Assembly (NCBI GenBank): GCA_013298145.1
Contig: JAAFJO010000003.1
Coordinates: 186,001-250,000, forward strand
Source of the DNA: Betaproteobacteria bacterium
GTDB lineage: Bacteria; Pseudomonadota; Gammaproteobacteria; Burkholderiales; Casimicrobiaceae
DNA length: 64,000 nucleotides
Direction: 5' to 3'
The position numbers were made by a program, and so were the translations under genes. This document shows positions 1 through 64,000 of this stretch, piece by piece. Every line of letters begins with the position of its first letter. Within the stretch, counting starts at the first letter, position 1. Below the pieces are notes generated by a model. The model ran no database searches. It saw only the letters and a program-made list of their open reading frames with translations, and was not told the origin of the DNA.

Positions 1-1928
1 TCAACGATGCGGTGTTCGAGGTCAAACTCACCCCGAACAAAGCGGATTGCTTAAGCGTTTACGGCGTTGCTCGCGAAGTCCACGCGATCACGGGTGCGTC
101 GCTTGCCGCAGCGCCCGCCCGCGAGGTGAAGGTCACGTTGAAAGACGTGCTCCGAGCGAAAGTATCCGCTGCGGATCTTTGCGGTCGGTTCGCTGGACGA
201 ATTATTCGTGGCGTGAATGCTAAAGCTGACACACCAGCTTGGATGCGAGAACGCCTGGAGCGGGCGGGGCAGCGGTCTATTTCGGCACTTGTCGATATCT
301 CGAATTATGTGATGCTTGAGCTCGGTCGCCCGACCCATGTGTTCGATCTCGATAAAGTCCATGGCAGCTTGGACGTTCGCTGGGCGAAAAAAGGTGAAAC
401 GCTGAAGCTGCTGAACGGAAACACCGTTGAACTCGACGAGCAAGTTGGCGTAATCGCAGACGATAGCGGCGTTGAATCGCTCGCTGGCATTATGGGCGGT
501 GATTCGACCGCGGTTAATCTCGAAACGACGAAGAACGTCTATGTCGAGGCGGCGTTCTGGCATCCGGCAGCGATCCAAGGCCGTTCGCGTCGATTCAATT
601 TTTCTACCGACGCGGGACATCGTTTCGAGCGTGGCGTTGACTGGGAAACGATCCCGCAACACATCGATTACATCAGTGCGCTGATCCTCGAAATCTGCGG
701 CGGCGAAGCAGGGCCGATTGACGATCAAACGGTCAGTGTGCCAGCTCGTAATGCGGTGACCCTGCGCATCGCGCGTGCCCAGAAGGTGATCGGCGTTGCG
801 GTTTCAGCCGACGAAATGTCTGCGATCTTCACGCGGCTCGGTCTCCGGCACACCCGCGACGCAGATAAATTCACCGTCACTCCGCCGAGCTACCGTTTCG
901 ACATCGAAATTGAAGAAGACCTGATCGAGGAAATCGCACGGATTTATGGGTTCGACAACATCCCTGCGTTGCCGCCGCTCGCACGCGCGGCCATGCGCGC
1001 AGAGCCGACCGACCGTCGCTCACTTCACGATCTTCGCGGCGCGATTGCCGCTAAAGACTATTTTGAGGTGATCAACTACAGCTTCGTTGACGAGTCGTGG
1101 GAAAAGGAAATTGTCGGTAACGTCAATCCAATTCGACTGTTAAACCCGATCGCGAGCCAGATGGCGGTGATGCGCTCATCGTTGATTCCGGGCTTGCTTG
1201 CAAACGTTGCGCACAATCTCAAACACAAGGCGGCGCGAGTTCGAGTGTTTGAGCTTGGCAAGGTATTCATGCGTGACTCGTCTGCGCAAGACGGTAAGCT
1301 TGGGATATCCGGTGTGTCACAACCCTTGATGCTCGGCGGTGTTGCATGGGGAGGGGCTGCGTCTGAGCAGTGGGGCGAGCGTGAGCGTACGGTCGACTTT
1401 TTCGATGGGAAGTCAGACTTGCAGGCAGTGATCCCAGGTTTGGTTTGCGTGAAAGCAACACATCCGCTCTTGCATCCAGGTCGCTCAGCCAGAATAACTC
1501 TCAATGGCCAGCACGCCGGATGGCTCGGTGAGCTACATCCAAGACATCTAAAGGCATTCGACTTGGATAGCGCACCGATCGTGTTTGAAGTAATGGCCTC
1601 TGTCGCCCAACTTAAAAAGGGCGTCGCGGTTGAAGTTGTCGCAAAGACGCCGCTCGTCCGCCGCGATGTAGCGCTTGTCGTCGAACAATCAGTCGAATCT
1701 GATGCCTTGATCCAGAGCCTTCATCAAGCTGCAGGCCCGGTAATTCGGTCGATTGACGTTTTTGACGTGTATCGAGGTGCGAACTTGCCGCCTGACAGAA
1801 AAAGCGTTGCAATTCGGGTACTTATGCAAGATACTGAACGTACTTTAGAAGACTCGCAGATCGACGCCACAATGAAAAAGTTGGTGGTGCGTGCCGAGGA
1901 AGCGTTTGGGGCAACGCTTAGAACCTAG
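1..1928 (+). CDS. pheT: Phenylalanine--tRNA ligase beta subunit, 5' truncated by window edge
   Basis: Beta subunit of phenylalanyl-tRNA synthetase, which with PheS (expected just upstream) charges tRNA-Phe in the cytoplasm. The frame is open from base 3 and ends with TAG at 1926-1928, giving about 641 residues. The family is usually near 790-800 residues, so roughly the first 150 (the EMAP/tRNA-binding part) lie outside the window. The first visible stretch contains VKLTPNKADCLS, the conserved segment after that domain. It is followed by the B3/B4-type region (GRIIRG, DISNYVMLELGRPTHVFD, GIMGG), the B5 region and a catalytic-like core (EEIARIYGFDNIP, FELGKVF). The C-terminus has an anticodon-binding (FDX-ACB) ending with RRDVALVV. 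The ihfA gene follows after 18 bases, consistent with one transcript. Product identity is firm. Confidence 0.97.
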   Translation, partial: NDAVFEVKLTPNKADCLSVYGVAREVHAITGASLAAAPAREVKVTLKDVLRAKVSAADLCGRFAGRIIRGVNAKADTPAWMRERLERAGQRSISALVDISNYVMLELGRPTHVFDLDKVHGSLDVRWAKKGETLKLLNGNTVELDEQVGVIADDSGVESLAGIMGGDSTAVNLETTKNVYVEAAFWHPAAIQGRSRRFNFSTDAGHRFERGVDWETIPQHIDYISALILEICGGEAGPIDDQTVSVPARNAVTLRIARAQKVIGVAVSADEMSAIFTRLGLRHTRDADKFTVTPPSYRFDIEIEEDLIEEIARIYGFDNIPALPPLARAAMRAEPTDRRSLHDLRGAIAAKDYFEVINYSFVDESWEKEIVGNVNPIRLLNPIASQMAVMRSSLIPGLLANVAHNLKHKAARVRVFELGKVFMRDSSAQDGKLGISGVSQPLMLGGVAWGGAASEQWGERERTVDFFDGKSDLQAVIPGLVCVKATHPLLHPGRSARITLNGQHAGWLGELHPRHLKAFDLDSAPIVFEVMASVAQLKKGVAVEVVAKTPLVRRDVALVVEQSVESDALIQSLHQAAGPVIRSIDVFDVYRGANLPPDRKSVAIRVLMQDTERTLEDSQIDATMKKLVVRAEEAFGATLRT

Positions 1929-1946
1929 AACAATTTACAAATCACA

Positions 1947-2264
1947 ATGGCCGATTCGGTAACCAAAGCGGAACTCGCAGACGCACTCTTCGAACGTTTG
2001 GGACTTAACAAACGCGAAGCAAAAGACATGGTCGATTGCTTTTTTGAAGAGGTGCGCGAAGCATTGGAGCGCGGGGAAGACGTCAAGTTATCTGGCTTCG
2101 GTATGTTCAACCTTCGCACCAAATCCCCCCGGCCTGGGCGCAACCCGAAAACGGGTGAAGAAATTCCCATCACCGCGCGACGTGTTGTCACCTTTCACGC
2201 CAGCAACAAACTCAAAGCGCAGATAGACGCCGCGTATGCCGAGCGAGACCACGCTGACCGCTGA
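1947..2264 (+). CDS. ihfA: Integration host factor subunit alpha
   Basis: A 105-residue HU/IHF-fold protein, the alpha half of the IHF heterodimer that bends DNA in recombination, replication and transcription control. The sequence shows the alpha-type opening ([21 protein letters not shown]), the DNA-arm region [21 protein letters not shown] with the intercalating-proline context, and the [16 protein letters not shown] strand. Length is normal for IhfA. It lies 18 bases after pheT, and its 3' end overlaps the next gene by 29 bases, so the three genes are probably translationally linked. The order pheT-ihfA-merR is widespread in Proteobacteria. Confidence 0.96.
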
Positions 2265-2709
2265 GCTCCCGCCGATTCCGGCGAAACGCTACTTCACCAT
2301 TGGTGAGGTGAGTGAGCTCTGCCTGGTAAAGCCGCATGTGCTGCGTTACTGGGAACAAGAATTTGCGCAGCTGCGCCCAGTCAAGCGTCGCGGCAACCGC
2401 CGTTACTACCAACACCACGAGGTATTACTCGTGCGTCGGATCCGTGATCTGCTCTACGGGCAGGGCTTTACGATCATTGGCGCACGCGGCAAACTTGACC
2501 AAGAATCCAATGGCGATGGCGTGCAGCCAGCGCTACGCAAACGCGGCTTTGCAGCAGCAGTTGAAACAAACGCCGCTTCGGCTTCCGCTACTGCCTCTGC
2601 TCCTGCTTCTGCGACGGGTCTGACGCTTAGCGCCGAAGACGCCGATGACATTCGCAAATCGTTGTTAGAGATTGCCGCGCTGTTGACCCCTAGCGCCCCG
2701 AAACGCTGA
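2236..2709 (+). CDS. MerR-family transcriptional regulator
   Basis: A 157-residue protein with an N-terminal MerR winged helix-turn-helix at about residues 19-85 ([23 protein letters not shown], then [30 protein letters not shown]). The C-terminal part is alanine-rich low complexity (about residues 105-130) followed by a short helix. It lacks the cysteine set of metal-sensing MerR proteins and looks like the compact MerR protein commonly linked to ihfA in Betaproteobacteria. The start ATG lies inside ihfA (29-base overlap), suggesting coupled translation. Ligand and targets cannot be read from sequence. Confidence 0.9.
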
Positions 2710-2878
2710 ATCGCGTTTCTCCGCGCGAAAGCAATCCTTCAGTGCGTCAAACGTCGCATCCGCGCGATGAGACCTTTCAAATCTTCAGGGCAAGTGCCGC
2801 AAGTCTTGGCCCTAAGCGGTTTGTAGATATTCTCTTCAGGTCGAGCACGGGCGTCGATCGCGCTAGAATTTAGAGCTT

Positions 2879-2955
2879 CGGTGTGTGGCGCAGCCTGGTA
2901 GCGCACTTGCATGGGGTGCAAGGGGTCGCAAGTTCGAATCTTGTCACACCGACCA
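2879..2955 (+). tRNA. tRNA-Pro (anticodon GGG)
   Basis: A complete 77-nt cloverleaf with encoded CCA. The acceptor stem CGGTGTG (2879-2885) pairs with CACACCG (2945-2951), followed by A73 and CCA. The D stem is GCGC/GCGC, the anticodon stem CTTGC/GCAAG encloses loop ATGGGGT with anticodon GGG, and the T arm GCAAG-TTCGAAT-CTTGT closes with one G-U pair. It reads proline codon CCC. A TAGAAT box at 2864-2869 could be the -10 element; no convincing -35 was found. Confidence 0.97.
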
Positions 2956-2965
2956 TATTTCAATA

Positions 2966-3000
2966 GGGCTAGAACATGAAACCGTGTCTAGCCCTTTTTT
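2966..3000 (+). terminator. Rho-independent terminator of tRNA-Pro
   Basis: Perfect 8-bp stem GGGCTAGA (2966-2973) / TCTAGCCC (2987-2994) followed by six T residues, 10 bases after the tRNA. It ends the housekeeping block and shields it from the convergent protease gene. Confidence 0.9.
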
Positions 3001-3079
3001 GTTTTTATGGGGGGTTAGCCCGCATTCAGCGTCGATTTCAGTGCCTAAGCTGATGAATCGACGCTGTCGGATGTTGTTG

Positions 3080-6000
3080 TTAGAACGACGTGCCGCAACG
3101 GGCGTTGACGTGTGCTCGGATTGCAGCCGCAGCCGTGTACGACGCGCCCTGCGGAATCGAAACATTACTGAGTAGACCCGCGTCCGGGACTGAAAGCATC
3201 AAGCGAAGCAGCACTAGCGCGTCACCTGTGGGCGAGGGCGCGAGCGCTGGGCGACGGAACACGTCGTACGCCGCAGCGTTCCCGACGAACGTTTCCACCG
3301 CCAGCGCATCGGCGCGCCCCGAGCCGAGCGGCACGCCGGCGATCAGACCAGGGCCACGGAAGCCGAGCAGATAGCGCATCAGCAAAACAGCGTCGGCTGA
3401 AGCCGTGACTGCATTGTCGCCGTTGACGTCGAGAGAGCACGTCGGCGCACAGGTTCCCGCGCCCGCAGCGCACGTTCCTGCAGGGCGAGCGGCTGAAAGC
3501 TTTAAGCCGGCAGTGAGGCTCGCGGTATTGCTCGAGAACTGAGTAAAGTTCGTGCCCGCGTTGGCAGCTTGAACACCGACGGTAGCCGAGGCTCCGCTCG
3601 CGAACGCACCCGATCCAGCGAGGGCGTAGACGTACTCAAAGTTTTCTGAGTTCTCACGGAAATAGACTGCGAAATTCGTGTCCGGCGCACTGGCGACGGC
3701 CCCAGATACGAAATGCTTCGCGCGCCACTCAAGCTTCCACACGCGGTTTGGCGCAACGCCCGTTACCTCGCTGTAGACGCCGCCGCCCGTTGTAATAGTC
3801 GTGCGCATGTCGAGGTCGTCCCAATAAGGAAAGAGCGTCGGCGTGGCCGAGCCGAACGTCGCGGCGGGTAAATTACCATTGGTCAGGCTCGATGTGCCAC
3901 CGGAGCCCACGAGCTGTATCGTTCCGTTGGTGCTGATTCGAATGGTACTGGCCGACGCGATATTTGTTCCGTAAACCGAGAACGCGAAGGGGGATGTGAC
4001 CGATACGATCGCATCGTCGTCCTGAGACGCGGCGACTAGCGTTCCACCGGTAGAAATGGTGGCACCACTGGACTGCGTGAACACGTAGTTCGGATTAGGT
4101 GGCGTACCCACTGTGCGTGAGAATGTGGCGCTGGTCGGAGACGTGCCGCCCGCAAACGCGATTGTTTGTGTAAAGCTGATCGTGCTTCCACATGCAACCG
4201 ACGACGCGGTACTCACCTTGTAGTTCACGAGATTATTGCCGCTCGCCCCAGCCGCGAGGTTCGCATAGGCGCTGTTATCAAGCACGACTTGCACGCCTGG
4301 TGTCGAGGAGGCGAGCGTCGCACTAATTGCAGAGGCCGCTAGCGTTCCCTCATTCGAGAGCGAGACCTGAATGTCGTTGCATTCGTTCGGTTCAATGATG
4401 GCGTTACCGGTCGGAACCGACGTCGTGGCGGTGGCGAGAACGGCGCGATCTGAGCCGGGAACGCCGTTGTAGATCACGAGCGCGTAGTCCTGATTGTTTC
4501 CAACGACCGTTGGATCGGCTTGGCCAGCGATGTTGGTCGCTCGCACGGTGACAACAACTTCGGTGCCAACGGGAAGCCCCGCCGGAATGAACACGCTCTC
4601 CATGTTGTTTCGGATGTCGGCGGTGCCGCCGGTTGCTGAGTTTGCCCCCGAAAATACGTTGCCCAGATAGAGATTGCCCCCGACCGTAACGCGAAGATCA
4701 AGGTTGTTTACGTAGGCGTTGCCCGTGGTCGAGCCAGGCGCGTCAGTGTAGGCGAGCGTAATGCGAAGCGGGGCAGTAGCGCTCGCGACCGTGGCGAACA
4801 CCGTACGACCTTGCCCTGTGGCGGTGAATCGATCGCTCGCAACTTGATCACGAATGATGCGTTGCACACCATCGAACGCGCGGCCCAGGTTGACCAGGCC
4901 CATCCCTTGGCTGTTCGACGGAAGCGAATCGTTGGCGCTCACGCCGTCCATATGACTTGCCGAATTCGCGAGGTAGGCTTTGACGAGCGCGGGGCTCGGA
5001 GCGGTCGGGCCGGCTGGCGTTCGATGCGAGGCGAGGTAGGCAGGGTTGTTGATAAATTGTTGGTAGACGAGTGCAGCCGCGCCAGCAACCGCTGGCGTCG
5101 AATGGCTGGTCCCAGAGGAGGTCGTGTACCAGCGTTGCGCTGGAATGGTGGGAAAGAAGTTTGTCGCACTGCCCGCCGTTCCGCTTCCCGGCAACCCGCA
5201 AACGCCATCGGCGCGAAACGTCGCGTCTGCCGTACCCAGATTGTCGGCGGGCGCTAGCGCATCGGCGGTCGCCGATACAAACGACACGCCAGTGATGTGT
5301 GTTCCTGGAGCCACCATATCAGGCTTGACCCGCCCGTCTGCGGTTGGCCCACGCGACGAAAATCCGACCATGTCGTTGGCGTTATCAGCGCCCGTGTCGT
5401 CGATCATGCAGCCATCCTCGCCAGTCGTGTTGCCGGTGTTTCCTCCGTTAGAAACCGCATGCGAATGGACGTTCTCACCCGCGCCTACCGTAATGACATT
5501 TTTGGCAGAGCCGGGGCTGCCAATCGTGTTTAAGCCGGGACCGGCGTTGCCTGCTGAGAACAGCACCAGCATCGGTTGGTTACCCGCGGTTCCGCTCTGC
5601 GCGTCGCGCACCAGAATGTCGTAGGTTTGAGCGTCCGCGGTGTAGGCACCTGCCGCATTTGAGCCCCAGCTATTCGTGTTGATGCGCGTACCGCTCGCGT
5701 ATCCCGCACTCAACATCGCGGGGTATGACGGGCTCGTAAACGCCGCGTCAAAGATCACTGAGTTCGCGAGACGAACGAACGGCGCTACCCCTAAACCGTA
5801 GCGAAATCCTTGCGGGTCGCGATGCACGCGTGTTCCCGTTAAGTCGAAGCTATCCGGTACGTAGCCGCCGACGATACTCATATTGAGCTGGCCGTGACCG
5901 CTTCGTCCAAGGCCAAGATCGGCGGTGGCACCCGTTCCCCAACGACTCTTGTATGCGAACCGTGACGCGTTTGCCTTCGACCCCGACTCATAAAACGCGA

Positions 6001-7150
6001 AGTGCCGTGCGGGTACTGGGCCGACGTTTGAGTTTTGCGCGATGGTTCCTGGGTCTGACGCGCCAGGGTTGCGATCAGCGCCATCGTCGGTCACGTCGAC
6101 AATGAAATTGGATGCGTTGAACTGTGCCTGTGTGAATCCCCAGTTAGCCAACTGCGTCAGATAGTTTCCTGCATTAGGGGTGATCGGAGAACTCGCACTC
6201 ACGTTGCGCGCCATGATCATGTTTTGCCGCTCATCGTGTTTTACCGGTTCGATGTATCGCGCTATAGAGACGATGTCGGGACGCTTGGCCACATCCGCGA
6301 GTGAAAGCTCAGGCATCTGCACCACGAGGTTGACGTAGTGAAGTATTTCGTAGCGGGAAACGATGGTGCCGCCCGCAGTCGCCGCAGCGATTTGTGCCTC
6401 TGTGATGGTGTTCGTTTCAGGATCGTTGACGAGCTGGATCGTGTATTTCGGAGCGCCGGGGGCAGCCGCGACGACGACCCCGGATTTCGTAACAACAACA
6501 GGCGCAGGTCGAAACACGTCGGGCTGCAATTTGTGCTCTGAAAGGTAAGCGGCATCCCACTGCGCGAGTGACTGGTTGGTTAGCTCAGAGACGCCTGCCC
6601 GCGCCCGCTGATCGCCATAAACGAGATATGCGTTAGCTGGAATTGCTGCGATCACTCGCACCCCCGTCGCTTCTAGCGCGGCGAACCACTCTGGCTTGAT
6701 GGGGCCCGGAAACTGGACCAGGTGCAGTTGTCGATCGCTGCCAGTCTCAGCGGACTTGCGGCTGATGGCTCGCGCGGTAGATGTGGTGGTGTCGATTACC
6801 CCCGCGTTAAGATGCAACAAGTTTTGCGCATCCGCATTCTGTGCCGTTCCCGAAGCGATCATTCGATCAGCCGCAGCGCGCGGAAGTTCAGCAAGCTTGA
6901 AGCCGCCGTAATCGTAGATTTTCGCAGCCGCGAGCGTTGCAGCATCGATCTGAGTCGTGCCTTCTAGGAGGACTTTGTGGCGGCCGCTTTGGCTGCGGTA
7001 GTTCGCGGTGTCCAACGAATACTGAGCCTGATCAGGGCGTGTCTCCAGCTTCTCGTTCGCACTCGCGTGCTGCGAAACTGCAAACACTGCAACGAGTGCA
7101 CTAACGGCTAACCCTCGCGCTAGTGCGATGGTTCGATTCGAAAAAATCAT
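3080..7150 (-). CDS. Secreted S8 (subtilisin-like) serine protease with dockerin-like C-terminus
   Basis: A 1356-residue exported protease. The N-terminus is a classical signal peptide (about residues 1-31, cleavage near HASA-NE) and a pro-region follows. The S8 catalytic triad is readable as Asp352 (IVDVTDDGAD), His419 (GRSGHGQLN) and Ser682 (SSGTSHSTPAVAGA), with NSWGSNAAG between. After the catalytic domain come beta-sandwich-like segments (about 760-1230). The tail is a dockerin-like module at about 1238-1356 starting CSLDVNGDNAV and ending NARCGTSF; its second EF-like loop is degenerate. The start ATG (7148-7150) has GGGGGA five bases upstream. No gene is coupled to it. Substrate is unknown. 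The same tail is found in four neighbouring exported proteins. Confidence 0.93.
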   Translation of the reverse strand: MIFSNRTIALARGLAVSALVAVFAVSQHASANEKLETRPDQAQYSLDTANYRSQSGRHKVLLEGTTQIDAATLAAAKIYDYGGFKLAELPRAAADRMIASGTAQNADAQNLLHLNAGVIDTTTSTARAISRKSAETGSDRQLHLVQFPGPIKPEWFAALEATGVRVIAAIPANAYLVYGDQRARAGVSELTNQSLAQWDAAYLSEHKLQPDVFRPAPVVVTKSGVVVAAAPGAPKYTIQLVNDPETNTITEAQIAAATAGGTIVSRYEILHYVNLVVQMPELSLADVAKRPDIVSIARYIEPVKHDERQNMIMARNVSASSPITPNAGNYLTQLANWGFTQAQFNASNFIVDVTDDGADRNPGASDPGTIAQNSNVGPVPARHFAFYESGSKANASRFAYKSRWGTGATADLGLGRSGHGQLNMSIVGGYVPDSFDLTGTRVHRDPQGFRYGLGVAPFVRLANSVIFDAAFTSPSYPAMLSAGYASGTRINTNSWGSNAAGAYTADAQTYDILVRDAQSGTAGNQPMLVLFSAGNAGPGLNTIGSPGSAKNVITVGAGENVHSHAVSNGGNTGNTTGEDGCMIDDTGADNANDMVGFSSRGPTADGRVKPDMVAPGTHITGVSFVSATADALAPADNLGTADATFRADGVCGLPGSGTAGSATNFFPTIPAQRWYTTSSGTSHSTPAVAGAAALVYQQFINNPAYLASHRTPAGPTAPSPALVKAYLANSASHMDGVSANDSLPSNSQGMGLVNLGRAFDGVQRIIRDQVASDRFTATGQGRTVFATVASATAPLRITLAYTDAPGSTTGNAYVNNLDLRVTVGGNLYLGNVFSGANSATGGTADIRNNMESVFIPAGLPVGTEVVVTVRATNIAGQADPTVVGNNQDYALVIYNGVPGSDRAVLATATTSVPTGNAIIEPNECNDIQVSLSNEGTLAASAISATLASSTPGVQVVLDNSAYANLAAGASGNNLVNYKVSTASSVACGSTISFTQTIAFAGGTSPTSATFSRTVGTPPNPNYVFTQSSGATISTGGTLVAASQDDDAIVSVTSPFAFSVYGTNIASASTIRISTNGTIQLVGSGGTSSLTNGNLPAATFGSATPTLFPYWDDLDMRTTITTGGGVYSEVTGVAPNRVWKLEWRAKHFVSGAVASAPDTNFAVYFRENSENFEYVYALAGSGAFASGASATVGVQAANAGTNFTQFSSNTASLTAGLKLSAARPAGTCAAGAGTCAPTCSLDVNGDNAVTASADAVLLMRYLLGFRGPGLIAGVPLGSGRADALAVETFVGNAAAYDVFRRPALAPSPTGDALVLLRLMLSVPDAGLLSNVSIPQGASYTAAAAIRAHVNARCGTSF

Positions 7151-7473
7151 GCTATCCCCCGGTGAGTCGTTCGCTTGCTCGCGTGTCGCGTGGACAAGTA
7201 TTTGACAATGTCGTAACGCTATCAGACGAATCAGGTCTACGCCTAGAAACCGCTAGCCATCGCCTTAAAAAAGCTGACACTAGCCGCCACAGCACGTGTC
7301 ATACCGCATCGATGCACCATCGCTGCGCGTGGGAAGACGAATGGGTGGAAGTGTTTACGACAACAACGCTTAAATGCCAATTTACCGCGACTAGCGAGTG
7401 GAAAAGCACGCAAATGATAATAAAGATTAATCATCGTATCCCCGATTAAACTAGGGCTACGTTCAAAGCGTTG
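7151..7473. other. Intergenic region upstream of the S8 protease
   Basis: About 320 bases between two minus-strand genes, presumably holding the protease promoter. The part near 7411-7440 is AT-rich with a weak palindrome (ATGAT...ATCAT). I see no convincing promoter pair, RNA gene or short gene. A plus-strand open frame crossing it overlaps the protease start and has no recognisable features. Confidence 0.4.
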
Positions 7474-8667
7474 TTAGTGGGATATTTTTTCAGCGGACGA
7501 CGTTTTCGCCAGCTGGATGCCCACCGCGATAAGCGCGACTGTAACGGCTGGAATGGCCGTGTAGTTCACCATCTCCCATCCTTTGGCATTGACCAAAAAG
7601 CCCGCACTCGATGAGGATACGGCCATCGTTGCGAAAACAAGCATGTCGTTAAACCCCTGAACCCGCGTTTTTTCATGCGGTTCGTAGGTTTCTGTGAGTA
7701 GCGCGGTGCCGCCTATAAACATGAAATTCCAGCCAATACCTAGGACGACGAGCCCGAACCAAAAATGAGCGACGGTGACGCCGGACAGGTTGATCGCGAC
7801 GGCAGCGAAATTGAGCAGAGTTCCAGCGGCGATCACGATAAGTGCACCAAATCTTTTTATTAGATCGCCGGTAAAAAAGCTCGGCAAAAACATCCCCACC
7901 ACGTGCCATTCGAGAACGAATACGCCTTCTTTAAATGGATGTCCGCAAAAGCTCATCGCAAGCGGCGTGGCGACCATCAACAAGTTCATCACGCCGTAGC
8001 CAAGCGCGGCGGCGGTCACGGCAACGATGAATTTCGGTTGCTTCGCGATTTGCGACAAAGGTCGCACCGGTTTGTCGATGGTCATTGCAACAATCGGAGG
8101 CAATTGCAAACGTGATTGCAACGCAAGTGAGAGCACGGCGAACGCGACAAGCGAAAGATACGTGCCGGCGTATGTCACCGAAAGCCAATCCTTTGTGAGC
8201 TTCGAGCTCTCAGGCCCCAGCAACCCGCCCACGATACCGCCCGCAAGCACGAGCGAAATCGCGCGCGCTTTGTTGTCGCCGTCCACTGCGTCTGCAGCCG
8301 CGAAACGATAGAGTGCCCCGGTCGCGTTGTAGCAACCGATGAAGAATGTGCCGAGGCATACACCCCAAAACGATTTCATCGACACCGCAATCGCCGCGAT
8401 CACAGCGCCCAAGATCGCCAACAAACTGCCGTGCATGAACCCCGAGCGACGCCCGACTTTGCGCATCCAAGCGGAGGCCGGCATCGCGGAAACCGCCGAT
8501 CCGACAACGTAGGTCATAGCGGGCAAGGTCGCCAACATCTTATTCTCGGCCAGCATGTACCCCACGAGCGCGTTCACCGCCATTAGGATCACGGTATTGG
8601 TGAGCAGAAGCGCCTGGCAAAGCGAGAGAAGGAGGACGGTGCGGCGGTGATCGGGGGAAAGCGGCAT
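7474..8667 (-). CDS. Major facilitator superfamily transporter
   Basis: About 397 residues if started at the ATG 8665-8667 (MPLSPDHRR). An in-frame extension to 8796 exists, but its first 43 residues look non-coding. The body is a run of hydrophobic segments typical of 12-helix MFS carriers. The conserved loop after helix 2 reads MRKVGRRSGFMHGS (a variant of the family GxxxDRxGRR loop), and in the second half there is LIKRFGALIVIAAG. It acts in the inner membrane. The substrate cannot be told, and it has no operon partner. The start has AGGGG abutting the ATG, so start choice is uncertain. Confidence 0.87.
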   Translation of the reverse strand: MPLSPDHRRTVLLLSLCQALLLTNTVILMAVNALVGYMLAENKMLATLPAMTYVVGSAVSAMPASAWMRKVGRRSGFMHGSLLAILGAVIAAIAVSMKSFWGVCLGTFFIGCYNATGALYRFAAADAVDGDNKARAISLVLAGGIVGGLLGPESSKLTKDWLSVTYAGTYLSLVAFAVLSLALQSRLQLPPIVAMTIDKPVRPLSQIAKQPKFIVAVTAAALGYGVMNLLMVATPLAMSFCGHPFKEGVFVLEWHVVGMFLPSFFTGDLIKRFGALIVIAAGTLLNFAAVAINLSGVTVAHFWFGLVVLGIGWNFMFIGGTALLTETYEPHEKTRVQGFNDMLVFATMAVSSSSAGFLVNAKGWEMVNYTAIPAVTVALIAVGIQLAKTSSAEKISH

Positions 8668-8888
8668 CCCCTGATTGTAGGTACGCGTGCTATCGCCACT
8701 AGGCGTCAGTGGCGGGTTACAGGGCCCCCGAATTGCTATCACAACATCTGCAGTGACAGCGCACTGGCCTTGTAGGTTTTTGACCGACCGAGGCAAACGT
8801 GATGGTCCCTACCCGTCCAGGTGTTTTCAACAGGAGGGAGCTCAGATATAACTTACGCACCACAAAACAACGTATCAAGGGGTTTCTT

Positions 8889-11369
8889 ATGAATCGAATG
8901 ATTTCCCAGCTCGCGGCAGCATGGATTTGCATTGCTGTCACAATGACTGCGTACAGCGCGACTTTGCTGGTCGATTCGCTTGCCGACGACGTGTTCCCAA
9001 ATCATCTCGGGCAGCTTTTTGATGCCGCCGGGAATCCCGTGGTTCTCACGTCGCAAAAATGCACGCTCAGAATGGCGACGGTTGCGAGCAACATCGATGC
9101 GCGGGTAGGCAATCTCGACAATACGTCGACGACGTTTTACGGTTGCGACGCGCAGGTCACAACGCCAGCGACAACCTTTAACTCGGGCGGCGGCGACGTT
9201 ATCAATTTCGCGGCCGCGACCGCGGGTGGAACGATCAATCTCAATTCCAACAAAGGGATGGATATCGACGGCGCTGGCGAGACGTTCGTGATGCTTTGGT
9301 TCACCGGGCCGATTTCGCTCGATGGCTCCGCGGGCTCTAGCTCACGCATCACGCTGGACGCTGCGGCCACACCGACGACGAACCGTCGCATCATGCGCTT
9401 TCAGGAAAGCAGCACGAATCGGTTCACCGCCGGTACATCCGCTTGGGCGCAAGTGCTGAGCATGAATTTGCGAAACGCACGAATGGAGGGCGCAGGCGGC
9501 TGCGTTTTTTCGAACGAGAGCGTTCGATTCACAGACGTCGAATTTTCAAATTGTGAATCCGCCGTTAGCGGCATCGCTGGCGCGCTCTACGTCGCCGCAT
9601 CGGACAACGCGTCGACAAGTTTTCGCCCCAACGTGCGCTTGTCGCGCGTAACCTTTAAGAACAACCGTGCCTTCAATACTGGGAACACCGCTCAGGGCGG
9701 CGCGTTTTTGCTAGGAGCCAACAACGCGCGCGCGGGGCACGTCTCGTTTACCGATGTCACCGTAGGCGGCGCGCAGGTGGGCGATGGCAATATTGCAACC
9801 GGTCAATATGGCGGCGGATTGATCGTCAACGCTGAGTCCGTGTCGATCACAAATTCGCGTTTCGAAAACAACATGGCGCTCAGTGGGAACGCGGGTGCGC
9901 TGTTGATCACTGGAACGCTTAGCAGCGCTGTCACCATCATCGACACCACCTTTACGAAAAACACGGCGAATGGACAAATCGGCGCGTTGTGGGTGCAAAA
10001 CAACGGCACGTCATCAGTGCTATTGCGACGCGTGAATGTCACGCAGAATACCGCGCAGTCGATTGGCGGTATGCGGTTGAACGGTAATTCCGGGAACGTC
10101 GATTTGACGGGTGTGAACGTGACTGATAACACTGCAACTTCAAGTGTCGGCGGAGCTCAATTCGACTCAAACTCATCCGTTGGGACTGTGCGAATCGTCG
10201 ACTCGCAGTTCTCGGGTAATAGCGTAAGCGCCGGTAGCGTGGGTGGTCTACTCATGCAGTCGCAAGGCGGCCCTACGACGCTGACGCGCGTGAAGATTCA
10301 AAACAACAGCATCAGCAAAGGCGCAACGAACTACGCTGGAAACGCAGGCGCTGGATTTTTCAACAACGTGAACCTGACATTGCAGGACAGTGAAATTTCA
10401 GGCAACACGTCAGATTTCCACATTGGCGCGTTTGGTGTTTCAGCAAGTTTCTTGCCTTATGACAGCAATGGAAATCCCGTAGCGATTTTGCCGCCGACCA
10501 ACAATCGATTCACGCTTGAGCGAACTACGGTGAGCGGCAACAGCACTACCGCGCCAAGCAATCAGGGATTCGCGACGATTTACGTGACCACACCTGGCAT
10601 CTATACCTTCGTGAGTTCCACGATTACTGGAAACAGTAACACGGGATGTGGCGGCGGCTTGAATTTCGACGGCTTTAATCCGAGCGCCCAAACGAACTCG
10701 ATGCAGGTGCAGATTTACAACTCAACAATTGCAAGAAACACCGGGCAGTGCAGCGAAGCGCTTGCTGTAGGCGCATTCAATGCTGCGAATCCATCAACGC
10801 CTGCCGTGTTCAATGGCTCCGTAACAATCGATAGCAGTATTTTTGGCGGCCGAGCATTTCCTCCGCCCACCTCGGTTTTTGACGCTGCAAGCGGCGTGTC
10901 CATTTCCGCCAGCGCAAGTTTGTTTGAAAGTAGCAATTCGCCGACAGTAACGGCAAGTTGCGGCACCAGCGGCATCATCTGCAATCAGGACGCGAAGTTG
11001 GGGCCGCTCATTCAAAACGGCGGTGCAACGAGAACGCTTGGACTGCTGGTCGGGTCGCCCGCGCGCGACACTGGCGCAAACGCTTACGCAACTACCATCG
11101 ACCAACGCATGGCTGCGCGCATGCAAGGCAGTGCTCCCGATATGGGCGCATTTGAGGCAACGCCAATCGTTGCGACCGCATGCTCGCTCGACATGGACGG
11201 CGCGGGCGGTGTCCAAGCGACAAAGGAAGGCCTTGTGCTTCTGCGCTCCATGCTTGGCATGAGTGACGTTTACGCTGTGCTGGGAACCGGTATTACGCAA
11301 CCGCAGTGGAGCGCTGTAAAGGCCAATTTAAACGCCAATTGCGGCACAGCCGGAAGCTTCGCGCCGTAA
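8889..11369 (+). CDS. Exported beta-helix repeat protein with C-terminal dockerin-like half-module
   Basis: An 826-residue protein starting at the ATG 8889, chosen for AAGGGG seven bases upstream and an immediate signal peptide (about 24 residues, ending TAYSA). The N-terminal CTLRMATVASN resembles the CSLREAI-type motif of choice-of-anchor-Q proteins. Residues about 200-720 are repeats with the Asn/Gly ladder of right-handed beta-helices (NNTA, GNAGALLI, ENNMALSGNAG, SGNST). The tail (about 765-826) is CSLDMDGAGG...GLVLLRSMLGM...NANCGT, a single dockerin-like repeat closed by Cys. It is probably a surface or secreted adhesin or polysaccharide-binding protein; no catalytic signature is evident. 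Confidence 0.85.
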   Translation: MNRMISQLAAAWICIAVTMTAYSATLLVDSLADDVFPNHLGQLFDAAGNPVVLTSQKCTLRMATVASNIDARVGNLDNTSTTFYGCDAQVTTPATTFNSGGGDVINFAAATAGGTINLNSNKGMDIDGAGETFVMLWFTGPISLDGSAGSSSRITLDAAATPTTNRRIMRFQESSTNRFTAGTSAWAQVLSMNLRNARMEGAGGCVFSNESVRFTDVEFSNCESAVSGIAGALYVAASDNASTSFRPNVRLSRVTFKNNRAFNTGNTAQGGAFLLGANNARAGHVSFTDVTVGGAQVGDGNIATGQYGGGLIVNAESVSITNSRFENNMALSGNAGALLITGTLSSAVTIIDTTFTKNTANGQIGALWVQNNGTSSVLLRRVNVTQNTAQSIGGMRLNGNSGNVDLTGVNVTDNTATSSVGGAQFDSNSSVGTVRIVDSQFSGNSVSAGSVGGLLMQSQGGPTTLTRVKIQNNSISKGATNYAGNAGAGFFNNVNLTLQDSEISGNTSDFHIGAFGVSASFLPYDSNGNPVAILPPTNNRFTLERTTVSGNSTTAPSNQGFATIYVTTPGIYTFVSSTITGNSNTGCGGGLNFDGFNPSAQTNSMQVQIYNSTIARNTGQCSEALAVGAFNAANPSTPAVFNGSVTIDSSIFGGRAFPPPTSVFDAASGVSISASASLFESSNSPTVTASCGTSGIICNQDAKLGPLIQNGGATRTLGLLVGSPARDTGANAYATTIDQRMAARMQGSAPDMGAFEATPIVATACSLDMDGAGGVQATKEGLVLLRSMLGMSDVYAVLGTGITQPQWSAVKANLNANCGTAGSFAP

Positions 11370-11916
11370 CGCGATGCGGTAAATTCGTCCCGATGCGCGA
11401 TGCCGCACATGCGGCACCGCGCTCGCGATTGCGCAGCGTTTTGTCTTTCTATTGATTCGGCGCGACGTGACGGTCATCGCTTTGTTCGTTGTGAACCTAT
11501 CGAACGAAGAGTACGGTAGAGGACAAACGCTGCTACGCCAATAAGCGAGACAAAACTTCGATGGCGCGCGCCTATTTTTCTCAAATTTCCTCACCACAAT
11601 AAATCGTGTACCTGCTGGTGAAAAGGGCCGTTTATCGATTTAAGTGAATCATCGAAAAACCAAAAATCACAACGCAAACCTCGATTTCGATGAGCGAAAA
11701 GGTTCAAGGGCCGCCGCCGCGCTTTGCTCTTCGACAGCGACCTGCGTTTCATCGCGCGTCCCAAATACTCAATCGCGTTTCGGCTGTTCACCCCTCCCTT
11801 TGATCTAGTGCATTCGCGCATCGGCTCGACGACAATCAGCGTAGGTGCGCGACGAACGACTGCGCTCGCGGTAAGCGCAAAGCAACGCGAAAACGAAGAA
11901 GAGGGGTGGTGGGCTT
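11370..11916. other. Intergenic region between two exported-protein genes
   Basis: About 550 bases without a supported gene. A hairpin TGCCGC-ACAT-GCGGCA sits at 11401-11416, 32 bases after the upstream stop, but no T-run follows, so terminator function is doubtful. GAGGGG at 11901-11906 is the likely ribosome-binding site for the next gene. Other open frames here are short and featureless. Confidence 0.4.
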
Positions 11917-14900
11917 ATGAATCGAGGGATTATTTCGCCAAACGCCGCGCGTGCGCCGCACGTTTCGACTGCGATGTGGAATGCGCCCCGTCGATTCGCT
12001 AACGCGTTGGCCTCGGTAGGCGCACTGCTGCTTACGACGAACGCGTTCGCGCAAGTACCACCGCCCACCAATTGCACCGGCCCGGGCGGCGTGCTTTCCG
12101 CCGATGGTTTCACTTGCACATTCACGGTCACTACAAATGGTGACAGCGTCAATACCAGTGACCCAAACAACTACATCTCCCTCGCTGGGAGCTTGCGTCG
12201 CGCGATTCTCGATGCAAATGCCTGGGGAAATTACGCGAATCGGCAGTCGGAGAATTCACAATACAAATCGGTGATCGAATTTGCGCCTGCGCTCGCCGGG
12301 GCAACCATTTCGATCATTTTTGGCTTGCCGCTTATTCACAGCAATCTGTCGATCATCGGTCCGGTGGGAAAGATCACTGTCGATGGTCGCGGTTCTAATC
12401 GATGCTTGTTTATCTCAGGCTTACCCGTTGCAGGATCGGGCCCAAGTATCAGCCCCAATGACGGCTCACCGCAGGGCGTCTCCGTCGCGCTCGGGGGCCT
12501 GACCCTTCAAAACTGCAGAGCGCTCTCGGGTAACGGTAGTGGCGTGGGCTTGGCCGCTGGTGCCGCAGTTTTTGTGAACAGAAATGCATCGGTGCGACTC
12601 GCTGAGGTGTCCATCAATGCGGGAGCATTAATGGTGGGTGGTGTGTCATCCCCCATCACCGGAGTTGGAGGCGGCGGTTTGGGCGGCAATGCGGCAGATG
12701 GCGGCGGCGGCGGTGGTCTGTCGTCAAATAGTCAGGGGAGCGCCTCTGGCGCAGGTATCGGTGGCGCGGGCTCGAGCGGCACCAACGCAGCGGGCGGGGG
12801 CTTCGGCGGCTTCGGAGTCGGCGCGATTAGCGCGCGGCAAGGATTTCCGCAGGCCGTTGGCGGTGGCGGCCTCAACGGTGGTGGAGCGACAGCGGGTGGT
12901 CGACCGGGGCATGGCTCCGGGCAAGGAGGCAACAACTCTGGTTTCGCCAGTGCTGGGGGTGGGATTGGTGGTGCTGGTTATGGCGGCGTTGGAGGCGGCT
13001 CAAGTGGCGGAGCCGCAGGATTTGGAGGTGGGTCATCTGGGCTGACTGGCCGGGGAGGGTTTGGTGGCGGCGGAAGTGGCTTCGGCACTCTCGGTGGGCA
13101 CGGTGGCTTTGGTGGCGGGGGTGGCTGGGGTGGGGGTGGCGGAAGCAGAGGTGGGAACGGCGGTTTTGGTGCAGGTTCGGGATCGAGCACGATCACTGCT
13201 GGCACACCGGGCTTCGGGGCGGCGGGTCAACGTGGCGCAGAGATGGGCGCGGGTATTTTCGTCGTGAACGGTGCAACGATCACCGTTTCCGGAAATTCAT
13301 CGTTGAGTGGTGGCGCATTTTCGGGTGAGTACTACGTCGCCTCTGCGCTCGGCAAAGGCATGTTCCTGCAAGGCAACGGCACGTTCACTTACGCGCCCGC
13401 CGTGAGCGAAACGCAGGCGATCTCCGACGACATCGCCGATCAATGGGGCTCGTGGCCAACGCTCGGAATCACTGCAGACTCAACCTACGCCACGGGCGGT
13501 CCGTACAACGGCACCGATTGGAGCTACACCGCGAAAGCCTCGTGGTCGATCGTGAAAAACGGCGCGGGCACGACCACACTGTCCGGCGCGAATACGTTCA
13601 GCGGCGCGGGCAACGCGATCAACGGCGGCGTACTCGAAGCCGATCACGTGAACGCACTGGGTTACGGCAGTTGGACGAATTCGGGCGGCACGCTTACCGT
13701 GAAAGCGCCTTCAGCGGTCACGTTGCGCGTTTTGCAAATCGGCGAATCGGCCGCGCTCGCCTACATGCCAGCCGCCGTGTTCACGCAGACGGCGGGCGGT
13801 ACATTGCGCTTCGAACGCGAGGATCGCGGCTCTGGTTGTGCGCGCTCGCAATTGAACATTCGCAACCGCGCCAATTTCGGCGGCACGGTGCATTTTCATT
13901 TCGGCGCAGGCTGCGTCACAACCGCACGAACGACTTACATCAACGCGCCAAAAGGTCCGGGAAACACCGCCACCTCCGGCCTCGATTTCGGTGGCGCAAA
14001 TTCGTTTGCAAACGTCACCTGGTCTGGGCTTGCTGCGAATCAAGCAGTGCGTGTTACCTACGACAATTCGAACGCACAAGCCGCGTTCTTCGCGCGCGTC
14101 GGCACGCAATGCGCCGCCGGAACGTATTCGGGCACTGGCCTAAACATCGATGCCGCGCTCGGAACGATTACGTGCACGCAAGCGTCACCCGGAAATTTTG
14201 TTCCAATCGCAGGCGCGACGGCGCAAACGGTCTGTCCGCCGGGATCGTATTCCGCGACTGCGGGCGCGACCTCATGCACGCCTGCGTCTGCTGGATATTA
14301 CGTTGACGCTCCAGGTGCCATCGCGCAAACAGCCTGCGGCGTTGGCACGTATCAGCCGAACACGGGCCAAACGTCCTGCTTGTTCGCAGGGCTCGGTCAT
14401 TTCGTTAACGTGACGGCGGCAACGTCGCAAACGCCCTGCGTGCCCGGTCAATTTCAAAGCCAAACCGGGCAAACAAGTTGCATCCTTGCGGTGATTGGCA
14501 GCTTCGCTGCTGGCCCCGCAGCGACAGCGCAAACCCTTTGCGCAGCAGGGTCGTTCTCTGCTGCGCCTGGGGCGTCGCAATGCACGCTTGCGGCTGCAGG
14601 GAACTTCGTTCCTAACGTGGGTGCGTCGATGCAAAGTGCTTGCGCGCCGGGCAACTATCAGCCGAGTACCGGACAGTCCAGCTGCATTGCGGCAAGCCCC
14701 GGAAACTTCGTGCAAAACAGCGGCGCAATCGCGCAAACGCCTTGCGCACCCGGGCAATATCAAGATGAGCCGGGGCGCAGCGCGTGCAAGTTGGCTGCCG
14801 CAGGTTTCTTTGCCACTGGTCCAGCCGCGACGGCACAAACGCCGTGCGCAGTCGGTTTCTTCTCCTCGATGGCAGGCAGCGCGCAATGCACGGCCGCTTC

Positions 14901-15336
14901 GATTGGTTTCTTCGTCGCGACTATTGCGGCCACGTCGCAAACCGCGTGCGCGGCGGGATTCAGCTCCACGGTCGGAAGCGGCGGATGCAGCGGTTTACTC
15001 AACATCGATTTCAGCGACGCGCCGGATACCTACAGCGCCTTGATTGATGGTTTCATTTTGATGCGGCATTTGCGCGGCGTGAGCGGCACCGCTCTAACGG
15101 TTGGCGCAGTGGGCACCAATCCGCGTCGCGACGCCGCACTTGCGAGCGCGTTTGTTTCCGGCAACCTCGCACGCTATGACGTGGATGGTGATGGCCAGAC
15201 GCTGGCGACGAGCGACGCCGTGCTGATCGTTCGCTACCTGCTCGGTTTGCGCGGCGTCTCGCTCACCGGCGGCGCGAATCTGGGCACTAGAACGCCGGAG
15301 CAAATCGAAGCGGCGATTCTGGCGTTGATGCCGTAG
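11917..15336 (+). CDS. Exported Gly-rich protein with Cys-pair repeats and dockerin-like C-terminus
   Basis: A 1139-residue mosaic protein. Residues 1-46 carry a signal peptide ending NAFAQ. A GSLRRAILDANAWG motif follows, as in choice-of-anchor-Q proteins. Residues about 238-446 are almost pure Gly/Ala/Ser low complexity. About 543-590 resembles an autotransporter-associated beta-strand repeat (GAGTTTLSGANTFSG). From about 732 to 1025 there are nine consecutive units of about 34 residues with two Cys each (CxxGxY...GxxxCxxAxxGxFV...AxxQT), resembling GCC2/GCC3 or ephrin-receptor-like repeats. The last 113 residues form a two-repeat dockerin-like module (ALIDGFILMRHLRG; YDVDGDGQ...DAVLIVRYLLGLRG). 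Location is presumably the outer surface. Function is unknown. Confidence 0.85.
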   Translation: MNRGIISPNAARAPHVSTAMWNAPRRFANALASVGALLLTTNAFAQVPPPTNCTGPGGVLSADGFTCTFTVTTNGDSVNTSDPNNYISLAGSLRRAILDANAWGNYANRQSENSQYKSVIEFAPALAGATISIIFGLPLIHSNLSIIGPVGKITVDGRGSNRCLFISGLPVAGSGPSISPNDGSPQGVSVALGGLTLQNCRALSGNGSGVGLAAGAAVFVNRNASVRLAEVSINAGALMVGGVSSPITGVGGGGLGGNAADGGGGGGLSSNSQGSASGAGIGGAGSSGTNAAGGGFGGFGVGAISARQGFPQAVGGGGLNGGGATAGGRPGHGSGQGGNNSGFASAGGGIGGAGYGGVGGGSSGGAAGFGGGSSGLTGRGGFGGGGSGFGTLGGHGGFGGGGGWGGGGGSRGGNGGFGAGSGSSTITAGTPGFGAAGQRGAEMGAGIFVVNGATITVSGNSSLSGGAFSGEYYVASALGKGMFLQGNGTFTYAPAVSETQAISDDIADQWGSWPTLGITADSTYATGGPYNGTDWSYTAKASWSIVKNGAGTTTLSGANTFSGAGNAINGGVLEADHVNALGYGSWTNSGGTLTVKAPSAVTLRVLQIGESAALAYMPAAVFTQTAGGTLRFEREDRGSGCARSQLNIRNRANFGGTVHFHFGAGCVTTARTTYINAPKGPGNTATSGLDFGGANSFANVTWSGLAANQAVRVTYDNSNAQAAFFARVGTQCAAGTYSGTGLNIDAALGTITCTQASPGNFVPIAGATAQTVCPPGSYSATAGATSCTPASAGYYVDAPGAIAQTACGVGTYQPNTGQTSCLFAGLGHFVNVTAATSQTPCVPGQFQSQTGQTSCILAVIGSFAAGPAATAQTLCAAGSFSAAPGASQCTLAAAGNFVPNVGASMQSACAPGNYQPSTGQSSCIAASPGNFVQNSGAIAQTPCAPGQYQDEPGRSACKLAAAGFFATGPAATAQTPCAVGFFSSMAGSAQCTAASIGFFVATIAATSQTACAAGFSSTVGSGGCSGLLNIDFSDAPDTYSALIDGFILMRHLRGVSGTALTVGAVGTNPRRDAALASAFVSGNLARYDVDGDGQTLATSDAVLIVRYLLGLRGVSLTGGANLGTRTPEQIEAAILALMP

Positions 15337-15387
15337 GCGTTGAGCCGGATTGCCCCTTCACGCTGGGAGAAGGTGGCGCGAAGCGAC

Positions 15388-15426
15388 GGGTGAGGGCGCG
15401 TGGAATCCGCGTGTGTCCCCTCACCC
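15388..15426. terminator. Inverted repeat between convergent genes, possible bidirectional terminator
   Basis: GGGTGAGGG (15388-15396) pairs with CCCTCACCC (15418-15426) around a 21-base loop, in the gap between a plus-strand gene ending at 15336 and pncB ending at 15490. There is no T-run. The wording resembles dispersed intergenic repeats of the CCCTCACCC type seen in many proteobacterial genomes, so it may be a repeat element rather than a true terminator. Confidence 0.4.
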
Positions 15427-15489
15427 GCGCCTTTGGCGCAGGCTCCCCCTGAAGTTGAGGCGACCCAATCGGCGAACCTGTCGCCTAAC

Positions 15490-16653
15490 CTATGAAATTT
15501 CAAACACTTGCTTCAAATAAGCAAGATAGCTCGCGTCATCGCACATCGTTTTTGCAGGGGTGTCGGAAAGTTTTGCGACGGGTTGGCCATTGCACTTCAC
15601 CATCTTTAAGACGATTTGCAGCGGTGTGTAGCCGAGATCGTTGGTGAGATTGGTACCGATGCCGAACGCGGTGCGTGCGCGGCCTTGGAAGTGTTTTGCG
15701 AGTTCGATCGCGCGCGGAAAACTTAATCCGTCACTGAACACGAGCGTTTTGGTTTTCGGATCGACGCGGTTTGCGAGGTAGTGGCTGATGATCGCTTCGC
15801 CCCATGCGACGGGCTCGCCGCTGTCATGGCGCGCGCCATCGAAGAGCTTGCAGAAGTACATGTCGAAATCTCGCATGAAGGCTTTCAGGCCTGCCACGTC
15901 AGACAGTGCGATACCTAGGTCGCCGCGATACTCGTCGGCCCATTTTTGAAACGACCAGCGCTGCGAGTCACGCAGGCGCGGTCCGAGCGCTTGGGCGGCT
16001 TGCAGCCATTCGTGCGCCATCGTGCCCACAGCGAGCAAGCCGAGCTCCTTCGCAAAAAAAACGTTACTCGTACCGACGAACTGATCCGGTAGCGTCTGTT
16101 TTACCGCGCTCAGCACTTCTCGCTGCCACTCGTGTGAGAAACGTCGACGAGTGCCGTAGTCGGCGAACGAAAACGCAAGCTCGGGTGACTGCGCCTGAAC
16201 AAGGCGAATTTTCTCCGTCAGGCGCGAGCGTCCCTCATCGAAGTCGGGTTCGGGCTGTGTGACGCGAAAGTAAGTTTCGTTGACGATGGCGAGTACGGGT
16301 ATTTCAAAAAGAATCGTATGCAGCCACGCGCCCTTGATTTCAATTTCGAGATCGTCGCCATTGGCTCGCGCAACAATATGCCGCCGATTGAAGTGAAAGA
16401 GGGCGAGAAAGTCGACGAAATCGCTCTTGATGTAGCGCAGTCCGCGCAGGTAGGCGAGCTCGTCCTCGGTGAATCGAAGCGAGCAAAGCGCGTCGAGTTC
16501 TGCGTTTACTCGATCAACGAGGGGCGCGAGCGCCAAACCAGGGTTTCGACATTTGAATCGGTACTCGACGAGCGCCCCAGGAAACTGATGCAGCACCGCT
16601 TGCATCATGGTGAACTTATAGAGGTCGGTGTCGAGCAGAGAGCGGATGATCAC
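15490..16653 (-). CDS. pncB: Nicotinate phosphoribosyltransferase
   Basis: A 387-residue cytoplasmic enzyme joining nicotinate and PRPP to nicotinate mononucleotide (Preiss-Handler NAD salvage). The sequence has the typical opening [20 protein letters not shown], then [22 protein letters not shown], the segment with the phosphorylated-histidine neighbourhood ([15 protein letters not shown]) and [12 protein letters not shown] near the C-terminus. Length matches proteobacterial PncB. It is a lone gene convergent with its left neighbour and divergent from the metalloprotease gene. Confidence 0.95.
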
Positions 16654-17064
16654 GAGGCGAGTTCACGCAAATGCGGAACAGGTAAACGGCTACGCCCCGA
16701 AGTTTAGGCGTTGGTGCCTTGCAGTAGACGCAGAGGCTTGATTGCGATTTTAAAAATGCGCTTTTATCGCAAGTAAAATAAGGGCTAGGCAGCGTATTAA
16801 ATATTTATCGGTTAGCAAGAAAATAATGGCTACGGCTGCAGCCAAATTGCATAAATCGGATTTAGGAGAGACTATCTTCGTTCTGGACTGGATTTGCTGC
16901 AGCACTCACTTGATGCGCCCATTCGCGATACCTGTGAGTGGGCAATTCCGCAGCCGATTTGCTCGTTAACCTATTGGCATGTCAATGTCATACGATAATA
17001 GCGGCGTGTTAGCTGGATTCGCCAATGTATTGAGGCGGGGAGATGCAGCATCGGGGGAGCTTTC
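16654..17064. promoter_or_regulatory. Divergent intergenic region between pncB and metalloprotease gene
   Basis: About 410 bases between divergent genes. It contains an inverted repeat TTGCGAT (16742-16748) / ATCGCAA (16766-16772) with a 17-base AT-rich centre, 89 bases upstream of pncB, and an AT-rich patch around 16790-16830. The repeat could be an operator (inference). GGGGGAG at 17053-17059 is the ribosome-binding site of the next gene. No small gene is supported. Confidence 0.4.
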
Positions 17065-19398
17065 GTGAGACGCCAAATGATGAGATTGAACAATTATTTG
17101 AACACCGCGCTCGTGAGCCCTTCGCTGGCGATGATTGTCGCGGCGGCCGCATTTGCGGTAAGTGGCGCATTTGGGGCGAGCAGCGCTTTTGCGCAAAGCG
17201 CCTCTCGCGTTTCGCCGGAAGCAGCATCAGCTGAGACTGCAGCGCCTCCGCGGTTGCTTCGCTTTGAGAGTCGCACCACATCCATGCGAAGTGAGAAGCG
17301 CGCAGCGCGCTCAGCGATGTTGCGTGAAGCAGCATCAGCTGAGACTGCAGCGCCTCCGCGGTTGCTTCGCTTTGAGAGTCGCACCACATCCATGCGAAGT
17401 GAGAAGCGCGCAGCGCGCTCAGCGATGTTGCGTGATCGCGAGTTGCCGCCTGATGCAATGTTCGCGGAGCTCGATTGGGTGGCGTTACAGAACGCAAAAC
17501 TCGGGGCTGCGTTGGTACTGGAAATACCTGGTCGTACACCGCGGGTTTTTGTCATCGAAAAGATCCTCGACTTACCCACGGGTGGAAATCTTTGGCAAGG
17601 GCGCACTACAAGCGCTGTTGACCGGGTTGGCTCCGCGCAGCGTGCTTATCTCGCTGTGGTCGATGGTGCCGTGAGTGGCTACATCGATCTCGGTGAGACA
17701 CAAATTGAGCTTGTGAACGTCTCTTCGTCGTCGTCGTCGTCGTCGTCGTCGGCGTCGGCGTCGTCGGCGGCGGGAAGCGGAGCTCAGGTCATCGTCCTTG
17801 ACTATGCCGCCTTGGGTATGAGTCGCGCCGTGAGCGTGATCGACGATGCGATAGCAACCCCACCCCTCGAGCGCTGGACGGCCGAACAACGGCGCGACGG
17901 CGAGGCTGCGCTCGCGCGATTCGAGTCGTTGCAGGGGATTGAAAAGGCTGCACCGTCTCCGCAATCCACGGTAGATCTGCTGATTGCATACACGAGCGGC
18001 ATGGTGACGCGGCACGGCAGTACTGCAGCGGTGCAGGCGCGATTGGCAACGCTTGTGCAGTGGGCAAACACCGCGTTTGCCAACAGCGACGTTGCCATTA
18101 CGCTACGACTCGTCCATTCGCTCGAGGTGACCTACCCGAATAGCGGCCCCAATGGGACGGCCTTGAATGAGCTTACCGGATCAAACGGTTCAGGCGCGGT
18201 GACAATCCCCGCGTCGCTCGCAGGTATCGCTGCGCTGCGAAACACGTATGGAGCCGATCTTGTTGCGTTGATGCGTCCGTACGATCAAAGCACCCACGGC
18301 GGCTGCGGTATTGCCTGGATCGGTGGGTCCAACCTGAGCGACATCTCGAATTCCGCCGCGTTCGGGTATTCGGTATCGAGCGACGGTAACGATGTCGGGG
18401 GTAGCGCCTTTTTCTGTCTCATCGGAACGCTCGCTCATGAGCTTGGCCATAACTTCGGGCTGCAACACAATCGCGCGAATGCCGGCTCGATCGGTGCCAC
18501 TCGCTACGCGTATGGCTATAGTGTGCCGAACTCGAACGTGGGCGACGTTATGTCCTACGCAAACCAAGATGCCCAGGCCTTCGCCAACCCGGCGCTCGGC
18601 TGTACGGGTGCCAGTTGTACGATCGGCGGCGCTGGCGCGGCCTTGGGCATCGCCGCAGACGGCCCCGTCGAAGCCTGTATTGCGCTCGGTACAGGATGCG
18701 CGGCGAACCAGAGTGCACTGTGCAATGGAAACTCGCAGTGCGCGGATGCGTCGCGCGCGCTTAACTTCGTTCGCGTGAAAGTCGCGCAATTCAGAGCTGC
18801 ACAGGTGGCTTCAGCGGTCACCATCTCTGGCACCACCAATGCGCCCGATGGCACCGCTCTATGCGCAAACCCGCCGGCAGGGGTGAGCTGCAGTACGGTC
18901 ACGGGTGGCGCCTATTCTTGCTCAGTGCCGAGCGGATGGGTTGGCTGGTTGCACTTGCAGGCCGGGAACAACAATCGTGTCGTAGCCCGCCAATATGTTG
19001 GGGGTGTGACAAGTTCACAGGCTAGTCAGAATTTCGCGGTGACGAGTGCTGCATCACTGGCCTGTCATCTCGATATCGACAACGATGGGCGCTTTATCGC
19101 GAGCGTTGACGGTGTGATGGTGCTTCGCCGCATGATGGGGACGAGCGGTGGCGCTGCGACTGTGGCCTCAACACAGGCCTGCGCGCAGCGCACAAGCCAG
19201 AGCGATATGGCGGCTTATCTCGCGCAGCGCAATTACGATTTTGATGGGAACGGAAACGGCGCGAGCGTCGCCCGCGAGGGGCTCGTGCTGCTAAGACTGA
19301 TGCTCGGCCTGTCCGGAACGCAGGCGGTGGCGGGCACGGGCTACAGCTGGCCCACAGTTCAGGCACAAATCAATGCTGCGTGCGGCACCAGCTTTTAG
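17065..19398 (+). CDS. Secreted metzincin-type zinc metalloprotease (reprolysin-like) with dockerin-like C-terminus
   Basis: A 777-residue exported protease. The GTG start is chosen because GGGGGAG lies five bases upstream; an ATG at 17077 is an alternative. The signal peptide ends about SSAFAQ. Residues about 52-123 are two identical 36-residue copies made by an exact 108-bp tandem duplication. Residues about 220-235 are a serine run from a TCG microsatellite. The zinc site HELGHNFGLQH (458-468) and a downstream Met-turn (VMSYANQD) mark a metzincin. The C-terminal module (667-777) has two EF-like loops, CHLDIDNDGRF and YDFDGNGNG, each followed by a LxLLxLMLG-type helix, and ends NAACGTSF. 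Substrate is unknown. Confidence 0.92.
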   Translation: MRRQMMRLNNYLNTALVSPSLAMIVAAAAFAVSGAFGASSAFAQSASRVSPEAASAETAAPPRLLRFESRTTSMRSEKRAARSAMLREAASAETAAPPRLLRFESRTTSMRSEKRAARSAMLRDRELPPDAMFAELDWVALQNAKLGAALVLEIPGRTPRVFVIEKILDLPTGGNLWQGRTTSAVDRVGSAQRAYLAVVDGAVSGYIDLGETQIELVNVSSSSSSSSSSASASSAAGSGAQVIVLDYAALGMSRAVSVIDDAIATPPLERWTAEQRRDGEAALARFESLQGIEKAAPSPQSTVDLLIAYTSGMVTRHGSTAAVQARLATLVQWANTAFANSDVAITLRLVHSLEVTYPNSGPNGTALNELTGSNGSGAVTIPASLAGIAALRNTYGADLVALMRPYDQSTHGGCGIAWIGGSNLSDISNSAAFGYSVSSDGNDVGGSAFFCLIGTLAHELGHNFGLQHNRANAGSIGATRYAYGYSVPNSNVGDVMSYANQDAQAFANPALGCTGASCTIGGAGAALGIAADGPVEACIALGTGCAANQSALCNGNSQCADASRALNFVRVKVAQFRAAQVASAVTISGTTNAPDGTALCANPPAGVSCSTVTGGAYSCSVPSGWVGWLHLQAGNNNRVVARQYVGGVTSSQASQNFAVTSAASLACHLDIDNDGRFIASVDGVMVLRRMMGTSGGAATVASTQACAQRTSQSDMAAYLAQRNYDFDGNGNGASVAREGLVLLRLMLGLSGTQAVAGTGYSWPTVQAQINAACGTSF
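17218..17433 (+). repeat. Exact 108-bp tandem duplication inside the metalloprotease gene
   Basis: Copy 1 at 17218-17325 and copy 2 at 17326-17433 are identical base for base. The unit is 36 codons, so the frame is kept and a 36-residue basic/Ala-rich segment of the pro-region is doubled. Perfect identity implies a recent event, or an assembly artefact. Confidence 0.95.
17723..17768 (+). repeat. TCG trinucleotide microsatellite (poly-Ser tract)
   Basis: A run of TCG triplets, interrupted by GCG near its end, encodes about nine serines then an Ser/Ala mix in the metalloprotease. It is slippage-prone but always in frame, so it would vary linker length rather than switch the gene off. Confidence 0.85.
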
Positions 19399-19624
19399 CG
19401 CATTCTTGAACACGGAGTTTGGGCTCATGATGCCACGCCAGGTTCATCGCGGAAGCGCTAAGGTACTCCGTCGGTGCCAACTGCTTCCCGGTTGGCGCGC
19501 GCTCACCGCTTGCCTCGGCAATTCGCAAAGTGGGTGCATCGCGCCACCGCCTCCGCCAATGCGATGAGCCGCTTTTCACATTGCAAACGATCAATTTACG
19601 GCTCGCGTCGTTAACATTCAAAGT

Positions 19625-22165
19625 ATGAGTCTTTTCAACGCCTTACGACGTCGTGTGTTTTTCCGTCATTGCGCTCATTGGGCTCGGCAAGCGGTCGCAA
19701 TTCTCGCGAGTGTCCTCGCTGCATCCTACGGGTTCGCTGCAGCGAATACAGACCCGGAGAGGGCGTCTGGCGTCATCGTTCGCTTCAATACCGAGGCGAC
19801 GAGCAAAAGACCCGAGCTCGCCGATGCGATGCGGCGTGCGTCAACACTTTCTAGAGCGGCGGCGGCTTCGCCCTCACCAGCGCTCGAGCTTCGCTTCGCG
19901 CGTCAACTGGCAAATCAGGCAGAGCTTTACCGCTTTGAGGGGCCGGTCTCGCTCAACGAGGCCAGGGATGTGGCCGCGCGCATCGCTCTTTTGCCGGGCG
20001 TTTTGTATGCGGCTCCGAACCGCGTAATGCGTAATCAGGACGTGCCGGTGGATGCCGAGTATCCTCTGCAGTGGGGATATCGACTGAGCGCGACTGAACA
20101 GGGCGGCAACTTTGAAGCGGCCTGGGACATTACCAAAGGCAGCCCCTCGCAAACGATTGGCGTCGTCGATTCGGGGGTCGCTAAAAGGCACCCCGAGCTT
20201 GCCGGCCAGCTTCGTCGTTCGCCGCAGTTCCCCAACGGAGGCTATGATTTTTTTCAGCTCGCGAGCGCGACTCCGCCTCTGCTTCGAGATAACGACCCCG
20301 AACAATCGGACAGCAGCTGCGGTCATGGCAGTCATGTCGCTGGGACAATCGCCGCACAAACGGCTTTCTCCGCAACCGGGAACCCAGACGGTGTCGCCGG
20401 TGGCGGACCCGATTCACGCGTTCAAATGGCTCGCGCGCTCGATTTGATTGGTGACGAGGCAGATGTAATCGATGCCATGCTGTGGCTCGGGGGGCTGCCC
20501 GTCTCAGGGGTGGCCGATAACCCAACGCCTGCGAGCGTTATCAATATGAGTCTCGGCGGAAACGGTCCGTGCGGCCCCGCGTACGCGGACGCGATTGCGC
20601 AGCTCGGTGCTCGCGGCGTGATCGTCGTCGCGGCGGCTGGTAACACTTCCAGCAATGTGAGTGGCTTTGCACCGGCAAGCTGCCGTGGTGTCGTGGCGGT
20701 TGCAGCGTCTGAGGTGAGTGGAAACCTGGCCTCTTATTCCAATTTCGGCGGGAAGGTCACAATCACCGCGCCCGGAAGCTCGATTTACTCGACCGGCGGG
20801 AGCGATGGCGCAAATTGCTACAAAAGCGGCACATCAATGGCCGCACCACACGTGACTGCCGCGATTGCGTTAGCGCAGACGGTATCGCCAAACATGTCGA
20901 CGAGCCAAACGCTACTCGCCGTTCGCTCGTCGGCAAGGCCGTTTCCTCCGTTGAGCAATTGCACGCTACTTGAGTGCGGCGCAGGATTGCTCGACGCGAA
21001 GCGGCTCCTAGATCGTGTATCGCCAGACGCTGCCACGACCATTGGTTGGAACGCGAGCGACGAAAACGTTCGCGAAAACGACGGTGAAGTTGCGTTCACA
21101 CTTTCCCGAATCGGTAGCGCCTCAGCAGGCGTGAGCGTGAACGTTACCGCGCTGAACAATACAGCGGTGCAGGGTGTTGATTTCGGCACGCCAAACCCTT
21201 CAGTGGTGACCTGGGGGGCGGGTCAACGTGATGATCGTACTGTCCGCGTGCCGATCATTTCGCGCCCTGGCGAGCAGGGGGGGCGCGGTTTTCAGGTGAC
21301 CTTAAGCAGTGCCTCGGCCGGCGCTCAATTGATGTCACCCACGTCGGTCTCGGTGAATATCGCGGAAGTGGACTGTAACGTGGTGACTGATTTATCGATG
21401 GGCGACACGGTCACGGGCTTACTCGGGAGTTCGAGCCAAGCGTACTGCCGTGGCGGGGTGCGCGGGGCCAGCTTCAACACCATTCGCTACCGTTTCACGG
21501 CGTCGGCAGGGACTCGCGTAACCATCATGATGAACAGCACGACGTCTGCGCCTGCAGTTCTTGACCCGTACGTTTACTTGCTTGATTCAAACCTGCGCAT
21601 CCTTGCGGAAAACGACGACGTCGTGAACGGTGTGGTCCGGAATTCTTTGATTGAACAGTTTGCGGTTCCCGCAGACGGGACCTACTACATCGATGCCACG
21701 ACTTGGAGTCCGACTCAGGATGCGATTGGATCTTTCCAACTCTCGCTCTTTAACTGCGGTCCGTACAGAGCTACAAGCAGCTGCAATTTAGATATCGACA
21801 ATGACGGTTATTTCGGTTTAACCGACGGTATCGTTGGGCTACGTGCACTACTCGGCTTCACCTCAGACGCCCTCACCGATGGGGTGCGTTTTCGCGCATG
21901 CGCGTCGAGGCGAAATGCTGCAGAGATATTGCCGTTCGTTGCGCAGCAAGCGAGTCCTGCAGGCGGGCCGCTCAGCAAGCCTTTCGATTTCGATGGAGAT
22001 GACGCTGTTTCTGCCGCAACCGACGGGCTCTTGCTGGTGAGGCTCGGCCTCGGGATGTCGCTTACGCAGGCAATTTCGGGCACGATTGCGCCCGGCGCCA
22101 ATCGCGCTAGCGAACCTGCGATTCGAGCGTATCTATCGAATCAGTGCGCATTGACGCTTCCTTAG
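19625..22165 (+). CDS. Secreted S8 serine protease with Calx-beta-like, PPC-like and dockerin-like C-terminal domains
   Basis: An 846-residue exported protease with an N-terminal signal segment (about residues 1-40, ending YGFAAA). A pro-domain follows, then the S8 triad Asp182 (IGVVDSGVAKRHP), His234 (CGHGSHVAGTIA) and Ser404 (SGTSMAAPHVT). About 470-570 resembles a Calx-beta repeat (VRENDGEVAFTLSR...GVDFG). About 580-710 resembles a bacterial pre-peptidase C-terminal domain (YRFTASAGTRVTI, LDPYVYLLDS, GTYYIDATTW). The tail (720-846) is the dockerin-like pair CNLDIDNDGYFGLTDG and FDFDGDDAVS...DGLLLVRLGLGM, closed by a Cys near the end. Its last 59 bases overlap the convergent ligase gene. 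It follows the metalloprotease gene by 226 bases. Confidence 0.93.
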   Translation: MSLFNALRRRVFFRHCAHWARQAVAILASVLAASYGFAAANTDPERASGVIVRFNTEATSKRPELADAMRRASTLSRAAAASPSPALELRFARQLANQAELYRFEGPVSLNEARDVAARIALLPGVLYAAPNRVMRNQDVPVDAEYPLQWGYRLSATEQGGNFEAAWDITKGSPSQTIGVVDSGVAKRHPELAGQLRRSPQFPNGGYDFFQLASATPPLLRDNDPEQSDSSCGHGSHVAGTIAAQTAFSATGNPDGVAGGGPDSRVQMARALDLIGDEADVIDAMLWLGGLPVSGVADNPTPASVINMSLGGNGPCGPAYADAIAQLGARGVIVVAAAGNTSSNVSGFAPASCRGVVAVAASEVSGNLASYSNFGGKVTITAPGSSIYSTGGSDGANCYKSGTSMAAPHVTAAIALAQTVSPNMSTSQTLLAVRSSARPFPPLSNCTLLECGAGLLDAKRLLDRVSPDAATTIGWNASDENVRENDGEVAFTLSRIGSASAGVSVNVTALNNTAVQGVDFGTPNPSVVTWGAGQRDDRTVRVPIISRPGEQGGRGFQVTLSSASAGAQLMSPTSVSVNIAEVDCNVVTDLSMGDTVTGLLGSSSQAYCRGGVRGASFNTIRYRFTASAGTRVTIMMNSTTSAPAVLDPYVYLLDSNLRILAENDDVVNGVVRNSLIEQFAVPADGTYYIDATTWSPTQDAIGSFQLSLFNCGPYRATSSCNLDIDNDGYFGLTDGIVGLRALLGFTSDALTDGVRFRACASRRNAAEILPFVAQQASPAGGPLSKPFDFDGDDAVSAATDGLLLVRLGLGMSLTQAISGTIAPGANRASEPAIRAYLSNQCALTLP

Positions 22166-23648
22166 TCGTGCCGATGGTGTGCGTTTGATCGAGCGTTGTT
22201 GCGCTCGCCCTGGCGAGACCTCTGGTGTCAGATGACGACAAATCGCTTTGCTCTAGGCTTGCTTTCGGCGGGCGGAAGCTGCATGCGAAGCTAAAAAGAA
22301 TCGTCGCAATGACCGCGAGCGCCGGAATGCGGGCGGGGAAATCAAGGTTTGCGTGCAGCGCGAATCCGAGTGCGCCTAAAAAATAAGCGCCAAGCGTAGG
22401 ATGCCACGACGATCGATGCCAGGCAGTCGCCACGCGAATTGCAGCAACGCCAATCAAGATGAGCGCGACCACCCCGAACAGCCCCGCCTCAAAAAGTAGT
22501 TGTAGGACGTCGTTATGGGCATGCTCGATAAATCCCGGGAGTGATTGCGGCTGAAATGCGGGGAATGCAACCGCGTAGCTCCCGATCCCGCTTCCGAGCG
22601 GGAAAAGCGCGATGGCCCCACTCAGCGTCGCCTCATACATTAAAAGGCGCGCGGAAAAGCTTCCGGATGCACCCGAGTCAGCGACTGCAGCAAAGAACGA
22701 CTCCGAAGTGCCAAGCGCAATTGCCAACAGAACAAACGCGGCGCCGCCAGCAGCGAGCGCTTTACGGCGGTTTTTACCGCGTTTTGCAGCGCGGGAGAGT
22801 TCCACCGTAATCGCTGCGATCAGTACCACCATGACCGCTGCGATGCCGCTCCGGGAGAGTGTCGCGGCACATGCGAGAACCATCGAGACTGTCACAACTG
22901 TCCAAAGCGCGAAAAATAGGCGACGATGATCGTAACGCAGCGAGGTATTCGCGATGGCTTGGGATGCCTGCAATACAGCGAACGGTACCAACAGAACGAA
23001 TAGCGTCGCGAGATGGTTTTTGTTCACGAATGTGCCCGCAGCGCGCACGTGCCCAACATAGCCGAGCGTAAATGCTGAGGCCCCACGAAACGCGACCTGT
23101 GCGACGCCTAAGAGCGCCTGTATTAACGCAATCGCGACCAAGAAGACCAACAACTTGAATCGCATCGCTTCAGGGAGCGCCATCGCACTCAGCCCAATCG
23201 CGAGGCAACTCAAGAGAAGCACAATGCTTTGAAATCCATTGTCAGGCGCAAGCGTCACCGGCAGGCTCGTCGCGCCAATCGCGGGGGAAGACAAGCTCTC
23301 AATGACGGCTCCGTATCTCGCATGACCTGGCAGCCCAAGCCACGCGTCGAGACCGATAGGTATGGCGCTGAAAACGGCGAATAGTGCGAGAACCCCTAGC
23401 GCCCCCAACCAAGCTTTCGCGCTTGTGGGTAGCGCTTCAGCTTCGTGTTCGCTAAAAAACTGCCGCGCAAGCACCGATGAGAATGCAATCACAGCGCACG
23501 CAGCGATAAACCACATGGCTCTGTCGCTGTTGCCGCCGCGATCGAAAACACTCAGTGAGGCCGCGCCAAGCGCGCAGAAAGCAATCCACAGAAATACGTC
23601 GGATGGAGAGGGCTCCTCCGTCCGCACCCGCCGGCCGCGCTGCGGCAT
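22107..23648 (-). CDS. O-antigen ligase/polymerase-type membrane protein
   Basis: A 513-residue polytopic inner-membrane protein with about a dozen hydrophobic segments. It has the long periplasmic-loop architecture of the Wzy/WaaL superfamily: AAGTFVNKNHLATLF before mid-protein and FIEHAHNDVLQLLFEAGLFG after, both typical of O-antigen ligase/polymerase proteins. In this operon it most likely polymerises or transfers the exopolysaccharide repeat (inference). The ATG overlaps the stop of the upstream OmpA-like gene (TAATG), so translation is probably coupled. It is the last gene of the minus-strand operon. A hydrophilic C-terminal tail of about 60 residues is encoded partly in the overlap with the convergent protease gene. 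Confidence 0.88.
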   Translation of the reverse strand: MPQRGRRVRTEEPSPSDVFLWIAFCALGAASLSVFDRGGNSDRAMWFIAACAVIAFSSVLARQFFSEHEAEALPTSAKAWLGALGVLALFAVFSAIPIGLDAWLGLPGHARYGAVIESLSSPAIGATSLPVTLAPDNGFQSIVLLLSCLAIGLSAMALPEAMRFKLLVFLVAIALIQALLGVAQVAFRGASAFTLGYVGHVRAAGTFVNKNHLATLFVLLVPFAVLQASQAIANTSLRYDHRRLFFALWTVVTVSMVLACAATLSRSGIAAVMVVLIAAITVELSRAAKRGKNRRKALAAGGAAFVLLAIALGTSESFFAAVADSGASGSFSARLLMYEATLSGAIALFPLGSGIGSYAVAFPAFQPQSLPGFIEHAHNDVLQLLFEAGLFGVVALILIGVAAIRVATAWHRSSWHPTLGAYFLGALGFALHANLDFPARIPALAVIATILFSFACSFRPPKASLEQSDLSSSDTRGLARASATTLDQTHTIGTTKEASMRTDSIDTLESQVR

Positions 23649-24721
23649 TAGTTCGGGCTAACGTTCCGTCGATCCCGGCTGTAAATGTAGGCACCTAAGC
23701 CTACCGCGCCGCCCGTGCCGATAATGGCGGTAGTTGGGAAAGTGGCCGGCGCAACGACAGCGGGCACGGCTACCGCAGGGGGCACAACCACCGAGACAGG
23801 TGCCGCAGGCGGCGCAACGACTGGCGCCGCTGGTGGTGCTACGACCGGTGCTACGGGAGGCGGAACGGGGGGTGTTGCGGCGGCCACAGGAGGTATTCCG
23901 CAGATCAAGCCCTGGCCTTCCACGCGAACTACCACCCGCCGATTGGGTTGCAAACAGTCGGCAAGTGCTGCCATGTCAGCTGCGGTGGCGCTGCCTTGCT
24001 CGACTCCGCCTGACGTCAGCTTGCTGCCGCGCGGGTACACGCAACTTGTTTTGACGGGGGCGGTGTGGCCAAACCCGATCGCCTCCAGTGAATACGATTT
24101 TCCGAATCGCGAAGAGAGGTAATCGCGCACCGTTACGGCACGGGCAAGGCTCAAGCGATCGTTGTACTTCTCGTCTCGCGTGCTGTTGGTGATGTCGGCG
24201 TGACCTTCCACCACGACTCGCTCGACGCCACTGCACTCTGCGTCGACTTTACGAGCGAGTTCGTCGAGTGCCTTGCGGCCATCGGCGAGGGTATCGGCGA
24301 GCGCGAATTTATTGTGAGGAAAGAGGGTGCTTGCGTCTATGGTGACGGTGCTTCGGCGGGTCGCGGGAACTACCGCTGGAGCAATCTGCGCTCCGCTTAC
24401 CATTTGTGTGCGCACGCCTTCCACTGCGGCGCGCGCGGCATCGCAGCCTGCTGTGGAGGGCTGTGTCCAACGCTGGTTGGCGGTGAGTGTGATGTCGCAA
24501 CCCGGTGCCACGACAATCGTCGCGCTCCCGGTTGAAGTCGTGAGCACGCGGGTGCCCGTGGGCAGTTGCATGCCGTTCGACGCGGACCGCAAACCTGTCG
24601 CCCCGCTCACCAACACGTTACCAGAGACATTTTTCAGTGCCGCACTATCGGCGATTGAAGCCAATCCGATTGCACACAGCAGCGCGGCGGTGCTTGCTGA
24701 GATTCTGGTTATTTTTTGCAT
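23648..24721 (-). CDS. OmpA-family envelope protein
   Basis: About 357 residues from the ATG 24719-24721; a TTG extension to 24751 adds ten unlikely residues. A signal peptide (about 27 residues, ending IADSA) precedes a FecR-like or beta-rich segment (SGNVLVSGATGLRSASNG). An OmpA-like peptidoglycan-binding domain follows, with DASTLFPHNKFALAD, VEGHADITNSTRDEKYNDRLSLARA and IGFGHTAPV. The C-terminus is a Pro/Ala/Val-rich linker (APPAAPVVAPP repeated) and a short hydrophobic glycine-rich segment before a basic tail (YSRDRRNV). It may tie the exopolysaccharide machinery to peptidoglycan. It is coupled to the ligase gene by a one-base overlap. Confidence 0.85.
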   Translation of the reverse strand: MQKITRISASTAALLCAIGLASIADSAALKNVSGNVLVSGATGLRSASNGMQLPTGTRVLTTSTGSATIVVAPGCDITLTANQRWTQPSTAGCDAARAAVEGVRTQMVSGAQIAPAVVPATRRSTVTIDASTLFPHNKFALADTLADGRKALDELARKVDAECSGVERVVVEGHADITNSTRDEKYNDRLSLARAVTVRDYLSSRFGKSYSLEAIGFGHTAPVKTSCVYPRGSKLTSGGVEQGSATAADMAALADCLQPNRRVVVRVEGQGLICGIPPVAAATPPVPPPVAPVVAPPAAPVVAPPAAPVSVVVPPAVAVPAVVAPATFPTTAIIGTGGAVGLGAYIYSRDRRNVSPN

Positions 24722-24834
24722 AGATGTGAGCGTCCCTGGATACAACTTCAAGTGTAAGTGCCCGAGCGAACTAAGACAAGAATTTGCACCTGGCCCGCAC
24801 GATAAACAGCGTAAATTGCAGTGAAACCGTTGCT

Positions 24835-26124
24835 TTACGGCGTATCACTACTAAAGCTAATGACAACGTCATCGAGAGCGACTCGACCGTTGGCGCCCAA
24901 TGTTTTCCAATTTGAGCGGGTCGACTCTAGCGAGAGCTGTTGCGCATGGCAATCGCCAGGGACGATCACAGCTTGGGAGACAAGCGCCCAGTCGTTGGCA
25001 GAACCGCCTGCGACCTGGGGCGTGATCCGGTCCCCGGCGGCCGTGTTGAGCTCGGCGCCGCCGACACAACGCATTGCCAGACGAAAACGGTGAGGGACCA
25101 CTTGTGATGTGTCTCGAATGCGATAGCTCAGCACGTAACGTCCGCGCGGAAGCGCGGTCATCGTCGTGGCAATATCCGATTTGATAGGTCGGCCGTTGAG
25201 CTCGACCTCAAGGTAGCGGTTTGCGACGCCATCAATCGTTTCGCGCTTTACACGCACAACATACCCATCTCGAAAATCGCCGCCAGCTCCGAGTTTCCAG
25301 TCAAAGGGCTCGTTTTCGATAGCCCTAGAAAAGTCTCCATTGAAGACGTTTGGGATATCGACGGACTGGGTAGGGCGCTTACGCAGAATTCGATCAATCC
25401 ATAAACCGTAAACAATCGCAAATTCCGGGCTACGCAGCGATGCTGCTCGCAAGCACTCAAAACTTCGATTGGACAGAACATCGGCTGCTGAAGCGAGCGT
25501 GGCAAGCTGCAGCTTTTGAGCGAGCGGCGCGTTGCTTTGGCAGATCGTAAAAACTAATTCGTCGAGCAGCGGCGAGCGCGTGGATTGCCAGCGCTCAATC
25601 GTCTTCTCCCAAACCGGCGAGGTCGCTAGATTCGACAACGCTTTGACGATATCCGGTCGTGCCATGCCATCGATCTCAGCGAGTCGCTCCCCTGCCGCTA
25701 TCGCTGCGTCGGCGTCGCCTGTTTGCAGGCCTCGAAAGATGGCGAGTCGCAACACATCTGGACTTAACGGCGCAAGTGTTGTTGCGGCGTTGAGTGCGAC
25801 TTTAGTAGCCTGCGTCGGCGGCAAGTTTGCTGCCGCACCCTCTGCGGCGAGGGCGAGGTGTCCTGCAGCGTCGAATGGGGAGCGCAACACGTACTCGCGA
25901 AGCGCACCGGCCTGCGTGGCGCTGTGTGCGTCTCCTCGCGTTGATCGACTTTCACGCAAGAACCACATGGAAGCGAGCAGCGAAATAAGCAAAGCGAGTC
26001 CGACCCACCGCATCGCCGAGCCCTCGTGGTTACTTTTGGTCTTCAAGCCACTGGCGTGAGCTCCGTCGTGCGTTTTGACAGTTTGTCCTACGTCGTTGCG
26101 CGGGCCAGGTTCATCAGCTTTCAT
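24835..26124 (-). CDS. Membrane-anchored protein of unknown function in the exopolysaccharide operon
   Basis: About 429 residues from the ATG 26122-26124; a start at 26136 is also open. A single hydrophobic segment (about residues 38-55, MRWVGLALLISLLASMWFL) follows a polar N-terminus, suggesting an N-in membrane anchor. The middle is helical and alanine-rich, possibly TPR-like. The last 170 residues look like a beta-sandwich (NVFNGDFSRAIENEPFDWK, PRGRYVLSYRIRD), reminiscent of carbohydrate-binding-like domains in exopolysaccharide operons. I do not recognise the family. Its place between the J-domain and OmpA-like genes argues for a role in polysaccharide export or assembly. Confidence 0.75.
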   Translation of the reverse strand: MKADEPGPRNDVGQTVKTHDGAHASGLKTKSNHEGSAMRWVGLALLISLLASMWFLRESRSTRGDAHSATQAGALREYVLRSPFDAAGHLALAAEGAAANLPPTQATKVALNAATTLAPLSPDVLRLAIFRGLQTGDADAAIAAGERLAEIDGMARPDIVKALSNLATSPVWEKTIERWQSTRSPLLDELVFTICQSNAPLAQKLQLATLASAADVLSNRSFECLRAASLRSPEFAIVYGLWIDRILRKRPTQSVDIPNVFNGDFSRAIENEPFDWKLGAGGDFRDGYVVRVKRETIDGVANRYLEVELNGRPIKSDIATTMTALPRGRYVLSYRIRDTSQVVPHRFRLAMRCVGGAELNTAAGDRITPQVAGGSANDWALVSQAVIVPGDCHAQQLSLESTRSNWKTLGANGRVALDDVVISFSSDTP

Positions 26125-26270
26125 GGCAATCCACAATCGGCGTAAAGAACGCGCGCGAGCTCAAGCGGACACAATTCCGGTGCATTATCGATTGAGGGAG
26201 TCGACTCGGCGACTGGCGTGCCGCATTGCAGCGGGCGTACAGGGAGAGCAGAGGACACATGCGACTGCGC

Positions 26271-27587
26271 CTAAATGGGGTGCGAGGACCATCGGGTCAG
26301 CACTGGCTTTCCGCTTTGAATGTTGAGCGCACCTTGCACAAACATTTGTTGTCGAGAGACGGATCCATCGTTGGCAGTCATTGAGATTTCAATCTGACCC
26401 GCGAAGGTAGGCGGTCCGTTCACCGGGCGAAACCGGTCCACCTTCACGAAGCGCACTTCGCGACGCTTCGTCGCTTCAAACACCTGCGTGAAATCGTTCA
26501 AAATCTTGCTGCGTCCCGCCACCTCTGTCGAAAAAAGGCGAGCAAATCGCTCCGATTGTCCTGCCTCAATCGACTCCGAAAGCAGCACTAAGAACTCATC
26601 CACAATGAATGTTGACTGCGGCACGGGCGCCTTTTCAAGCGATCTGTCCGAAAGTGGCTCTGAGGCGCTTCGCGTCCCCACAGGCTGCCTGAGCTGGGCG
26701 GCCTGCTGCGAGGTACGATCAGATGTCGAGTCGCGATTTGATGTCGCGTCGCTCGCCACTAACGAAAGGGTCGGGCTTGGGCTCAGCGCTACAGCAGACA
26801 CAGGAGGCGTCGTCGGCGCGACTGGTGGCAGCGAGGGCACCGCCGCAGCGTACGCTGGCGAGTCGTTTTTACGAGGTTCGGTGTGCGAAAGCGTTTGCGT
26901 TTCACGCAAACTCACACCGTCGCTTCGTGGTTTCGCCACCACGATTTCGGGGTGCTTTGGCGGCGCACTTAAGTTGAGCAATAGCACCGAGACCGAGAGA
27001 AAAAGTGCCGCAGCCCCCCAAACGAGCATATTCCGTGATCGCAGCCAGCCAAACCGGGACGCCGTGTCTTGCGTATCCGTGCGGGCGACGCGTACCTCCT
27101 CGCGGGGATAGTTGACAGCGGTCCCGACCGGGTCGACAAGCGACTCATCGTAGGCTTTTCTCCGCACCTCATCGTACAAAGTTTCGTACGCAAGATTTAC
27201 CTGTACCGCTGCGTCAAGCGGGAAATCCTCTGGTCGCACGTCCGGGTGCACCATTGCAATCAAACGCCGATAGTGATCTCGTACCTGCTCACTGGATGCG
27301 TCCCGCGTCAGTCCAAGGAGCGCGTAGTAGTTGCGACTGCTGCGCAACTGGCTACGGGCGATGTACCAAGCCGCGAGCTCTCGTAGCGTCTTCTCAGTAC
27401 CTTTCGAGCTGACCTGAATAGATGAATCTGGGCTCAACGCTGCTTCGGAAGTGGGCTTATTCGCCGCAAGCTGAAGGATTGCTAAACCCACGCTCGAATC
27501 CGAGACCACAGGCAATACCTCACCGCGCAGCGATTTACGATACGCAGCGCGAAGGTCGTTCGGGAGACTCTCTACAGTGAGCAGCAA
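26271..27587 (-). CDS. Membrane-anchored J-domain protein of the exopolysaccharide operon
   Basis: A 438-residue protein with a J domain at about 86-150 (NYYALLGLTRDASSEQV, the essential HPD at 114-116, and AYETLYDEVRRKAY). About 85 N-terminal residues of unknown nature precede it. One transmembrane segment lies at about 187-207. After it comes a Ser/Thr/Pro-rich linker and a C-terminal domain of about 120 residues (FIVDEFLVLLSESIEAG...) that would be periplasmic. J domains activate Hsp70 (DnaK). Here the cytoplasmic J domain may recruit DnaK to the export complex (inference). There is no zinc-finger or classical DnaJ C-terminal domain. Confidence 0.85.
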   Translation of the reverse strand: MLLTVESLPNDLRAAYRKSLRGEVLPVVSDSSVGLAILQLAANKPTSEAALSPDSSIQVSSKGTEKTLRELAAWYIARSQLRSSRNYYALLGLTRDASSEQVRDHYRRLIAMVHPDVRPEDFPLDAAVQVNLAYETLYDEVRRKAYDESLVDPVGTAVNYPREEVRVARTDTQDTASRFGWLRSRNMLVWGAAALFLSVSVLLLNLSAPPKHPEIVVAKPRSDGVSLRETQTLSHTEPRKNDSPAYAAAVPSLPPVAPTTPPVSAVALSPSPTLSLVASDATSNRDSTSDRTSQQAAQLRQPVGTRSASEPLSDRSLEKAPVPQSTFIVDEFLVLLSESIEAGQSERFARLFSTEVAGRSKILNDFTQVFEATKRREVRFVKVDRFRPVNGPPTFAGQIEISMTANDGSVSRQQMFVQGALNIQSGKPVLTRWSSHPI

Positions 27588-27654
27588 TTGTGCACCTCAA
27601 CCCAAGATGGTTGGCCGCAAGGGGAATTCATCGTCGCACGACCTTACAGCTTAA

Positions 27655-29946
27655 TTACGCGGTCTTTATGAGTTCGGGCTTGTCGCCGTAGTAGTAGAAC
27701 TGCTGCTCGTAGCCATACATCGCGAGTTCACTACCGAGCTTCGTAAGAACGGCCCCAATAGGTACCCGACCCGCCTGGCGCAGGCGGCGAACCGCGTTAC
27801 GAATCGCGGCCTTTCGCGTCTTCGCGCTTTCCACTACGAATAGCGCAGCGTCGACGCGGTTACAAAGGATGATTGAGTCAGCAATCCCAAGAATAGGTGG
27901 GCCGTCAAAAATAATGTGATCGAAGTTTGTCGCCGTCGGGTCAATTAGGCGCGCTAAGTTGTCTCCACTTAGCAGTTCAGCAGGATTGGGTGGGATCGGG
28001 CCGCCGGTGATCACGTACAAGTTCGCGAACTTTGTTTTGCGGGTCACCGAAATCGGGTCAAGATTCGATGAGAGGATGTTGGAAAGCCCGCTCTCGTGAT
28101 CCATTCCAAGCATGCGGTGCATCGTCGGATTACGCATATCCGCATCCACCAGCAGAACACGCCGCCCCATTTGAGCAAGGGCGGCAGCGATCGAAAACGC
28201 CGAAGTCGATTTACCCTCGTTTTTAGTGCAACTGGTTACCACCAACGTCCGCGGCGCGCCCCTCGCCGTCGAAAACTGTAGGGCTGTGCGTACTGAGCGG
28301 TACGCCTCGGCGAGCGCGGATCGCGGGTCCTCGGTCGCTTGCTGAGCGGCCGTTGCCTTCGTCACGCTTACGCGAGGAATAACACCGAGTAGCGGCATGC
28401 CCGTGAAGCGTTCAACCTCATCAGGAAACTTGATCGAGTCATCCATGTACTCGATGACAAACGCGAGAGCCAGACCCGCCATGATCCCGAGCAGCAGGCC
28501 AGTCATCACGCCACGCATTACATCGGGGCGAAATGGGAATAGAGGTGTTTGTGCTCGATCTACGATGGCGACGTTGTTGGTGTTCGATTGCGAGGTAATC
28601 GCGAGTTCTTTCGACCGCTGCAAAAGGCCAGCGTACATCTCGCGGTTCGTGTCAACCTCGCGCTTCAAAATGCCATAGCGAATTCCTTGATCTTGAGACT
28701 CTAAGATGTTTCGCTTCGATGTTTCAACGCGACTGCGCAGGCGCTCCTCTTGCGCCTTAGCGGAATCTAGCGCCGCCTTTGCGTTCACCTCGACACTGGA
28801 GGTAACCGTCTTGATCTCGTCTTGAATGCGACGCTCGGCGTTATCAAGCTGCGCCTGTAAGGCCTGCATTCGAGGGTGGGTCGATTTGTACGTTCTGAGC
28901 TGATCTTGGTATTCAAGCTCGAGCTTTGCTTTATTTTCCTTAAACGCGGCGAGCGCTCTGTTTTCCAGCAACTCTTTCGCCGACGACGACGAGCGCCGCG
29001 CCTCATCGTAGTTCGCTTCCGCCTTGATGCGCTCGCGTTCGGCTGCGGCTAGCGCTGCTGAAAAGTCAGAAAAGTTTTGAGCCGCTGGGTTCGACTTTTC
29101 CTCAACGTTGAGAATTTGCTTCTGCTTTGTGTAAGAAATCAGGGTGTTTTCCGACTCTTCGAGTCGAGACTTGGCCCGAGTGAGCTCCGTTTCGAGAAAC
29201 TTTCTTGCGTACGCCGATGCGTCCACCTTTCGATCAAGATTTGACGCGATGTATGCGTCCGCCCACGTATTGGCCATTCGCGCAGCTAGATCTGGGTCGG
29301 CTCCGATGACGTTGATACGAACCAGCTTTGTGCCAGCCACTGGCGCGACCGACATCGATCCGCGCAGGCCGGCGAGCACGGATTCACGGTCAAGTACCTG
29401 GCGATCTTTGACCGAGGGCTCGCTACGCTTGCGCAGCGTGGTCATGATGCGACCGATCCAATCATCGCGCTTCGCCGCGCTCTCGGGGGTGTCAGCGCCT
29501 TGCGGATCGGCTTGAGTCGGTCGCCCGGAGCGGTCGATATCGAGGTTTAGCGTCTCCATGACGCGCTCTGCAAGTTGTCGGCTTCGGATCAGCTCTAGCT
29601 GCGTTTGTAAAAACGAGCCGTCGTCGTAGAAGTCCTCGGTGGTGCCGCGAGCATCCTTGTAATCCACGACGCGCTGTGCACTGCGGTCGATCTGCAGGGT
29701 TGTGGACGCTTGATAGAGCGGCGTTTCCATCAGCGTACGAATGGTCAAGTAGGCTACACCAAGCAGCGTACAAGCCAGAATCCACCATTTGCGTTTCCAG
29801 ACGATTCGGATGAGGTCGCGTAGGTGAAGCGAATCGTCGAGATCGGTATTGAGCTGGTTGGGGGCGGCGTAAACCGCGAGTGGATTCGCGTTATGTGGAA
29901 CAAGGGCTCCGCCTGCTGGCTGCGGCGAATTCTGCGGTGGATTCAA
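27655..29946 (-). CDS. Polysaccharide co-polymerase / tyrosine autokinase (Wzc-like)
   Basis: A 763-residue inner-membrane protein controlling chain length and assembly. The N-terminal Wzz domain has a first transmembrane segment near residue 52 (WWILACTLLGVAYLT), then a long periplasmic coiled-coil-rich region (about 240-440), and a second membrane segment near 485-505 (MRGVMTGLLLGIMAGLALAF). The cytoplasmic BY-kinase domain has Walker A NEGKSTSAF (G578-T581), Walker A' VLLVDADMRNP and Walker B HIIFDGPP. The C-terminus holds a tyrosine cluster YGYEQQFYYYGD (Tyr744, 746, 751-753), the usual autophosphorylation site. The CpsB-type phosphatase two genes upstream would reverse it. Confidence 0.95.
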   Translation of the reverse strand: MNPPQNSPQPAGGALVPHNANPLAVYAAPNQLNTDLDDSLHLRDLIRIVWKRKWWILACTLLGVAYLTIRTLMETPLYQASTTLQIDRSAQRVVDYKDARGTTEDFYDDGSFLQTQLELIRSRQLAERVMETLNLDIDRSGRPTQADPQGADTPESAAKRDDWIGRIMTTLRKRSEPSVKDRQVLDRESVLAGLRGSMSVAPVAGTKLVRINVIGADPDLAARMANTWADAYIASNLDRKVDASAYARKFLETELTRAKSRLEESENTLISYTKQKQILNVEEKSNPAAQNFSDFSAALAAAERERIKAEANYDEARRSSSSAKELLENRALAAFKENKAKLELEYQDQLRTYKSTHPRMQALQAQLDNAERRIQDEIKTVTSSVEVNAKAALDSAKAQEERLRSRVETSKRNILESQDQGIRYGILKREVDTNREMYAGLLQRSKELAITSQSNTNNVAIVDRAQTPLFPFRPDVMRGVMTGLLLGIMAGLALAFVIEYMDDSIKFPDEVERFTGMPLLGVIPRVSVTKATAAQQATEDPRSALAEAYRSVRTALQFSTARGAPRTLVVTSCTKNEGKSTSAFSIAAALAQMGRRVLLVDADMRNPTMHRMLGMDHESGLSNILSSNLDPISVTRKTKFANLYVITGGPIPPNPAELLSGDNLARLIDPTATNFDHIIFDGPPILGIADSIILCNRVDAALFVVESAKTRKAAIRNAVRRLRQAGRVPIGAVLTKLGSELAMYGYEQQFYYYGDKPELIKTA

Positions 29947-30020
29947 AACTACTCCGTGTAACTTTTAGTGTCTTTATTTTTTTGCGTTAAGCGCAGAAGC
30001 CGTTACGGCCCCCCCAGCGC

Positions 30021-30737
30021 CTAGCGGATAAATGCGAACGGGTTGAAAACAGAAAGAATGTCCGAGAAAACAGAGTCTCGGATTGCTGCGCGTGTTTTCG
30101 AACGATTCACAACGATCAAATCGTCATTCATGATCCGGGGATCTTCTGCTTCGCCGACGCGAATCTTTTCAACGTCGTAGGTAAGCGTCTCTTGTTTACC
30201 GTCCGTTTGCATCCGAAAGACCTTCACGTTTGTGAGATCGCCGAGATTGCCCTGACCGCCAGCAAGCGCGATTGCCCGAAGCAGTGTGGTGGGGCCCTGA
30301 AGCGGGAACACACCAGGTTTACTCACCGCGCCTTCTACGGTGAAGCGGGAGCTGATCGCTTCCTTCACGAAGACGGTGACCTGTGGGTTCTGCAGGTATT
30401 GTTCCGACAATCGGTCGGCGATCAAGCGTTCGAGTTGAATTGAGGTGAGCCCGATAGCCATGACCGTGCCGACGAGCGGCAGGCTCACATTGCCTTGAGA
30501 GTTGACGCGAACGGTACGCGTGAGTTCCGCTTGGCCATAGACCGAAATGTCGAGCAGGTCTTGATTGCCGATCTTGTATTCATCAAGCACGGCGGCTGGA
30601 AGCCGTATCTGCGTGGCTTCACTGGCGCTTCCCGATGGAGCGCGCGCGGGCGACGGCTGGGCAGACAATGACCCGGCGCACGCAGCGAGAGACGCGATCA
30701 CGATCGATCTAGCAAGCAAACACAACCATGGCTTCAT
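30021..30737 (-). CDS. Polysaccharide export lipoprotein (Wza-like)
   Basis: About 238 residues from the ATG 30735-30737, preferred because AGAGGA lies four bases upstream; an upstream ATG at 30764 is possible. The signal peptide ends with a lipobox-like LAAC (Cys20), as expected for an outer-membrane lipoprotein. A poly-export domain follows (YKIGNQDLLDISVYGQAEL, VNSQGNVSLPLVG), then an SLBB-type part (FTVEGAVSKPGVFPLQGPTTLLRAIALAGG). It is shorter than E. coli Wza, with one SLBB-type domain. It would form the outer-membrane exit channel with the Wzc-like kinase. Confidence 0.92.
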   Translation of the reverse strand: MKPWLCLLARSIVIASLAACAGSLSAQPSPARAPSGSASEATQIRLPAAVLDEYKIGNQDLLDISVYGQAELTRTVRVNSQGNVSLPLVGTVMAIGLTSIQLERLIADRLSEQYLQNPQVTVFVKEAISSRFTVEGAVSKPGVFPLQGPTTLLRAIALAGGQGNLGDLTNVKVFRMQTDGKQETLTYDVEKIRVGEAEDPRIMNDDLIVVNRSKTRAAIRDSVFSDILSVFNPFAFIR

Positions 30738-30774
30738 AGCTTCCTCTGCGATGGATTGCATCAATCCGGTGAAG

Positions 30775-31584
30775 TCAGGCCGCGCCGCGGCCCAATACTT
30801 TCCCTATTATCGCGCGAAGCGCACTTGGTGTGGAGCGCACCTGATGGGCGGGCGGACGCGCGTCGGCTGAGATGGCCAGATTGTTCAGGACAAGGTTGGG
30901 ACGCGTTTCCACCATCGCTGCGGCTTCGACGGCACCTACCAGCGCCTCGGCGCGTTTCCGCGCGGCGGCGATGACTGGGGCTCGGCGCCCAGTGGTGTGG
31001 CCGTCAGATGCGATGACGTCGCACCAACCCTCGCCGATGAGTTGCTCCGAGAAGCGCATTGCGGCTGGTCCGAAACTTCCGAGAAGCGCGCCGCTGGTCA
31101 CTTGTAACCAGGCGCCGCTGCGCGCAATCGAGAAGAAATCGGCGGTGTGTTGGCCGTACCAAGACAGCCGTTCGGGATGGGTAATGATGGGCGTGATCCC
31201 GTCAGAAATCAGGCGAAACACTGACTCAGTAAATCGCGGGGGTCGAACATGATGCGATGGCTCAAGCAACAAATAGCGGCTGCCGCCTAACAGCGGAATG
31301 CGGCCACTTTCGATTCCGGCGTTGATCTCGGGCACAAGGTGAACGTCGGCCCCAAAGTTGAGCGAAAGAGATATGCCTTTGTCATTGAGGATGAGTTGCA
31401 AATTTGCAACGTGACGTTTGATGTTTTCTGCCGTGTTCTCGTAGAGGCCCGGGTAGATATGGGGCGTACAAAATGTTGTTTTGATGCCGTCCGCTGCAGC
31501 CATTTTTGCCATGTTGATGCTGCCTTCAAGCGACGTTGGACCGTCGTCAATTCCTGGCAGCATGTGACAATGCAAGTCAATCAC
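30775..31584 (-). CDS. CpsB/CapC-type protein-tyrosine phosphatase (PHP fold)
   Basis: A 269-residue metal-dependent phosphatase of the PHP superfamily, expected to dephosphorylate the tyrosine tail of the Wzc-like kinase. Motifs visible: MIDLHCHMLPGIDDG (metal-binding His pair), FCTPHIYPG, PIITHPERLSWYG and VIASDGHTTGRR. It is the first gene of the minus-strand exopolysaccharide operon. The 266-base gap upstream (31585-31850) separates it from the divergent lasso-peptide cluster and should hold both promoters, though I found no clear consensus pair there. Confidence 0.93.
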   Translation of the reverse strand: MIDLHCHMLPGIDDGPTSLEGSINMAKMAAADGIKTTFCTPHIYPGLYENTAENIKRHVANLQLILNDKGISLSLNFGADVHLVPEINAGIESGRIPLLGGSRYLLLEPSHHVRPPRFTESVFRLISDGITPIITHPERLSWYGQHTADFFSIARSGAWLQVTSGALLGSFGPAAMRFSEQLIGEGWCDVIASDGHTTGRRAPVIAAARKRAEALVGAVEAAAMVETRPNLVLNNLAISADARPPAHQVRSTPSALRAIIGKVLGRGAA

Positions 31585-31850
31585 GAGCGTGGCTCGCTAA
31601 TCGCTGGGTGTGAGAACACGTAGAGCACATTTCAATGAAGCATCGCGAGGGTGTGTGAGCGAAAAAACGGGCGTCAATCAGGGGAAGGCGCATTCGCAAT
31701 CTTTCGCCGTTTGTATTGCCCTTTTATTGTGGCGGGTTAAAGCTGATCGTGCGCGGTGAGTAGAGCGATCACGACAGGCATGTCGGTCACCCGATCACGC
31801 GGGATGATAGGCGAAGTTTATTGGGCAATGCACCTTAAAAAAATCAAAAT

Positions 31851-32948
31851 ATGCGCATGACTGATCCGTGGGCAGCACATCGCGCTGCAATCTCTATTGA
31901 AGAGGGGGGAAGCGTCGTACATGCGCTTGGTGAACTGCTTCGGTGTCATGACAACGACATGGAAAACGTAATTTCTTTTCTCACCTGGCACGGGCTTTGT
32001 GGGCTCTGGAGCGAGGCGCTTTTGGCGCACCGAGGTGCTTCCAAAAATGATGGGTGGCACCACGACGCGGCGCTCAACGGACTGCACGACCGACTCTCGA
32101 ATTTGCAACGACAGCAATTCGCACATCAGCTTCTGCAAGATGCCGTGATGAAGCCAGCAAGCCGCGCGCTCGATCAAGCGTCTGTGCCGTATGTTTGGCT
32201 CAAAGCGGCGGCCGTTCGCGGTGAACTTTACCCACGCCCAGGGCTACGTCCTTCAACGGATCTTGATTTACTGGTTGCGCCAATCGACCGAGAGCGTGCT
32301 GTTCGTGCACTCGTCTCCGTGGGCGCAGTGTGCGTTGGGCCAGAAAGTTTCTCGTCGCACGAACAAGTCTTGCGGCATGGTTCGGTAGACCTTGATCTGC
32401 ACTGGCATGTGCTCGCACCAGGACGCCTGCGTCCCGGCGTCACTGAAGACATCCTGCGCGACCGTGTAGTTACGGCCAGCGGTGCGCGGCCGAGCCATTC
32501 GCACTTGCTCGCGCTCGCGCTCATCCACCCCGCTTTTGCGAAGCACGTATGTAGTCGCTACATGGGGCTAAACCGAGTGGCAGACACGTTGCGTATGCTT
32601 CGGCTGTGGAGTATTGAGGTAGAAGAGTTGATACAAGTTACAAAACGTTGGGGCGGCTTTACGGCGGCTAAAGCGAGTATTTATTGGTTATCGAAAATAA
32701 GTGAAATGGTCCGCTTGTCCCAATTAAACATGGCTTTCAATAGAGAAGCTAGCAAAGCGCGTGACAAATTCCTTGCCCGCAGAATCGACCAAAACTGGCC
32801 GGATCAGTGGGTTGATCGTTCGACGGCAATACTCGGCTTGACTTTTTCAGTGTGGCTGCAAGATTCGCCCAGCGACGCACTGCGCGCGGTTTGGGCGCGG
32901 GGCGCTCGTGCGCGGCATTCGATGACGAAGGCGAGTGCCCTCCTATGA
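31851..32948 (+). CDS. Nucleotidyltransferase-family protein, first gene of lasso cluster
   Basis: A 365-residue protein of the uncharacterised NTP_transf_5-like family. The core motif is YVWLKAAAVRGELYP (about 114-128) followed by STDLDLLV (135-142), whose two Asp residues would bind the metal, and later VDLDLHWHV. Members of this family are often seen beside lasso-peptide and other RiPP genes, but their reaction is not known to me. Its stop overlaps the next start (ATGA at 32945-32948), so it is co-translated with the exporter. The start could be 31851 or the second ATG at 31857; no clear ribosome-binding site. A related gene closes the cluster on the other strand (44865-46049). Confidence 0.85.
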   Translation: MRMTDPWAAHRAAISIEEGGSVVHALGELLRCHDNDMENVISFLTWHGLCGLWSEALLAHRGASKNDGWHHDAALNGLHDRLSNLQRQQFAHQLLQDAVMKPASRALDQASVPYVWLKAAAVRGELYPRPGLRPSTDLDLLVAPIDRERAVRALVSVGAVCVGPESFSSHEQVLRHGSVDLDLHWHVLAPGRLRPGVTEDILRDRVVTASGARPSHSHLLALALIHPAFAKHVCSRYMGLNRVADTLRMLRLWSIEVEELIQVTKRWGGFTAAKASIYWLSKISEMVRLSQLNMAFNREASKARDKFLARRIDQNWPDQWVDRSTAILGLTFSVWLQDSPSDALRAVWARGARARHSMTKASALL

Positions 32949-34633
32949 GCGATTTCATTCAGGCGCTCATTGGTTTTGCGCGCCCGCATCGCCGCGCTAT
33001 TGCGATTGGCGCTGCGTTTTTGGTAGCGGAGGCGTTGCTCGGGTTGCTATTGCCGTGGCTCGGCGGGCGCTTTGTCGACACCGTGTTTTCAGGCGTCACC
33101 CGCGGTGGATGGTCATTCACGATGATTCTGCTCGCAGTCGCCGCGCTCATTAGCTTCCAAACGGTTCTATCGGTAGTGGGCGGCTACATCGCTGCGAAAC
33201 GGGCGGTATTGATATCTGCGGATATCCGACGCCGAACGTACGACCATCTTCAGTCGCTGCCGCTTGGCTATTTCCAAGCGCGGCGCCATGGCGAAATTCT
33301 CTCTGTGCTCACCAATGATGTGGCGGTCGTGAGTTACTACTTGAGCGGCTCAGTAGTGGGCATTTTGCCGGCGGTGGTCACCGGGGTTGGCTCGCTTGTA
33401 TTGATGCTCTCAATCGATCCTTGGATGGCGCTTGCTGCCGCCACGGCGATTCCGCTCTTCTACGTGCTCATCAAACTGGTAGGGCGTGGCATTCGACCGC
33501 TGTCAGTGCAGCTGCAGGATGCCTGGGCCAAGAGCTTCGCCCTCGAAGAGGAAAACACCGCGTTGCTCCCGGCCATCAAATCCTTCGTTCGCGAACCGAT
33601 CGAAACCGATCGTCACCGGGAACGAATCAATCGCGTGGTGGACCTTACGCTTAAGCAGCAGTGGCGAGAAACGGCAATTGGTCCTGGCATGGCGTGGGCC
33701 GCGGCCATGGGCATGCTCGCGATTTTGTGGGTCGCCGGTGAACGGATCGTGGGCGGCGAAATGGGCAAAGGCGCCCTGGTGTCGTTTTTGCTCTACACCG
33801 CGCTTTTGACGCGTCCGGTGAGCTCGATGGCCTCGCTTTATGCACAAACGCAACATGCACGAGCGGCCATGGATCGCGTTCAGGGGCTCTACTCTGAGGC
33901 CTCCGAAGACTACGGTGAAGATCGACCTGCACTTTCCCTGCGCGGCGGCGAAATCGAGTTTCGTGACATAACCTTTGCCTACCCAAACCGCGAACCCGTG
34001 CTCAGGCAGTTCTCGCTCAGCGTTCCCGCACGGCAAACGCTAGCGATTACGGGCGACAACGGCGTGGGGAAATCAACGCTGATCTCGCTACTCTTGCGGA
34101 TCAACGTACCGAGCAGCGGGCAGATTCTTGTCGATGGACAAAATCTGGATTCGGTGTCTTTGCGCTCGATCCGTCAATCGGTCGGATACGTGTCGCAGAA
34201 CATTTTTCTGCTGAACGGCAGCGTGCGCGACAACATCGCCTTCGGCGCACCCAGCGCAACCGACGAGCAAATCCAGAACGCCGCGCGACTTGCGCAGGCC
34301 GCAACTTTTATCGATCAATTGCCCGAGCAGATGGAAACCATCATCGGTGACCATGGCGTGAAGCTCTCTGGCGGGCAACGGCAGCGACTCGCGCTGGCGC
34401 GGGCGCTGCTGGTTGATCCACCCATTTTGGTGCTCGACGAAGCCACTGCGATGTTCGATCCTGAGGCCGAACTGAGTTTCCTACATGAGTGCGCCGATGC
34501 GCTACGCACGAGAACTGTGTTGCTCATCACGCATCGCCCAGCAAGCCTTCGTTTGGCTGATCGCATCATCCGCCTAGATGCTGCCTTGAGTGGCCAGACG
34601 CCTCGTGTTGCGCTTGTGCCGCATCCGCCGTAG
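32945..34633 (+). CDS. ABC exporter of the lasso-peptide cluster (D protein)
   Basis: A 562-residue half-transporter with an N-terminal six-helix ABC membrane domain and a C-terminal ATPase. The start ATG at 32945 is fixed by the ATGA overlap with the upstream gene. The ATPase shows Walker A GDNGVGKSTL (from G370), Q-loop QSVGYVSQNIFLLNG, signature LSGGQRQRLALARALL, Walker B PPILVLDEAT and H-loop LLITHRPASL. In lasso clusters the D protein exports the mature peptide and gives self-protection. There is no N-terminal C39 peptidase domain, which fits a system with a separate leader peptidase. Confidence 0.92.
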   Translation: MSDFIQALIGFARPHRRAIAIGAAFLVAEALLGLLLPWLGGRFVDTVFSGVTRGGWSFTMILLAVAALISFQTVLSVVGGYIAAKRAVLISADIRRRTYDHLQSLPLGYFQARRHGEILSVLTNDVAVVSYYLSGSVVGILPAVVTGVGSLVLMLSIDPWMALAAATAIPLFYVLIKLVGRGIRPLSVQLQDAWAKSFALEEENTALLPAIKSFVREPIETDRHRERINRVVDLTLKQQWRETAIGPGMAWAAAMGMLAILWVAGERIVGGEMGKGALVSFLLYTALLTRPVSSMASLYAQTQHARAAMDRVQGLYSEASEDYGEDRPALSLRGGEIEFRDITFAYPNREPVLRQFSLSVPARQTLAITGDNGVGKSTLISLLLRINVPSSGQILVDGQNLDSVSLRSIRQSVGYVSQNIFLLNGSVRDNIAFGAPSATDEQIQNAARLAQAATFIDQLPEQMETIIGDHGVKLSGGQRQRLALARALLVDPPILVLDEATAMFDPEAELSFLHECADALRTRTVLLITHRPASLRLADRIIRLDAALSGQTPRVALVPHPP

Positions 34634-34710
34634 GCAAGTGGTGGACGGGTGTGGATCACCCACTCACGCGTGTGCAAGAATTCAGGGCTAGAGGGTTTAC
34701 AGCAAAAAAT

Positions 34711-35004
34711 ATGAGCGGTATTTGGGCACAAAAAATTGAGCTTTCCGAGGACGTTTTGCACCAAGAGCTGAGCGGTGAGACGGTACTTTTGAATCTCAAA
34801 ACGGAGCATTACTTCGGACTCGATCCCGTCGGCACACGAATTTGGCAAGTGCTCGGCGAGACCGCAAGCGCCGAAACGGTCATCGCCCGACTCCTCGACG
34901 AATACGAAGTGGACGAACCCACCCTCCGAGCAGACGTTGAGCGTTTGATCGACGAACTTGCAAAAGCCGGTTTGTTGCGTTTCGCGCAGGCCGAAGCCGC
35001 GTAG
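34711..35004 (+). CDS. PqqD-like RiPP recognition protein (lasso B1)
   Basis: A 97-residue PqqD-fold protein, the recognition half of a split lasso B enzyme. It binds the precursor leader and presents it to the protease. The start ATG is at 34711; the frame is open to 34651 but the added 20 residues look random. Family marks: the early strands QELSGETVLLNLKTEHYFGLDPVGTRIWQ, then ETVIARLLDEYEVDEPTLRADVERLIDELAKAGLL. The B2 peptidase begins seven bases after its stop. Split B1/B2 systems typically use a YxxP leader motif, which both precursors in this window have. Confidence 0.93.
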   Translation: MSGIWAQKIELSEDVLHQELSGETVLLNLKTEHYFGLDPVGTRIWQVLGETASAETVIARLLDEYEVDEPTLRADVERLIDELAKAGLLRFAQAEAA

Positions 35005-35011
35005 CCGAGCA

Positions 35012-35434
35012 ATGCTTAAAACGGCGCTGAGTTTTAATCGGGCGCAATGGCGTCATTTCGGTGCGGCGCTTGTGCTGTTGCCGCGTATCGACCTCAGGCT
35101 ACGACGGCTGGGCTACGCAGCGACCCGCGAATGGATTGATTCAGAAGCAGCAAAAGCCTTCAAGCCGTTGGTTTCACCGGACGAGATGGCGTTTTGTCGC
35201 GAAACCGCTGTTGCGGTGAGCGTGGCGGGTCGCCGCACGCTTTGGCGAACGTCCTGCCTGCGCCAAGCACTTGCGCTTCGCTATTTTCTTGGCCGTCGCG
35301 GTATTGAAACCGAGTTGCGTATCGGCGTTCGCGGCGGGCAGGGCGAGTTTGCGGCCCACGCATGGGTCGAAAAAAATGGCGCAGTGTTAATCGGCGGCGA
35401 GTACGCGGGCGAACGCTACGTCGCGCTAACTTAG
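35012..35434 (+). CDS. Transglutaminase-like leader peptidase (lasso B2)
   Basis: A 140-residue cysteine protease of the lasso B2 family (transglutaminase-like core) that cuts the leader from the precursor. Catalytic Cys82 lies in TSCLRQALALRYFLGRRG and His116 in AAHAWVEKNGAVLIGGE. The third catalytic residue expected about 12 positions later is not an obvious Asp (Gly128 there), so the triad partner is unclear. The start ATG 35012 is seven bases after the B1 stop; an open extension upstream overlaps B1 and is unlikely. It is the only B2 in the cluster, so it must serve both precursors. Confidence 0.93.
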   Translation: MLKTALSFNRAQWRHFGAALVLLPRIDLRLRRLGYAATREWIDSEAAKAFKPLVSPDEMAFCRETAVAVSVAGRRTLWRTSCLRQALALRYFLGRRGIETELRIGVRGGQGEFAAHAWVEKNGAVLIGGEYAGERYVALT

Positions 35435-35461
35435 GCGCTTCGGCGCAAACGGAAACCAGGT

Positions 35462-36586
35462 ATGTCCTACGCCGACCTCAATGGCCAGCGAACCATGGCG
35501 TTTGATAACGTCCGCAATGAGTTTTATGAGGCCGCGATCAAGAAAGTCGTCACGCCCGACTCCGTTGTACTTGACTTAGGCTCGGGCCTCGGCGTACATG
35601 CGCTCATGGCTGCAAGAGCCGGGGCTCGCCGCGTCTTCATGGTGGAACCAGAAAACGTCGTTCACTGCGCTAAAGAAATCGCAAAACACAACGGCTACGG
35701 CGATCGCATCGAAGCGTTTCAAGGGCGCATCGAAGAGGTAGAACTCCCCGAAAAGGTTGATGTCATTATCTCCGTGTTCACCGGAAATCTGTTGTACAGC
35801 GAGGATTTGCTGCCGTCGCTCTATTTCGCCCGCGATAAATGGCTTAAGCCAGGCGGAAGGCTAGTTCCCGACGGAGCAGAGCTCATGCTCGCGCCCATTT
35901 CGATTGAGAAAACATTCGAAGAAAACGTGGCGATCTGGTCAAAACCGCATCGCGGATTCGACTATTCGCCGTTACGGCGATATGCCTCGAACGGCTTTTT
36001 GAACGACCGCAGTAAGAATGCCAGCGGCGAATTGCTTGCGCCGGGGCAAGTGATCGCGAGCGCCGATTTCTACACCGCGCAAGAAACGAACCTCGACGCC
36101 ACCACCACATTTCAAATTGAAAAATCCGGAACCTGCCACGGCCTGCATGCCTGGATTCGCATTCACCTGGGCGACGAATGGGCGGCAACCGGGCCCATTC
36201 AAGCGCCGATGCATTGGACACCCACTACCTTCGCGCTGGATCCACCGCTCGCACTCGCGGAATCGGCGCTGCTCGAAACTCGGCTACGGCGTCCCCCGTT
36301 CGGCGAGTGGACGTGGGCAGTTAGCTCGGGCACTGCGCGCGCGCAGCATTCGACTTTTTTATCCACACCTATTTTGCCTTCGACCTTGAGAAACCGATCT
36401 GAGCGCGGCGCCCCCACCTTATCTGAGCGCGGTTTAGCAACAAAATTCGTACTCGAGCGACTCGACGGAAAAACGCTGAATTCCGAGCATAGCGACGCAG
36501 TCGCCAAAACTTTTCCAACACTTTTTTCGAGCTCTGCGGAGGCTACAAAGTTTGTTGTCGCGCTCGCGGGCCGCTTCGGCGCTTAG
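35462..36586 (+). CDS. PRMT-fold SAM-dependent methyltransferase of the lasso cluster
   Basis: A 374-residue class I methyltransferase whose first 200 residues follow the protein-arginine methyltransferase layout: NVRNEFYEAAI, SAM motif VLDLGSGLGVHALMAARAG, MVEPE, then the region equivalent to the double-E loop and FARDKWLKPGGRLVPD. At the double-E loop the first glutamate is replaced (Val105, in ISVFTGN) while the second is kept (Glu114, in YSEDLL), with the nine-residue spacing intact. Neither predicted lasso core contains arginine. So the acceptor is probably not arginine; a carboxylate, amide or lysine is conceivable (inference). It lies between B2 and cyclase 1 on the same strand with short gaps. 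Confidence 0.85.
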   Translation: MSYADLNGQRTMAFDNVRNEFYEAAIKKVVTPDSVVLDLGSGLGVHALMAARAGARRVFMVEPENVVHCAKEIAKHNGYGDRIEAFQGRIEEVELPEKVDVIISVFTGNLLYSEDLLPSLYFARDKWLKPGGRLVPDGAELMLAPISIEKTFEENVAIWSKPHRGFDYSPLRRYASNGFLNDRSKNASGELLAPGQVIASADFYTAQETNLDATTTFQIEKSGTCHGLHAWIRIHLGDEWAATGPIQAPMHWTPTTFALDPPLALAESALLETRLRRPPFGEWTWAVSSGTARAQHSTFLSTPILPSTLRNRSERGAPTLSERGLATKFVLERLDGKTLNSEHSDAVAKTFPTLFSSSAEATKFVVALAGRFGA

Positions 36587-36603
36587 CCCGCGCGGAAACG
36601 GTA

Positions 36604-38583
36604 ATGAGCGGTATCTGCGGGGTTTTGGCATTGGGGAGCGAGCGCGGGGATCGAGAATGTTTCGCAACGGGGCTCTGCGACCATCTCGTTCGAGAACTCC
36701 TCTGTATGGGGCGCGACGGGTCAAATCGCTGGGCTGAAGAGGATGTATCGCTCGGCCATGTCATGTTGCGTGAGACTCCTGAGTCGGCGAGCGAGAGCCA
36801 ACCGCTTTTGAGCAGCGACGATCGGTTGGTGATGGTGTTTGACGGTCGCATCGATAATCGACCTGCGCTTTTTTCGCTGATCGAAGAATCGGTCGCAATC
36901 GTTCCGCGAAACTGCTCTGACGCCGAACTCGCGCTCCGTGTTTATCAAGTGCTTGGCAACGCGACGCCAACCAAATTGCTTGGTGATTTTGCGTTCGCAG
37001 TATGGAATAGAGCTGAACGGTCTCTCTTTCTCGCGCGTGATCCGGTAGGAGGACGACTGCTTTATTTTGTCCAGACTAAGGACTACTTCGCGTTCGCGTC
37101 CCGCGACGAGGCACTCCTCGCTCTGCCGGGAATTACATCGGCACCGAACTACGAGTTGGTACTTCACGCGTTCGCCCCGCCAATCCCAAAGCCGTCCCAG
37201 TCAATGCGCGGGTGGTATCGTGACATCATGCGTTTTCCTTTTGGGCACGTCGCTGAAATCAAGGCGGGTAGCCCATCCCTCAGGCTGTGGCGCTACCCTC
37301 CCTGGTGCCCTGTTGAGAGCACTTATCCCAGCACCTTTGAGGAGGCGGTAAAGGCTGTCGCAGAACTGCTCGCGCTGGCCACCGCAGATCGCATGCGCGC
37401 CTGCAACATACCTGCCATGCTCATGAGTGGCGGTATCGATTCGGCCTCTGTGATCGCTGCGATGCGCGAGGTCATCCCCGCAACGCCTACATCTGAAAAG
37501 TCGCGTATCGTCGGTTTGTCGCTAGTCGACGAGGGTAATGAATGCTGTGTCGAGACGGCTGCAATTGTGCATTTGCACGAGCACTTTCATACCGAGCCCA
37601 TCTTTGTGTCCACTAGAGCCTCGGTTGGAGCGCAGCTCAAGGCGCATCTGATGCAGCAGTTTTTCGACCGTGCGCACCCACAGGACAACAGCAACGTGAC
37701 CCTATTTCCGTTGTTTCTTAGAGCACGGGAACAAGGGCTCACCAGCGTGCTCACAGGCGCAGGCGGCGATATCGTTTCTGATCGCACCGGAGCTGCGGTT
37801 GCTGGCGTGTGGCGTAGCCACGGACTGTGGCAAGCCTGGAACATGGCGCGTGCATTGAGCCGCAACAACGTCTATTTGCGCGAGACGCCTAGCAGCCGGA
37901 TTTTCTTGCAGGGCTGCCGCGGGCGAATCGCTACTTGGATTCCTCGGTGGCTTAAGCGTGTACTGCGCTGGTTTGCCTCGCGTCCGATCGTTGAGAGAAA
38001 CCCGTTTTTCGACAGGAAAGCGCTCCTGCGGTTGCTTGATGCACGCGAAAGTGGCCCAGGCACGATGCACTACCTCGGGGCCGAGCCTTCGAGTCCAGAA
38101 TCCGCGTCTAATAGCGCGCGCCGTCAGATGCTGCGTGCAGTTGGCGAAGGCCAGGATATGTTGCAACACGCTGCGTCTCGTTATGGCATCACGGCTTCGG
38201 ATGTGTGGAGCGACCTCCGTTTGATCAATTTCTTCCTGCGGCTGCCACTCGCGCTATCTTGTAACGATGGCTGGACGAAAGCGCCGGTACGCGCGTTCTT
38301 GACCCGCAGCGGCGTGAAAACCCGCGTAGCCTACAGGCTTGGGAAGGAACACATCGGTAGCGATCTTTTACGCCCGCTGCAACCCGCAATTCGGGCGTTC
38401 TCCGAATCGGTGCTTACAAAAGTTGGTCCGCTGGGCGTGATTGACGCCAAGCGCCTCGAGACTTACTTCGCCGCGCGCGAAAGCATCACAAATCTTCCTA
38501 GCTCACCGGCGGACGACGCAGCTGAAGACTTGGTCGACGCTACTGCCGCTGTGGCATTTGCAGCTTGGGTGTTGCGAACGTGA
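36604..38583 (+). CDS. Lasso peptide cyclase 1 (asparagine-synthetase-like C protein)
   Basis: A 659-residue ATP-dependent macrolactam synthetase. It has an N-terminal glutaminase-like domain (MSGICGVLALGS, DGRIDNRPALFSLIEE, GDFAFAVWNRAERSLFLARDPVG) without Cys at position 2, so ammonia production is unlikely. The C-terminal synthetase domain has the pyrophosphate loop MSGGIDSASV (SGGIDS 275-280) and TGAGGDIVS. Lasso C enzymes adenylate the Asp/Glu side chain and join it to the core N-terminus. It sits 17 bases after the methyltransferase and 126 bases before precursor 1, with which it is likely paired. Confidence 0.92.
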   Translation: MSGICGVLALGSERGDRECFATGLCDHLVRELLCMGRDGSNRWAEEDVSLGHVMLRETPESASESQPLLSSDDRLVMVFDGRIDNRPALFSLIEESVAIVPRNCSDAELALRVYQVLGNATPTKLLGDFAFAVWNRAERSLFLARDPVGGRLLYFVQTKDYFAFASRDEALLALPGITSAPNYELVLHAFAPPIPKPSQSMRGWYRDIMRFPFGHVAEIKAGSPSLRLWRYPPWCPVESTYPSTFEEAVKAVAELLALATADRMRACNIPAMLMSGGIDSASVIAAMREVIPATPTSEKSRIVGLSLVDEGNECCVETAAIVHLHEHFHTEPIFVSTRASVGAQLKAHLMQQFFDRAHPQDNSNVTLFPLFLRAREQGLTSVLTGAGGDIVSDRTGAAVAGVWRSHGLWQAWNMARALSRNNVYLRETPSSRIFLQGCRGRIATWIPRWLKRVLRWFASRPIVERNPFFDRKALLRLLDARESGPGTMHYLGAEPSSPESASNSARRQMLRAVGEGQDMLQHAASRYGITASDVWSDLRLINFFLRLPLALSCNDGWTKAPVRAFLTRSGVKTRVAYRLGKEHIGSDLLRPLQPAIRAFSESVLTKVGPLGVIDAKRLETYFAARESITNLPSSPADDAAEDLVDATAAVAFAAWVLRT

Positions 38584-38709
38584 TGCTGTGGAATTGGCTA
38601 CACCGTCTGCCTTGGCGCCTGCGCAATCGAAGAGTTCGATCGACGTGGGCCTTGTTACAGGCTCTAGTGGTAAAAAGTAGGTGCGATTCTCGCGGAGGCT
38701 CAAAATATT

Positions 38710-38910
38710 ATGCAAAACATTACAAAGCAAGCGTCACAATTGGTACGCGGAAAGCTGTCTTACGTTGCTCCGACACTGCTGCGGCACGGGAGTGTGTCAA
38801 TGCTGACGTGTTCGGGATCGAGCGGGGGTAATGAGGTTATGAATACCTCCACGTGTCCCAACCCCACGAAAAAAATGCTCGGAGCCGACGGGAACTGTAG
38901 CGCAACCTAA
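38710..38910 (+). CDS. Lasso peptide precursor 1 (predicted 8-residue ring, Ser1-Glu8)
   Basis: A 66-residue precursor. GGAGG lies 11 bases before the ATG. The leader carries the lasso recognition signature YVAPTLLRHG (Tyr18, Pro21, Leu23, Gly27) with Thr33 at +15 from the Tyr, i.e. the usual Thr at position -2. Cleavage after Cys34 leaves a 32-residue core beginning SGSSGGNEVMN, with Glu42 at core position 8, correct for an eight-residue macrolactam. Cutting before Cys34 instead would give a nine-residue ring (Cys1-Glu9). Cys49 and Cys63 are both in the tail and could form a tail-internal disulfide; the core ends CSAT. There is no arginine in the core. The gene directly follows cyclase 1. 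Confidence 0.85.
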   Translation: MQNITKQASQLVRGKLSYVAPTLLRHGSVSMLTCSGSSGGNEVMNTSTCPNPTKKMLGADGNCSAT

Positions 38911-38920
38911 CGGGTTGCGC
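38900..38920 (+). promoter_or_regulatory. Hairpin enclosing the stop codon of precursor 1
   Basis: GCGCAACC (38900-38907) and GGTTGCGC (38913-38920) form a perfect 8-bp stem with a five-base loop that contains the TAA stop. No T-run follows. It could stabilise the precursor mRNA end or partly attenuate reading into the downstream oxygenase gene, letting precursor outnumber enzymes (inference). Confidence 0.6.
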
Positions 38921-38997
38921 CTCCGTCGATCTGCTCCCGCGCGGTGGCCTGACTGTGGCGCGGTTGTCTTCTAATTCAACCAGGTCAAATCCTGCTG

Positions 38998-39594
38998 ATG
39001 CTCTTCGTTAATACGTATTTGCGAGGGCAAAACAATTTGGCAGATGCGCTGTTCGCTTTTGCTACTCAAAATGAGCGTGAATTCGATCTAGCGCGAATTG
39101 CGGCTTCCCACGGGGCGATTGACGTAGGGACCCGGAATTCGAGAGTTTTGCGGCGTTGGGCTGAAACAAGCCAAGCCGAAGAGTTTGGGCATTTAGTGCT
39201 CGAAACAGCGCAAGAAGTCATCTCCTCAATGGGACTCGTTAACTCGACTGTGAGTGACGTTGAGCTGGAGATGGCGCAGCACGGCGATGGTGGTTTTTAT
39301 CGCCGCCATATCGATACCCTCACGGGTACGCATCGAGATAGCGCCGCCCGGGTTCTGTCTTGCGTTTACTACTTCCACGCGCCGCAGAAGCGTTTTACGG
39401 GTGGCAACCTACGGCTATTCCCATTGCCCCTGAGCAGGGGATCACAGGAGCCCTTCGAGATCGAGCCAGTGCACAATAGATTGGTGGTTTTCCCATCTTG
39501 GATGCCACACGAAGTGATGCCGACGCGCGTCCCTAGCCAGCGGTTCGAACACTCGCGCTTCTCGATCAACTGTTGGCTCTACGGACATCGGTAG
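38998..39594 (+). CDS. 2-oxoglutarate/Fe(II)-dependent dioxygenase of the lasso cluster
   Basis: A 198-residue prolyl-4-hydroxylase-like oxygenase. The iron facial triad is visible as His-x-Asp in YRRHIDTLTG and the distal His in PSWMPHEVMP. The following basic residue within RFEHSRFSINCWLYG is placed to bind 2-oxoglutarate. The double-stranded beta-helix strands LSCVYYFH and NRLVVFPSW fit. It lies 87 bases downstream of precursor 1, so a hydroxylation of a lasso core is likely (for example Asp, Pro or Asn). Aspartate beta-hydroxylation by an enzyme of this class is known for the lasso peptide canucin. Which of the two cores it acts on is open. Confidence 0.87.
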   Translation: MLFVNTYLRGQNNLADALFAFATQNEREFDLARIAASHGAIDVGTRNSRVLRRWAETSQAEEFGHLVLETAQEVISSMGLVNSTVSDVELEMAQHGDGGFYRRHIDTLTGTHRDSAARVLSCVYYFHAPQKRFTGGNLRLFPLPLSRGSQEPFEIEPVHNRLVVFPSWMPHEVMPTRVPSQRFEHSRFSINCWLYGHR

Positions 39595-39919
39595 CGCTCA
39601 TCGCGAGCTCGCGCGTTGGCGTTCGCGCGGCTGCTGTGTTGTCACTGAGTGCGGCGTCACGGTGTGGAGATAGGCTAACCACAGGCACGCTGCGAGCGCC
39701 GCCTCGCTGGAGGAGAACGTCGCGGCGGCAGCGGGGTTGAACCTCATTTGCGGCGTCTGCTTGAAACGCAACATTTGCTGAAGCCGTTTTTTTCGCGTGC
39801 CCTCTGACTAATCTGTCGAAATTCTCACGTCGTCAAAGGTAGCCTTCACTACGCTATGATCCATTTGAGTGATGCGCTGCGCATAGCGATCCTTGCTACG
39901 CCACATAGAAGAAAAACGC
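39595..39919. other. Intergenic region before the kinase gene
   Basis: About 325 bases inside the otherwise compact cluster. I searched it for a further precursor (YxxP leader motif) and found none in the frames I read. A TATGAT hexamer at 39855-39860 is a plausible -10 element, with only a weak -35 (GTCAAA-like, near 39832-39837), so an internal promoter for the kinase-methyltransferase-cyclase 2 half is possible. Confidence 0.4.
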
Positions 39920-40897
39920 ATGTCCGACCGAGATAAGACGATTTGGGTTCATCACGCGCACGGGCTGCGCATCGTTGCTGACTTCCAGATCAGTGAGGGT
40001 CAGGCGGTGCGTTGCGACGGCGAGGTGCACAGGAGCAGGGCCGGGGACGTTGTGTTGCGAAAAGTCTCCGCAAAACGACTACCGATCCCGACGCGTGGCG
40101 AATGGAACGTAAGAAACTCAGGCGGCATCTCGGTTGCGCTCGGACACTACGGCACCTTGCTGCACTCCTATTGTGGCTCAGCGGCGCTAATTCCGCCGGA
40201 TGTTGTGGACGTTGAGAACGCAGAGATTTTGGTCTCGCGCGGGAAGTCAATTTCGACGACACGGTTTAATCACACAATCCTGCATGCGTTTATCCCGCAA
40301 ATACTCGCGCTTCGCGATGAGGTCGTGCTGCATTCGACCTCGGTAATTATTGACGGGCGCTGCTATTTGTTCGCGGGCGATAGTGGTATGGGCAAATCAA
40401 CGCTTGCGGCGGGATTTGCTAGGCTCGGGCACACCATCTTCTCCGAGGATATCGCTCGGCTTGAGTTTGCGCACCAGCGTCGCCCGGTCGCGTTCCCAAG
40501 CTATCCAGGCGTGCGGCTGCGAGGGAACAGTTTTCTGTTACCCGCCGATTTGCGGACCAACGAGGTCGGTCGGTTTGGTTTGCCGAAATTTCGTGTCAAC
40601 GCCGAAACTTCGATTGCACAAGAACTGCCAACTCCGGTGCACGCGATTTTCTTCCTTAGGCTAGGAACTACGCTTCGACCAAAAATCGTTCGGTTGAGCC
40701 CGATGCAGGCAATCAAGCCCTACCTCAAAGCCAGCTTCTTACTTGCGTTTCCCAAAGCTACCCGAGCGAGGATCGCGTTCGCGCAAACGGTGAAGCTCGC
40801 CAGCGCGATCCCAGCGTTCAGTTTGAGTTACAAACGATCTGCTCCACATTTTGGGGAGTTGTTGGAAACGCTCGTGGAAAGCGCGAAGCGCGTTTAA
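39920..40897 (+). CDS. HPr-kinase-like kinase of the lasso cluster
   Basis: About 325 residues from the ATG 39920; a start at 39893 adds nine residues. The Walker A loop is GDSGMGKSTL (153-162), followed by GHTIFSEDIARL, the arrangement of the HPr kinase/phosphorylase catalytic domain. The N-terminal part is unrelated to the classical HprK N-domain. In several lasso clusters such kinases (PadeK and ThcoK are the described ones) phosphorylate the hydroxyl of the precursor's C-terminal residue. Precursor 1 ends in Thr, precursor 2 in Asn, so precursor 1 is the likelier substrate (inference). Confidence 0.87.
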   Translation: MSDRDKTIWVHHAHGLRIVADFQISEGQAVRCDGEVHRSRAGDVVLRKVSAKRLPIPTRGEWNVRNSGGISVALGHYGTLLHSYCGSAALIPPDVVDVENAEILVSRGKSISTTRFNHTILHAFIPQILALRDEVVLHSTSVIIDGRCYLFAGDSGMGKSTLAAGFARLGHTIFSEDIARLEFAHQRRPVAFPSYPGVRLRGNSFLLPADLRTNEVGRFGLPKFRVNAETSIAQELPTPVHAIFFLRLGTTLRPKIVRLSPMQAIKPYLKASFLLAFPKATRARIAFAQTVKLASAIPAFSLSYKRSAPHFGELLETLVESAKRV

Positions 40898-40962
40898 TGG
40901 CTTAACCAGTGGTTGGTTTTGAGATTTCATGCGCGCAAGCATCGTCCGAAAGGGTCTTTTGA

Positions 40963-42600
40963 GTGGGCGCTAACGTAAACACGCAATCCAGCGCCGAGAG
41001 CGCGGGGCTGATGAGCTCGGAAGCTGACTGCGCTTTGCTGGTTGCAGAAATCGGGCGCGCCTACGATGCGCTGCCCTACGCGTCTGGCGCCTTCGCGTGC
41101 ACTCACCCCAACCGCCTGGGTGCGATCGGCTACTTGCATGGATTGAACTGCGCAAAGCCCTCTGCATGCCGGGTGCTTGAAATCGGGTGTGCGTCAGGCG
41201 GTAATCTCCTGCCTATCGCGCTGAACTACCCGGCGAGTGAATTTGTAGGCGTTGACTTATCTTCCGCACATATCGCCGAAGCGCGCAGGGCAGTAGACGA
41301 GCTTGCGATAAAAAACGTGCGTTTGATTCGAGCTGACATTCGAGCGCTGCCTCAGGACGTGGGGCGCTTCGACTACATCATTTGCCACGGTGTCTACAGC
41401 TGGGTCCCGAGTGAGGTGCGTCAAAGTATTTTGAAGCTTTGTGGCGAGCGGTTGGCAGCTGGCGGGGTCGCGTACATCAGTTTCAACACCTATCCGGGCT
41501 GGCACAAACACGATCGGCTTCGTCGACTCGTTGACTGCGTCGTTAAGGGGCAAGTGACGGACCCAATCGCAGCCGTTGAAAGAGCCAAGGATTGGCTCCG
41601 GAAATTGCCGACTGGAAAATCATCCGATCCTAGAAGCAACTGGATGGACAACGCGCTGCAAGAATCCATACGCGCTTTTTTGAGTGCCTCCCCTGAGTAT
41701 CTATATCACGAGTACTTGAATCGGGTTAATGAGCCCGAGCAAATTTCTAGCTTTTTGAGGCAAGCGCGTTCGCATGAGCTCCACTACATCAACCACGCCG
41801 ATTGGAGCTATGCCGCTCAAGCCGAACGCGCGGTGGCAGAAGCGAATGTCGAATCGCTTGGCTTGAGCCGCGACGCGCTTGAGACACTCGTAGATGACTT
41901 GCTATGCACACAATTTCGCTGCACGGTGCTTTGCCGCGTTGACGAGACCATAACCGAACGTCCTTTACTAGATCGGCTCGACGAATTGTGGGTCGCGTGT
42001 AGATTTTCGCTTTTGTCGACCGATGCTCAAAGCGACGATCTAGCCAAGCCATCGCCAGCATCGCTAAGCATTGAGCGCAACGGCCAGGTGACGCGACTCA
42101 TGCTTCCGGCGGCAATTGACGTCGTTCAACAAATATGGCGTGCGCGCCCCGAGTATCGAAATGTTGCGAGCATTATTCAAGTTGCAAACCAGCATACGCT
42201 GGGACCAACGGTCACCCACGCGATTCGACACAGCGTTCTAATGCTCACCAAGGCCAACGCTCTTGACCTGGTCATGGAACCGTTTCGAATCAGTTCATGT
42301 CTGTCGCGGCCCCCGAAACTCGACCCCTGGGCCTCGTATCAGCTTAGAGCTGGCGCGAGACACGTGTCTGGGATTAGTCATGAGGAACTGCAGCTCAATG
42401 AAGCCTGGCTCGAAAGTTCGCCAACGAACCGCGCGTTGGGCCCTCTCTCTGAGATGCTTTCTCGCATTGCACAGCAACTTAATGCAGATTCCGCCGTTGA
42501 CGGCTTGATCACCTCCGAGTCGCAAGCGTCGTTCACTGCGCTTCAGCGGAGAGAACTACAGATTCTTCGTTCGCTTCACACTGCGGGTGTTGTCACGTGA
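40963..42600 (+). CDS. Class I methyltransferase with methyltransferase-regulatory-type domain
   Basis: A 545-residue protein. The GTG start at 40963 has AAGGG about eight bases upstream; an ATG at 41011 is an alternative. The SAM-binding domain has VLEIGCASGGNLLPIAL, FVGVDLSSAHIAEA, IRADIRALP and YIICHGVYSWVP. About residues 170-300 (YISFNTYPGWHKHDRLRRLV...) match the regulatory domain that follows such methyltransferases. The last 250 residues are helical and of unknown function. It is 65 bases after the kinase and 103 before cyclase 2, so it probably belongs to the lasso cluster. Whether it methylates a lasso core or another substrate cannot be read from sequence. Confidence 0.82.
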   Translation: MGANVNTQSSAESAGLMSSEADCALLVAEIGRAYDALPYASGAFACTHPNRLGAIGYLHGLNCAKPSACRVLEIGCASGGNLLPIALNYPASEFVGVDLSSAHIAEARRAVDELAIKNVRLIRADIRALPQDVGRFDYIICHGVYSWVPSEVRQSILKLCGERLAAGGVAYISFNTYPGWHKHDRLRRLVDCVVKGQVTDPIAAVERAKDWLRKLPTGKSSDPRSNWMDNALQESIRAFLSASPEYLYHEYLNRVNEPEQISSFLRQARSHELHYINHADWSYAAQAERAVAEANVESLGLSRDALETLVDDLLCTQFRCTVLCRVDETITERPLLDRLDELWVACRFSLLSTDAQSDDLAKPSPASLSIERNGQVTRLMLPAAIDVVQQIWRARPEYRNVASIIQVANQHTLGPTVTHAIRHSVLMLTKANALDLVMEPFRISSCLSRPPKLDPWASYQLRAGARHVSGISHEELQLNEAWLESSPTNRALGPLSEMLSRIAQQLNADSAVDGLITSESQASFTALQRRELQILRSLHTAGVVT

Positions 42601-42703
42601 GGGGTAGAGTACGACCGCACCGCACTGAACAAGCGGATAGTCGGGCCACAAACGTTGATCCATCGGATTCCCCAAAACCTCCATATCACTTCGCCGGGCT
42701 GAT

Positions 42704-44566
42704 ATGTCTCTGACCGCATTTGTAGTTCGACTATCGCTCCCAGCTTTAGCTTGCACGGCGAGCCACCGAGCCGTCTCTGCGTTTCTCGAAAAGCTCGCTG
42801 AACAAAAAGCGTCGCAAATCGATGTTGGTTTTGCGAGAATCGACTATGCGTCGGTTTACTCGAACCGCAGCGAGCCCGCGATTGCTTTCTGCCCTGATCC
42901 TCAAGACCCCTTACTGTCCCGCACCCTCGTGTTTGATGGGTGGCTCGAAAATCGCGAAGAGTTGATTGCTCAGCTCTCCGTGCTCGATGCAACGCCGGAG
43001 AGCAGCGACCCTGAACTCGTACTCAAATGCATCGAGCGATGGGGAACAGCTGCGCCAAAGCACCTGTACGGCGAGTACTCGTTCGTCTGCGTTGAGAAAT
43101 CGCAGCATAGCGATGTGCCGGAAGTATTTGCAGTGCGCGACAAGGTTGGCATACGACCGCTTTTTTTTGCGACCATCGACGGTGCGATAGCGATCAGTAA
43201 TTTTCCAGGCGCGCTATCGGTCATTCCGTGGGTAGGCAGCGAGATCAATGAGGGCTATGCGGCAGAGTTCTTGTGCGCGGACGTAAATTCCATCGATGAG
43301 ACGTTGTACAAGCACGTGCGACGGTTACGTGGCGGCTGTTTTTTTCGTTCTACCCTGCGTTCGTCGGTTACTCCGAAACGATATTGGTATCCGCCCTCCC
43401 ACGTAACGATGTCAGACGCGCCTCGAGCTGCGGTTGCTCTTCGAAAACGCCTGGATCACGTGGTTGGCAGCGCCTTGCGCGCTCCGGGGCTGGTCGGGGT
43501 GCAGATGAGTGGCGGAATAGATTCGTCGAGTGTCGCGTGTGTAGTGGCGGGGCTCGTCGACGCCGGCGCGATAAACGCTGCTCGGGTGCGCGGTATGTCC
43601 CAGATCTACCCCGGTCTGCCTTGCGATGAAACAGCCTATATCGAAGCACTTGAGACCGTACTCCCGTTTGACGTGCAAAAGCTCAAGCCCACGTACGCGG
43701 ACGCTGCGTTGCTCGACAGTTGGAGCGAGCGATTGCGCCACCCGGTGTTTTCTTTCGCCAGCACAGCCTCGCTACTGCACGACAGGCATCATCGCAATTT
43801 AGGCGGTGGTGTCGTCGTTACAGGCGAGGGGGGTGACGAGCTATTTCAGCCAACCTCGCGCTCGCTCTTCGCTTTGAGCTCTCTCGGACATTTATCCATC
43901 GCGGTCCGGCATGTGCGTCAAACATATGATTTTTTTTCGGGCCGGGTCAACGCCCGTGGTGCGATCGCGCTAACGCTCGAATCGGTCGCTCCCGCGTACT
44001 TTCGGAATGTACTGAGGCGCATGCAGAGGCTTCGGAAAAACTGGAAGCCGTCGGTCGACGCCGCGTGGGCGGAAAGAGTGAAGCTCCGCCGTAGGCTCGA
44101 TCGCTTGCGCGTGAGCGGCGCCGCGCGAACGCTCGCTGTTGAACTCGCGCTCACGGGCGGCGCGCATTACGCGTTAGAACACATGTACGAGTCTAATTTC
44201 GTTCGCGGGATCGAGAAACGCTGTCCGTTACTCTCGGCCAGTATCCTCGAATTCGTTAACCAGCTGCCGCTCGAGTTGATGGACTCTCCGACCGGCAGAA
44301 GCCGACAACTTTTGCGCGAAAGCGTACGCGAGCGCCTCCCGGCGCTAATTCGCGATCGTATGCACAAATCCGAGTTCACCGCCTCGGTGCTCCCGGCCCT
44401 CGTGGAGCTTGCCACTCAGCGCTTCGGAAGAAACTTCGTTCGTCCGCCGCTTGGCAAGGCCGGGCGATCGTCGTTAAGTGCGACCGCAAATCGTTACGTA
44501 TGGCAGCTAGATGCTGCTCAGGCTTACCGAGCGTGGCTTACTGCAATCGGTCAATCCGACAGCTAA
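42704..44566 (+). CDS. Lasso peptide cyclase 2 (asparagine-synthetase-like C protein)
   Basis: A 620-residue paralogue of cyclase 1. The N-terminal glutaminase-like domain lacks the catalytic Cys (MSLTAFVVRLS), but later parts of that fold are present (LVFDGWLENREELIAQL, YGEYSFVCV, VRDKVGIRPLFFA). The synthetase domain has MSGGIDSSSVACV (SGGIDS 269-274) and VTGEGGDELF. It precedes precursor 2 by 127 bases, repeating the cyclase-then-precursor order of the first pair. The two cyclases are clearly diverged, as expected if each is tuned to a different ring (8 versus 9 residues; inference). Confidence 0.92.
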   Translation: MSLTAFVVRLSLPALACTASHRAVSAFLEKLAEQKASQIDVGFARIDYASVYSNRSEPAIAFCPDPQDPLLSRTLVFDGWLENREELIAQLSVLDATPESSDPELVLKCIERWGTAAPKHLYGEYSFVCVEKSQHSDVPEVFAVRDKVGIRPLFFATIDGAIAISNFPGALSVIPWVGSEINEGYAAEFLCADVNSIDETLYKHVRRLRGGCFFRSTLRSSVTPKRYWYPPSHVTMSDAPRAAVALRKRLDHVVGSALRAPGLVGVQMSGGIDSSSVACVVAGLVDAGAINAARVRGMSQIYPGLPCDETAYIEALETVLPFDVQKLKPTYADAALLDSWSERLRHPVFSFASTASLLHDRHHRNLGGGVVVTGEGGDELFQPTSRSLFALSSLGHLSIAVRHVRQTYDFFSGRVNARGAIALTLESVAPAYFRNVLRRMQRLRKNWKPSVDAAWAERVKLRRRLDRLRVSGAARTLAVELALTGGAHYALEHMYESNFVRGIEKRCPLLSASILEFVNQLPLELMDSPTGRSRQLLRESVRERLPALIRDRMHKSEFTASVLPALVELATQRFGRNFVRPPLGKAGRSSLSATANRYVWQLDAAQAYRAWLTAIGQSDS

Positions 44567-44581
44567 TGTGACTCGTTGTTG

Positions 44582-44629
44582 ATGCAAGCTTCCCGGGGTT
44601 AACCGCGAAGTCGCGGAAATCGCTTGCAT
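44582..44629 (+). promoter_or_regulatory. Inverted repeats upstream of precursor 2
   Basis: ATGCAAGC (44582-44589) and GCTTGCAT (44622-44629) form an 8-bp inverted repeat whose right arm covers the -35 hexamer of precursor 2. Between them is a second palindrome CCGCGA-AG-TCGCGG (44603-44616). It may be an operator, or an imperfect terminator of cyclase 2; there is no T-run. Confidence 0.5.
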
Positions 44630-44652
44630 GTAAGACTTCGTGTTGCTATTAT
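44624..44652 (+). promoter_or_regulatory. Sigma70-type promoter of lasso precursor 2
   Basis: TTGCAT (44624-44629), 17-base spacer, TATTAT (44647-44652), close to consensus with optimal spacing. Transcription would start near 44659, about 35 bases before the precursor ATG. This gives the precursor its own strong promoter inside the cluster. Confidence 0.75.
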
Positions 44653-44693
44653 CTGTGCGGGTATGTGTTAACCTGACCTTGAGGTGGATCAAT

Positions 44694-44864
44694 ATGAAAA
44701 TTAAACAAATTTACGGCGCGCCAACTGTCACAGCACTGGGTTCATTGAGTGGGCTCACTCGTGCAACGAACATGGGGCCCTACTGCGATCAAGTTGTTGG
44801 GGTTCTTGCGCCCAACAGCATTGTTCAGATGAGTGGAACCTGCAATACAGTTCCAAACAACTAG
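44694..44864 (+). CDS. Lasso peptide precursor 2 (predicted 9-residue ring, Ala1-Asp9)
   Basis: A 56-residue precursor with ribosome-binding site GAGGTGG (44681-44687) six bases upstream. The leader is short (23 residues) and has YGAPTVTALG with Tyr7, Pro10, Val12, Gly16 and Thr22, the same spacing as precursor 1. With Thr at -2, the core starts at Ala24: ATNMGPYCDQVVG..., placing Asp32 at core position 9 for a nine-residue ring. Cys31 (core 8) is inside the ring and Cys50 (core 27) in the tail, so a ring-to-tail disulfide is possible. The 33-residue core has no Lys or Arg. It is flanked by its own promoter and terminator. Confidence 0.88.
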   Translation: MKIKQIYGAPTVTALGSLSGLTRATNMGPYCDQVVGVLAPNSIVQMSGTCNTVPNN

Positions 44865-46049
44865 TCAGCGCAGTATTTTTCGCAATAGAGTAATGGCACC
44901 CGAATGGGTGCCATTATTTTTTGTAGGTTGGGAATGCTGATAGAACGCTTTGGTCGGCGATCCCGCGACACGCAACAATGCGAAGAGCGCTTTTGTGCTG
45001 CGCAAACGGAGCAAATTCCGCACCCAGACGGCACGTCGGGTATCCGGATGCGCCTCGGGTTCTGCTAGAAGATCACGGCATACCGCTTTAGTTGGAAGTC
45101 TTGCTGGCTTCCGAAGCGTCAAAAGTTTCGCAATGACGTCGTCATTGGCGAGGCCGGCTTTAATCGTCGGCGTCGGGGGCGACGCTAATGTACGTGGCGC
45201 CCTGTGCTCTTCGCTGGATAGGGTTAGTCTCAAGTAATCAACGCTCGCCTTCATCTCTACCCGGTGGGATCCAGCGACATTTGCTTCCGCCACGAGACTG
45301 CATGCGCTGGGCGTGAGCGCAACGATTTTCCTGCCGAAAACTGAAGTGTTTTGCGTGTCTTCCGCAAGCTCCAACCTGTTCGCCGCTGCATCAAGCCACT
45401 CGTTGGCGACCTTCCAGTGCAAATCTACCTCCAGCGCACCGTTGAGCGACCTGAACGACACCTGTCTCATCGTCGCCAGCGCCGTGGGGTCTTGCAGCCA
45501 CTCAGTCGCGAATTCGCAGGTGTATCCTGCGGAAACAAGGATTAGTCCCGCGTCATACGCATCGGCTGGGGACACAAGCAGGTCAATGTCACGTACATCT
45601 CGCAAGTCGGCATCCCCATAACAGAGAAGCGACAGTGGCGCGCCTTTGAGGAGTGTGGCGTATACGCCGTGTTTGTGCAGGCGATCACATAAGTCAATTG
45701 CCGCGAGTCCAATCACCCGGTTCCACCTTCGTCTCAGCGCGGACTTCGCGTTCATCGCGTCCAATACGCTTTTTTCGCACCCGAGGGAGTCAATCGAAAG
45801 CCGATGCGTGATCCACGTGAGCATCACTTCGTTGTCTGCCGCCTCGGCTAGCGCTTCCCACTCGGCTTTTTCCCATGACGCAAAGAGCGGGCGCAGGTCA
45901 GCGGCCGCTCCGTAACCGGGCGCCACGGCGAGCATGAATAAACCCAGCCGCGCCTCGCTCACGACAAACCCATAGCGTTTTCCGATGCGTTCGGCGACCA
46001 CATGAATTCGCTCGTTTGCTTCGTTCGATATTGCTTCAACTGCGTTCAT
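44865..46049 (-). CDS. Nucleotidyltransferase-family protein closing the lasso cluster
   Basis: About 394 residues from the ATG 46047-46049; the frame is open to 46112. It is the same NTP_transf_5-like family as the gene at 31851: YATLLKGAPLSLLCYGDADLRD precedes DIDLLVSP, then VDLHWKVANEW. It is transcribed toward precursor 2, and its stop (complement 44865-44867) directly abuts the precursor stop codon. Its last codons encode the precursor-2 terminator hairpin, so about 20 C-terminal residues are dictated by that structure. The role is unknown. The pair of such genes at the two ends suggests they belong to the lasso system. Confidence 0.82.
   Translation of the reverse strand: MNAVEAISNEANERIHVVAERIGKRYGFVVSEARLGLFMLAVAPGYGAAADLRPLFASWEKAEWEALAEAADNEVMLTWITHRLSIDSLGCEKSVLDAMNAKSALRRRWNRVIGLAAIDLCDRLHKHGVYATLLKGAPLSLLCYGDADLRDVRDIDLLVSPADAYDAGLILVSAGYTCEFATEWLQDPTALATMRQVSFRSLNGALEVDLHWKVANEWLDAAANRLELAEDTQNTSVFGRKIVALTPSACSLVAEANVAGSHRVEMKASVDYLRLTLSSEEHRAPRTLASPPTPTIKAGLANDDVIAKLLTLRKPARLPTKAVCRDLLAEPEAHPDTRRAVWVRNLLRLRSTKALFALLRVAGSPTKAFYQHSQPTKNNGTHSGAITLLRKILR
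44891..44922 (+). terminator. Intrinsic terminator of lasso precursor 2
   Basis: Perfect 11-bp stem TAATGGCACCC (44891-44901) / GGGTGCCATTA (44906-44916), four-base loop GAAT, then six T residues. It lies 27 bases after the precursor stop and inside the 3' coding end of the convergent gene. Confidence 0.95.
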
Positions 46050-46151
46050 GCGCTCGTCGTTTCTCCGGGCTTCGCCGAGTGTAAGCGTCGCCAACAACAC
46101 GCCACGCGTCATAAGCGCGGCGCTTGATAGACTTCATCCTGACATTTTGCC

Positions 46152-47171
46152 TTGGATTCATGTGTGATTCTGCTTACCGGTGCGCTTGGCTTCTGTGGTT
46201 ATCACGTCTGGTCCCGGCTTGCCTCGAATCCAAGTGTGGTGGTGGGGGTAGATTCGATTTCTGAGTATTACTCGCCGTCGCTGAAGCGGGCGAGGCTCGA
46301 AAGCCTGCTCGCCACGACGCCGGCGATATTCGAAGCGCTTGACACGAGCGACAGTCAAGCTGTTCGCGCGCTCTTCCATCAACATCCAATAACCACAGTC
46401 ATCCACCTCGCCGCTCAACCTGGCGTGCGTCATTCTCTTACGCACCCTGAGGACTACATTCAGTCAAACCTAGTTGGGTTTGCGAACGTGTTGGAGGCGT
46501 GTCGCCAAGCGAAGGTCAAGCACCTCATCTACGCGAGTAGTTCGTCTGTCTACGGGGCGAACACGAAAACGCCGTTCTCCGAGCGTGATTCCGTGGATCA
46601 CCCGGTCAGCCTTTATGCGGCGACGAAAAAAGCCAATGAACTGATGGCGCATTCGTACTCCCATTTGTACGGGCTTCCGACCACAGGGCTTCGTTTCTTT
46701 ACGGTTTACGGGCCTTGGGGGCGCCCAGATATGGCGCCTTGGTTGTTTACTGATGCCATCATGCAAGGAAAACCAATCAACGTCTTCAACAATGGGGACT
46801 TAGTGCGAGATTTCACCTACGTTGAGGATGTGGCCGAGTGCGTCGTTCGGTTGATCGATAAGCCACCGGTCGCAAATCCCGGCTACGACCACGCGAATCC
46901 ACGTGCGGATCAAAGCGCGGCTCCCTATCGTGTGCTAAACGTGGGTAATGAGCGGCCCGTGAAGCTCATGGATTTCATTCAGGAGCTGGAAGCTGCGCTT
47001 GGCAAAAAAGCCATCGTCAATTTTCAACCGATGCAAGCAGGGGATGTTCATCGCACAGAGGCGGATGTCTCCGAGCTACGTAAAGTGATCGACTACGCGC
47101 CGTCGACACCGCTAAGCGAGGGGCTGGCAAAATGGGCATATTGGTACAAGAGCTACCACGGCATTCAATAA
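46152..47171 (+). CDS. NAD-dependent epimerase, UDP-glucuronate 4-epimerase type
   Basis: A 335-339-residue short-chain dehydrogenase-type sugar epimerase. The start is TTG at 46152 or, more natural for the family, GTG at 46164, placing the first residues just before the NAD motif TGALGFCG. Catalytic region: SSSSVYGANTKTPF and YAATKKANELMAHSY (YxxxK). RFFTVYGPWGRPDMA and RDFTYVEDVAE match UDP-glucuronate/galacturonate 4-epimerases. It begins the plus-strand glycan locus, diverging from the nucleotidyltransferase gene. Expected product is UDP-galacturonate for the surface polysaccharide. Confidence 0.88.
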   Translation: MDSCVILLTGALGFCGYHVWSRLASNPSVVVGVDSISEYYSPSLKRARLESLLATTPAIFEALDTSDSQAVRALFHQHPITTVIHLAAQPGVRHSLTHPEDYIQSNLVGFANVLEACRQAKVKHLIYASSSSVYGANTKTPFSERDSVDHPVSLYAATKKANELMAHSYSHLYGLPTTGLRFFTVYGPWGRPDMAPWLFTDAIMQGKPINVFNNGDLVRDFTYVEDVAECVVRLIDKPPVANPGYDHANPRADQSAAPYRVLNVGNERPVKLMDFIQELEAALGKKAIVNFQPMQAGDVHRTEADVSELRKVIDYAPSTPLSEGLAKWAYWYKSYHGIQ

Positions 47172-47210
47172 AAAACAATTAAGCGCCCAATTTTCAACAG
47201 GGCGAAACGC

Positions 47211-48173
47211 ATGAAAAATTACGAATCGACTAAACGTGTTTTGGTCACGGGCGGCGCAGGATTTCTCGGTTCTCACCTTTGTGATCGTCTTCTTGAAGAC
47301 GGTCACGAGGTGGTGTGCGCCGACAACTTGTTCACTGGAACGAAGCGAAACATCGCTCATCTGCGTGAGCATCCACGATTTGAATTTGTTCGGCACGATG
47401 TGACGTTTCCGCTCTACATTGAAGTGGACGAGATTTTCAATCTCGCTTGTCCTGCGTCGCCGGTTCATTATCAACACGACCCGGTTCAAACGACAAAAAC
47501 GTCGGTGCACGGTGCAATCAACATGCTGGGCCTTGCTAAACGGGTCAACGCGCGCATTTTTCAGGCCTCGACGAGCGAGGTGTACGGCGATCCTTCAGTG
47601 CATCCGCAAACGGAAGGCTACTGGGGCAACGTAAATCCGATCGGCATTCGCTCGTGCTACGACGAAGGCAAGCGCTGCGCGGAGACCTTGTTTTTCGATT
47701 ACCACCGACAGCATCAGCTCGACATCAAAGTCGCGCGGATTTTCAATACGTATGGCCCGCGCATGCATCCGAACGATGGGCGCGTGGTGTCGAACTTCAT
47801 TGTCCAGGCACTTAAAGGTGAGTCAATCACCATTTACGGTGATGGTCGGCAGACGCGCTCGTTCTGCTACGTCGATGACCTCATCGAAGGTTTCGTCCGC
47901 TTGATGAATTCTGAGCCGGGATTCACCGGTCCCGTCAATCTTGGCAATCCAGGTGAATTCACGATTCGTCAGCTCGCCGAAATCGTCATCGAGCTCACCG
48001 GATCCAAATCCACGTTGATTGAAAAGCCGCTGCCGTCAGATGATCCGATGCAGCGTCGCCCTGATATTTCGCTCGCCCAATCAACGCTTGGCTGGACGCC
48101 GCAAATCGCCCTGCGCCAGGGCCTCGAAAAAACCATTGCCTACTTCGATTGCTTACTGCGCGAGAGCGCTTAA
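47211..48173 (+). CDS. UDP-glucuronate decarboxylase (UDP-xylose synthase)
   Basis: A 320-residue SDR enzyme converting UDP-glucuronate to UDP-xylose. Marks are [67 protein letters not shown] (catalytic YxxxK in YDEGK) and [20 protein letters not shown], all typical of the UXS family. Downstream of the glucuronate epimerase by 39 bases; the two enzymes compete for or share UDP-glucuronate, which implies xylose and/or galacturonate in the glycan. Confidence 0.94.
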
Positions 48174-48210
48174 TCGGCGTGTTGATTTGCCTGATTGAAA
48201 GACTGCGCTG

Positions 48211-50070
48211 ATGTGTGGCATCGCGGGTGCCTTCGCGTTCGCGTCTGAGCGCGCCGCCATTGATCGGGCGGCACTCAAGCGTGTGGGCGATGCGATGCAG
48301 CGACGCGGCCCCGATGGAGAGGGGCTTTGGTTTGCGGATGCCGTGCCCGTGGGGCTTGCTCATCGTCGCCTCGCGATCATCGATTTGTCGGATCGCGCGC
48401 TGCAGCCAATGCATTCGCACGACGGTCGCTATACGATCGTTTTTAACGGTGAAATCTACAACTTCGCGGCATTGAAGCGGGAGCTCGAACACGCGGGCCT
48501 CGCTTTCACCACAACCTCCGATACCGAAGTGTTGCTCGCCCTGTTTGCACGCGAGGGCACGGCAATGCTGCCAAAATTGCGAGGCATGTTTGCCTTTGCG
48601 ATCTGGGATCACACAGCGCGTGCGCTCACGCTTGCGCGCGACACCTTTGGCATTAAGCCGCTCTACTATCGAGTGGATCGCGGGGCGATTTGGTTCGCAT
48701 CACAAGTTCGCGCGCTTCTGGAAAGCACCACCGAACGCGCACCTGAACCAGCGGCGCAGGCGGGCTATCTGCTTTGGGGCTCCGTGCCCGAACCGTGGAC
48801 GATGTTTCGCGGCGTATTTGCCCTGCCACCTGGCCACTTTCTGCGCGTGAGCGAAGAGGGCGTTGGCGTCGCAACGCCATTTCAAACTGTCAATTCGTTA
48901 CTTCGCGACGCAGAACGTGAACGCATCGATGCCGATGCCGCGTCGGCGCTCGACGAAGTCGTCGCTGCCGTTCACGATTCGGTGCGAGCGCATCACGTGG
49001 CAGACGTGCCAGTCGGCGTGTTTCTCTCAGCGGGGCTTGATTCCGCGATGCTTATGTCGGCGTCGGCTGAGTTACGTGCTGAAATGCCGAACGCCGATGC
49101 TCCACATGCGCTCACGCTTGGCTTCGATGTTTACGCAGGCACAGCGTCCGATGAATCGACGCTCGCCCGCGAAATCGCACGAATCACGAAAGCAAATCAC
49201 CATCTGCAAACCGTCTCGCAGAGTGACTTTGTAACGCAGCGAGATTCGTTCTTCGCAGCGATGGATCAGCCGACGATTGACGGCATCAACACTTGGTTTG
49301 TCTCGAACGTTGCGAAGAATAACTCAGTCAAGGTAGCCCTTTCTGGACTAGGGGGAGACGAGATATTTGCCTCCTACCCAAGTTTTAGAGAAATTCCACG
49401 CGTAGCCCAAAGCTTACGGTTTTTTAGCAATCAAGGTGCTATCGGGACGAGTATCCGCAAAGCGTCTGCGCCACTCATCAAAAAGTGGACATCACCGAAG
49501 TACGCGAGTCTGTTTGAGTACGGCGGCAGCTTTGAAGGCGCGTACATGCTGCGTCGTGCGCTGCACATGCCGTGGGAAATTGCTGCGATTTTGGGAGACG
49601 AGGTTGCGAGCGACGGGCTGCGGCGTCTCGATTCGCTCACACAACTTCAATCCGCTTTCGCCGGGATCGAAACGCCACGCCTTCGCGTTTCAGCGCTCGA
49701 AATGCAGTGGTACATGCGAAACCAGTTGCTCCGCGATGCCGATTGGGCGGGCATGGCGCAATCAATCGAAATTCGTGTCCCATTTGTCGACACGGTGTTC
49801 GTTCGCCGTGCGGCATCCGTATTCGCATCGTATCCGCAGATTACAAAGGCGCAAGTCGCTCAAGCGGTCGCGTCCCGTTTGCCTTCAACCGTGCTCAATC
49901 GGCCGAAAACGGGATTTACGGTGCCTGTACGCGAGTGGTTGGGCGTCAGCGAGCCGACAAAGGCCACACCCGCGGCCGCACGCGGTTTGCGCGGCTGGGC
50001 GCGTGCCACCGAGCGCGCGTATCAGCGTTCAACGGCTGCTGCGCACTCGCTCGTGAGCGAGGCGAGATGA
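48211..50070 (+). CDS. asnB: Asparagine synthase (glutamine-hydrolysing)
   Basis: A 619-residue class B asparagine synthetase. Cys2 is present (MCGIAGAF), followed by MQRRGPDGEG, AHRRLAIIDLS and FNGEIYNF, so the glutaminase is intact. The synthetase half has a slightly altered pyrophosphate loop LSAGLDSAML (S273-S278; Ala in place of the usual second Gly) and LSGLGGDEIFASYP. In glycan loci such enzymes may amidate sugar carboxyls rather than make asparagine (inference). Its stop overlaps the start of the next glycosyltransferase (ATGA). Confidence 0.92.
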   Translation: MCGIAGAFAFASERAAIDRAALKRVGDAMQRRGPDGEGLWFADAVPVGLAHRRLAIIDLSDRALQPMHSHDGRYTIVFNGEIYNFAALKRELEHAGLAFTTTSDTEVLLALFAREGTAMLPKLRGMFAFAIWDHTARALTLARDTFGIKPLYYRVDRGAIWFASQVRALLESTTERAPEPAAQAGYLLWGSVPEPWTMFRGVFALPPGHFLRVSEEGVGVATPFQTVNSLLRDAERERIDADAASALDEVVAAVHDSVRAHHVADVPVGVFLSAGLDSAMLMSASAELRAEMPNADAPHALTLGFDVYAGTASDESTLAREIARITKANHHLQTVSQSDFVTQRDSFFAAMDQPTIDGINTWFVSNVAKNNSVKVALSGLGGDEIFASYPSFREIPRVAQSLRFFSNQGAIGTSIRKASAPLIKKWTSPKYASLFEYGGSFEGAYMLRRALHMPWEIAAILGDEVASDGLRRLDSLTQLQSAFAGIETPRLRVSALEMQWYMRNQLLRDADWAGMAQSIEIRVPFVDTVFVRRAASVFASYPQITKAQVAQAVASRLPSTVLNRPKTGFTVPVREWLGVSEPTKATPAAARGLRGWARATERAYQRSTAAAHSLVSEAR

Positions 50071-51251
50071 GCCTGCGAAAGCGCGTCCTCGTTTCAACCA
50101 TCGCTGCGCGCAGCGGCGGCGTGCCCGTGATGACTGGGTTCGCAGTTGAAACGCTACGCGCGATGGGCTTCGAACCTGTAATCGCATACTACGAGCCCTA
50201 CAGCCAGAGCCCGAAACTCTCGGTGCCGACGCTCGCGCTGGGTCGCCGCCGACCCGGTGCGGTTTTGGGTGAGCCGATGTTTGGCTGCGAGACGCATGCA
50301 ATGGGAGCCTGGCTGCCAGAATTCGAGTTCACCACTTACGGACTTACGCCACAGTGGCGGGCGCTGATTGAGAGTTGCGCTCATCACATCGCCGTGTCTG
50401 GCAACGTGCTCGCCGCGCGTCCGCTCGTGCTTGCGGGCAAAAAACCGCTCGCATGGATCGCAACAGATTGGCATGGCGATCGCGTGAATCGAGTGCAAAC
50501 ATTTGGCGTGCCTCGCCGAGTGATTGATCGCTGTTTAGTCGATCCGCTCACGTCCCGCGTCGAGCGGGACTTGCTGCGCAAGGTGTATCCGCTGGCGTTG
50601 AGCCGCCACACTGCAACCCAACTCGAATCTATCGGCGGTTTGCGCGATATACCGATTTGCCCCACGCCGATCGACACGGATCTGTTCAAGCCAGCACCGG
50701 ACTTGGTTCAGCCTGGGCATATTGTATTCTCAGGTCGGCTCGATGATCCGCGAAAAAATGTAGCGCTTCTCATCGAATCTGTCTTGCGGTTGCGTGCTAG
50801 CGGATTGAGCGTTCGCGCGACGCTGCTCGGCGGGCACGCTGACGGAGTCGCCGCGTTGAGTGGGTTGCGTGCGCAGGATCATGCGATGTTCACAACGCTT
50901 GCGTATGCCGATAAACACCGCGTGGCTGAAGTGCTCCGTACCTGCGATGTATTTGTAGTGCCCTCGCACCAAGAGGGGCTTTGTATTTCAGCGCTTGAGG
51001 CTATGGCGAGCGGTGCGCCTGTCGTTTCCACGCGCTGTGGTGGCCCCGAGGAGTATGTGATTCCGGGCGAAACCGGCCAACTTGTTGGGTTTTCAGCAGC
51101 AGAGATGGCAACAGCCATTGAAGCGATCGTCAGTCGCCGTGCGCAACGCACCGCGATGTCTCAGCACGCAATCAATACGGTGGCGAAAGGTTATTCCTTC
51201 AGCGTGGCCCGACAGCGTTTGGTCGCCGCAATTTCGTCGAAATTTGGTTAA
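50067..51251 (+). CDS. Glycosyltransferase, GT4-like (GT-B fold)
   Basis: About 394 residues from the ATG 50067, fixed by the ATGA overlap with asnB and by GAGGCGAG upstream; a long open extension upstream is the asnB gene in another frame. The C-terminal half has GT4 hallmarks: HIVFSGRLDDPRKNVALLIE, FVVPSHQEGLCISALEAMASG and PVVSTRCGGPEEYV (the E(x7)E motif). It should transfer a sugar from a nucleotide-sugar donor in the cytoplasm. Specificity is unknown. Confidence 0.92.
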   Translation: MSLRKRVLVSTIAARSGGVPVMTGFAVETLRAMGFEPVIAYYEPYSQSPKLSVPTLALGRRRPGAVLGEPMFGCETHAMGAWLPEFEFTTYGLTPQWRALIESCAHHIAVSGNVLAARPLVLAGKKPLAWIATDWHGDRVNRVQTFGVPRRVIDRCLVDPLTSRVERDLLRKVYPLALSRHTATQLESIGGLRDIPICPTPIDTDLFKPAPDLVQPGHIVFSGRLDDPRKNVALLIESVLRLRASGLSVRATLLGGHADGVAALSGLRAQDHAMFTTLAYADKHRVAEVLRTCDVFVVPSHQEGLCISALEAMASGAPVVSTRCGGPEEYVIPGETGQLVGFSAAEMATAIEAIVSRRAQRTAMSQHAINTVAKGYSFSVARQRLVAAISSKFG

Positions 51252-51362
51252 TGCAGCGTCCACCAAGCCCAGGCGCGGCGCAAGTCGGCTGTGCTGAAGG
51301 CCAAGCTCGTCGAAATGCAGGCAAAATACAGGTTGGGGATTGAGCGGTTTTGATGAGGCACA

Positions 51363-52391
51363 GTGAAAAAAATATTGATTACCGGGGGCGCTGGTTTTAT
51401 CGGTGTAAACAGCGCGAAGCATTTCGTAGACCGCGGTTGGGATGTCACGCTTGTAGACAACCTGTCTCGCCGAGGCACTGAAGACAATCTCAGCTGGCTG
51501 CAATCGCAATCCAATGTCTCGTTCAATCGCGCGGATATTCGAGACGAAGCATCGATGCGAAATGTTATAGGTTCGGTTCGCCCAGATGTGGTGCTGCACC
51601 TCGCAGCGCAAGTCGCGGTGACCACCTCGGTTACCAATCCGCGCGAAGATTTTGAGATTAACGCGCTCGGCACCTTCAATGTGCTGGAAGCGATTCGCCA
51701 GGATTCGCCGGAATCGTTTTTCATCTTTGCCTCCACCAACAAGGTGTACGGCAAGATGCACGACGTGCCGGTGATCGAGCGAAATGGTCGCTACGAATAC
51801 GAGCATCTGGTGACAGGTGTGCCAGAAACACAAACGCTTGATTTTCACTCGCCCTACGGCTGCTCGAAAGGTGTCGCTGATCAGTACACCATCGACTACA
51901 GCCGGATCTACGGCCTAAAAACCGTTGCACTTCGTCAGAGCTGCATCTACGGAACGCGCCAGTTTGGTATCGAAGATCAAGGCTGGGTGGCATGGTTCAC
52001 CATTGCGGCAGTACTCGGCAAAACCATCACGATCTACGGCGACGGCAAACAAATCCGCGATGTGCTTCACGTGTCTGACCTCGCGCGCGCCTACGAAGCC
52101 GCCTATGAGCATCGCGATACCGTGTCAGGGCGCGCGCTCAATATCGGTGGCGGTCCGTCGAATACGATGTCATTGATTGAATTACTCGCTTACCTACAAG
52201 AAGAACTCAAGATCAAGATTCCGCTCAAGTGGGACGAATGGCGTCCGGGCGATCAGCCTGTATTCGTTTGCGATCTCGGTGCTGCGAACAAAGCGCTCAA
52301 CTGGGCACCGCAAATCTCCGTTCGCGAGGGGGTGAAACACCTGAGCCAATGGGTAGCGAGCAATCGAGCATTGTTTCATTGGTTGGCGTAG
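51363..52391 (+). CDS. CDP-paratose 2-epimerase-like NAD-dependent epimerase
   Basis: A 342-residue SDR epimerase with a GTG start. NAD motif ILITGGAGFIGVNSAKHF, then LVDNLSRRGTEDNLSWL, FIFASTNKVYGKM, YGCSKGVADQYTIDYSR and RQSCIYGTRQFGIEDQGWV. The last two are specific-looking marks of the CDP-tyvelose/paratose epimerase group (RfbE/Tyv). No other CDP-dideoxyhexose gene (for example CDP-glucose cytidylyltransferase or dehydratase) is in the window, so either they lie elsewhere or the enzyme uses another nucleotide sugar. Confidence 0.85.
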   Translation: MKKILITGGAGFIGVNSAKHFVDRGWDVTLVDNLSRRGTEDNLSWLQSQSNVSFNRADIRDEASMRNVIGSVRPDVVLHLAAQVAVTTSVTNPREDFEINALGTFNVLEAIRQDSPESFFIFASTNKVYGKMHDVPVIERNGRYEYEHLVTGVPETQTLDFHSPYGCSKGVADQYTIDYSRIYGLKTVALRQSCIYGTRQFGIEDQGWVAWFTIAAVLGKTITIYGDGKQIRDVLHVSDLARAYEAAYEHRDTVSGRALNIGGGPSNTMSLIELLAYLQEELKIKIPLKWDEWRPGDQPVFVCDLGAANKALNWAPQISVREGVKHLSQWVASNRALFHWLA

Positions 52392-52403
52392 CCCGGGTTG
52401 TCG

Positions 52404-53288
52404 ATGAACCATCATCGAACACTCTTGGATTTCACCACCCGCGCGTTCGTAGTTGCGCACCGCGAGGATACGTCCGCACTAGAGGCCACGCTTAGTAGAT
52501 CTGGGTTTTCAGCGCAGGTTCAACGAGGACCGTACTCCCCACGGGAGGCGGCGTGGAGCTCCGCGATGAAGTGTTTTGCGAATCACGCCAACGTCTGGCG
52601 CACGCTCAGCACTGACCCGGATGCTTGGGCGGTCGTCGTGGAAGCGGATTTCGTTCCAGTCGTTAACTTCGGCACGCTCAGCGCCCCGCTGCCGTTTGTA
52701 GATGATGATTCGGTTGGATTTGCATGGCTTTATTCCGCCGGATCCATCTTGTATGGCTTTTGTGAGTTTGGATTTCCACATGGGCATGGCAACACCACCG
52801 TTGCCTATCTACTCAAAGGTAAGGTCGCAGCCCAGCTACTCGAATTTTTTGATCGACATGTGCTGGCTAATACGGACGGGCGCTATTCCGGTTGGGAGAC
52901 TCAACTCGGCATATTTCTCAGAAGAGAGCGCGGGGTGTTGAACTACATTCCAACCTACCAATTGGGCGAGCACGGGGGCATCCCGCAGGCTGAGCACGCA
53001 AAAAACGGCGTCAGGTCATGGCATCAAGCGGACATTCTCTGCGCTCGGCTAGCGTTCGCTCCGCTCTACGCACGCGGTAGCGCTATACGATATCGCGCCT
53101 ACCGGCTGCGCTCCTGGTTGCGCGGCTGGCTGAGGCTCGCTACAGGAAAATTCTTTGATCCGCGCTACATCAATTCAAATACGAGTCGCGGCCGCCTCTA
53201 CATGGTTTGGTTCAGTATGTCGAGGCTGCTGCGCTTGACCGGCAGGAGCCCTCGGTTAGCTCAGCCGAAACAGTCGGAGGCCGTCTGA
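52404..53288 (+). CDS. Putative glycosyltransferase (GT25-like)
   Basis: A 294-residue soluble protein from the ATG 52404. It has an N-terminal VVAHREDTSALEATL and then DAWAVVVEADFVPV, an acidic motif at the position where GT25-type LPS glycosyltransferases have a metal-binding ExD/DxD. Later there is WETQLGIFLRR. The C-terminus is basic and helical (YRLRSWLRGWLRLA), possibly membrane-associating. Family assignment is weak. The location in a run of glycan genes supports a transferase role. The 244 bases after it contain nothing recognised. Confidence 0.65.
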   Translation: MNHHRTLLDFTTRAFVVAHREDTSALEATLSRSGFSAQVQRGPYSPREAAWSSAMKCFANHANVWRTLSTDPDAWAVVVEADFVPVVNFGTLSAPLPFVDDDSVGFAWLYSAGSILYGFCEFGFPHGHGNTTVAYLLKGKVAAQLLEFFDRHVLANTDGRYSGWETQLGIFLRRERGVLNYIPTYQLGEHGGIPQAEHAKNGVRSWHQADILCARLAFAPLYARGSAIRYRAYRLRSWLRGWLRLATGKFFDPRYINSNTSRGRLYMVWFSMSRLLRLTGRSPRLAQPKQSEAV

Positions 53289-53532
53289 ACTTCACTTTCC
53301 CGAGTTCCCGCTCAGCCGGTCGCCGCCCATCGACGGAGAAGCGCACTCGCGCAATTCTCCTCTGCACATGCGTCGCGAGTGTGCATTGCGCGCGCCATGC
53401 ACCAACGATCCAGCGGTTGGTGCGCGCTGAACTACGATTTCGCGCGGGTGACATCTTCAACCCCTGGGCAACCTGGCGTCCACACCACGCGCATACGGTC
53501 CGCGGTTGTAGCCCAGCCTCGACTAAATAGCC

Positions 53533-54366
53533 ATGTCCAACCATCTTCCCGATCAGCTCACTATCATCCAGCCCCGAAGCGGCTGGCACATGCTCAATTT
53601 CCGGGAGCTCTGGGCGTATCGCGAGCTGCTCTGGGTACTCACGATGCGTGACATCAAGGTTCGCTACAAGCAAACAGTGCTCGGCGCGAGCTGGGCAATC
53701 ATCCGCCCCGTGCTCACGATGGTAATTTTTAGCGTGGTCTTTGGCCAGCTTGCCAAACTGCCGTCCGATGGCTTTCCGTATCCGGTGTTCGTCTATGCGG
53801 GGTTGCTGCCGTGGACTTTTTTTTCCGGCGCGATCTCAACATCGGGTCAATCGCTGGTGGGTTCCGCTAACCTTGTAAGTAAGGTCTATTTTCCGCGGCT
53901 CATCATTCCGCTTTCATCTGTCGGCGCAGGGCTCATCGACCTGATGATTTCGACGGCGGTCTTGCTCTCGTTGATGATCTGGTTCGGTGTACCCCTTACA
54001 TTGAATCTGCTGGCTGCACCGCTCTTGTTAATCGGCGTCGTCTTCGCGGCGCTTGGCGTTGGAACCTTGCTGTCCGCGCTCACGGTCGCCTATCGCGATT
54101 TCACCCATCTCACGCCATTTATGGTGCAAATTTGGCTCTACATCACGCCAGTAATTTACCCGGTTTCGATGGTGCCGAAAGATTGGCAATGGGTCATGTT
54201 TCTGAACCCAATGACAGGGCTGGTTGAAGCGTTTCGCGCTGCGTTCTTAGGTAAAGCTTTTGATGTTGGCGGCATCGCCCTCTCATTCGCGGTGGCGGTG
54301 ACGATATTTGCGATCGGCGTTGCATACTTCGAACGAGTTGAGCGGCGCTTCGCAGACATTATTTAG
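53533..54366 (+). CDS. ABC-2 type polysaccharide exporter, permease (Wzm-like)
   Basis: A 277-residue inner-membrane protein with six hydrophobic segments. The N-terminal amphipathic stretch FRELWAYRELLWVLTMRDIKVRYKQTVLGASW is the classical Wzm/KpsM signature, and YRDFTHLTPFMVQIWLYITPVIYPVS is the conserved later segment. It exports a completed, undecaprenyl-linked glycan with the ATPase encoded 108 bases downstream. Confidence 0.94.
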   Translation: MSNHLPDQLTIIQPRSGWHMLNFRELWAYRELLWVLTMRDIKVRYKQTVLGASWAIIRPVLTMVIFSVVFGQLAKLPSDGFPYPVFVYAGLLPWTFFSGAISTSGQSLVGSANLVSKVYFPRLIIPLSSVGAGLIDLMISTAVLLSLMIWFGVPLTLNLLAAPLLLIGVVFAALGVGTLLSALTVAYRDFTHLTPFMVQIWLYITPVIYPVSMVPKDWQWVMFLNPMTGLVEAFRAAFLGKAFDVGGIALSFAVAVTIFAIGVAYFERVERRFADII

Positions 54367-54474
54367 CTATTTTTCGCTTGTCGTTCCGGAATAGGGGCAA
54401 GCGATCCGAAAAACAGAAAGTCATTAATTGAATTTCTGCCACCAAGTCCCAACGAAAGCCTCGGTTTATAAAAA

Positions 54475-55722
54475 GTGTTGCCAGCAGTAAAAGTCGAAAA
54501 TCTGTGGAAGGAGTATGTCGTCGGGCAGAGCCAGGATCGACACACGACCTTCTACGACACCCTGGCGAGCGCGCTAAAAGCCCCGTTTCGGAAGCGCGAC
54601 GAAACAATCGCAGACCCCACAAAGTTTTGGGCGCTTAACGACGTAGGTTTTGAAGTTCAACCGGGCGAGGTCGTCGGCATCATCGGTCGCAACGGCGCAG
54701 GCAAGAGCACCCTTCTCAAAGTTCTGAGCCGCATCACCGCGCCCACCAAAGGCCGTGTCGAAGTGCGCGGCAGACTCGCAAGCCTACTCGAAGTCGGCAC
54801 CGGGTTCCATGGCGAACTCTCGGGTCGCGAAAACATTTTTCTGAACGGCGCCATTCTCGGCATGTCGCGAAAAGACATCGCGAAGAAATTTGATGAAATC
54901 GTCGCTTTTGCAGAAGTCGAAAAGTTTATTGACACGCCGGTGAAGCGCTATTCCAGCGGTATGTACGTGAGGCTTGCGTTCGCGGTGGCTGCGCATTTGG
55001 AAAGTGATGTCTTGATCGTTGACGAGGTGCTCTCGGTCGGTGACAGCGCATTTCAAGAAAAGTGCATGGCAAGGATGGGGGATTTGTCTCACGGCGGGCG
55101 TACCGTTCTATTCGTAAGTCACAACCATGCGGCGATGGCAAAGCTCTGTCACCGAGGTATTGTGTTGCACGGCGGACGTCGCGTGTACGACGGCAAAATC
55201 GCGGAGGCTTTGAATGAATACAGCCGATCCATGCGCGCCGCTGACGTCGGGCTAACGGCTGCCCTAAGTGGTGACTTGCGTCACACTGTCACCTTCCAGA
55301 GGGTAACTGTCAACGACGAGGTGATGGCACCGTCGAGTCCGATATCACCATTGCAACCTATAGTTTTGACGCTGCGCGCGGCTACATCGAGCGCACTCGA
55401 AGATTTTCGCGTGACGTTTTGCATCACAAAACACGGTGATACTGTGTTGGGAATGCATGATGCGCTCGCACCGAATACGCAACCTGTGGGCGAGTTTCAA
55501 TCTACCGTAGTTATCCCGTCGCTCACCCTGGCGCCCGGAGATTACAGCCTCGATTTGAATGCGTACTCGAATCGCAATGGACGATGGATGTTCGCGAAGG
55601 GGATCGCAGAATTTACTATTGCATTGGAGTGGCATGAGGGGTACGAGCCGTCGCACGCTATGGGCGTATTCAATTTATCGAGCCCAGGGAGTCGAATTCA
55701 ACTCGACGCGCGAATCGGATGA
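54475..55722 (+). CDS. ABC-2 type polysaccharide exporter, ATPase with glycan-binding C-domain (Wzt-like)
   Basis: A 415-residue protein with a GTG start at 54475. The ATPase has Walker A GRNGAGKSTLLK, signature YSSGMYVRLAFAVA, Walker B DVLIVDEVL and H-loop VLFVSHNHAAM. The C-terminal extension (about 265-415: VTFQRVTVNDEV, LTLRAATSSALEDF, GDYSLDLNAYSNRNG) matches the Wzt C-terminal beta-sandwich that reads the terminal sugar or cap of the O-antigen. That implies a capped, ABC-exported glycan. It overlaps the acyltransferase start by four bases. Confidence 0.94.
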   Translation: MLPAVKVENLWKEYVVGQSQDRHTTFYDTLASALKAPFRKRDETIADPTKFWALNDVGFEVQPGEVVGIIGRNGAGKSTLLKVLSRITAPTKGRVEVRGRLASLLEVGTGFHGELSGRENIFLNGAILGMSRKDIAKKFDEIVAFAEVEKFIDTPVKRYSSGMYVRLAFAVAAHLESDVLIVDEVLSVGDSAFQEKCMARMGDLSHGGRTVLFVSHNHAAMAKLCHRGIVLHGGRRVYDGKIAEALNEYSRSMRAADVGLTAALSGDLRHTVTFQRVTVNDEVMAPSSPISPLQPIVLTLRAATSSALEDFRVTFCITKHGDTVLGMHDALAPNTQPVGEFQSTVVIPSLTLAPGDYSLDLNAYSNRNGRWMFAKGIAEFTIALEWHEGYEPSHAMGVFNLSSPGSRIQLDARIG

Positions 55723-56348
55723 AGTCGCCCTCGATTGTTGCCCGAGTCAAGTCATTGCTACGCGCCATTCGACTCCTGAGTCATCCCGCAGCGACTGACG
55801 CGCTTGCACAAGAGCTCGAATCGCTACGGCAAATTGTTGCGCTCCGTGAGCGTAGCCCGACCTGTCGCATCGCAGACGGCGTCGTCTTTCACAGCGACGC
55901 TGCGAGATCGGTTGTCTGTGGGGACGACGTGCGGATTTCGGCGGGTGTGGTCTTCGGTTGCTATCGGAAAGAGGCTGAACCGCCTTCGGTCGTCCTCGGT
56001 GACCGAACCTACGTCGGTGAGTTCTGCAATTTTCGAACGTCACCGGGAACCCACATACGCGTTGGCCACGATGTACTGATCGCGCAGGGCTGTTCACTGG
56101 TCGCATCAAATCATCAAACGAGCGGAGGTGGACCGGTTGCCTCGAATGGCATGGACCACAGGCGTATCAACGTAGAGATTGGGGACGGTGCGTGGTTGGG
56201 GGCTGGTGTCGTCGTTCTACCCGGCGTGCGCGTTGGCGCGGGCGCAGTTGTAGGGGCCAACAGTGTGGTGACGATTAACGTACCGAATCGCGAAATTTGG
56301 GCAGGTGTACCTGCACGCAAGATCGGCGTACGTGGCGGGCTCTCGTGA
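55719..56348 (+). CDS. Hexapeptide-repeat acyltransferase
   Basis: A 209-residue left-handed beta-helix protein (LbetaH) of the acetyltransferase family. Repeats such as VVLGDRTYVGEFCNFR, HIRVGHDVLIAQGCSL and VEIGDGAWLGAGVVVLPGVRVGAGAVVGANSVV are visible, with the catalytic-type His in VASNHQTSG and the ending WAGVPARKIG. It likely O-acetylates the glycan. It is tightly coupled on both sides (ATGA before, GTGA after). Confidence 0.92.
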   Translation: MKSPSIVARVKSLLRAIRLLSHPAATDALAQELESLRQIVALRERSPTCRIADGVVFHSDAARSVVCGDDVRISAGVVFGCYRKEAEPPSVVLGDRTYVGEFCNFRTSPGTHIRVGHDVLIAQGCSLVASNHQTSGGGPVASNGMDHRRINVEIGDGAWLGAGVVVLPGVRVGAGAVVGANSVVTINVPNREIWAGVPARKIGVRGGLS

Positions 56349-57682
56349 CCAAGGTCCTCATCGTTGCGCCCTCGGCGTATCCACTCGGAGGCGTCGCCAC
56401 CTGGATCGACTATTTGGTGCGTGGGCTAGTCGCACGCGGCTGGGCCGTCACGGTGGGGCTCACAGCCGGTCGCTTTCACAATGTGGAGGCCTATCTGGAG
56501 CAGCATCCCGGTTTGCCGTGCGTTGAAATTTTCAACCCAACGGGTACGCGTGAGGGGCGAATACGGGCACTGATGCGAACCATCATTGCAACGCGCGCGC
56601 AAGTTGTAATGGGCGTGAATATTATCGACACGTATGAAGCTGTAAATCGATTACGCGTCGAGGATCACGCGTGTGGCGTGCGTTCTCTCATGACGATTCA
56701 TGGCATACAGCCAGATTATTTTGAGGATGTGCTGCGCGAGAGCAGGGTACTGGATGGCGTCGTTTGTACGAATCGGTTGGCGGTCGAGTTCGCGCGGAGG
56801 TCGGGCGTTGCATCCGAACGGGTTCACTACGCTCAGTACGGCGTGCCTCAAATTGCTGAGCCACGGCGGCTTGCACCCGATAGCAAACAAGCCGCCCTAC
56901 GTCTTGCGTACGTCGGAAGGTTTGAAAGTTGGCAGAAGCGCGTATTTGATCTGCTTCCGATCTGCAATGGTCTTGTCGAGCGGGGTGTTTCGTTTCAGCT
57001 AATCATGGCTGGCGCGGGACCGGACGAATCCGAACTCCGCCAAAAGCTCAGCGACCATACACACGCGGGGCGTGTGCTCTGGCTTGGCAGCGTCCCTGCG
57101 CAAGACATGACCGCTAAGGTTTATCGGCAAGCTGATATCTTGATTAATCCATCTCTGTGGGAGACAGGACCCATTGTGGTTTGGGAGGCGATGGCACATG
57201 GCCTTGCTGTGGTTTCATCACGCTATGTTGGGTCAGGACGCGAGGCTGCCCTTGTGGATGGCGTGAATTGCATGTTGTACGACGTGGGCAATATTGAGCA
57301 TGCGGTTTCGAGCATTGCTGCACTAGCAGACAACTCACTACGACTGCGGCTTATTTCCGCAGGTTTTGATCTCCTAAAACTGCGTTACAACCAAGAGGCT
57401 TCAGTGTTCGCCTGGGAGACCGCGATCAATCGGGTGCTCGCGCAGCCGCCCGTACCCGCCTTCTGCGCGAACCCTCAATCCAGTGCTGGACGGCTTGACC
57501 GCGTGCTGGGGGTGCGTTTTGCGGAAAGCGTTCGCCGGGTCTTACGGCGCAAATTTGAGCATGACGAACCAGGCGGGGAGTGGCCGCATTCTTACGGTGC
57601 GCGCCGATTCAACGAAGCGCAGTTTTGGCAGGAAGCAAGCCAGATGGACGCGAGTGTCGGCGAAACGGTGTTTAGATCATGA
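56345..57682 (+). CDS. Glycosyltransferase, GT4-like
   Basis: A 445-residue GT-B enzyme. The GTG start at 56345 overlaps the acyltransferase stop and directly precedes the Rossmann-like strand VLIVAPSAYPLGGVATW. GT4 marks: LRLAYVGRFESWQKRVFDLL, LIMAGAGPDESEL, VLWLGSVPAQDM and INPSLWETGPIVVWEAMAHG. The sugar specificity is not readable. The C-terminal 60 residues are hydrophilic and unassigned. Confidence 0.92.
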   Translation: MTKVLIVAPSAYPLGGVATWIDYLVRGLVARGWAVTVGLTAGRFHNVEAYLEQHPGLPCVEIFNPTGTREGRIRALMRTIIATRAQVVMGVNIIDTYEAVNRLRVEDHACGVRSLMTIHGIQPDYFEDVLRESRVLDGVVCTNRLAVEFARRSGVASERVHYAQYGVPQIAEPRRLAPDSKQAALRLAYVGRFESWQKRVFDLLPICNGLVERGVSFQLIMAGAGPDESELRQKLSDHTHAGRVLWLGSVPAQDMTAKVYRQADILINPSLWETGPIVVWEAMAHGLAVVSSRYVGSGREAALVDGVNCMLYDVGNIEHAVSSIAALADNSLRLRLISAGFDLLKLRYNQEASVFAWETAINRVLAQPPVPAFCANPQSSAGRLDRVLGVRFAESVRRVLRRKFEHDEPGGEWPHSYGARRFNEAQFWQEASQMDASVGETVFRS

Positions 57683-57760
57683 ACATCGGTAACTTGCCGG
57701 AGATTGATGGGCGCGCTTATCGCCTCGCCTTGAACACCCAAAGAAAGGTGGCGCGCGCTT

Positions 57761-58621
57761 ATGAGTAAGTGTGACTCCCAGGTAACTTTTTTTACCGCTT
57801 CAATGGGAACAAAGTGGACGGCGTATTCGCAAGCGCTTCTTGAAACAAAGTTTCCGGCTGCGAAACGCGTGTTGGTCGATGGTAGCCGTGACTGGGACCC
57901 GCTTTGCTTCGTTCAGGTCTGCGAAAGCGCGGGGACGGCGTACACAGTGCTTGTAGACGAAGACTGCTTCATCCTTGATTCCGCGCAACTTGATTCGATG
58001 ATCGAATATTTGAATGAGAATCAAGACATAAGTCTGCTTGGTACGCCCGACGGTGGAACTTTTCATCGACATTACAACCCGTTTGCTTGCAACACCTTCT
58101 TTTTGATCGTTCGCAACAGCATAGTGCGCGGGGTTAGCGCGGAGCCAAACTGGCGCGAGCTGACCTTTGAAGACCTTGCGCCCCCGGCTGACCGCGCGCA
58201 CTTAGCGCAATTGGATGCATCACGCTTGAACACTAATCTGCATGAGCCGTATTACCCGTTCTTTTGGTGGGTACGTAAAAGCGGCGGACGTACGTGTTTT
58301 GTTCTGCCGAGCGTGGGCGCGGACACACTGGGTTCCGTGATCCATTGGCGGAATGCGCCCCGCCCGCTCCTTATTCACATGTGGTGGCTTCGCCAGTGGT
58401 TTGTCAACGATATCGAACCCTACCTCGGCGTTAGCAATCGCAGCAGATATGACGCGCTGGAGCGGAATTGGTTGCGATACGAGTTTGGCTCTCTGCCCGC
58501 AACGTGCGTGCTTCTCAGTTGGAGACTCCGGATGTTTTCGAGACGGTTGCGGTCTCGAGCGTCGCGGTTGACTTTCTCATTAACAAAACGGGCACATAGG
58601 AATGGTTCAAACCATGTCTGA
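57761..58621 (+). CDS. Putative GT-A-type glycosyltransferase-like protein, unrecognised family
   Basis: A 286-residue protein. The best motif is AYTVLVDEDCFILD (residues about 65-78), shaped like the DxD metal-binding strand of GT-A glycosyltransferases, preceded by AAKRVLVDGSRDWDP. Aromatic-rich segments (YYPFFWWVRKSGG, LLIHMWWLRQWF) and a basic C-terminus follow. No sequence family is recognised; the assignment rests on the motif and position. A 29-codon open frame just before it (57679-57768) overlaps its start and is probably not a gene. It overlaps galE by 20 bases if the first ATG of galE is used. Confidence 0.65.
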   Translation: MSKCDSQVTFFTASMGTKWTAYSQALLETKFPAAKRVLVDGSRDWDPLCFVQVCESAGTAYTVLVDEDCFILDSAQLDSMIEYLNENQDISLLGTPDGGTFHRHYNPFACNTFFLIVRNSIVRGVSAEPNWRELTFEDLAPPADRAHLAQLDASRLNTNLHEPYYPFFWWVRKSGGRTCFVLPSVGADTLGSVIHWRNAPRPLLIHMWWLRQWFVNDIEPYLGVSNRSRYDALERNWLRYEFGSLPATCVLLSWRLRMFSRRLRSRASRLTFSLTKRAHRNGSNHV

Positions 58622-59654
58622 TTCAACCCGTCGACAAAACATTCTGGTGACTGGCGGAGCGGGCTACATCGGTATCCATACTGTTGTTGCCCTCGCGCGA
58701 GCTGGGTTTGTTCCCCACGTGTTGGACAACTTCTCCAATTCGTCCCGATCAAACCTTGTTCGAGCGCAGGAGATTATCGGGTCGGTCATCCCTGTGCATG
58801 AAGTGGACGTACGTTCACAAAAGCAGCTGCAGGCGGTGTTATCGTCGACCAACTTTGACGCTGTAGTGCACTTAGCCGGGCTCAAAGTGATCTCTGACTC
58901 ACAAGCTCGCCCAACCGAATACTTCGACGTAAATGTATCGGGCAGCATTTCGCTCTTGAGAGCAATGGAACTTCACCACGTCAAACGCTTCGTTTTTTCT
59001 TCCTCTGCTTCGGTGTACGGTACCGAAAACACAATGCCAGTAGCGGAAACCGGTGTTTTGTCGCCTCAGCATCCGTATGGGCAAACCAAATGTGTCGTGG
59101 AACAGCTTTTGGCCTCCCTCGCTCATGCGGATCGGACGTGGGCGATTGCAGCGCTCAGATACTTCAACCCAGTGGGAGCGCACGAATCAGCGCTGATCGG
59201 CGAAACAACTCAGTCGAGGCCCACCAACTTGATGCCAGCAGTTGTGAGGGCGGCACTCCGCAGTGGTGAGCCTGTCGAAATATTTGGAAACGACTTCCCT
59301 ACGCCGGATGGAAGCGGGGTACGTGACTTCATTCATGTAATGGATCTAGCCGAAGGGCACGTTGCAGCACTCAGATACCTTTGTCGTCCCGGCGTTGAGC
59401 CCTACAGTGTGGTGAATCTCGGTACGGGGCGCGGAACTTCGGTCTTGCAGCTCCTTGGCGTCATGGGCGAGGTTGCAGGGCATCCAATTGCGCATGTCAT
59501 ACGCGATCGACGCAGCGGTGACGTTGCTGAATCCTACGCAGACGTGACGCTGGCCGAGGCTTTGCTCGAATGGCGTGCCACAAGAACGGTTGATGACATG
59601 TGCGAATCAGCCTTGCGATGGGGGAAGCGCAGTGCACAGGCGCTTGACGGGTGA
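58602..59654 (+). CDS. galE: UDP-glucose 4-epimerase
   Basis: A 350-residue SDR epimerase interconverting UDP-glucose and UDP-galactose. Visible are ILVTGGAGYIGIHTVVAL, DNFSNSSRSNL, HLAGLKVISDS, SSSASVYGTEN, PYGQTKCVVEQLL (YxxxK), RYFNPVGAHESALIGE and DGSGVRDFIHVMDLAEGH, all diagnostic for GalE. The start is 58602 or 58614. It overlaps the next glycosyltransferase by four bases. It supplies a galactose-type donor for the glycan. Confidence 0.95.
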   Translation: MVQTMSDSTRRQNILVTGGAGYIGIHTVVALARAGFVPHVLDNFSNSSRSNLVRAQEIIGSVIPVHEVDVRSQKQLQAVLSSTNFDAVVHLAGLKVISDSQARPTEYFDVNVSGSISLLRAMELHHVKRFVFSSSASVYGTENTMPVAETGVLSPQHPYGQTKCVVEQLLASLAHADRTWAIAALRYFNPVGAHESALIGETTQSRPTNLMPAVVRAALRSGEPVEIFGNDFPTPDGSGVRDFIHVMDLAEGHVAALRYLCRPGVEPYSVVNLGTGRGTSVLQLLGVMGEVAGHPIAHVIRDRRSGDVAESYADVTLAEALLEWRATRTVDDMCESALRWGKRSAQALDG

Positions 59655-60694
59655 CGTCGATGATTGTCGCGTTTCGAAGAATTGCCGGGGTGATTCTGTT
59701 CGATCTACCGCGTTACATTCGCGCGCTTGCGACGGGTAAACGCGGCTATTTGCGTGTGCGCAACCGCGCGGAACGGCTTGTTCCAGCGCGGTCTCATCAT
59801 GGCGTGCGCTGTGATTGGCGATGGACATCCGAACTATTCGCCACAAACGTGTTCCCTCCCTTGGGGCGCTGGCTCGTTCGACGGGCGCTCGCCGATCATC
59901 CGATCGGCCGCAACGACCCAGCGGCACGCGATTCGATCACGTCTGGTGTGCCGAAAGTTTCTTTCATCATCGGACATCGTGGGGTAACTCGAGTGCCGCT
60001 GCTGCTGAAAACGTTGGAGTCAGTGCGCGCGCAGCGCGGTGCTTCGGTCGAGTGCGTAGTCGTTGAACAGGACGATTCCCCCAAGTTAACTGGAAAGTTA
60101 CCTAGCTGGGTCAAATACGTATTTTCGGAGTCACCGAAACAGGCTGCGTATGCTCGGTCAAAGGCGTTCAACGTGGGCGCAGCGAACGCCTCCGGCGCTC
60201 TACTTGTTCTCCACGATAACGATCTTTTGGTGCCCGAAGACTACGCGGCGGAGGCTTTATTAAGACAAGCGGAGGGCTACGAAGTTATCAACTTAAAGCG
60301 CTTCATCTTCTACGCCTCGGAGCGAGATACTGAAAGGGTCATCGCCAGCAGACTCGCTCTGACCGAGCTTTCGCCGGAGTCCGTGATGCAGAATGCGTTG
60401 GGCGGAGGCAGTATCGCGATTACCGCAAAGGCTTACTTCGAGATTGGCGGTATGGATGAGGCCTTTATTGGTTGGGGCGGCGAAGATAACGAGTTTTGGG
60501 ATCGCGCGATCACGAGGAAGGTATGGCAATTTGGTTATCTTTCGCTGGTACATCTATGGCATCCGTCTCAACCGATGAAATACGACCCTAACAACCCTAC
60601 GTTGGTGCTCTTCAATCAATTGATGGCGATTCCCGCTGCCGAACGTATCGCGATCCTGCGGTTGCGCCGCGCGCTTCAGCCTGCAGATTGCTAA
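59651..60694 (+). CDS. Glycosyltransferase, GT2-like with GT7-type C-terminal motif
   Basis: A 347-residue GT-A enzyme with a GTG start at 59651 (GTGA overlap with galE); an ATG at 59660 is an alternative. VSFIIGHRGVTRVPLLLKTL opens the nucleotide-binding domain, ECVVVEQDDSPK follows, and LLVLHDNDLLVPEDYA carries the DxD. GWGGEDNEFWDRA near residue 275 is the WGGEDxDF motif of the galactosyltransferase family 7 C-domain. A hexose or hexosamine transferase is likely. Confidence 0.9.
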   Translation: MTSMIVAFRRIAGVILFDLPRYIRALATGKRGYLRVRNRAERLVPARSHHGVRCDWRWTSELFATNVFPPLGRWLVRRALADHPIGRNDPAARDSITSGVPKVSFIIGHRGVTRVPLLLKTLESVRAQRGASVECVVVEQDDSPKLTGKLPSWVKYVFSESPKQAAYARSKAFNVGAANASGALLVLHDNDLLVPEDYAAEALLRQAEGYEVINLKRFIFYASERDTERVIASRLALTELSPESVMQNALGGGSIAITAKAYFEIGGMDEAFIGWGGEDNEFWDRAITRKVWQFGYLSLVHLWHPSQPMKYDPNNPTLVLFNQLMAIPAAERIAILRLRRALQPADC

Positions 60695-60713
60695 ACCATG
60701 GCGCTGAGTTGAT

Positions 60714-63581
60714 ATGTGCGGCATAGCAGGTTGGAGTTTTCCGAAGGGCGCTGCGCCGCCGATGGCTGCGCTTAAACGCATCGCGCATTCGCTTGCGCAT
60801 CGCGGGCCGGATGGTGCGGGGTTCTACGAACGCGCGAACGAGGGGATTGCCCTCGCACATCGCCGCTTAAGTATTATTGATTTGAGCGATGCCAGCCGCC
60901 AGCCGATGCTTGCGCTCGACGGAAAGGTTGCGCTTTCTTACAACGGTGAGCTCTATAACTTTCGCGATTTGCGCGCCGAACTCGAAGCGCGTGGCGCAAC
61001 GTTCACGACGACAGGCGACACGGAGGTCGTCTTAAAGGCGTATCTCGAGTGGGGCATCGATTGCTTGAATCGATTCGCTGGCATGTTTGCGATTGCGCTT
61101 TGGGATGAGCGCAGCCACACGCTGCATCTGGCGCGCGATGCGATGGGAATCAAGCCGCTTTATTGGATCGAAAAAAGCGGCGGCATTGCATTTGCCTCTG
61201 AGGCGCGGTCCCTCCGATTTATTCCAGGCGCTGCCCTAACTCTGCGAGAACATGGCGTCGCGCAGTATCTTGAATTTGGCTATGTGATTGACGAGGATCG
61301 GACGATCTTCGAATCCGTTCGTAAGCTCGCGCCGGGGACACGGCTTTCAATTCGGGAAGGAAAAATTATCGAGCGCGCACGTTTCTTCGAAGCAGGCGTA
61401 CGCCCCCTTGAGATTGCAGATTTTGACGAGAAAGCGCGTGAACTAAGTGGGCTCTTGAGCCGTGTCGTGGACGAGCATCTAATTGCAGATGTGCCAGTTG
61501 CGATACTTCTTTCGGGTGGCCTTGATTCGAGCGTGATCGCCGCATTGGCCGGGAAGCGTGCGAAGGTCCAAGCGCTGACGATGGCGTTTGACGGGGCATC
61601 GCTCGATGAACGCCCCTTTGCAGCAAAGGTTGCAAACCATATTAGCGCATCTTTCAAAGAGATTTCGATCGCGCCGTCGGATTTGATCGTGGAGCTTAAG
61701 CAGCATGCAGCTATGTTCGACGATCTCTTTGCGGACTTGGGCACGATTACCAGTCGGCTGCTATATCGGAAGTGTAGAGAATTCGGCTACAAAGTCGTTT
61801 TAGTCGGGGAAGGGGCGGATGAGCTATTCGGTGGATACGACATATTCCAGGTGCCAGAAACGCTTTCCTCCTGGGCAAAATTTCGACTTTATCAACGCTA
61901 CGCTGGGCGACGCCATGGCAGCTGCAGAGCGTTGTTTGCTGGGCTATTTGGCGAGTATTTGTCGCAAACTTCGGACGCCTTCGATGCGGTTCGTCTGTTT
62001 GAATCGCGAAGGCAGCTGCCAAACCAATATGTGATGAAGGTGGATAAAGCCAGTATGGCCGAAAGCGTTGAAGCGCGCGCGCCTTACTTGGACCGACGCA
62101 TCGCTGAATTCGCTTACGGCCTGCCCCGTGCCGCGCTGATGCAGGGCGATCAAAACAAGCTGATCTTACGAAAAGTGGCGGCGCTTGACGACCTTCTCCC
62201 ATCGACTATCAGTACTCGGGTGAAGTATGGCGCACCGCTAGACGCCAACTGGATGGATTCGGATGCGAGCATCCGCGCGCTCGCGCGTGCCAGACTGTTC
62301 GCCGACGGCAGCATGACGGAGCGCTACGGGCTGCGGGGTGCGATGAGCGAGTACCTGATTGATCGCAAGAGTGGGCAGCGCTGGCCCGGCGCGCTTTCTA
62401 TCTATCGTGGCTTGGCTTGGCGCTTACTGCTCATGGAATTATGGTCAGATTCGGTGTTGCGTGCGCCGACGACCACCGAGTTGCTTGATCCGATTGAGCT
62501 TACAGGGGACAAACTCGTTGCCTCGAAGTCGGCAAGCGACGTCGCGCGTATTGCAACTGTCAACACTGGGGAAAACAATTCCGCAGGAGCCTCAAACAAC
62601 GCGCGAGCAGACGCTGAAATCATTCCTGGACTGGTGTCCACCATCATTCCCGTGTTCAACCGCGCTGAGATGTTGAAGCGAGCGGTTGAAAGCGTGTTGG
62701 CACAGACCTATCGCCCCATCGAAATCATCATCATTGACGATGGTTCGACCGACGACACGCCAAGAGCGATTGCGGAGTTGACCCTTGCGCACCCCGATAT
62801 TGTGCGCGGATTCACTCAGCGAAACTCAGGCCCAGGGCGAGCGAGGCAGTTCGGGATCGAGCATTCACGCGGCGAGTTTGTTCAGTTTCTTGACAGCGAC
62901 GACCGCTACTTACCAGAGAAAACCGCATTGCAAGTCGCGGCCCTGCGGGAGCATGCAACTGCGGAAATCGCGTACGGACGAGTTTTCGCGGTAGGCGGAG
63001 CTGGTGAGCGTTTGCCTGACACCGCGCACCGCACGCACGAGCGGCACGACGCGGTTTTCCCTGCACTCCTAGCGGGCAGAATTTGGCCGACCAATGTCCC
63101 GATGTATCGACACTCCGCGCTCGCCCGCATCGGAGCCTGGCCGAGTACGCGGCAGATGGAGGACGTGCGGTTTGATGCTCAAGCCGGTGCGGCGCGAGTT
63201 AAGCTCGCCTATGTTGATCAGTTCGTCGCCGAACTCTGGATGCACGAGGGCGAGCATCTGGGCGTCGCGTGGCGTCGGGATCCGAAAGCTCACGCGGAAC
63301 GTGTGGATGCGCTGCTGGAGGTTTTGGCACGCGCGCGTGCGGCTGGTGTTTCAGTGCGCGAACCCGAATTCCAACATTTCTGCAGAACACTTTTTCTTGA
63401 GGCGCGATGGGCCGCTCGAGCAGGACTTGGGGATGAGGCCCGCGCACTGCTCAGCGCTGCCGCGTCGCACGCGACCCAACGGCGGTGGCAATATGCGACG
63501 TTCCGAGCGGCCGGACGTTTGCTTGGCTGGCGTTTTGCGGGGCTGACGGTGGCGTTTACGGAGCGAATGCGGCTGCCGTAA
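60714..63581 (+). CDS. Fusion of asparagine synthase and GT2 glycosyltransferase
   Basis: A 955-residue two-part protein. Residues 1-600 are a complete class B asparagine synthetase: Cys2 (MCGIAGWS), HRGPDGAG, YNGELYNF, LLSGGLDSSVI (S267-S272) and VGEGADELFGGYD. After a low-complexity linker (about 601-637) comes a GT2 domain from about 641: TIIPVFNRAEMLKRAVESVL, IIIIDDGSTDDTP, GPGRARQFGIEH and FVQFLDSDDRYL. No stop or frame change is seen between the parts. It probably couples amide formation with sugar transfer on the same glycan (inference). It starts 19 bases after the previous glycosyltransferase. Confidence 0.9.
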   Translation: MCGIAGWSFPKGAAPPMAALKRIAHSLAHRGPDGAGFYERANEGIALAHRRLSIIDLSDASRQPMLALDGKVALSYNGELYNFRDLRAELEARGATFTTTGDTEVVLKAYLEWGIDCLNRFAGMFAIALWDERSHTLHLARDAMGIKPLYWIEKSGGIAFASEARSLRFIPGAALTLREHGVAQYLEFGYVIDEDRTIFESVRKLAPGTRLSIREGKIIERARFFEAGVRPLEIADFDEKARELSGLLSRVVDEHLIADVPVAILLSGGLDSSVIAALAGKRAKVQALTMAFDGASLDERPFAAKVANHISASFKEISIAPSDLIVELKQHAAMFDDLFADLGTITSRLLYRKCREFGYKVVLVGEGADELFGGYDIFQVPETLSSWAKFRLYQRYAGRRHGSCRALFAGLFGEYLSQTSDAFDAVRLFESRRQLPNQYVMKVDKASMAESVEARAPYLDRRIAEFAYGLPRAALMQGDQNKLILRKVAALDDLLPSTISTRVKYGAPLDANWMDSDASIRALARARLFADGSMTERYGLRGAMSEYLIDRKSGQRWPGALSIYRGLAWRLLLMELWSDSVLRAPTTTELLDPIELTGDKLVASKSASDVARIATVNTGENNSAGASNNARADAEIIPGLVSTIIPVFNRAEMLKRAVESVLAQTYRPIEIIIIDDGSTDDTPRAIAELTLAHPDIVRGFTQRNSGPGRARQFGIEHSRGEFVQFLDSDDRYLPEKTALQVAALREHATAEIAYGRVFAVGGAGERLPDTAHRTHERHDAVFPALLAGRIWPTNVPMYRHSALARIGAWPSTRQMEDVRFDAQAGAARVKLAYVDQFVAELWMHEGEHLGVAWRRDPKAHAERVDALLEVLARARAAGVSVREPEFQHFCRTLFLEARWAARAGLGDEARALLSAAASHATQRRWQYATFRAAGRLLGWRFAGLTVAFTERMRLP

Positions 63582-63672
63582 CTCATCTGCTAATGTAAAT
63601 CGGCGAAAATAGCGGAAACGAGCGGAAAGTAATCGAATTTCCGCATTGGATGTACTTCGCGAAGAGGGTGGC

Positions 63673-64000
63673 GTGAGCAATCAAGAAAACAGCGGCCTGC
63701 AGGTATCTGTAGTGATGGCCGTGTTCAATGGCGAACGAACGCTTGAAGCTACGTTAGCAAGCGTGCTCACCCAGACGGGATGTAGGTTTGAATTCGTCGT
63801 CGTCGATGATGGGTCTTTCGACGGCACTCCAGCGATTCTGGACAGATTCGCGGCGGCCGATGATCGCCTGCGTGTTGTTCGCCAGTCAAACGCGGGGCTG
63901 ACGAAAGCCCTAGTTCGCGGTTGTGAGCGCGCGCGTGCGCCCTACATCGCACGACAAGATTGCGGCGATCTGAGCCTGCCAGGGCGCCTTGAATTGCAGC
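63673..64000 (+). CDS. Glycosyltransferase, GT2 family, 3' truncated by window edge
   Basis: The frame opens with GTG at 63673, preceded by GAGGG at 63664-63669, and stays open to the window end (109 codons). The translation shows a GT2 start: VSVVMAVFNGERTLEATLASVL, then FVVVDDGSFDGTPAIL and a likely DxD region beginning RAPYIARQDCGDLS. It continues the run of glycan genes. Product beyond residue 109 is unseen. Confidence 0.85.
   Translation, partial: MSNQENSGLQVSVVMAVFNGERTLEATLASVLTQTGCRFEFVVVDDGSFDGTPAILDRFAAADDRLRVVRQSNAGLTKALVRGCERARAPYIARQDCGDLSLPGRLELQ

What the first reader, a model, noticed from the sequence alone, without database searches (positions are those of the whole stretch)
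31851..46112. Two-precursor lasso-peptide cluster with one shared processing/export set
Seen in sequence: one ABC exporter, one PqqD-like B1, one transglutaminase-like B2, but two asparagine-synthetase-like cyclases and two distinct precursor genes, in the order D-B1-B2-MT-C1-A1-Ox-K-MT-C2-A2, with a nucleotidyltransferase-family gene at each end. Known: lasso maturation needs A, B and C; split B uses a YxxP leader. Inference: a composite system making two heavily tailored lasso peptides in a betaproteobacterium. I am not aware of a described cluster with this gene order.
Basis: partly seen in the sequence, partly recalled or inferred. Interest (0 to 1): 0.93.

Follow-up and report, generated by a model that had tools for sequence, protein, structure and literature searches.

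The report
Two lasso-peptide modules sharing one chassis
A bacterial genome carries two different peptide-plus-cyclase gene modules beside one set of leader-binding, leader-cutting and export genes, so one small assembly line is predicted to make two different knotted (lasso) peptides, and the same layout recurs in three related genomes.

Summary
Between 31851 and 46112 lie NT1-D-B1-B2-MT-C1-A1-Ox-K-MT-C2-A2 on the plus strand and NT2 on the minus strand. B2 passes the lasso-B2 cut-off; C1 and C2 fit the lasso-cyclase model best (below its strict cut-off), keep SGGIDS and lack the glutaminase Cys2. Both small ORFs have the lasso leader pattern (Y-17, P-14, G-8, T-2) and ring acids Glu8 and Asp9. 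Three same-genus genomes carry the same frame at the same polysaccharide locus, with two or three cyclase-precursor pairs but one B2 and one exporter. C1 and C2 lie in separate clades, so this is no recent duplication; in one relative the C1/A1 slot holds a different lasso set. In a Pseudomonadota sample, 0 of 64 other B2 loci showed two such cyclases within about 10 kb, a lower bound. The parts are known kinds; several cyclases on one B1/B2/exporter set was not found in eight paper searches of an open-licence library. Verdict: new variant of a known kind. That both peptides are made, and how they are modified, is predicted, not shown.

The parts
31851..32948 (+). NT1, PF14907 nucleotidyltransferase-like protein
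   Evidence: PF14907 86.8 bits
32942..34633 (+). D, ABC exporter
   Evidence: PF00664 138.1 and PF00005 112.7 bits
34711..35004 (+). B1, PqqD-like leader-binding protein (RRE); open frame begins 34651
   Evidence: PF05402 70.1 bits for the 34651-35004 frame
35012..35434 (+). B2, transglutaminase-like leader peptidase
   Evidence: NF033537 81.5 bits over cut-off 33; Cys82 and His116 in 85 of 85 aligned B2 rows
35462..36586 (+). PRMT-like methyltransferase with an altered double-E loop
   Evidence: PF22528; PRMT2 structures 1e-36; Val at the first Glu in 127 of 134 rows
36604..38583 (+). C1, lasso cyclase
   Evidence: NF033535 203.8 bits, below cut-off 525; SGGIDS, no Cys2; own clade
38710..38910 (+). 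A1, precursor; predicted core SGSSGGNEVMNTSTCPNPTKKMLGADGNCSAT, ring Ser1-Glu8
   Evidence: leader pattern and acid at position 8; shuffle control
38998..39594 (+). Ox, Fe(II)/2-oxoglutarate oxygenase
   Evidence: PF13640 71.1 bits; H104, D106, H171 in 4 of 4 aligned rows
39893..40897 (+). K, HprK-like kinase (an ATG lies at 39920)
   Evidence: TIGR04352 31.8 bits, below cut-off; H147, G167, K168 and D186 conserved in 60-61 of 61 rows
40963..42600 (+). second methyltransferase with PF10119 regulatory domain
   Evidence: PF13649 62.1, PF10119 40.8 bits
42704..44566 (+). C2, lasso cyclase
   Evidence: NF033535 162.1 bits, below cut-off 525; SGGIDS, no Cys2; clade of 40 rows
44694..44864 (+). A2, precursor; predicted core ATNMGPYCDQVVGVLAPNSIVQMSGTCNTVPNN, ring Ala1-Asp9, likely Cys8-Cys27 disulfide
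   Evidence: leader pattern and D9; homologues
44865..46112 (-). NT2, PF14907 nucleotidyltransferase-like protein
   Evidence: PF14907 81.4 bits

Best explanation
This is a composite lasso-peptide gene cluster in which two cyclase-precursor modules (C1-A1 and K-C2-A2) of separate cyclase clades stand beside a single B1, B2 and ABC exporter gene, and it is predicted to make two different lasso peptides with that one shared set. Shown by sequence: the genes, their order, the two leader patterns with identical spacing, and the same frame in three relatives. Inferred: B1 would grip the YxxP motif of either leader; tailoring enzymes would act on the linear precursors (kinase most likely on A2, oxygenase perhaps on its neighbour A1); B2 would cut one residue after Thr(-2); C1 would close a Ser1-Glu8 ring on A1 and C2 an Ala1-Asp9 ring on A2, each likely choosing its precursor by the core, since the leader reader is shared; Cys8 and Cys27 of A2 would form a ring-to-tail disulfide; the exporter would carry both out; the PF14907 proteins may add nucleotidyl or sugar groups, as proposed for PsmN.
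For: Profiles. Two precursors with Y(-17), P(-14), G(-8), T(-2) and acids at 8 and 9; 2 motif hits against 0.14 in shuffles. Four of 13 B2-bearing genomes of the family have two or more Cys2-less cyclases in this polysaccharide locus: G000, G006, G013 (three), G015; each genome has a single NF033537 match. A2: T(-2)-D9 spacing and GPYxD in 7 of 7 distinct peptides, Cys8 with Cys27 in 6 of 7. First-slot precursors: acid at position 8 in 6 of 6. A kinase of one clade lies upstream of each of the 5 C2-clade genes in held loci (in the window the second methyltransferase lies between). Leaders of A1 and A2 resemble each other more within a cluster than in any other pairing (1 of 24 permutations). 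For 13 of 19 C2-clade proteins on contigs of 12 kb or more, the PRMT-like gene is on a contig of the same length or in the same locus.
Against: No product, transcript or enzyme activity is shown. C1, C2 and B1 fall below the cut-offs of the narrow lasso models, and precursor models give weak or no matches. First core residues Ser, Gln and Asn of the A1 family are unusual as far as I recall. G015 has a second B1 in the first module, so sharing of B1 is not universal, and G009 has the C1-type cyclase and frame genes without any C2. The permutation test rests on four clusters. The kinase target is unclear: no C-terminal Ser and no Ser/Thr position common to all A2 cores (read).
Confidence: 0.82

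Rival explanations
1. One cyclase-precursor pair is a recent tandem duplicate of the other, so the two products are near-equivalent.
For: Same gene types side by side; in G013 the K-C2-A2 module does occur twice, with an IS integrase fragment between the copies.
Against: The cyclase tree puts C1 and C2 in separate clades, each at 100 local support; cores, ring acids and ring sizes differ. The tree is FastTree with many long branches, and it flags the join of window C1 with G009's cyclase as uncertain.
Confidence: 0.03
2. Only one module is functional; the other is a remnant of a second cluster that has lost its own B1, B2 and exporter.
For: No second B1, B2 or exporter gene of these families in the cluster; no expression data.
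Against: All reading frames are intact, motifs are kept, A2 is 80% identical to G006's A2 while C2 is 55%, and the layout persists in four genomes.
Confidence: 0.1
3. C2 (or C1) is a polysaccharide-locus amidotransferase and not a lasso cyclase.
For: The cluster lies inside a polysaccharide locus that has an AsnB-type gene at 48211-50070, and TIGR03108 also matches C1 and C2 weakly.
Against: C1 and C2 lack the N-terminal Cys2 that the true AsnB has (MCGIA), score best with the lasso cyclase model, and each precedes a precursor.
Confidence: 0.02
4. The products stay linear, like the linear polyphosphorylated peptides (LPPs) of Bacilli.
For: Kinase and nucleotidyltransferase genes inside a polysaccharide locus recall LPP and paeninodin loci (PMC13381572, passages and Discussion).
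Against: LPP clusters lack a cyclase; here two are kept, each beside a precursor with a properly placed ring acid.
Confidence: 0.03

Closest known systems
Bsf cluster of Bradymonas sediminis (A, B1, B2, C, D, kinase BsfK, nucleotidyltransferase BsfN; PMC10368454, passages seen)
   Same: Split B1/B2, exporter, HprK-like kinase and nucleotidyltransferase
   Different: One precursor and one cyclase; Ile at -2 instead of Thr; phosphate on Ser3
Paeninodin and pseudomycoidin clusters (PadeK, PsmK, PsmN; PMC9266682, passages seen)
   Same: Kinase, and in pseudomycoidin a nucleotidyltransferase, on a split-B lasso cluster
   Different: One precursor and cyclase (as recalled); phosphate on a C-terminal Ser, which neither core has here; WxxP leaders in paeninodin-like precursors (PMC13381572), YxxP here
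Canucin cluster with Fe/2OG enzyme CanE (PMC9266682, passages)
   Same: Fe/2OG oxygenase on a split-B lasso cluster
   Different: CanE hydroxylates a C-terminal Asp; target here unknown
Co-localised LPP and lasso clusters of Bacilli (PMC13381572, passages and Discussion)
   Same: Two RiPP pathways together, often near capsule genes
   Different: There each pathway has its own RRE that discriminates leaders; here one B1 stands beside two cyclases and both leaders are YxxP
Multi-precursor lasso clusters such as caulosegnin and astexin (recalled, no call); rumen genomes with more than one lasA (PMC7533575, passages)
   Same: Several precursors in one cluster or genome
   Different: As recalled, caulosegnin and astexin use one cyclase for all precursors; here each precursor follows its own cyclase

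Membership tests
Lasso peptide biosynthetic cluster | Split leader-binding protein B1 (PqqD fold) | tested here: met
   PF05402 70.1 bits over cut-off; lasso PqqD models below their cut-offs
Lasso peptide biosynthetic cluster | Leader peptidase B2 | tested here: met
   NF033537 81.5 bits, cut-off 33
Lasso peptide biosynthetic cluster | Asparagine-synthetase-like cyclase C | tested here: met
   Two genes; best model NF033535 but below its cut-off of 525; Asn_synthase over cut-off; SGGIDS
Lasso peptide biosynthetic cluster | Precursor with YxxP leader, Thr(-2) and Glu/Asp at 7-9 | tested here: met
   Both precursors; curated precursor models below cut-off or silent
Lasso peptide biosynthetic cluster | Threaded product | not testable with these tools
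   needs LC-MS or NMR
Paeninodin-type phosphorylated lasso peptide | HprK-like kinase gene | tested here: met
   weak HprK-related match below cut-off; H147, Gly-Lys and D186 kept, Glu185 where 54 of 61 rows have Asp
Paeninodin-type phosphorylated lasso peptide | C-terminal Ser in the core and WxxP leader | tested here: not met
   cores end in Thr and Asn; leaders are YxxP
Protein arginine methyltransferase | Double-E loop (recalled) and an Arg in the substrate | tested here: not met
   Val at the first Glu in 127 of 134 rows, Asp in 5, Glu in 2; no Arg in either core
Polysaccharide-locus amidotransferase (AsnB type) as identity of C1 or C2 | N-terminal Cys2 | tested here: not met
   MSGIC and MSLTA against MCGIA in the neighbouring AsnB
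Linear polyphosphorylated peptide (LPP) cluster | No cyclase; archaeal-type signal peptidase | tested here: not met
   two cyclases; no such peptidase among the thirteen genes profiled

The most novel reading that the evidence does not exclude
A plug-in lasso platform: one RRE, protease and exporter form a constant chassis with exchangeable cyclase-precursor slots, so that routing is decided by cyclase-core recognition and not by leader-RRE pairing; one slot (A2, GPYCD ring with Cys8-Cys27) is held constant, the other is swapped between species, and the pair works with the surface polysaccharide whose locus hosts it.
Probability: 0.35. Interest if true: 0.75.

Novelty: new variant of a known kind. 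Interest (0 to 1): 0.52.

Why it matters
Neighbouring RiPP pathways in Bacilli were reported to stay apart because each has its own RRE (PMC13381572). Here two lasso pathways appear to run through one RRE and one protease. If both peptides are made, the cyclases would have to sort precursors by core sequence, which makes cyclase-core recognition directly testable and offers a natural model for making several lassos on one chassis.

Tried and rejected
Recent tandem duplication: rejected for the window by the cyclase tree. C1 or C2 as polysaccharide amidotransferase: rejected (no Cys2). Arginine methylation by the first methyltransferase: unlikely. Phosphorylation of a C-terminal Ser as in paeninodin: not possible on these cores. 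Plasmid relatives: tblastn of B2 found 3 plasmid records at 37-45% identity, none covering 80%. The promoter/terminator scan gave no signal: 1 promoter-like site against 6.2 in shuffles, 13 terminator-like sites against 19.4. Base composition shows no step at the cluster. The genome-contig scan with a C2 alignment returned 2 loci, both relatives already held. Solved structures: C2 has one partial match (7ylz, 2.7e-07), K nothing better than E 0.042. No convincing precursor was found beside the oxygenase-bearing clusters L040, L042 and L080, so the oxygenase target could not be inferred.

Limits of the census: windows of about 10 kb on each side of B2 would have missed the second cyclase of G015, about 14 kb away; several contigs end early; only Pseudomonadota were sampled. 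Not fetched: two order hits under the cut-off (G121, G181) and four phylum hits under it (G735, G731, G490, G792). In the cyclase tree the overlapping stretches L022, L023 and L045 were left out as duplicates. The 134 rows hold some proteins twice or three times (the window's own three times).

Full report
What is there. The region 31851-46112 holds twelve plus-strand genes and one convergent gene: NT1, ABC exporter, B1, B2, a PRMT-like methyltransferase, C1, A1, an Fe/2OG oxygenase, an HprK-like kinase, a second methyltransferase, C2, A2, and NT2 on the minus strand. Profiles agree. B2 passes the curated lasso B2 cut-off. B1 passes Pfam PqqD but not the narrow lasso PqqD models. C1 and C2 pass Pfam Asn_synthase; among NCBIfam models the lasso cyclase scores best for both but stays below its strict cut-off. 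Outside lie polysaccharide genes: Wzc-, Wza- and Cps4B-like genes on one side, two sugar epimerase/dehydratase-like genes and an AsnB-type amidotransferase on the other. That AsnB starts MCGIA; C1 (MSGIC) and C2 (MSLTA) lack Cys2 but keep SGGIDS.

Precursors. A1 and A2 each follow a cyclase gene. Both carry Y(-17), P(-14), G(-8), T(-2) with identical spacing. A1 would give a 32-residue core with Glu8, A2 a 33-residue core with Asp9. A scan with a motif of this kind finds two hits in the cluster, 0.14 on average in 200 shuffles, with 3 of 200 shuffles reaching two; over the whole window there is one further, unrelated hit. Curated precursor models are below cut-off for A1 and silent for A2.

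Relatives. Nine of 17 genomes of the genus and 13 of 64 of the family have a lasso B2. Four of these 13 (G000, G006, G013, G015) have two or more Cys2-less cyclases in the locus; eight have one; in one (G014, a 5 kb contig) none is seen. All four lie between the same Wzc/Wza/phosphatase-like genes and the same epimerase-like gene and share NT1-ABC-B1-B2-PRMT-...-K-C2-A2-NT2. G006 has the window's order without the oxygenase and the second methyltransferase. G013 has three cyclases and three precursors. G015 has a different first module: its cyclase and kinase group with those of G003, G004 and G383 on starred branches and its second B1 with the same set on unstarred ones. G015's ABC, B2 and PRMT group with the window's set on starred branches; its first B1 lies nearest to that set without a starred branch. 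Each of the four genomes has a single NF033537 match.

How common. In a Pseudomonadota sample of 397 genomes, 53 had a B2 match, 49 over the cut-off. I fetched about 10 kb on each side of all 64 over-cut-off loci other than the window's own: 46 show one Cys2-less cyclase, 18 none, 0 two. Of eight further loci of the order, 4 show one and 4 none. This is a lower bound: G015 itself would count as one in such a window, and some contigs end early.

The C2 family in metagenomes. In one search the best 36 of 120 listed proteins (P0121-P0156, 258 bits or more) are followed by a fall to 137 bits, a discrete family. For 12 of these 36 the longest contig has the same length as that of one of the 120 listed methyltransferase hits (of 679); G006 adds one by locus. 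Of the 19 with contigs of 12 kb or more, 13 have the partner. I take equal lengths as the same contig; that was not verified.

Two modules of different origin. The cyclase tree (107 rows, FastTree) puts C2 in a clade of 40 rows and C1 in a clade of 4 with G006, G013 and G009, each at 100 local support. Many branches are long, and the program warns about the join of window C1 with G009's cyclase inside the second clade. The kinase tree has the five C2-side kinases together at 99 (SH-aLRT). A2 changes less than C2 (80% against 55% identity to G006), so the A2 product looks constrained, while the first slot varies and is exchanged.

Shared processing. One B2 and one exporter of this family for two or three pairs is seen in all four clusters, one B1 in three of four. 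A1 and A2 leaders of the same cluster resemble each other more than in any other pairing (mean 3.75 of 12 free positions, 2.84 over all pairings; 1 of 24 permutations); four clusters are few. This is what a common B1 would favour.

Tailoring. The first methyltransferase matches PRMT2 and PRMT6 structures (about 1e-36) but has Val at the first Glu of the double-E loop in 127 of 134 aligned rows, and neither core has Arg, so its target is likely not Arg. The kinase keeps His147, Gly-Lys and Asp186; Glu replaces the first Asp of the pair, as in 6 of 58 rows of the tree. The oxygenase keeps HxD...H in 4 of 4 rows. Targets are unknown.

Against what is known. Kinase plus nucleotidyltransferase lasso clusters are described (Bsf, PMC10368454, passages; PadeK, PsmK/PsmN, StspM, CanE in PMC9266682, passages). 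Rumen genomes with more than one lasA are reported (PMC7533575, passages). RREs that keep neighbouring pathways apart are described in PMC13381572 (passages and the Discussion), which also notes capsule loci. Eight paper searches listed nothing recognisable as a lasso cluster with two cyclases on one B set; PMC13352647 and PMC8498205 were searched for such terms without a relevant hit. The library holds only open-licence papers.

Verdict. I rate it a new variant of a known kind: known parts, a conserved layout that I did not find described, and a clear question (how are two precursors sorted when the leader reader is common?).

Noticed in passing
L021:2982-3425, L038:12313-12720, and a fragment at L024:8134-8250: Lasso-like precursors (YxxP leader, Thr, ring acid) fused at the C-terminus to a Peptidase_S74 chaperone domain (PF13884, 28.9 and 37.7 bits, cut-off 22); a profile built from the two also hits L024. 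A paper search for 'lasso peptide' with 'S74' gave only one unrelated paper.
   Followed up: partly
window 27655-31584 and 46152-50070: The cluster is embedded in a polysaccharide locus (Wzc-, Wza-, Cps4B-like genes; epimerase/dehydratase-like genes; AsnB), as in the three relatives with the same layout. PMC13381572 notes the same habit for lasso and LPP clusters of Bacilli.
   Followed up: partly
L023:3641-4243: An integrase-core (PF00665, 65.1 bits) fragment lies between the second and third cyclase modules of G013, a possible trace of how the K-C2-A2 module was doubled.
   Followed up: partly
window 35462-36586: The PRMT-like methyltransferase belongs to a large family (679 hits, capped; some named as cyanobacterial) with a common SVFTGN loop instead of the PRMT Glu; function unknown.
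   Followed up: partly
L072, L073, L076, L085, L089, L102, L109: B2 and B1 with kinase and nucleotidyltransferase but no full-length cyclase in the stretch (18 of 64 phylum loci show none): possible linear, LPP-like RiPP clusters in Pseudomonadota.
   Followed up: no
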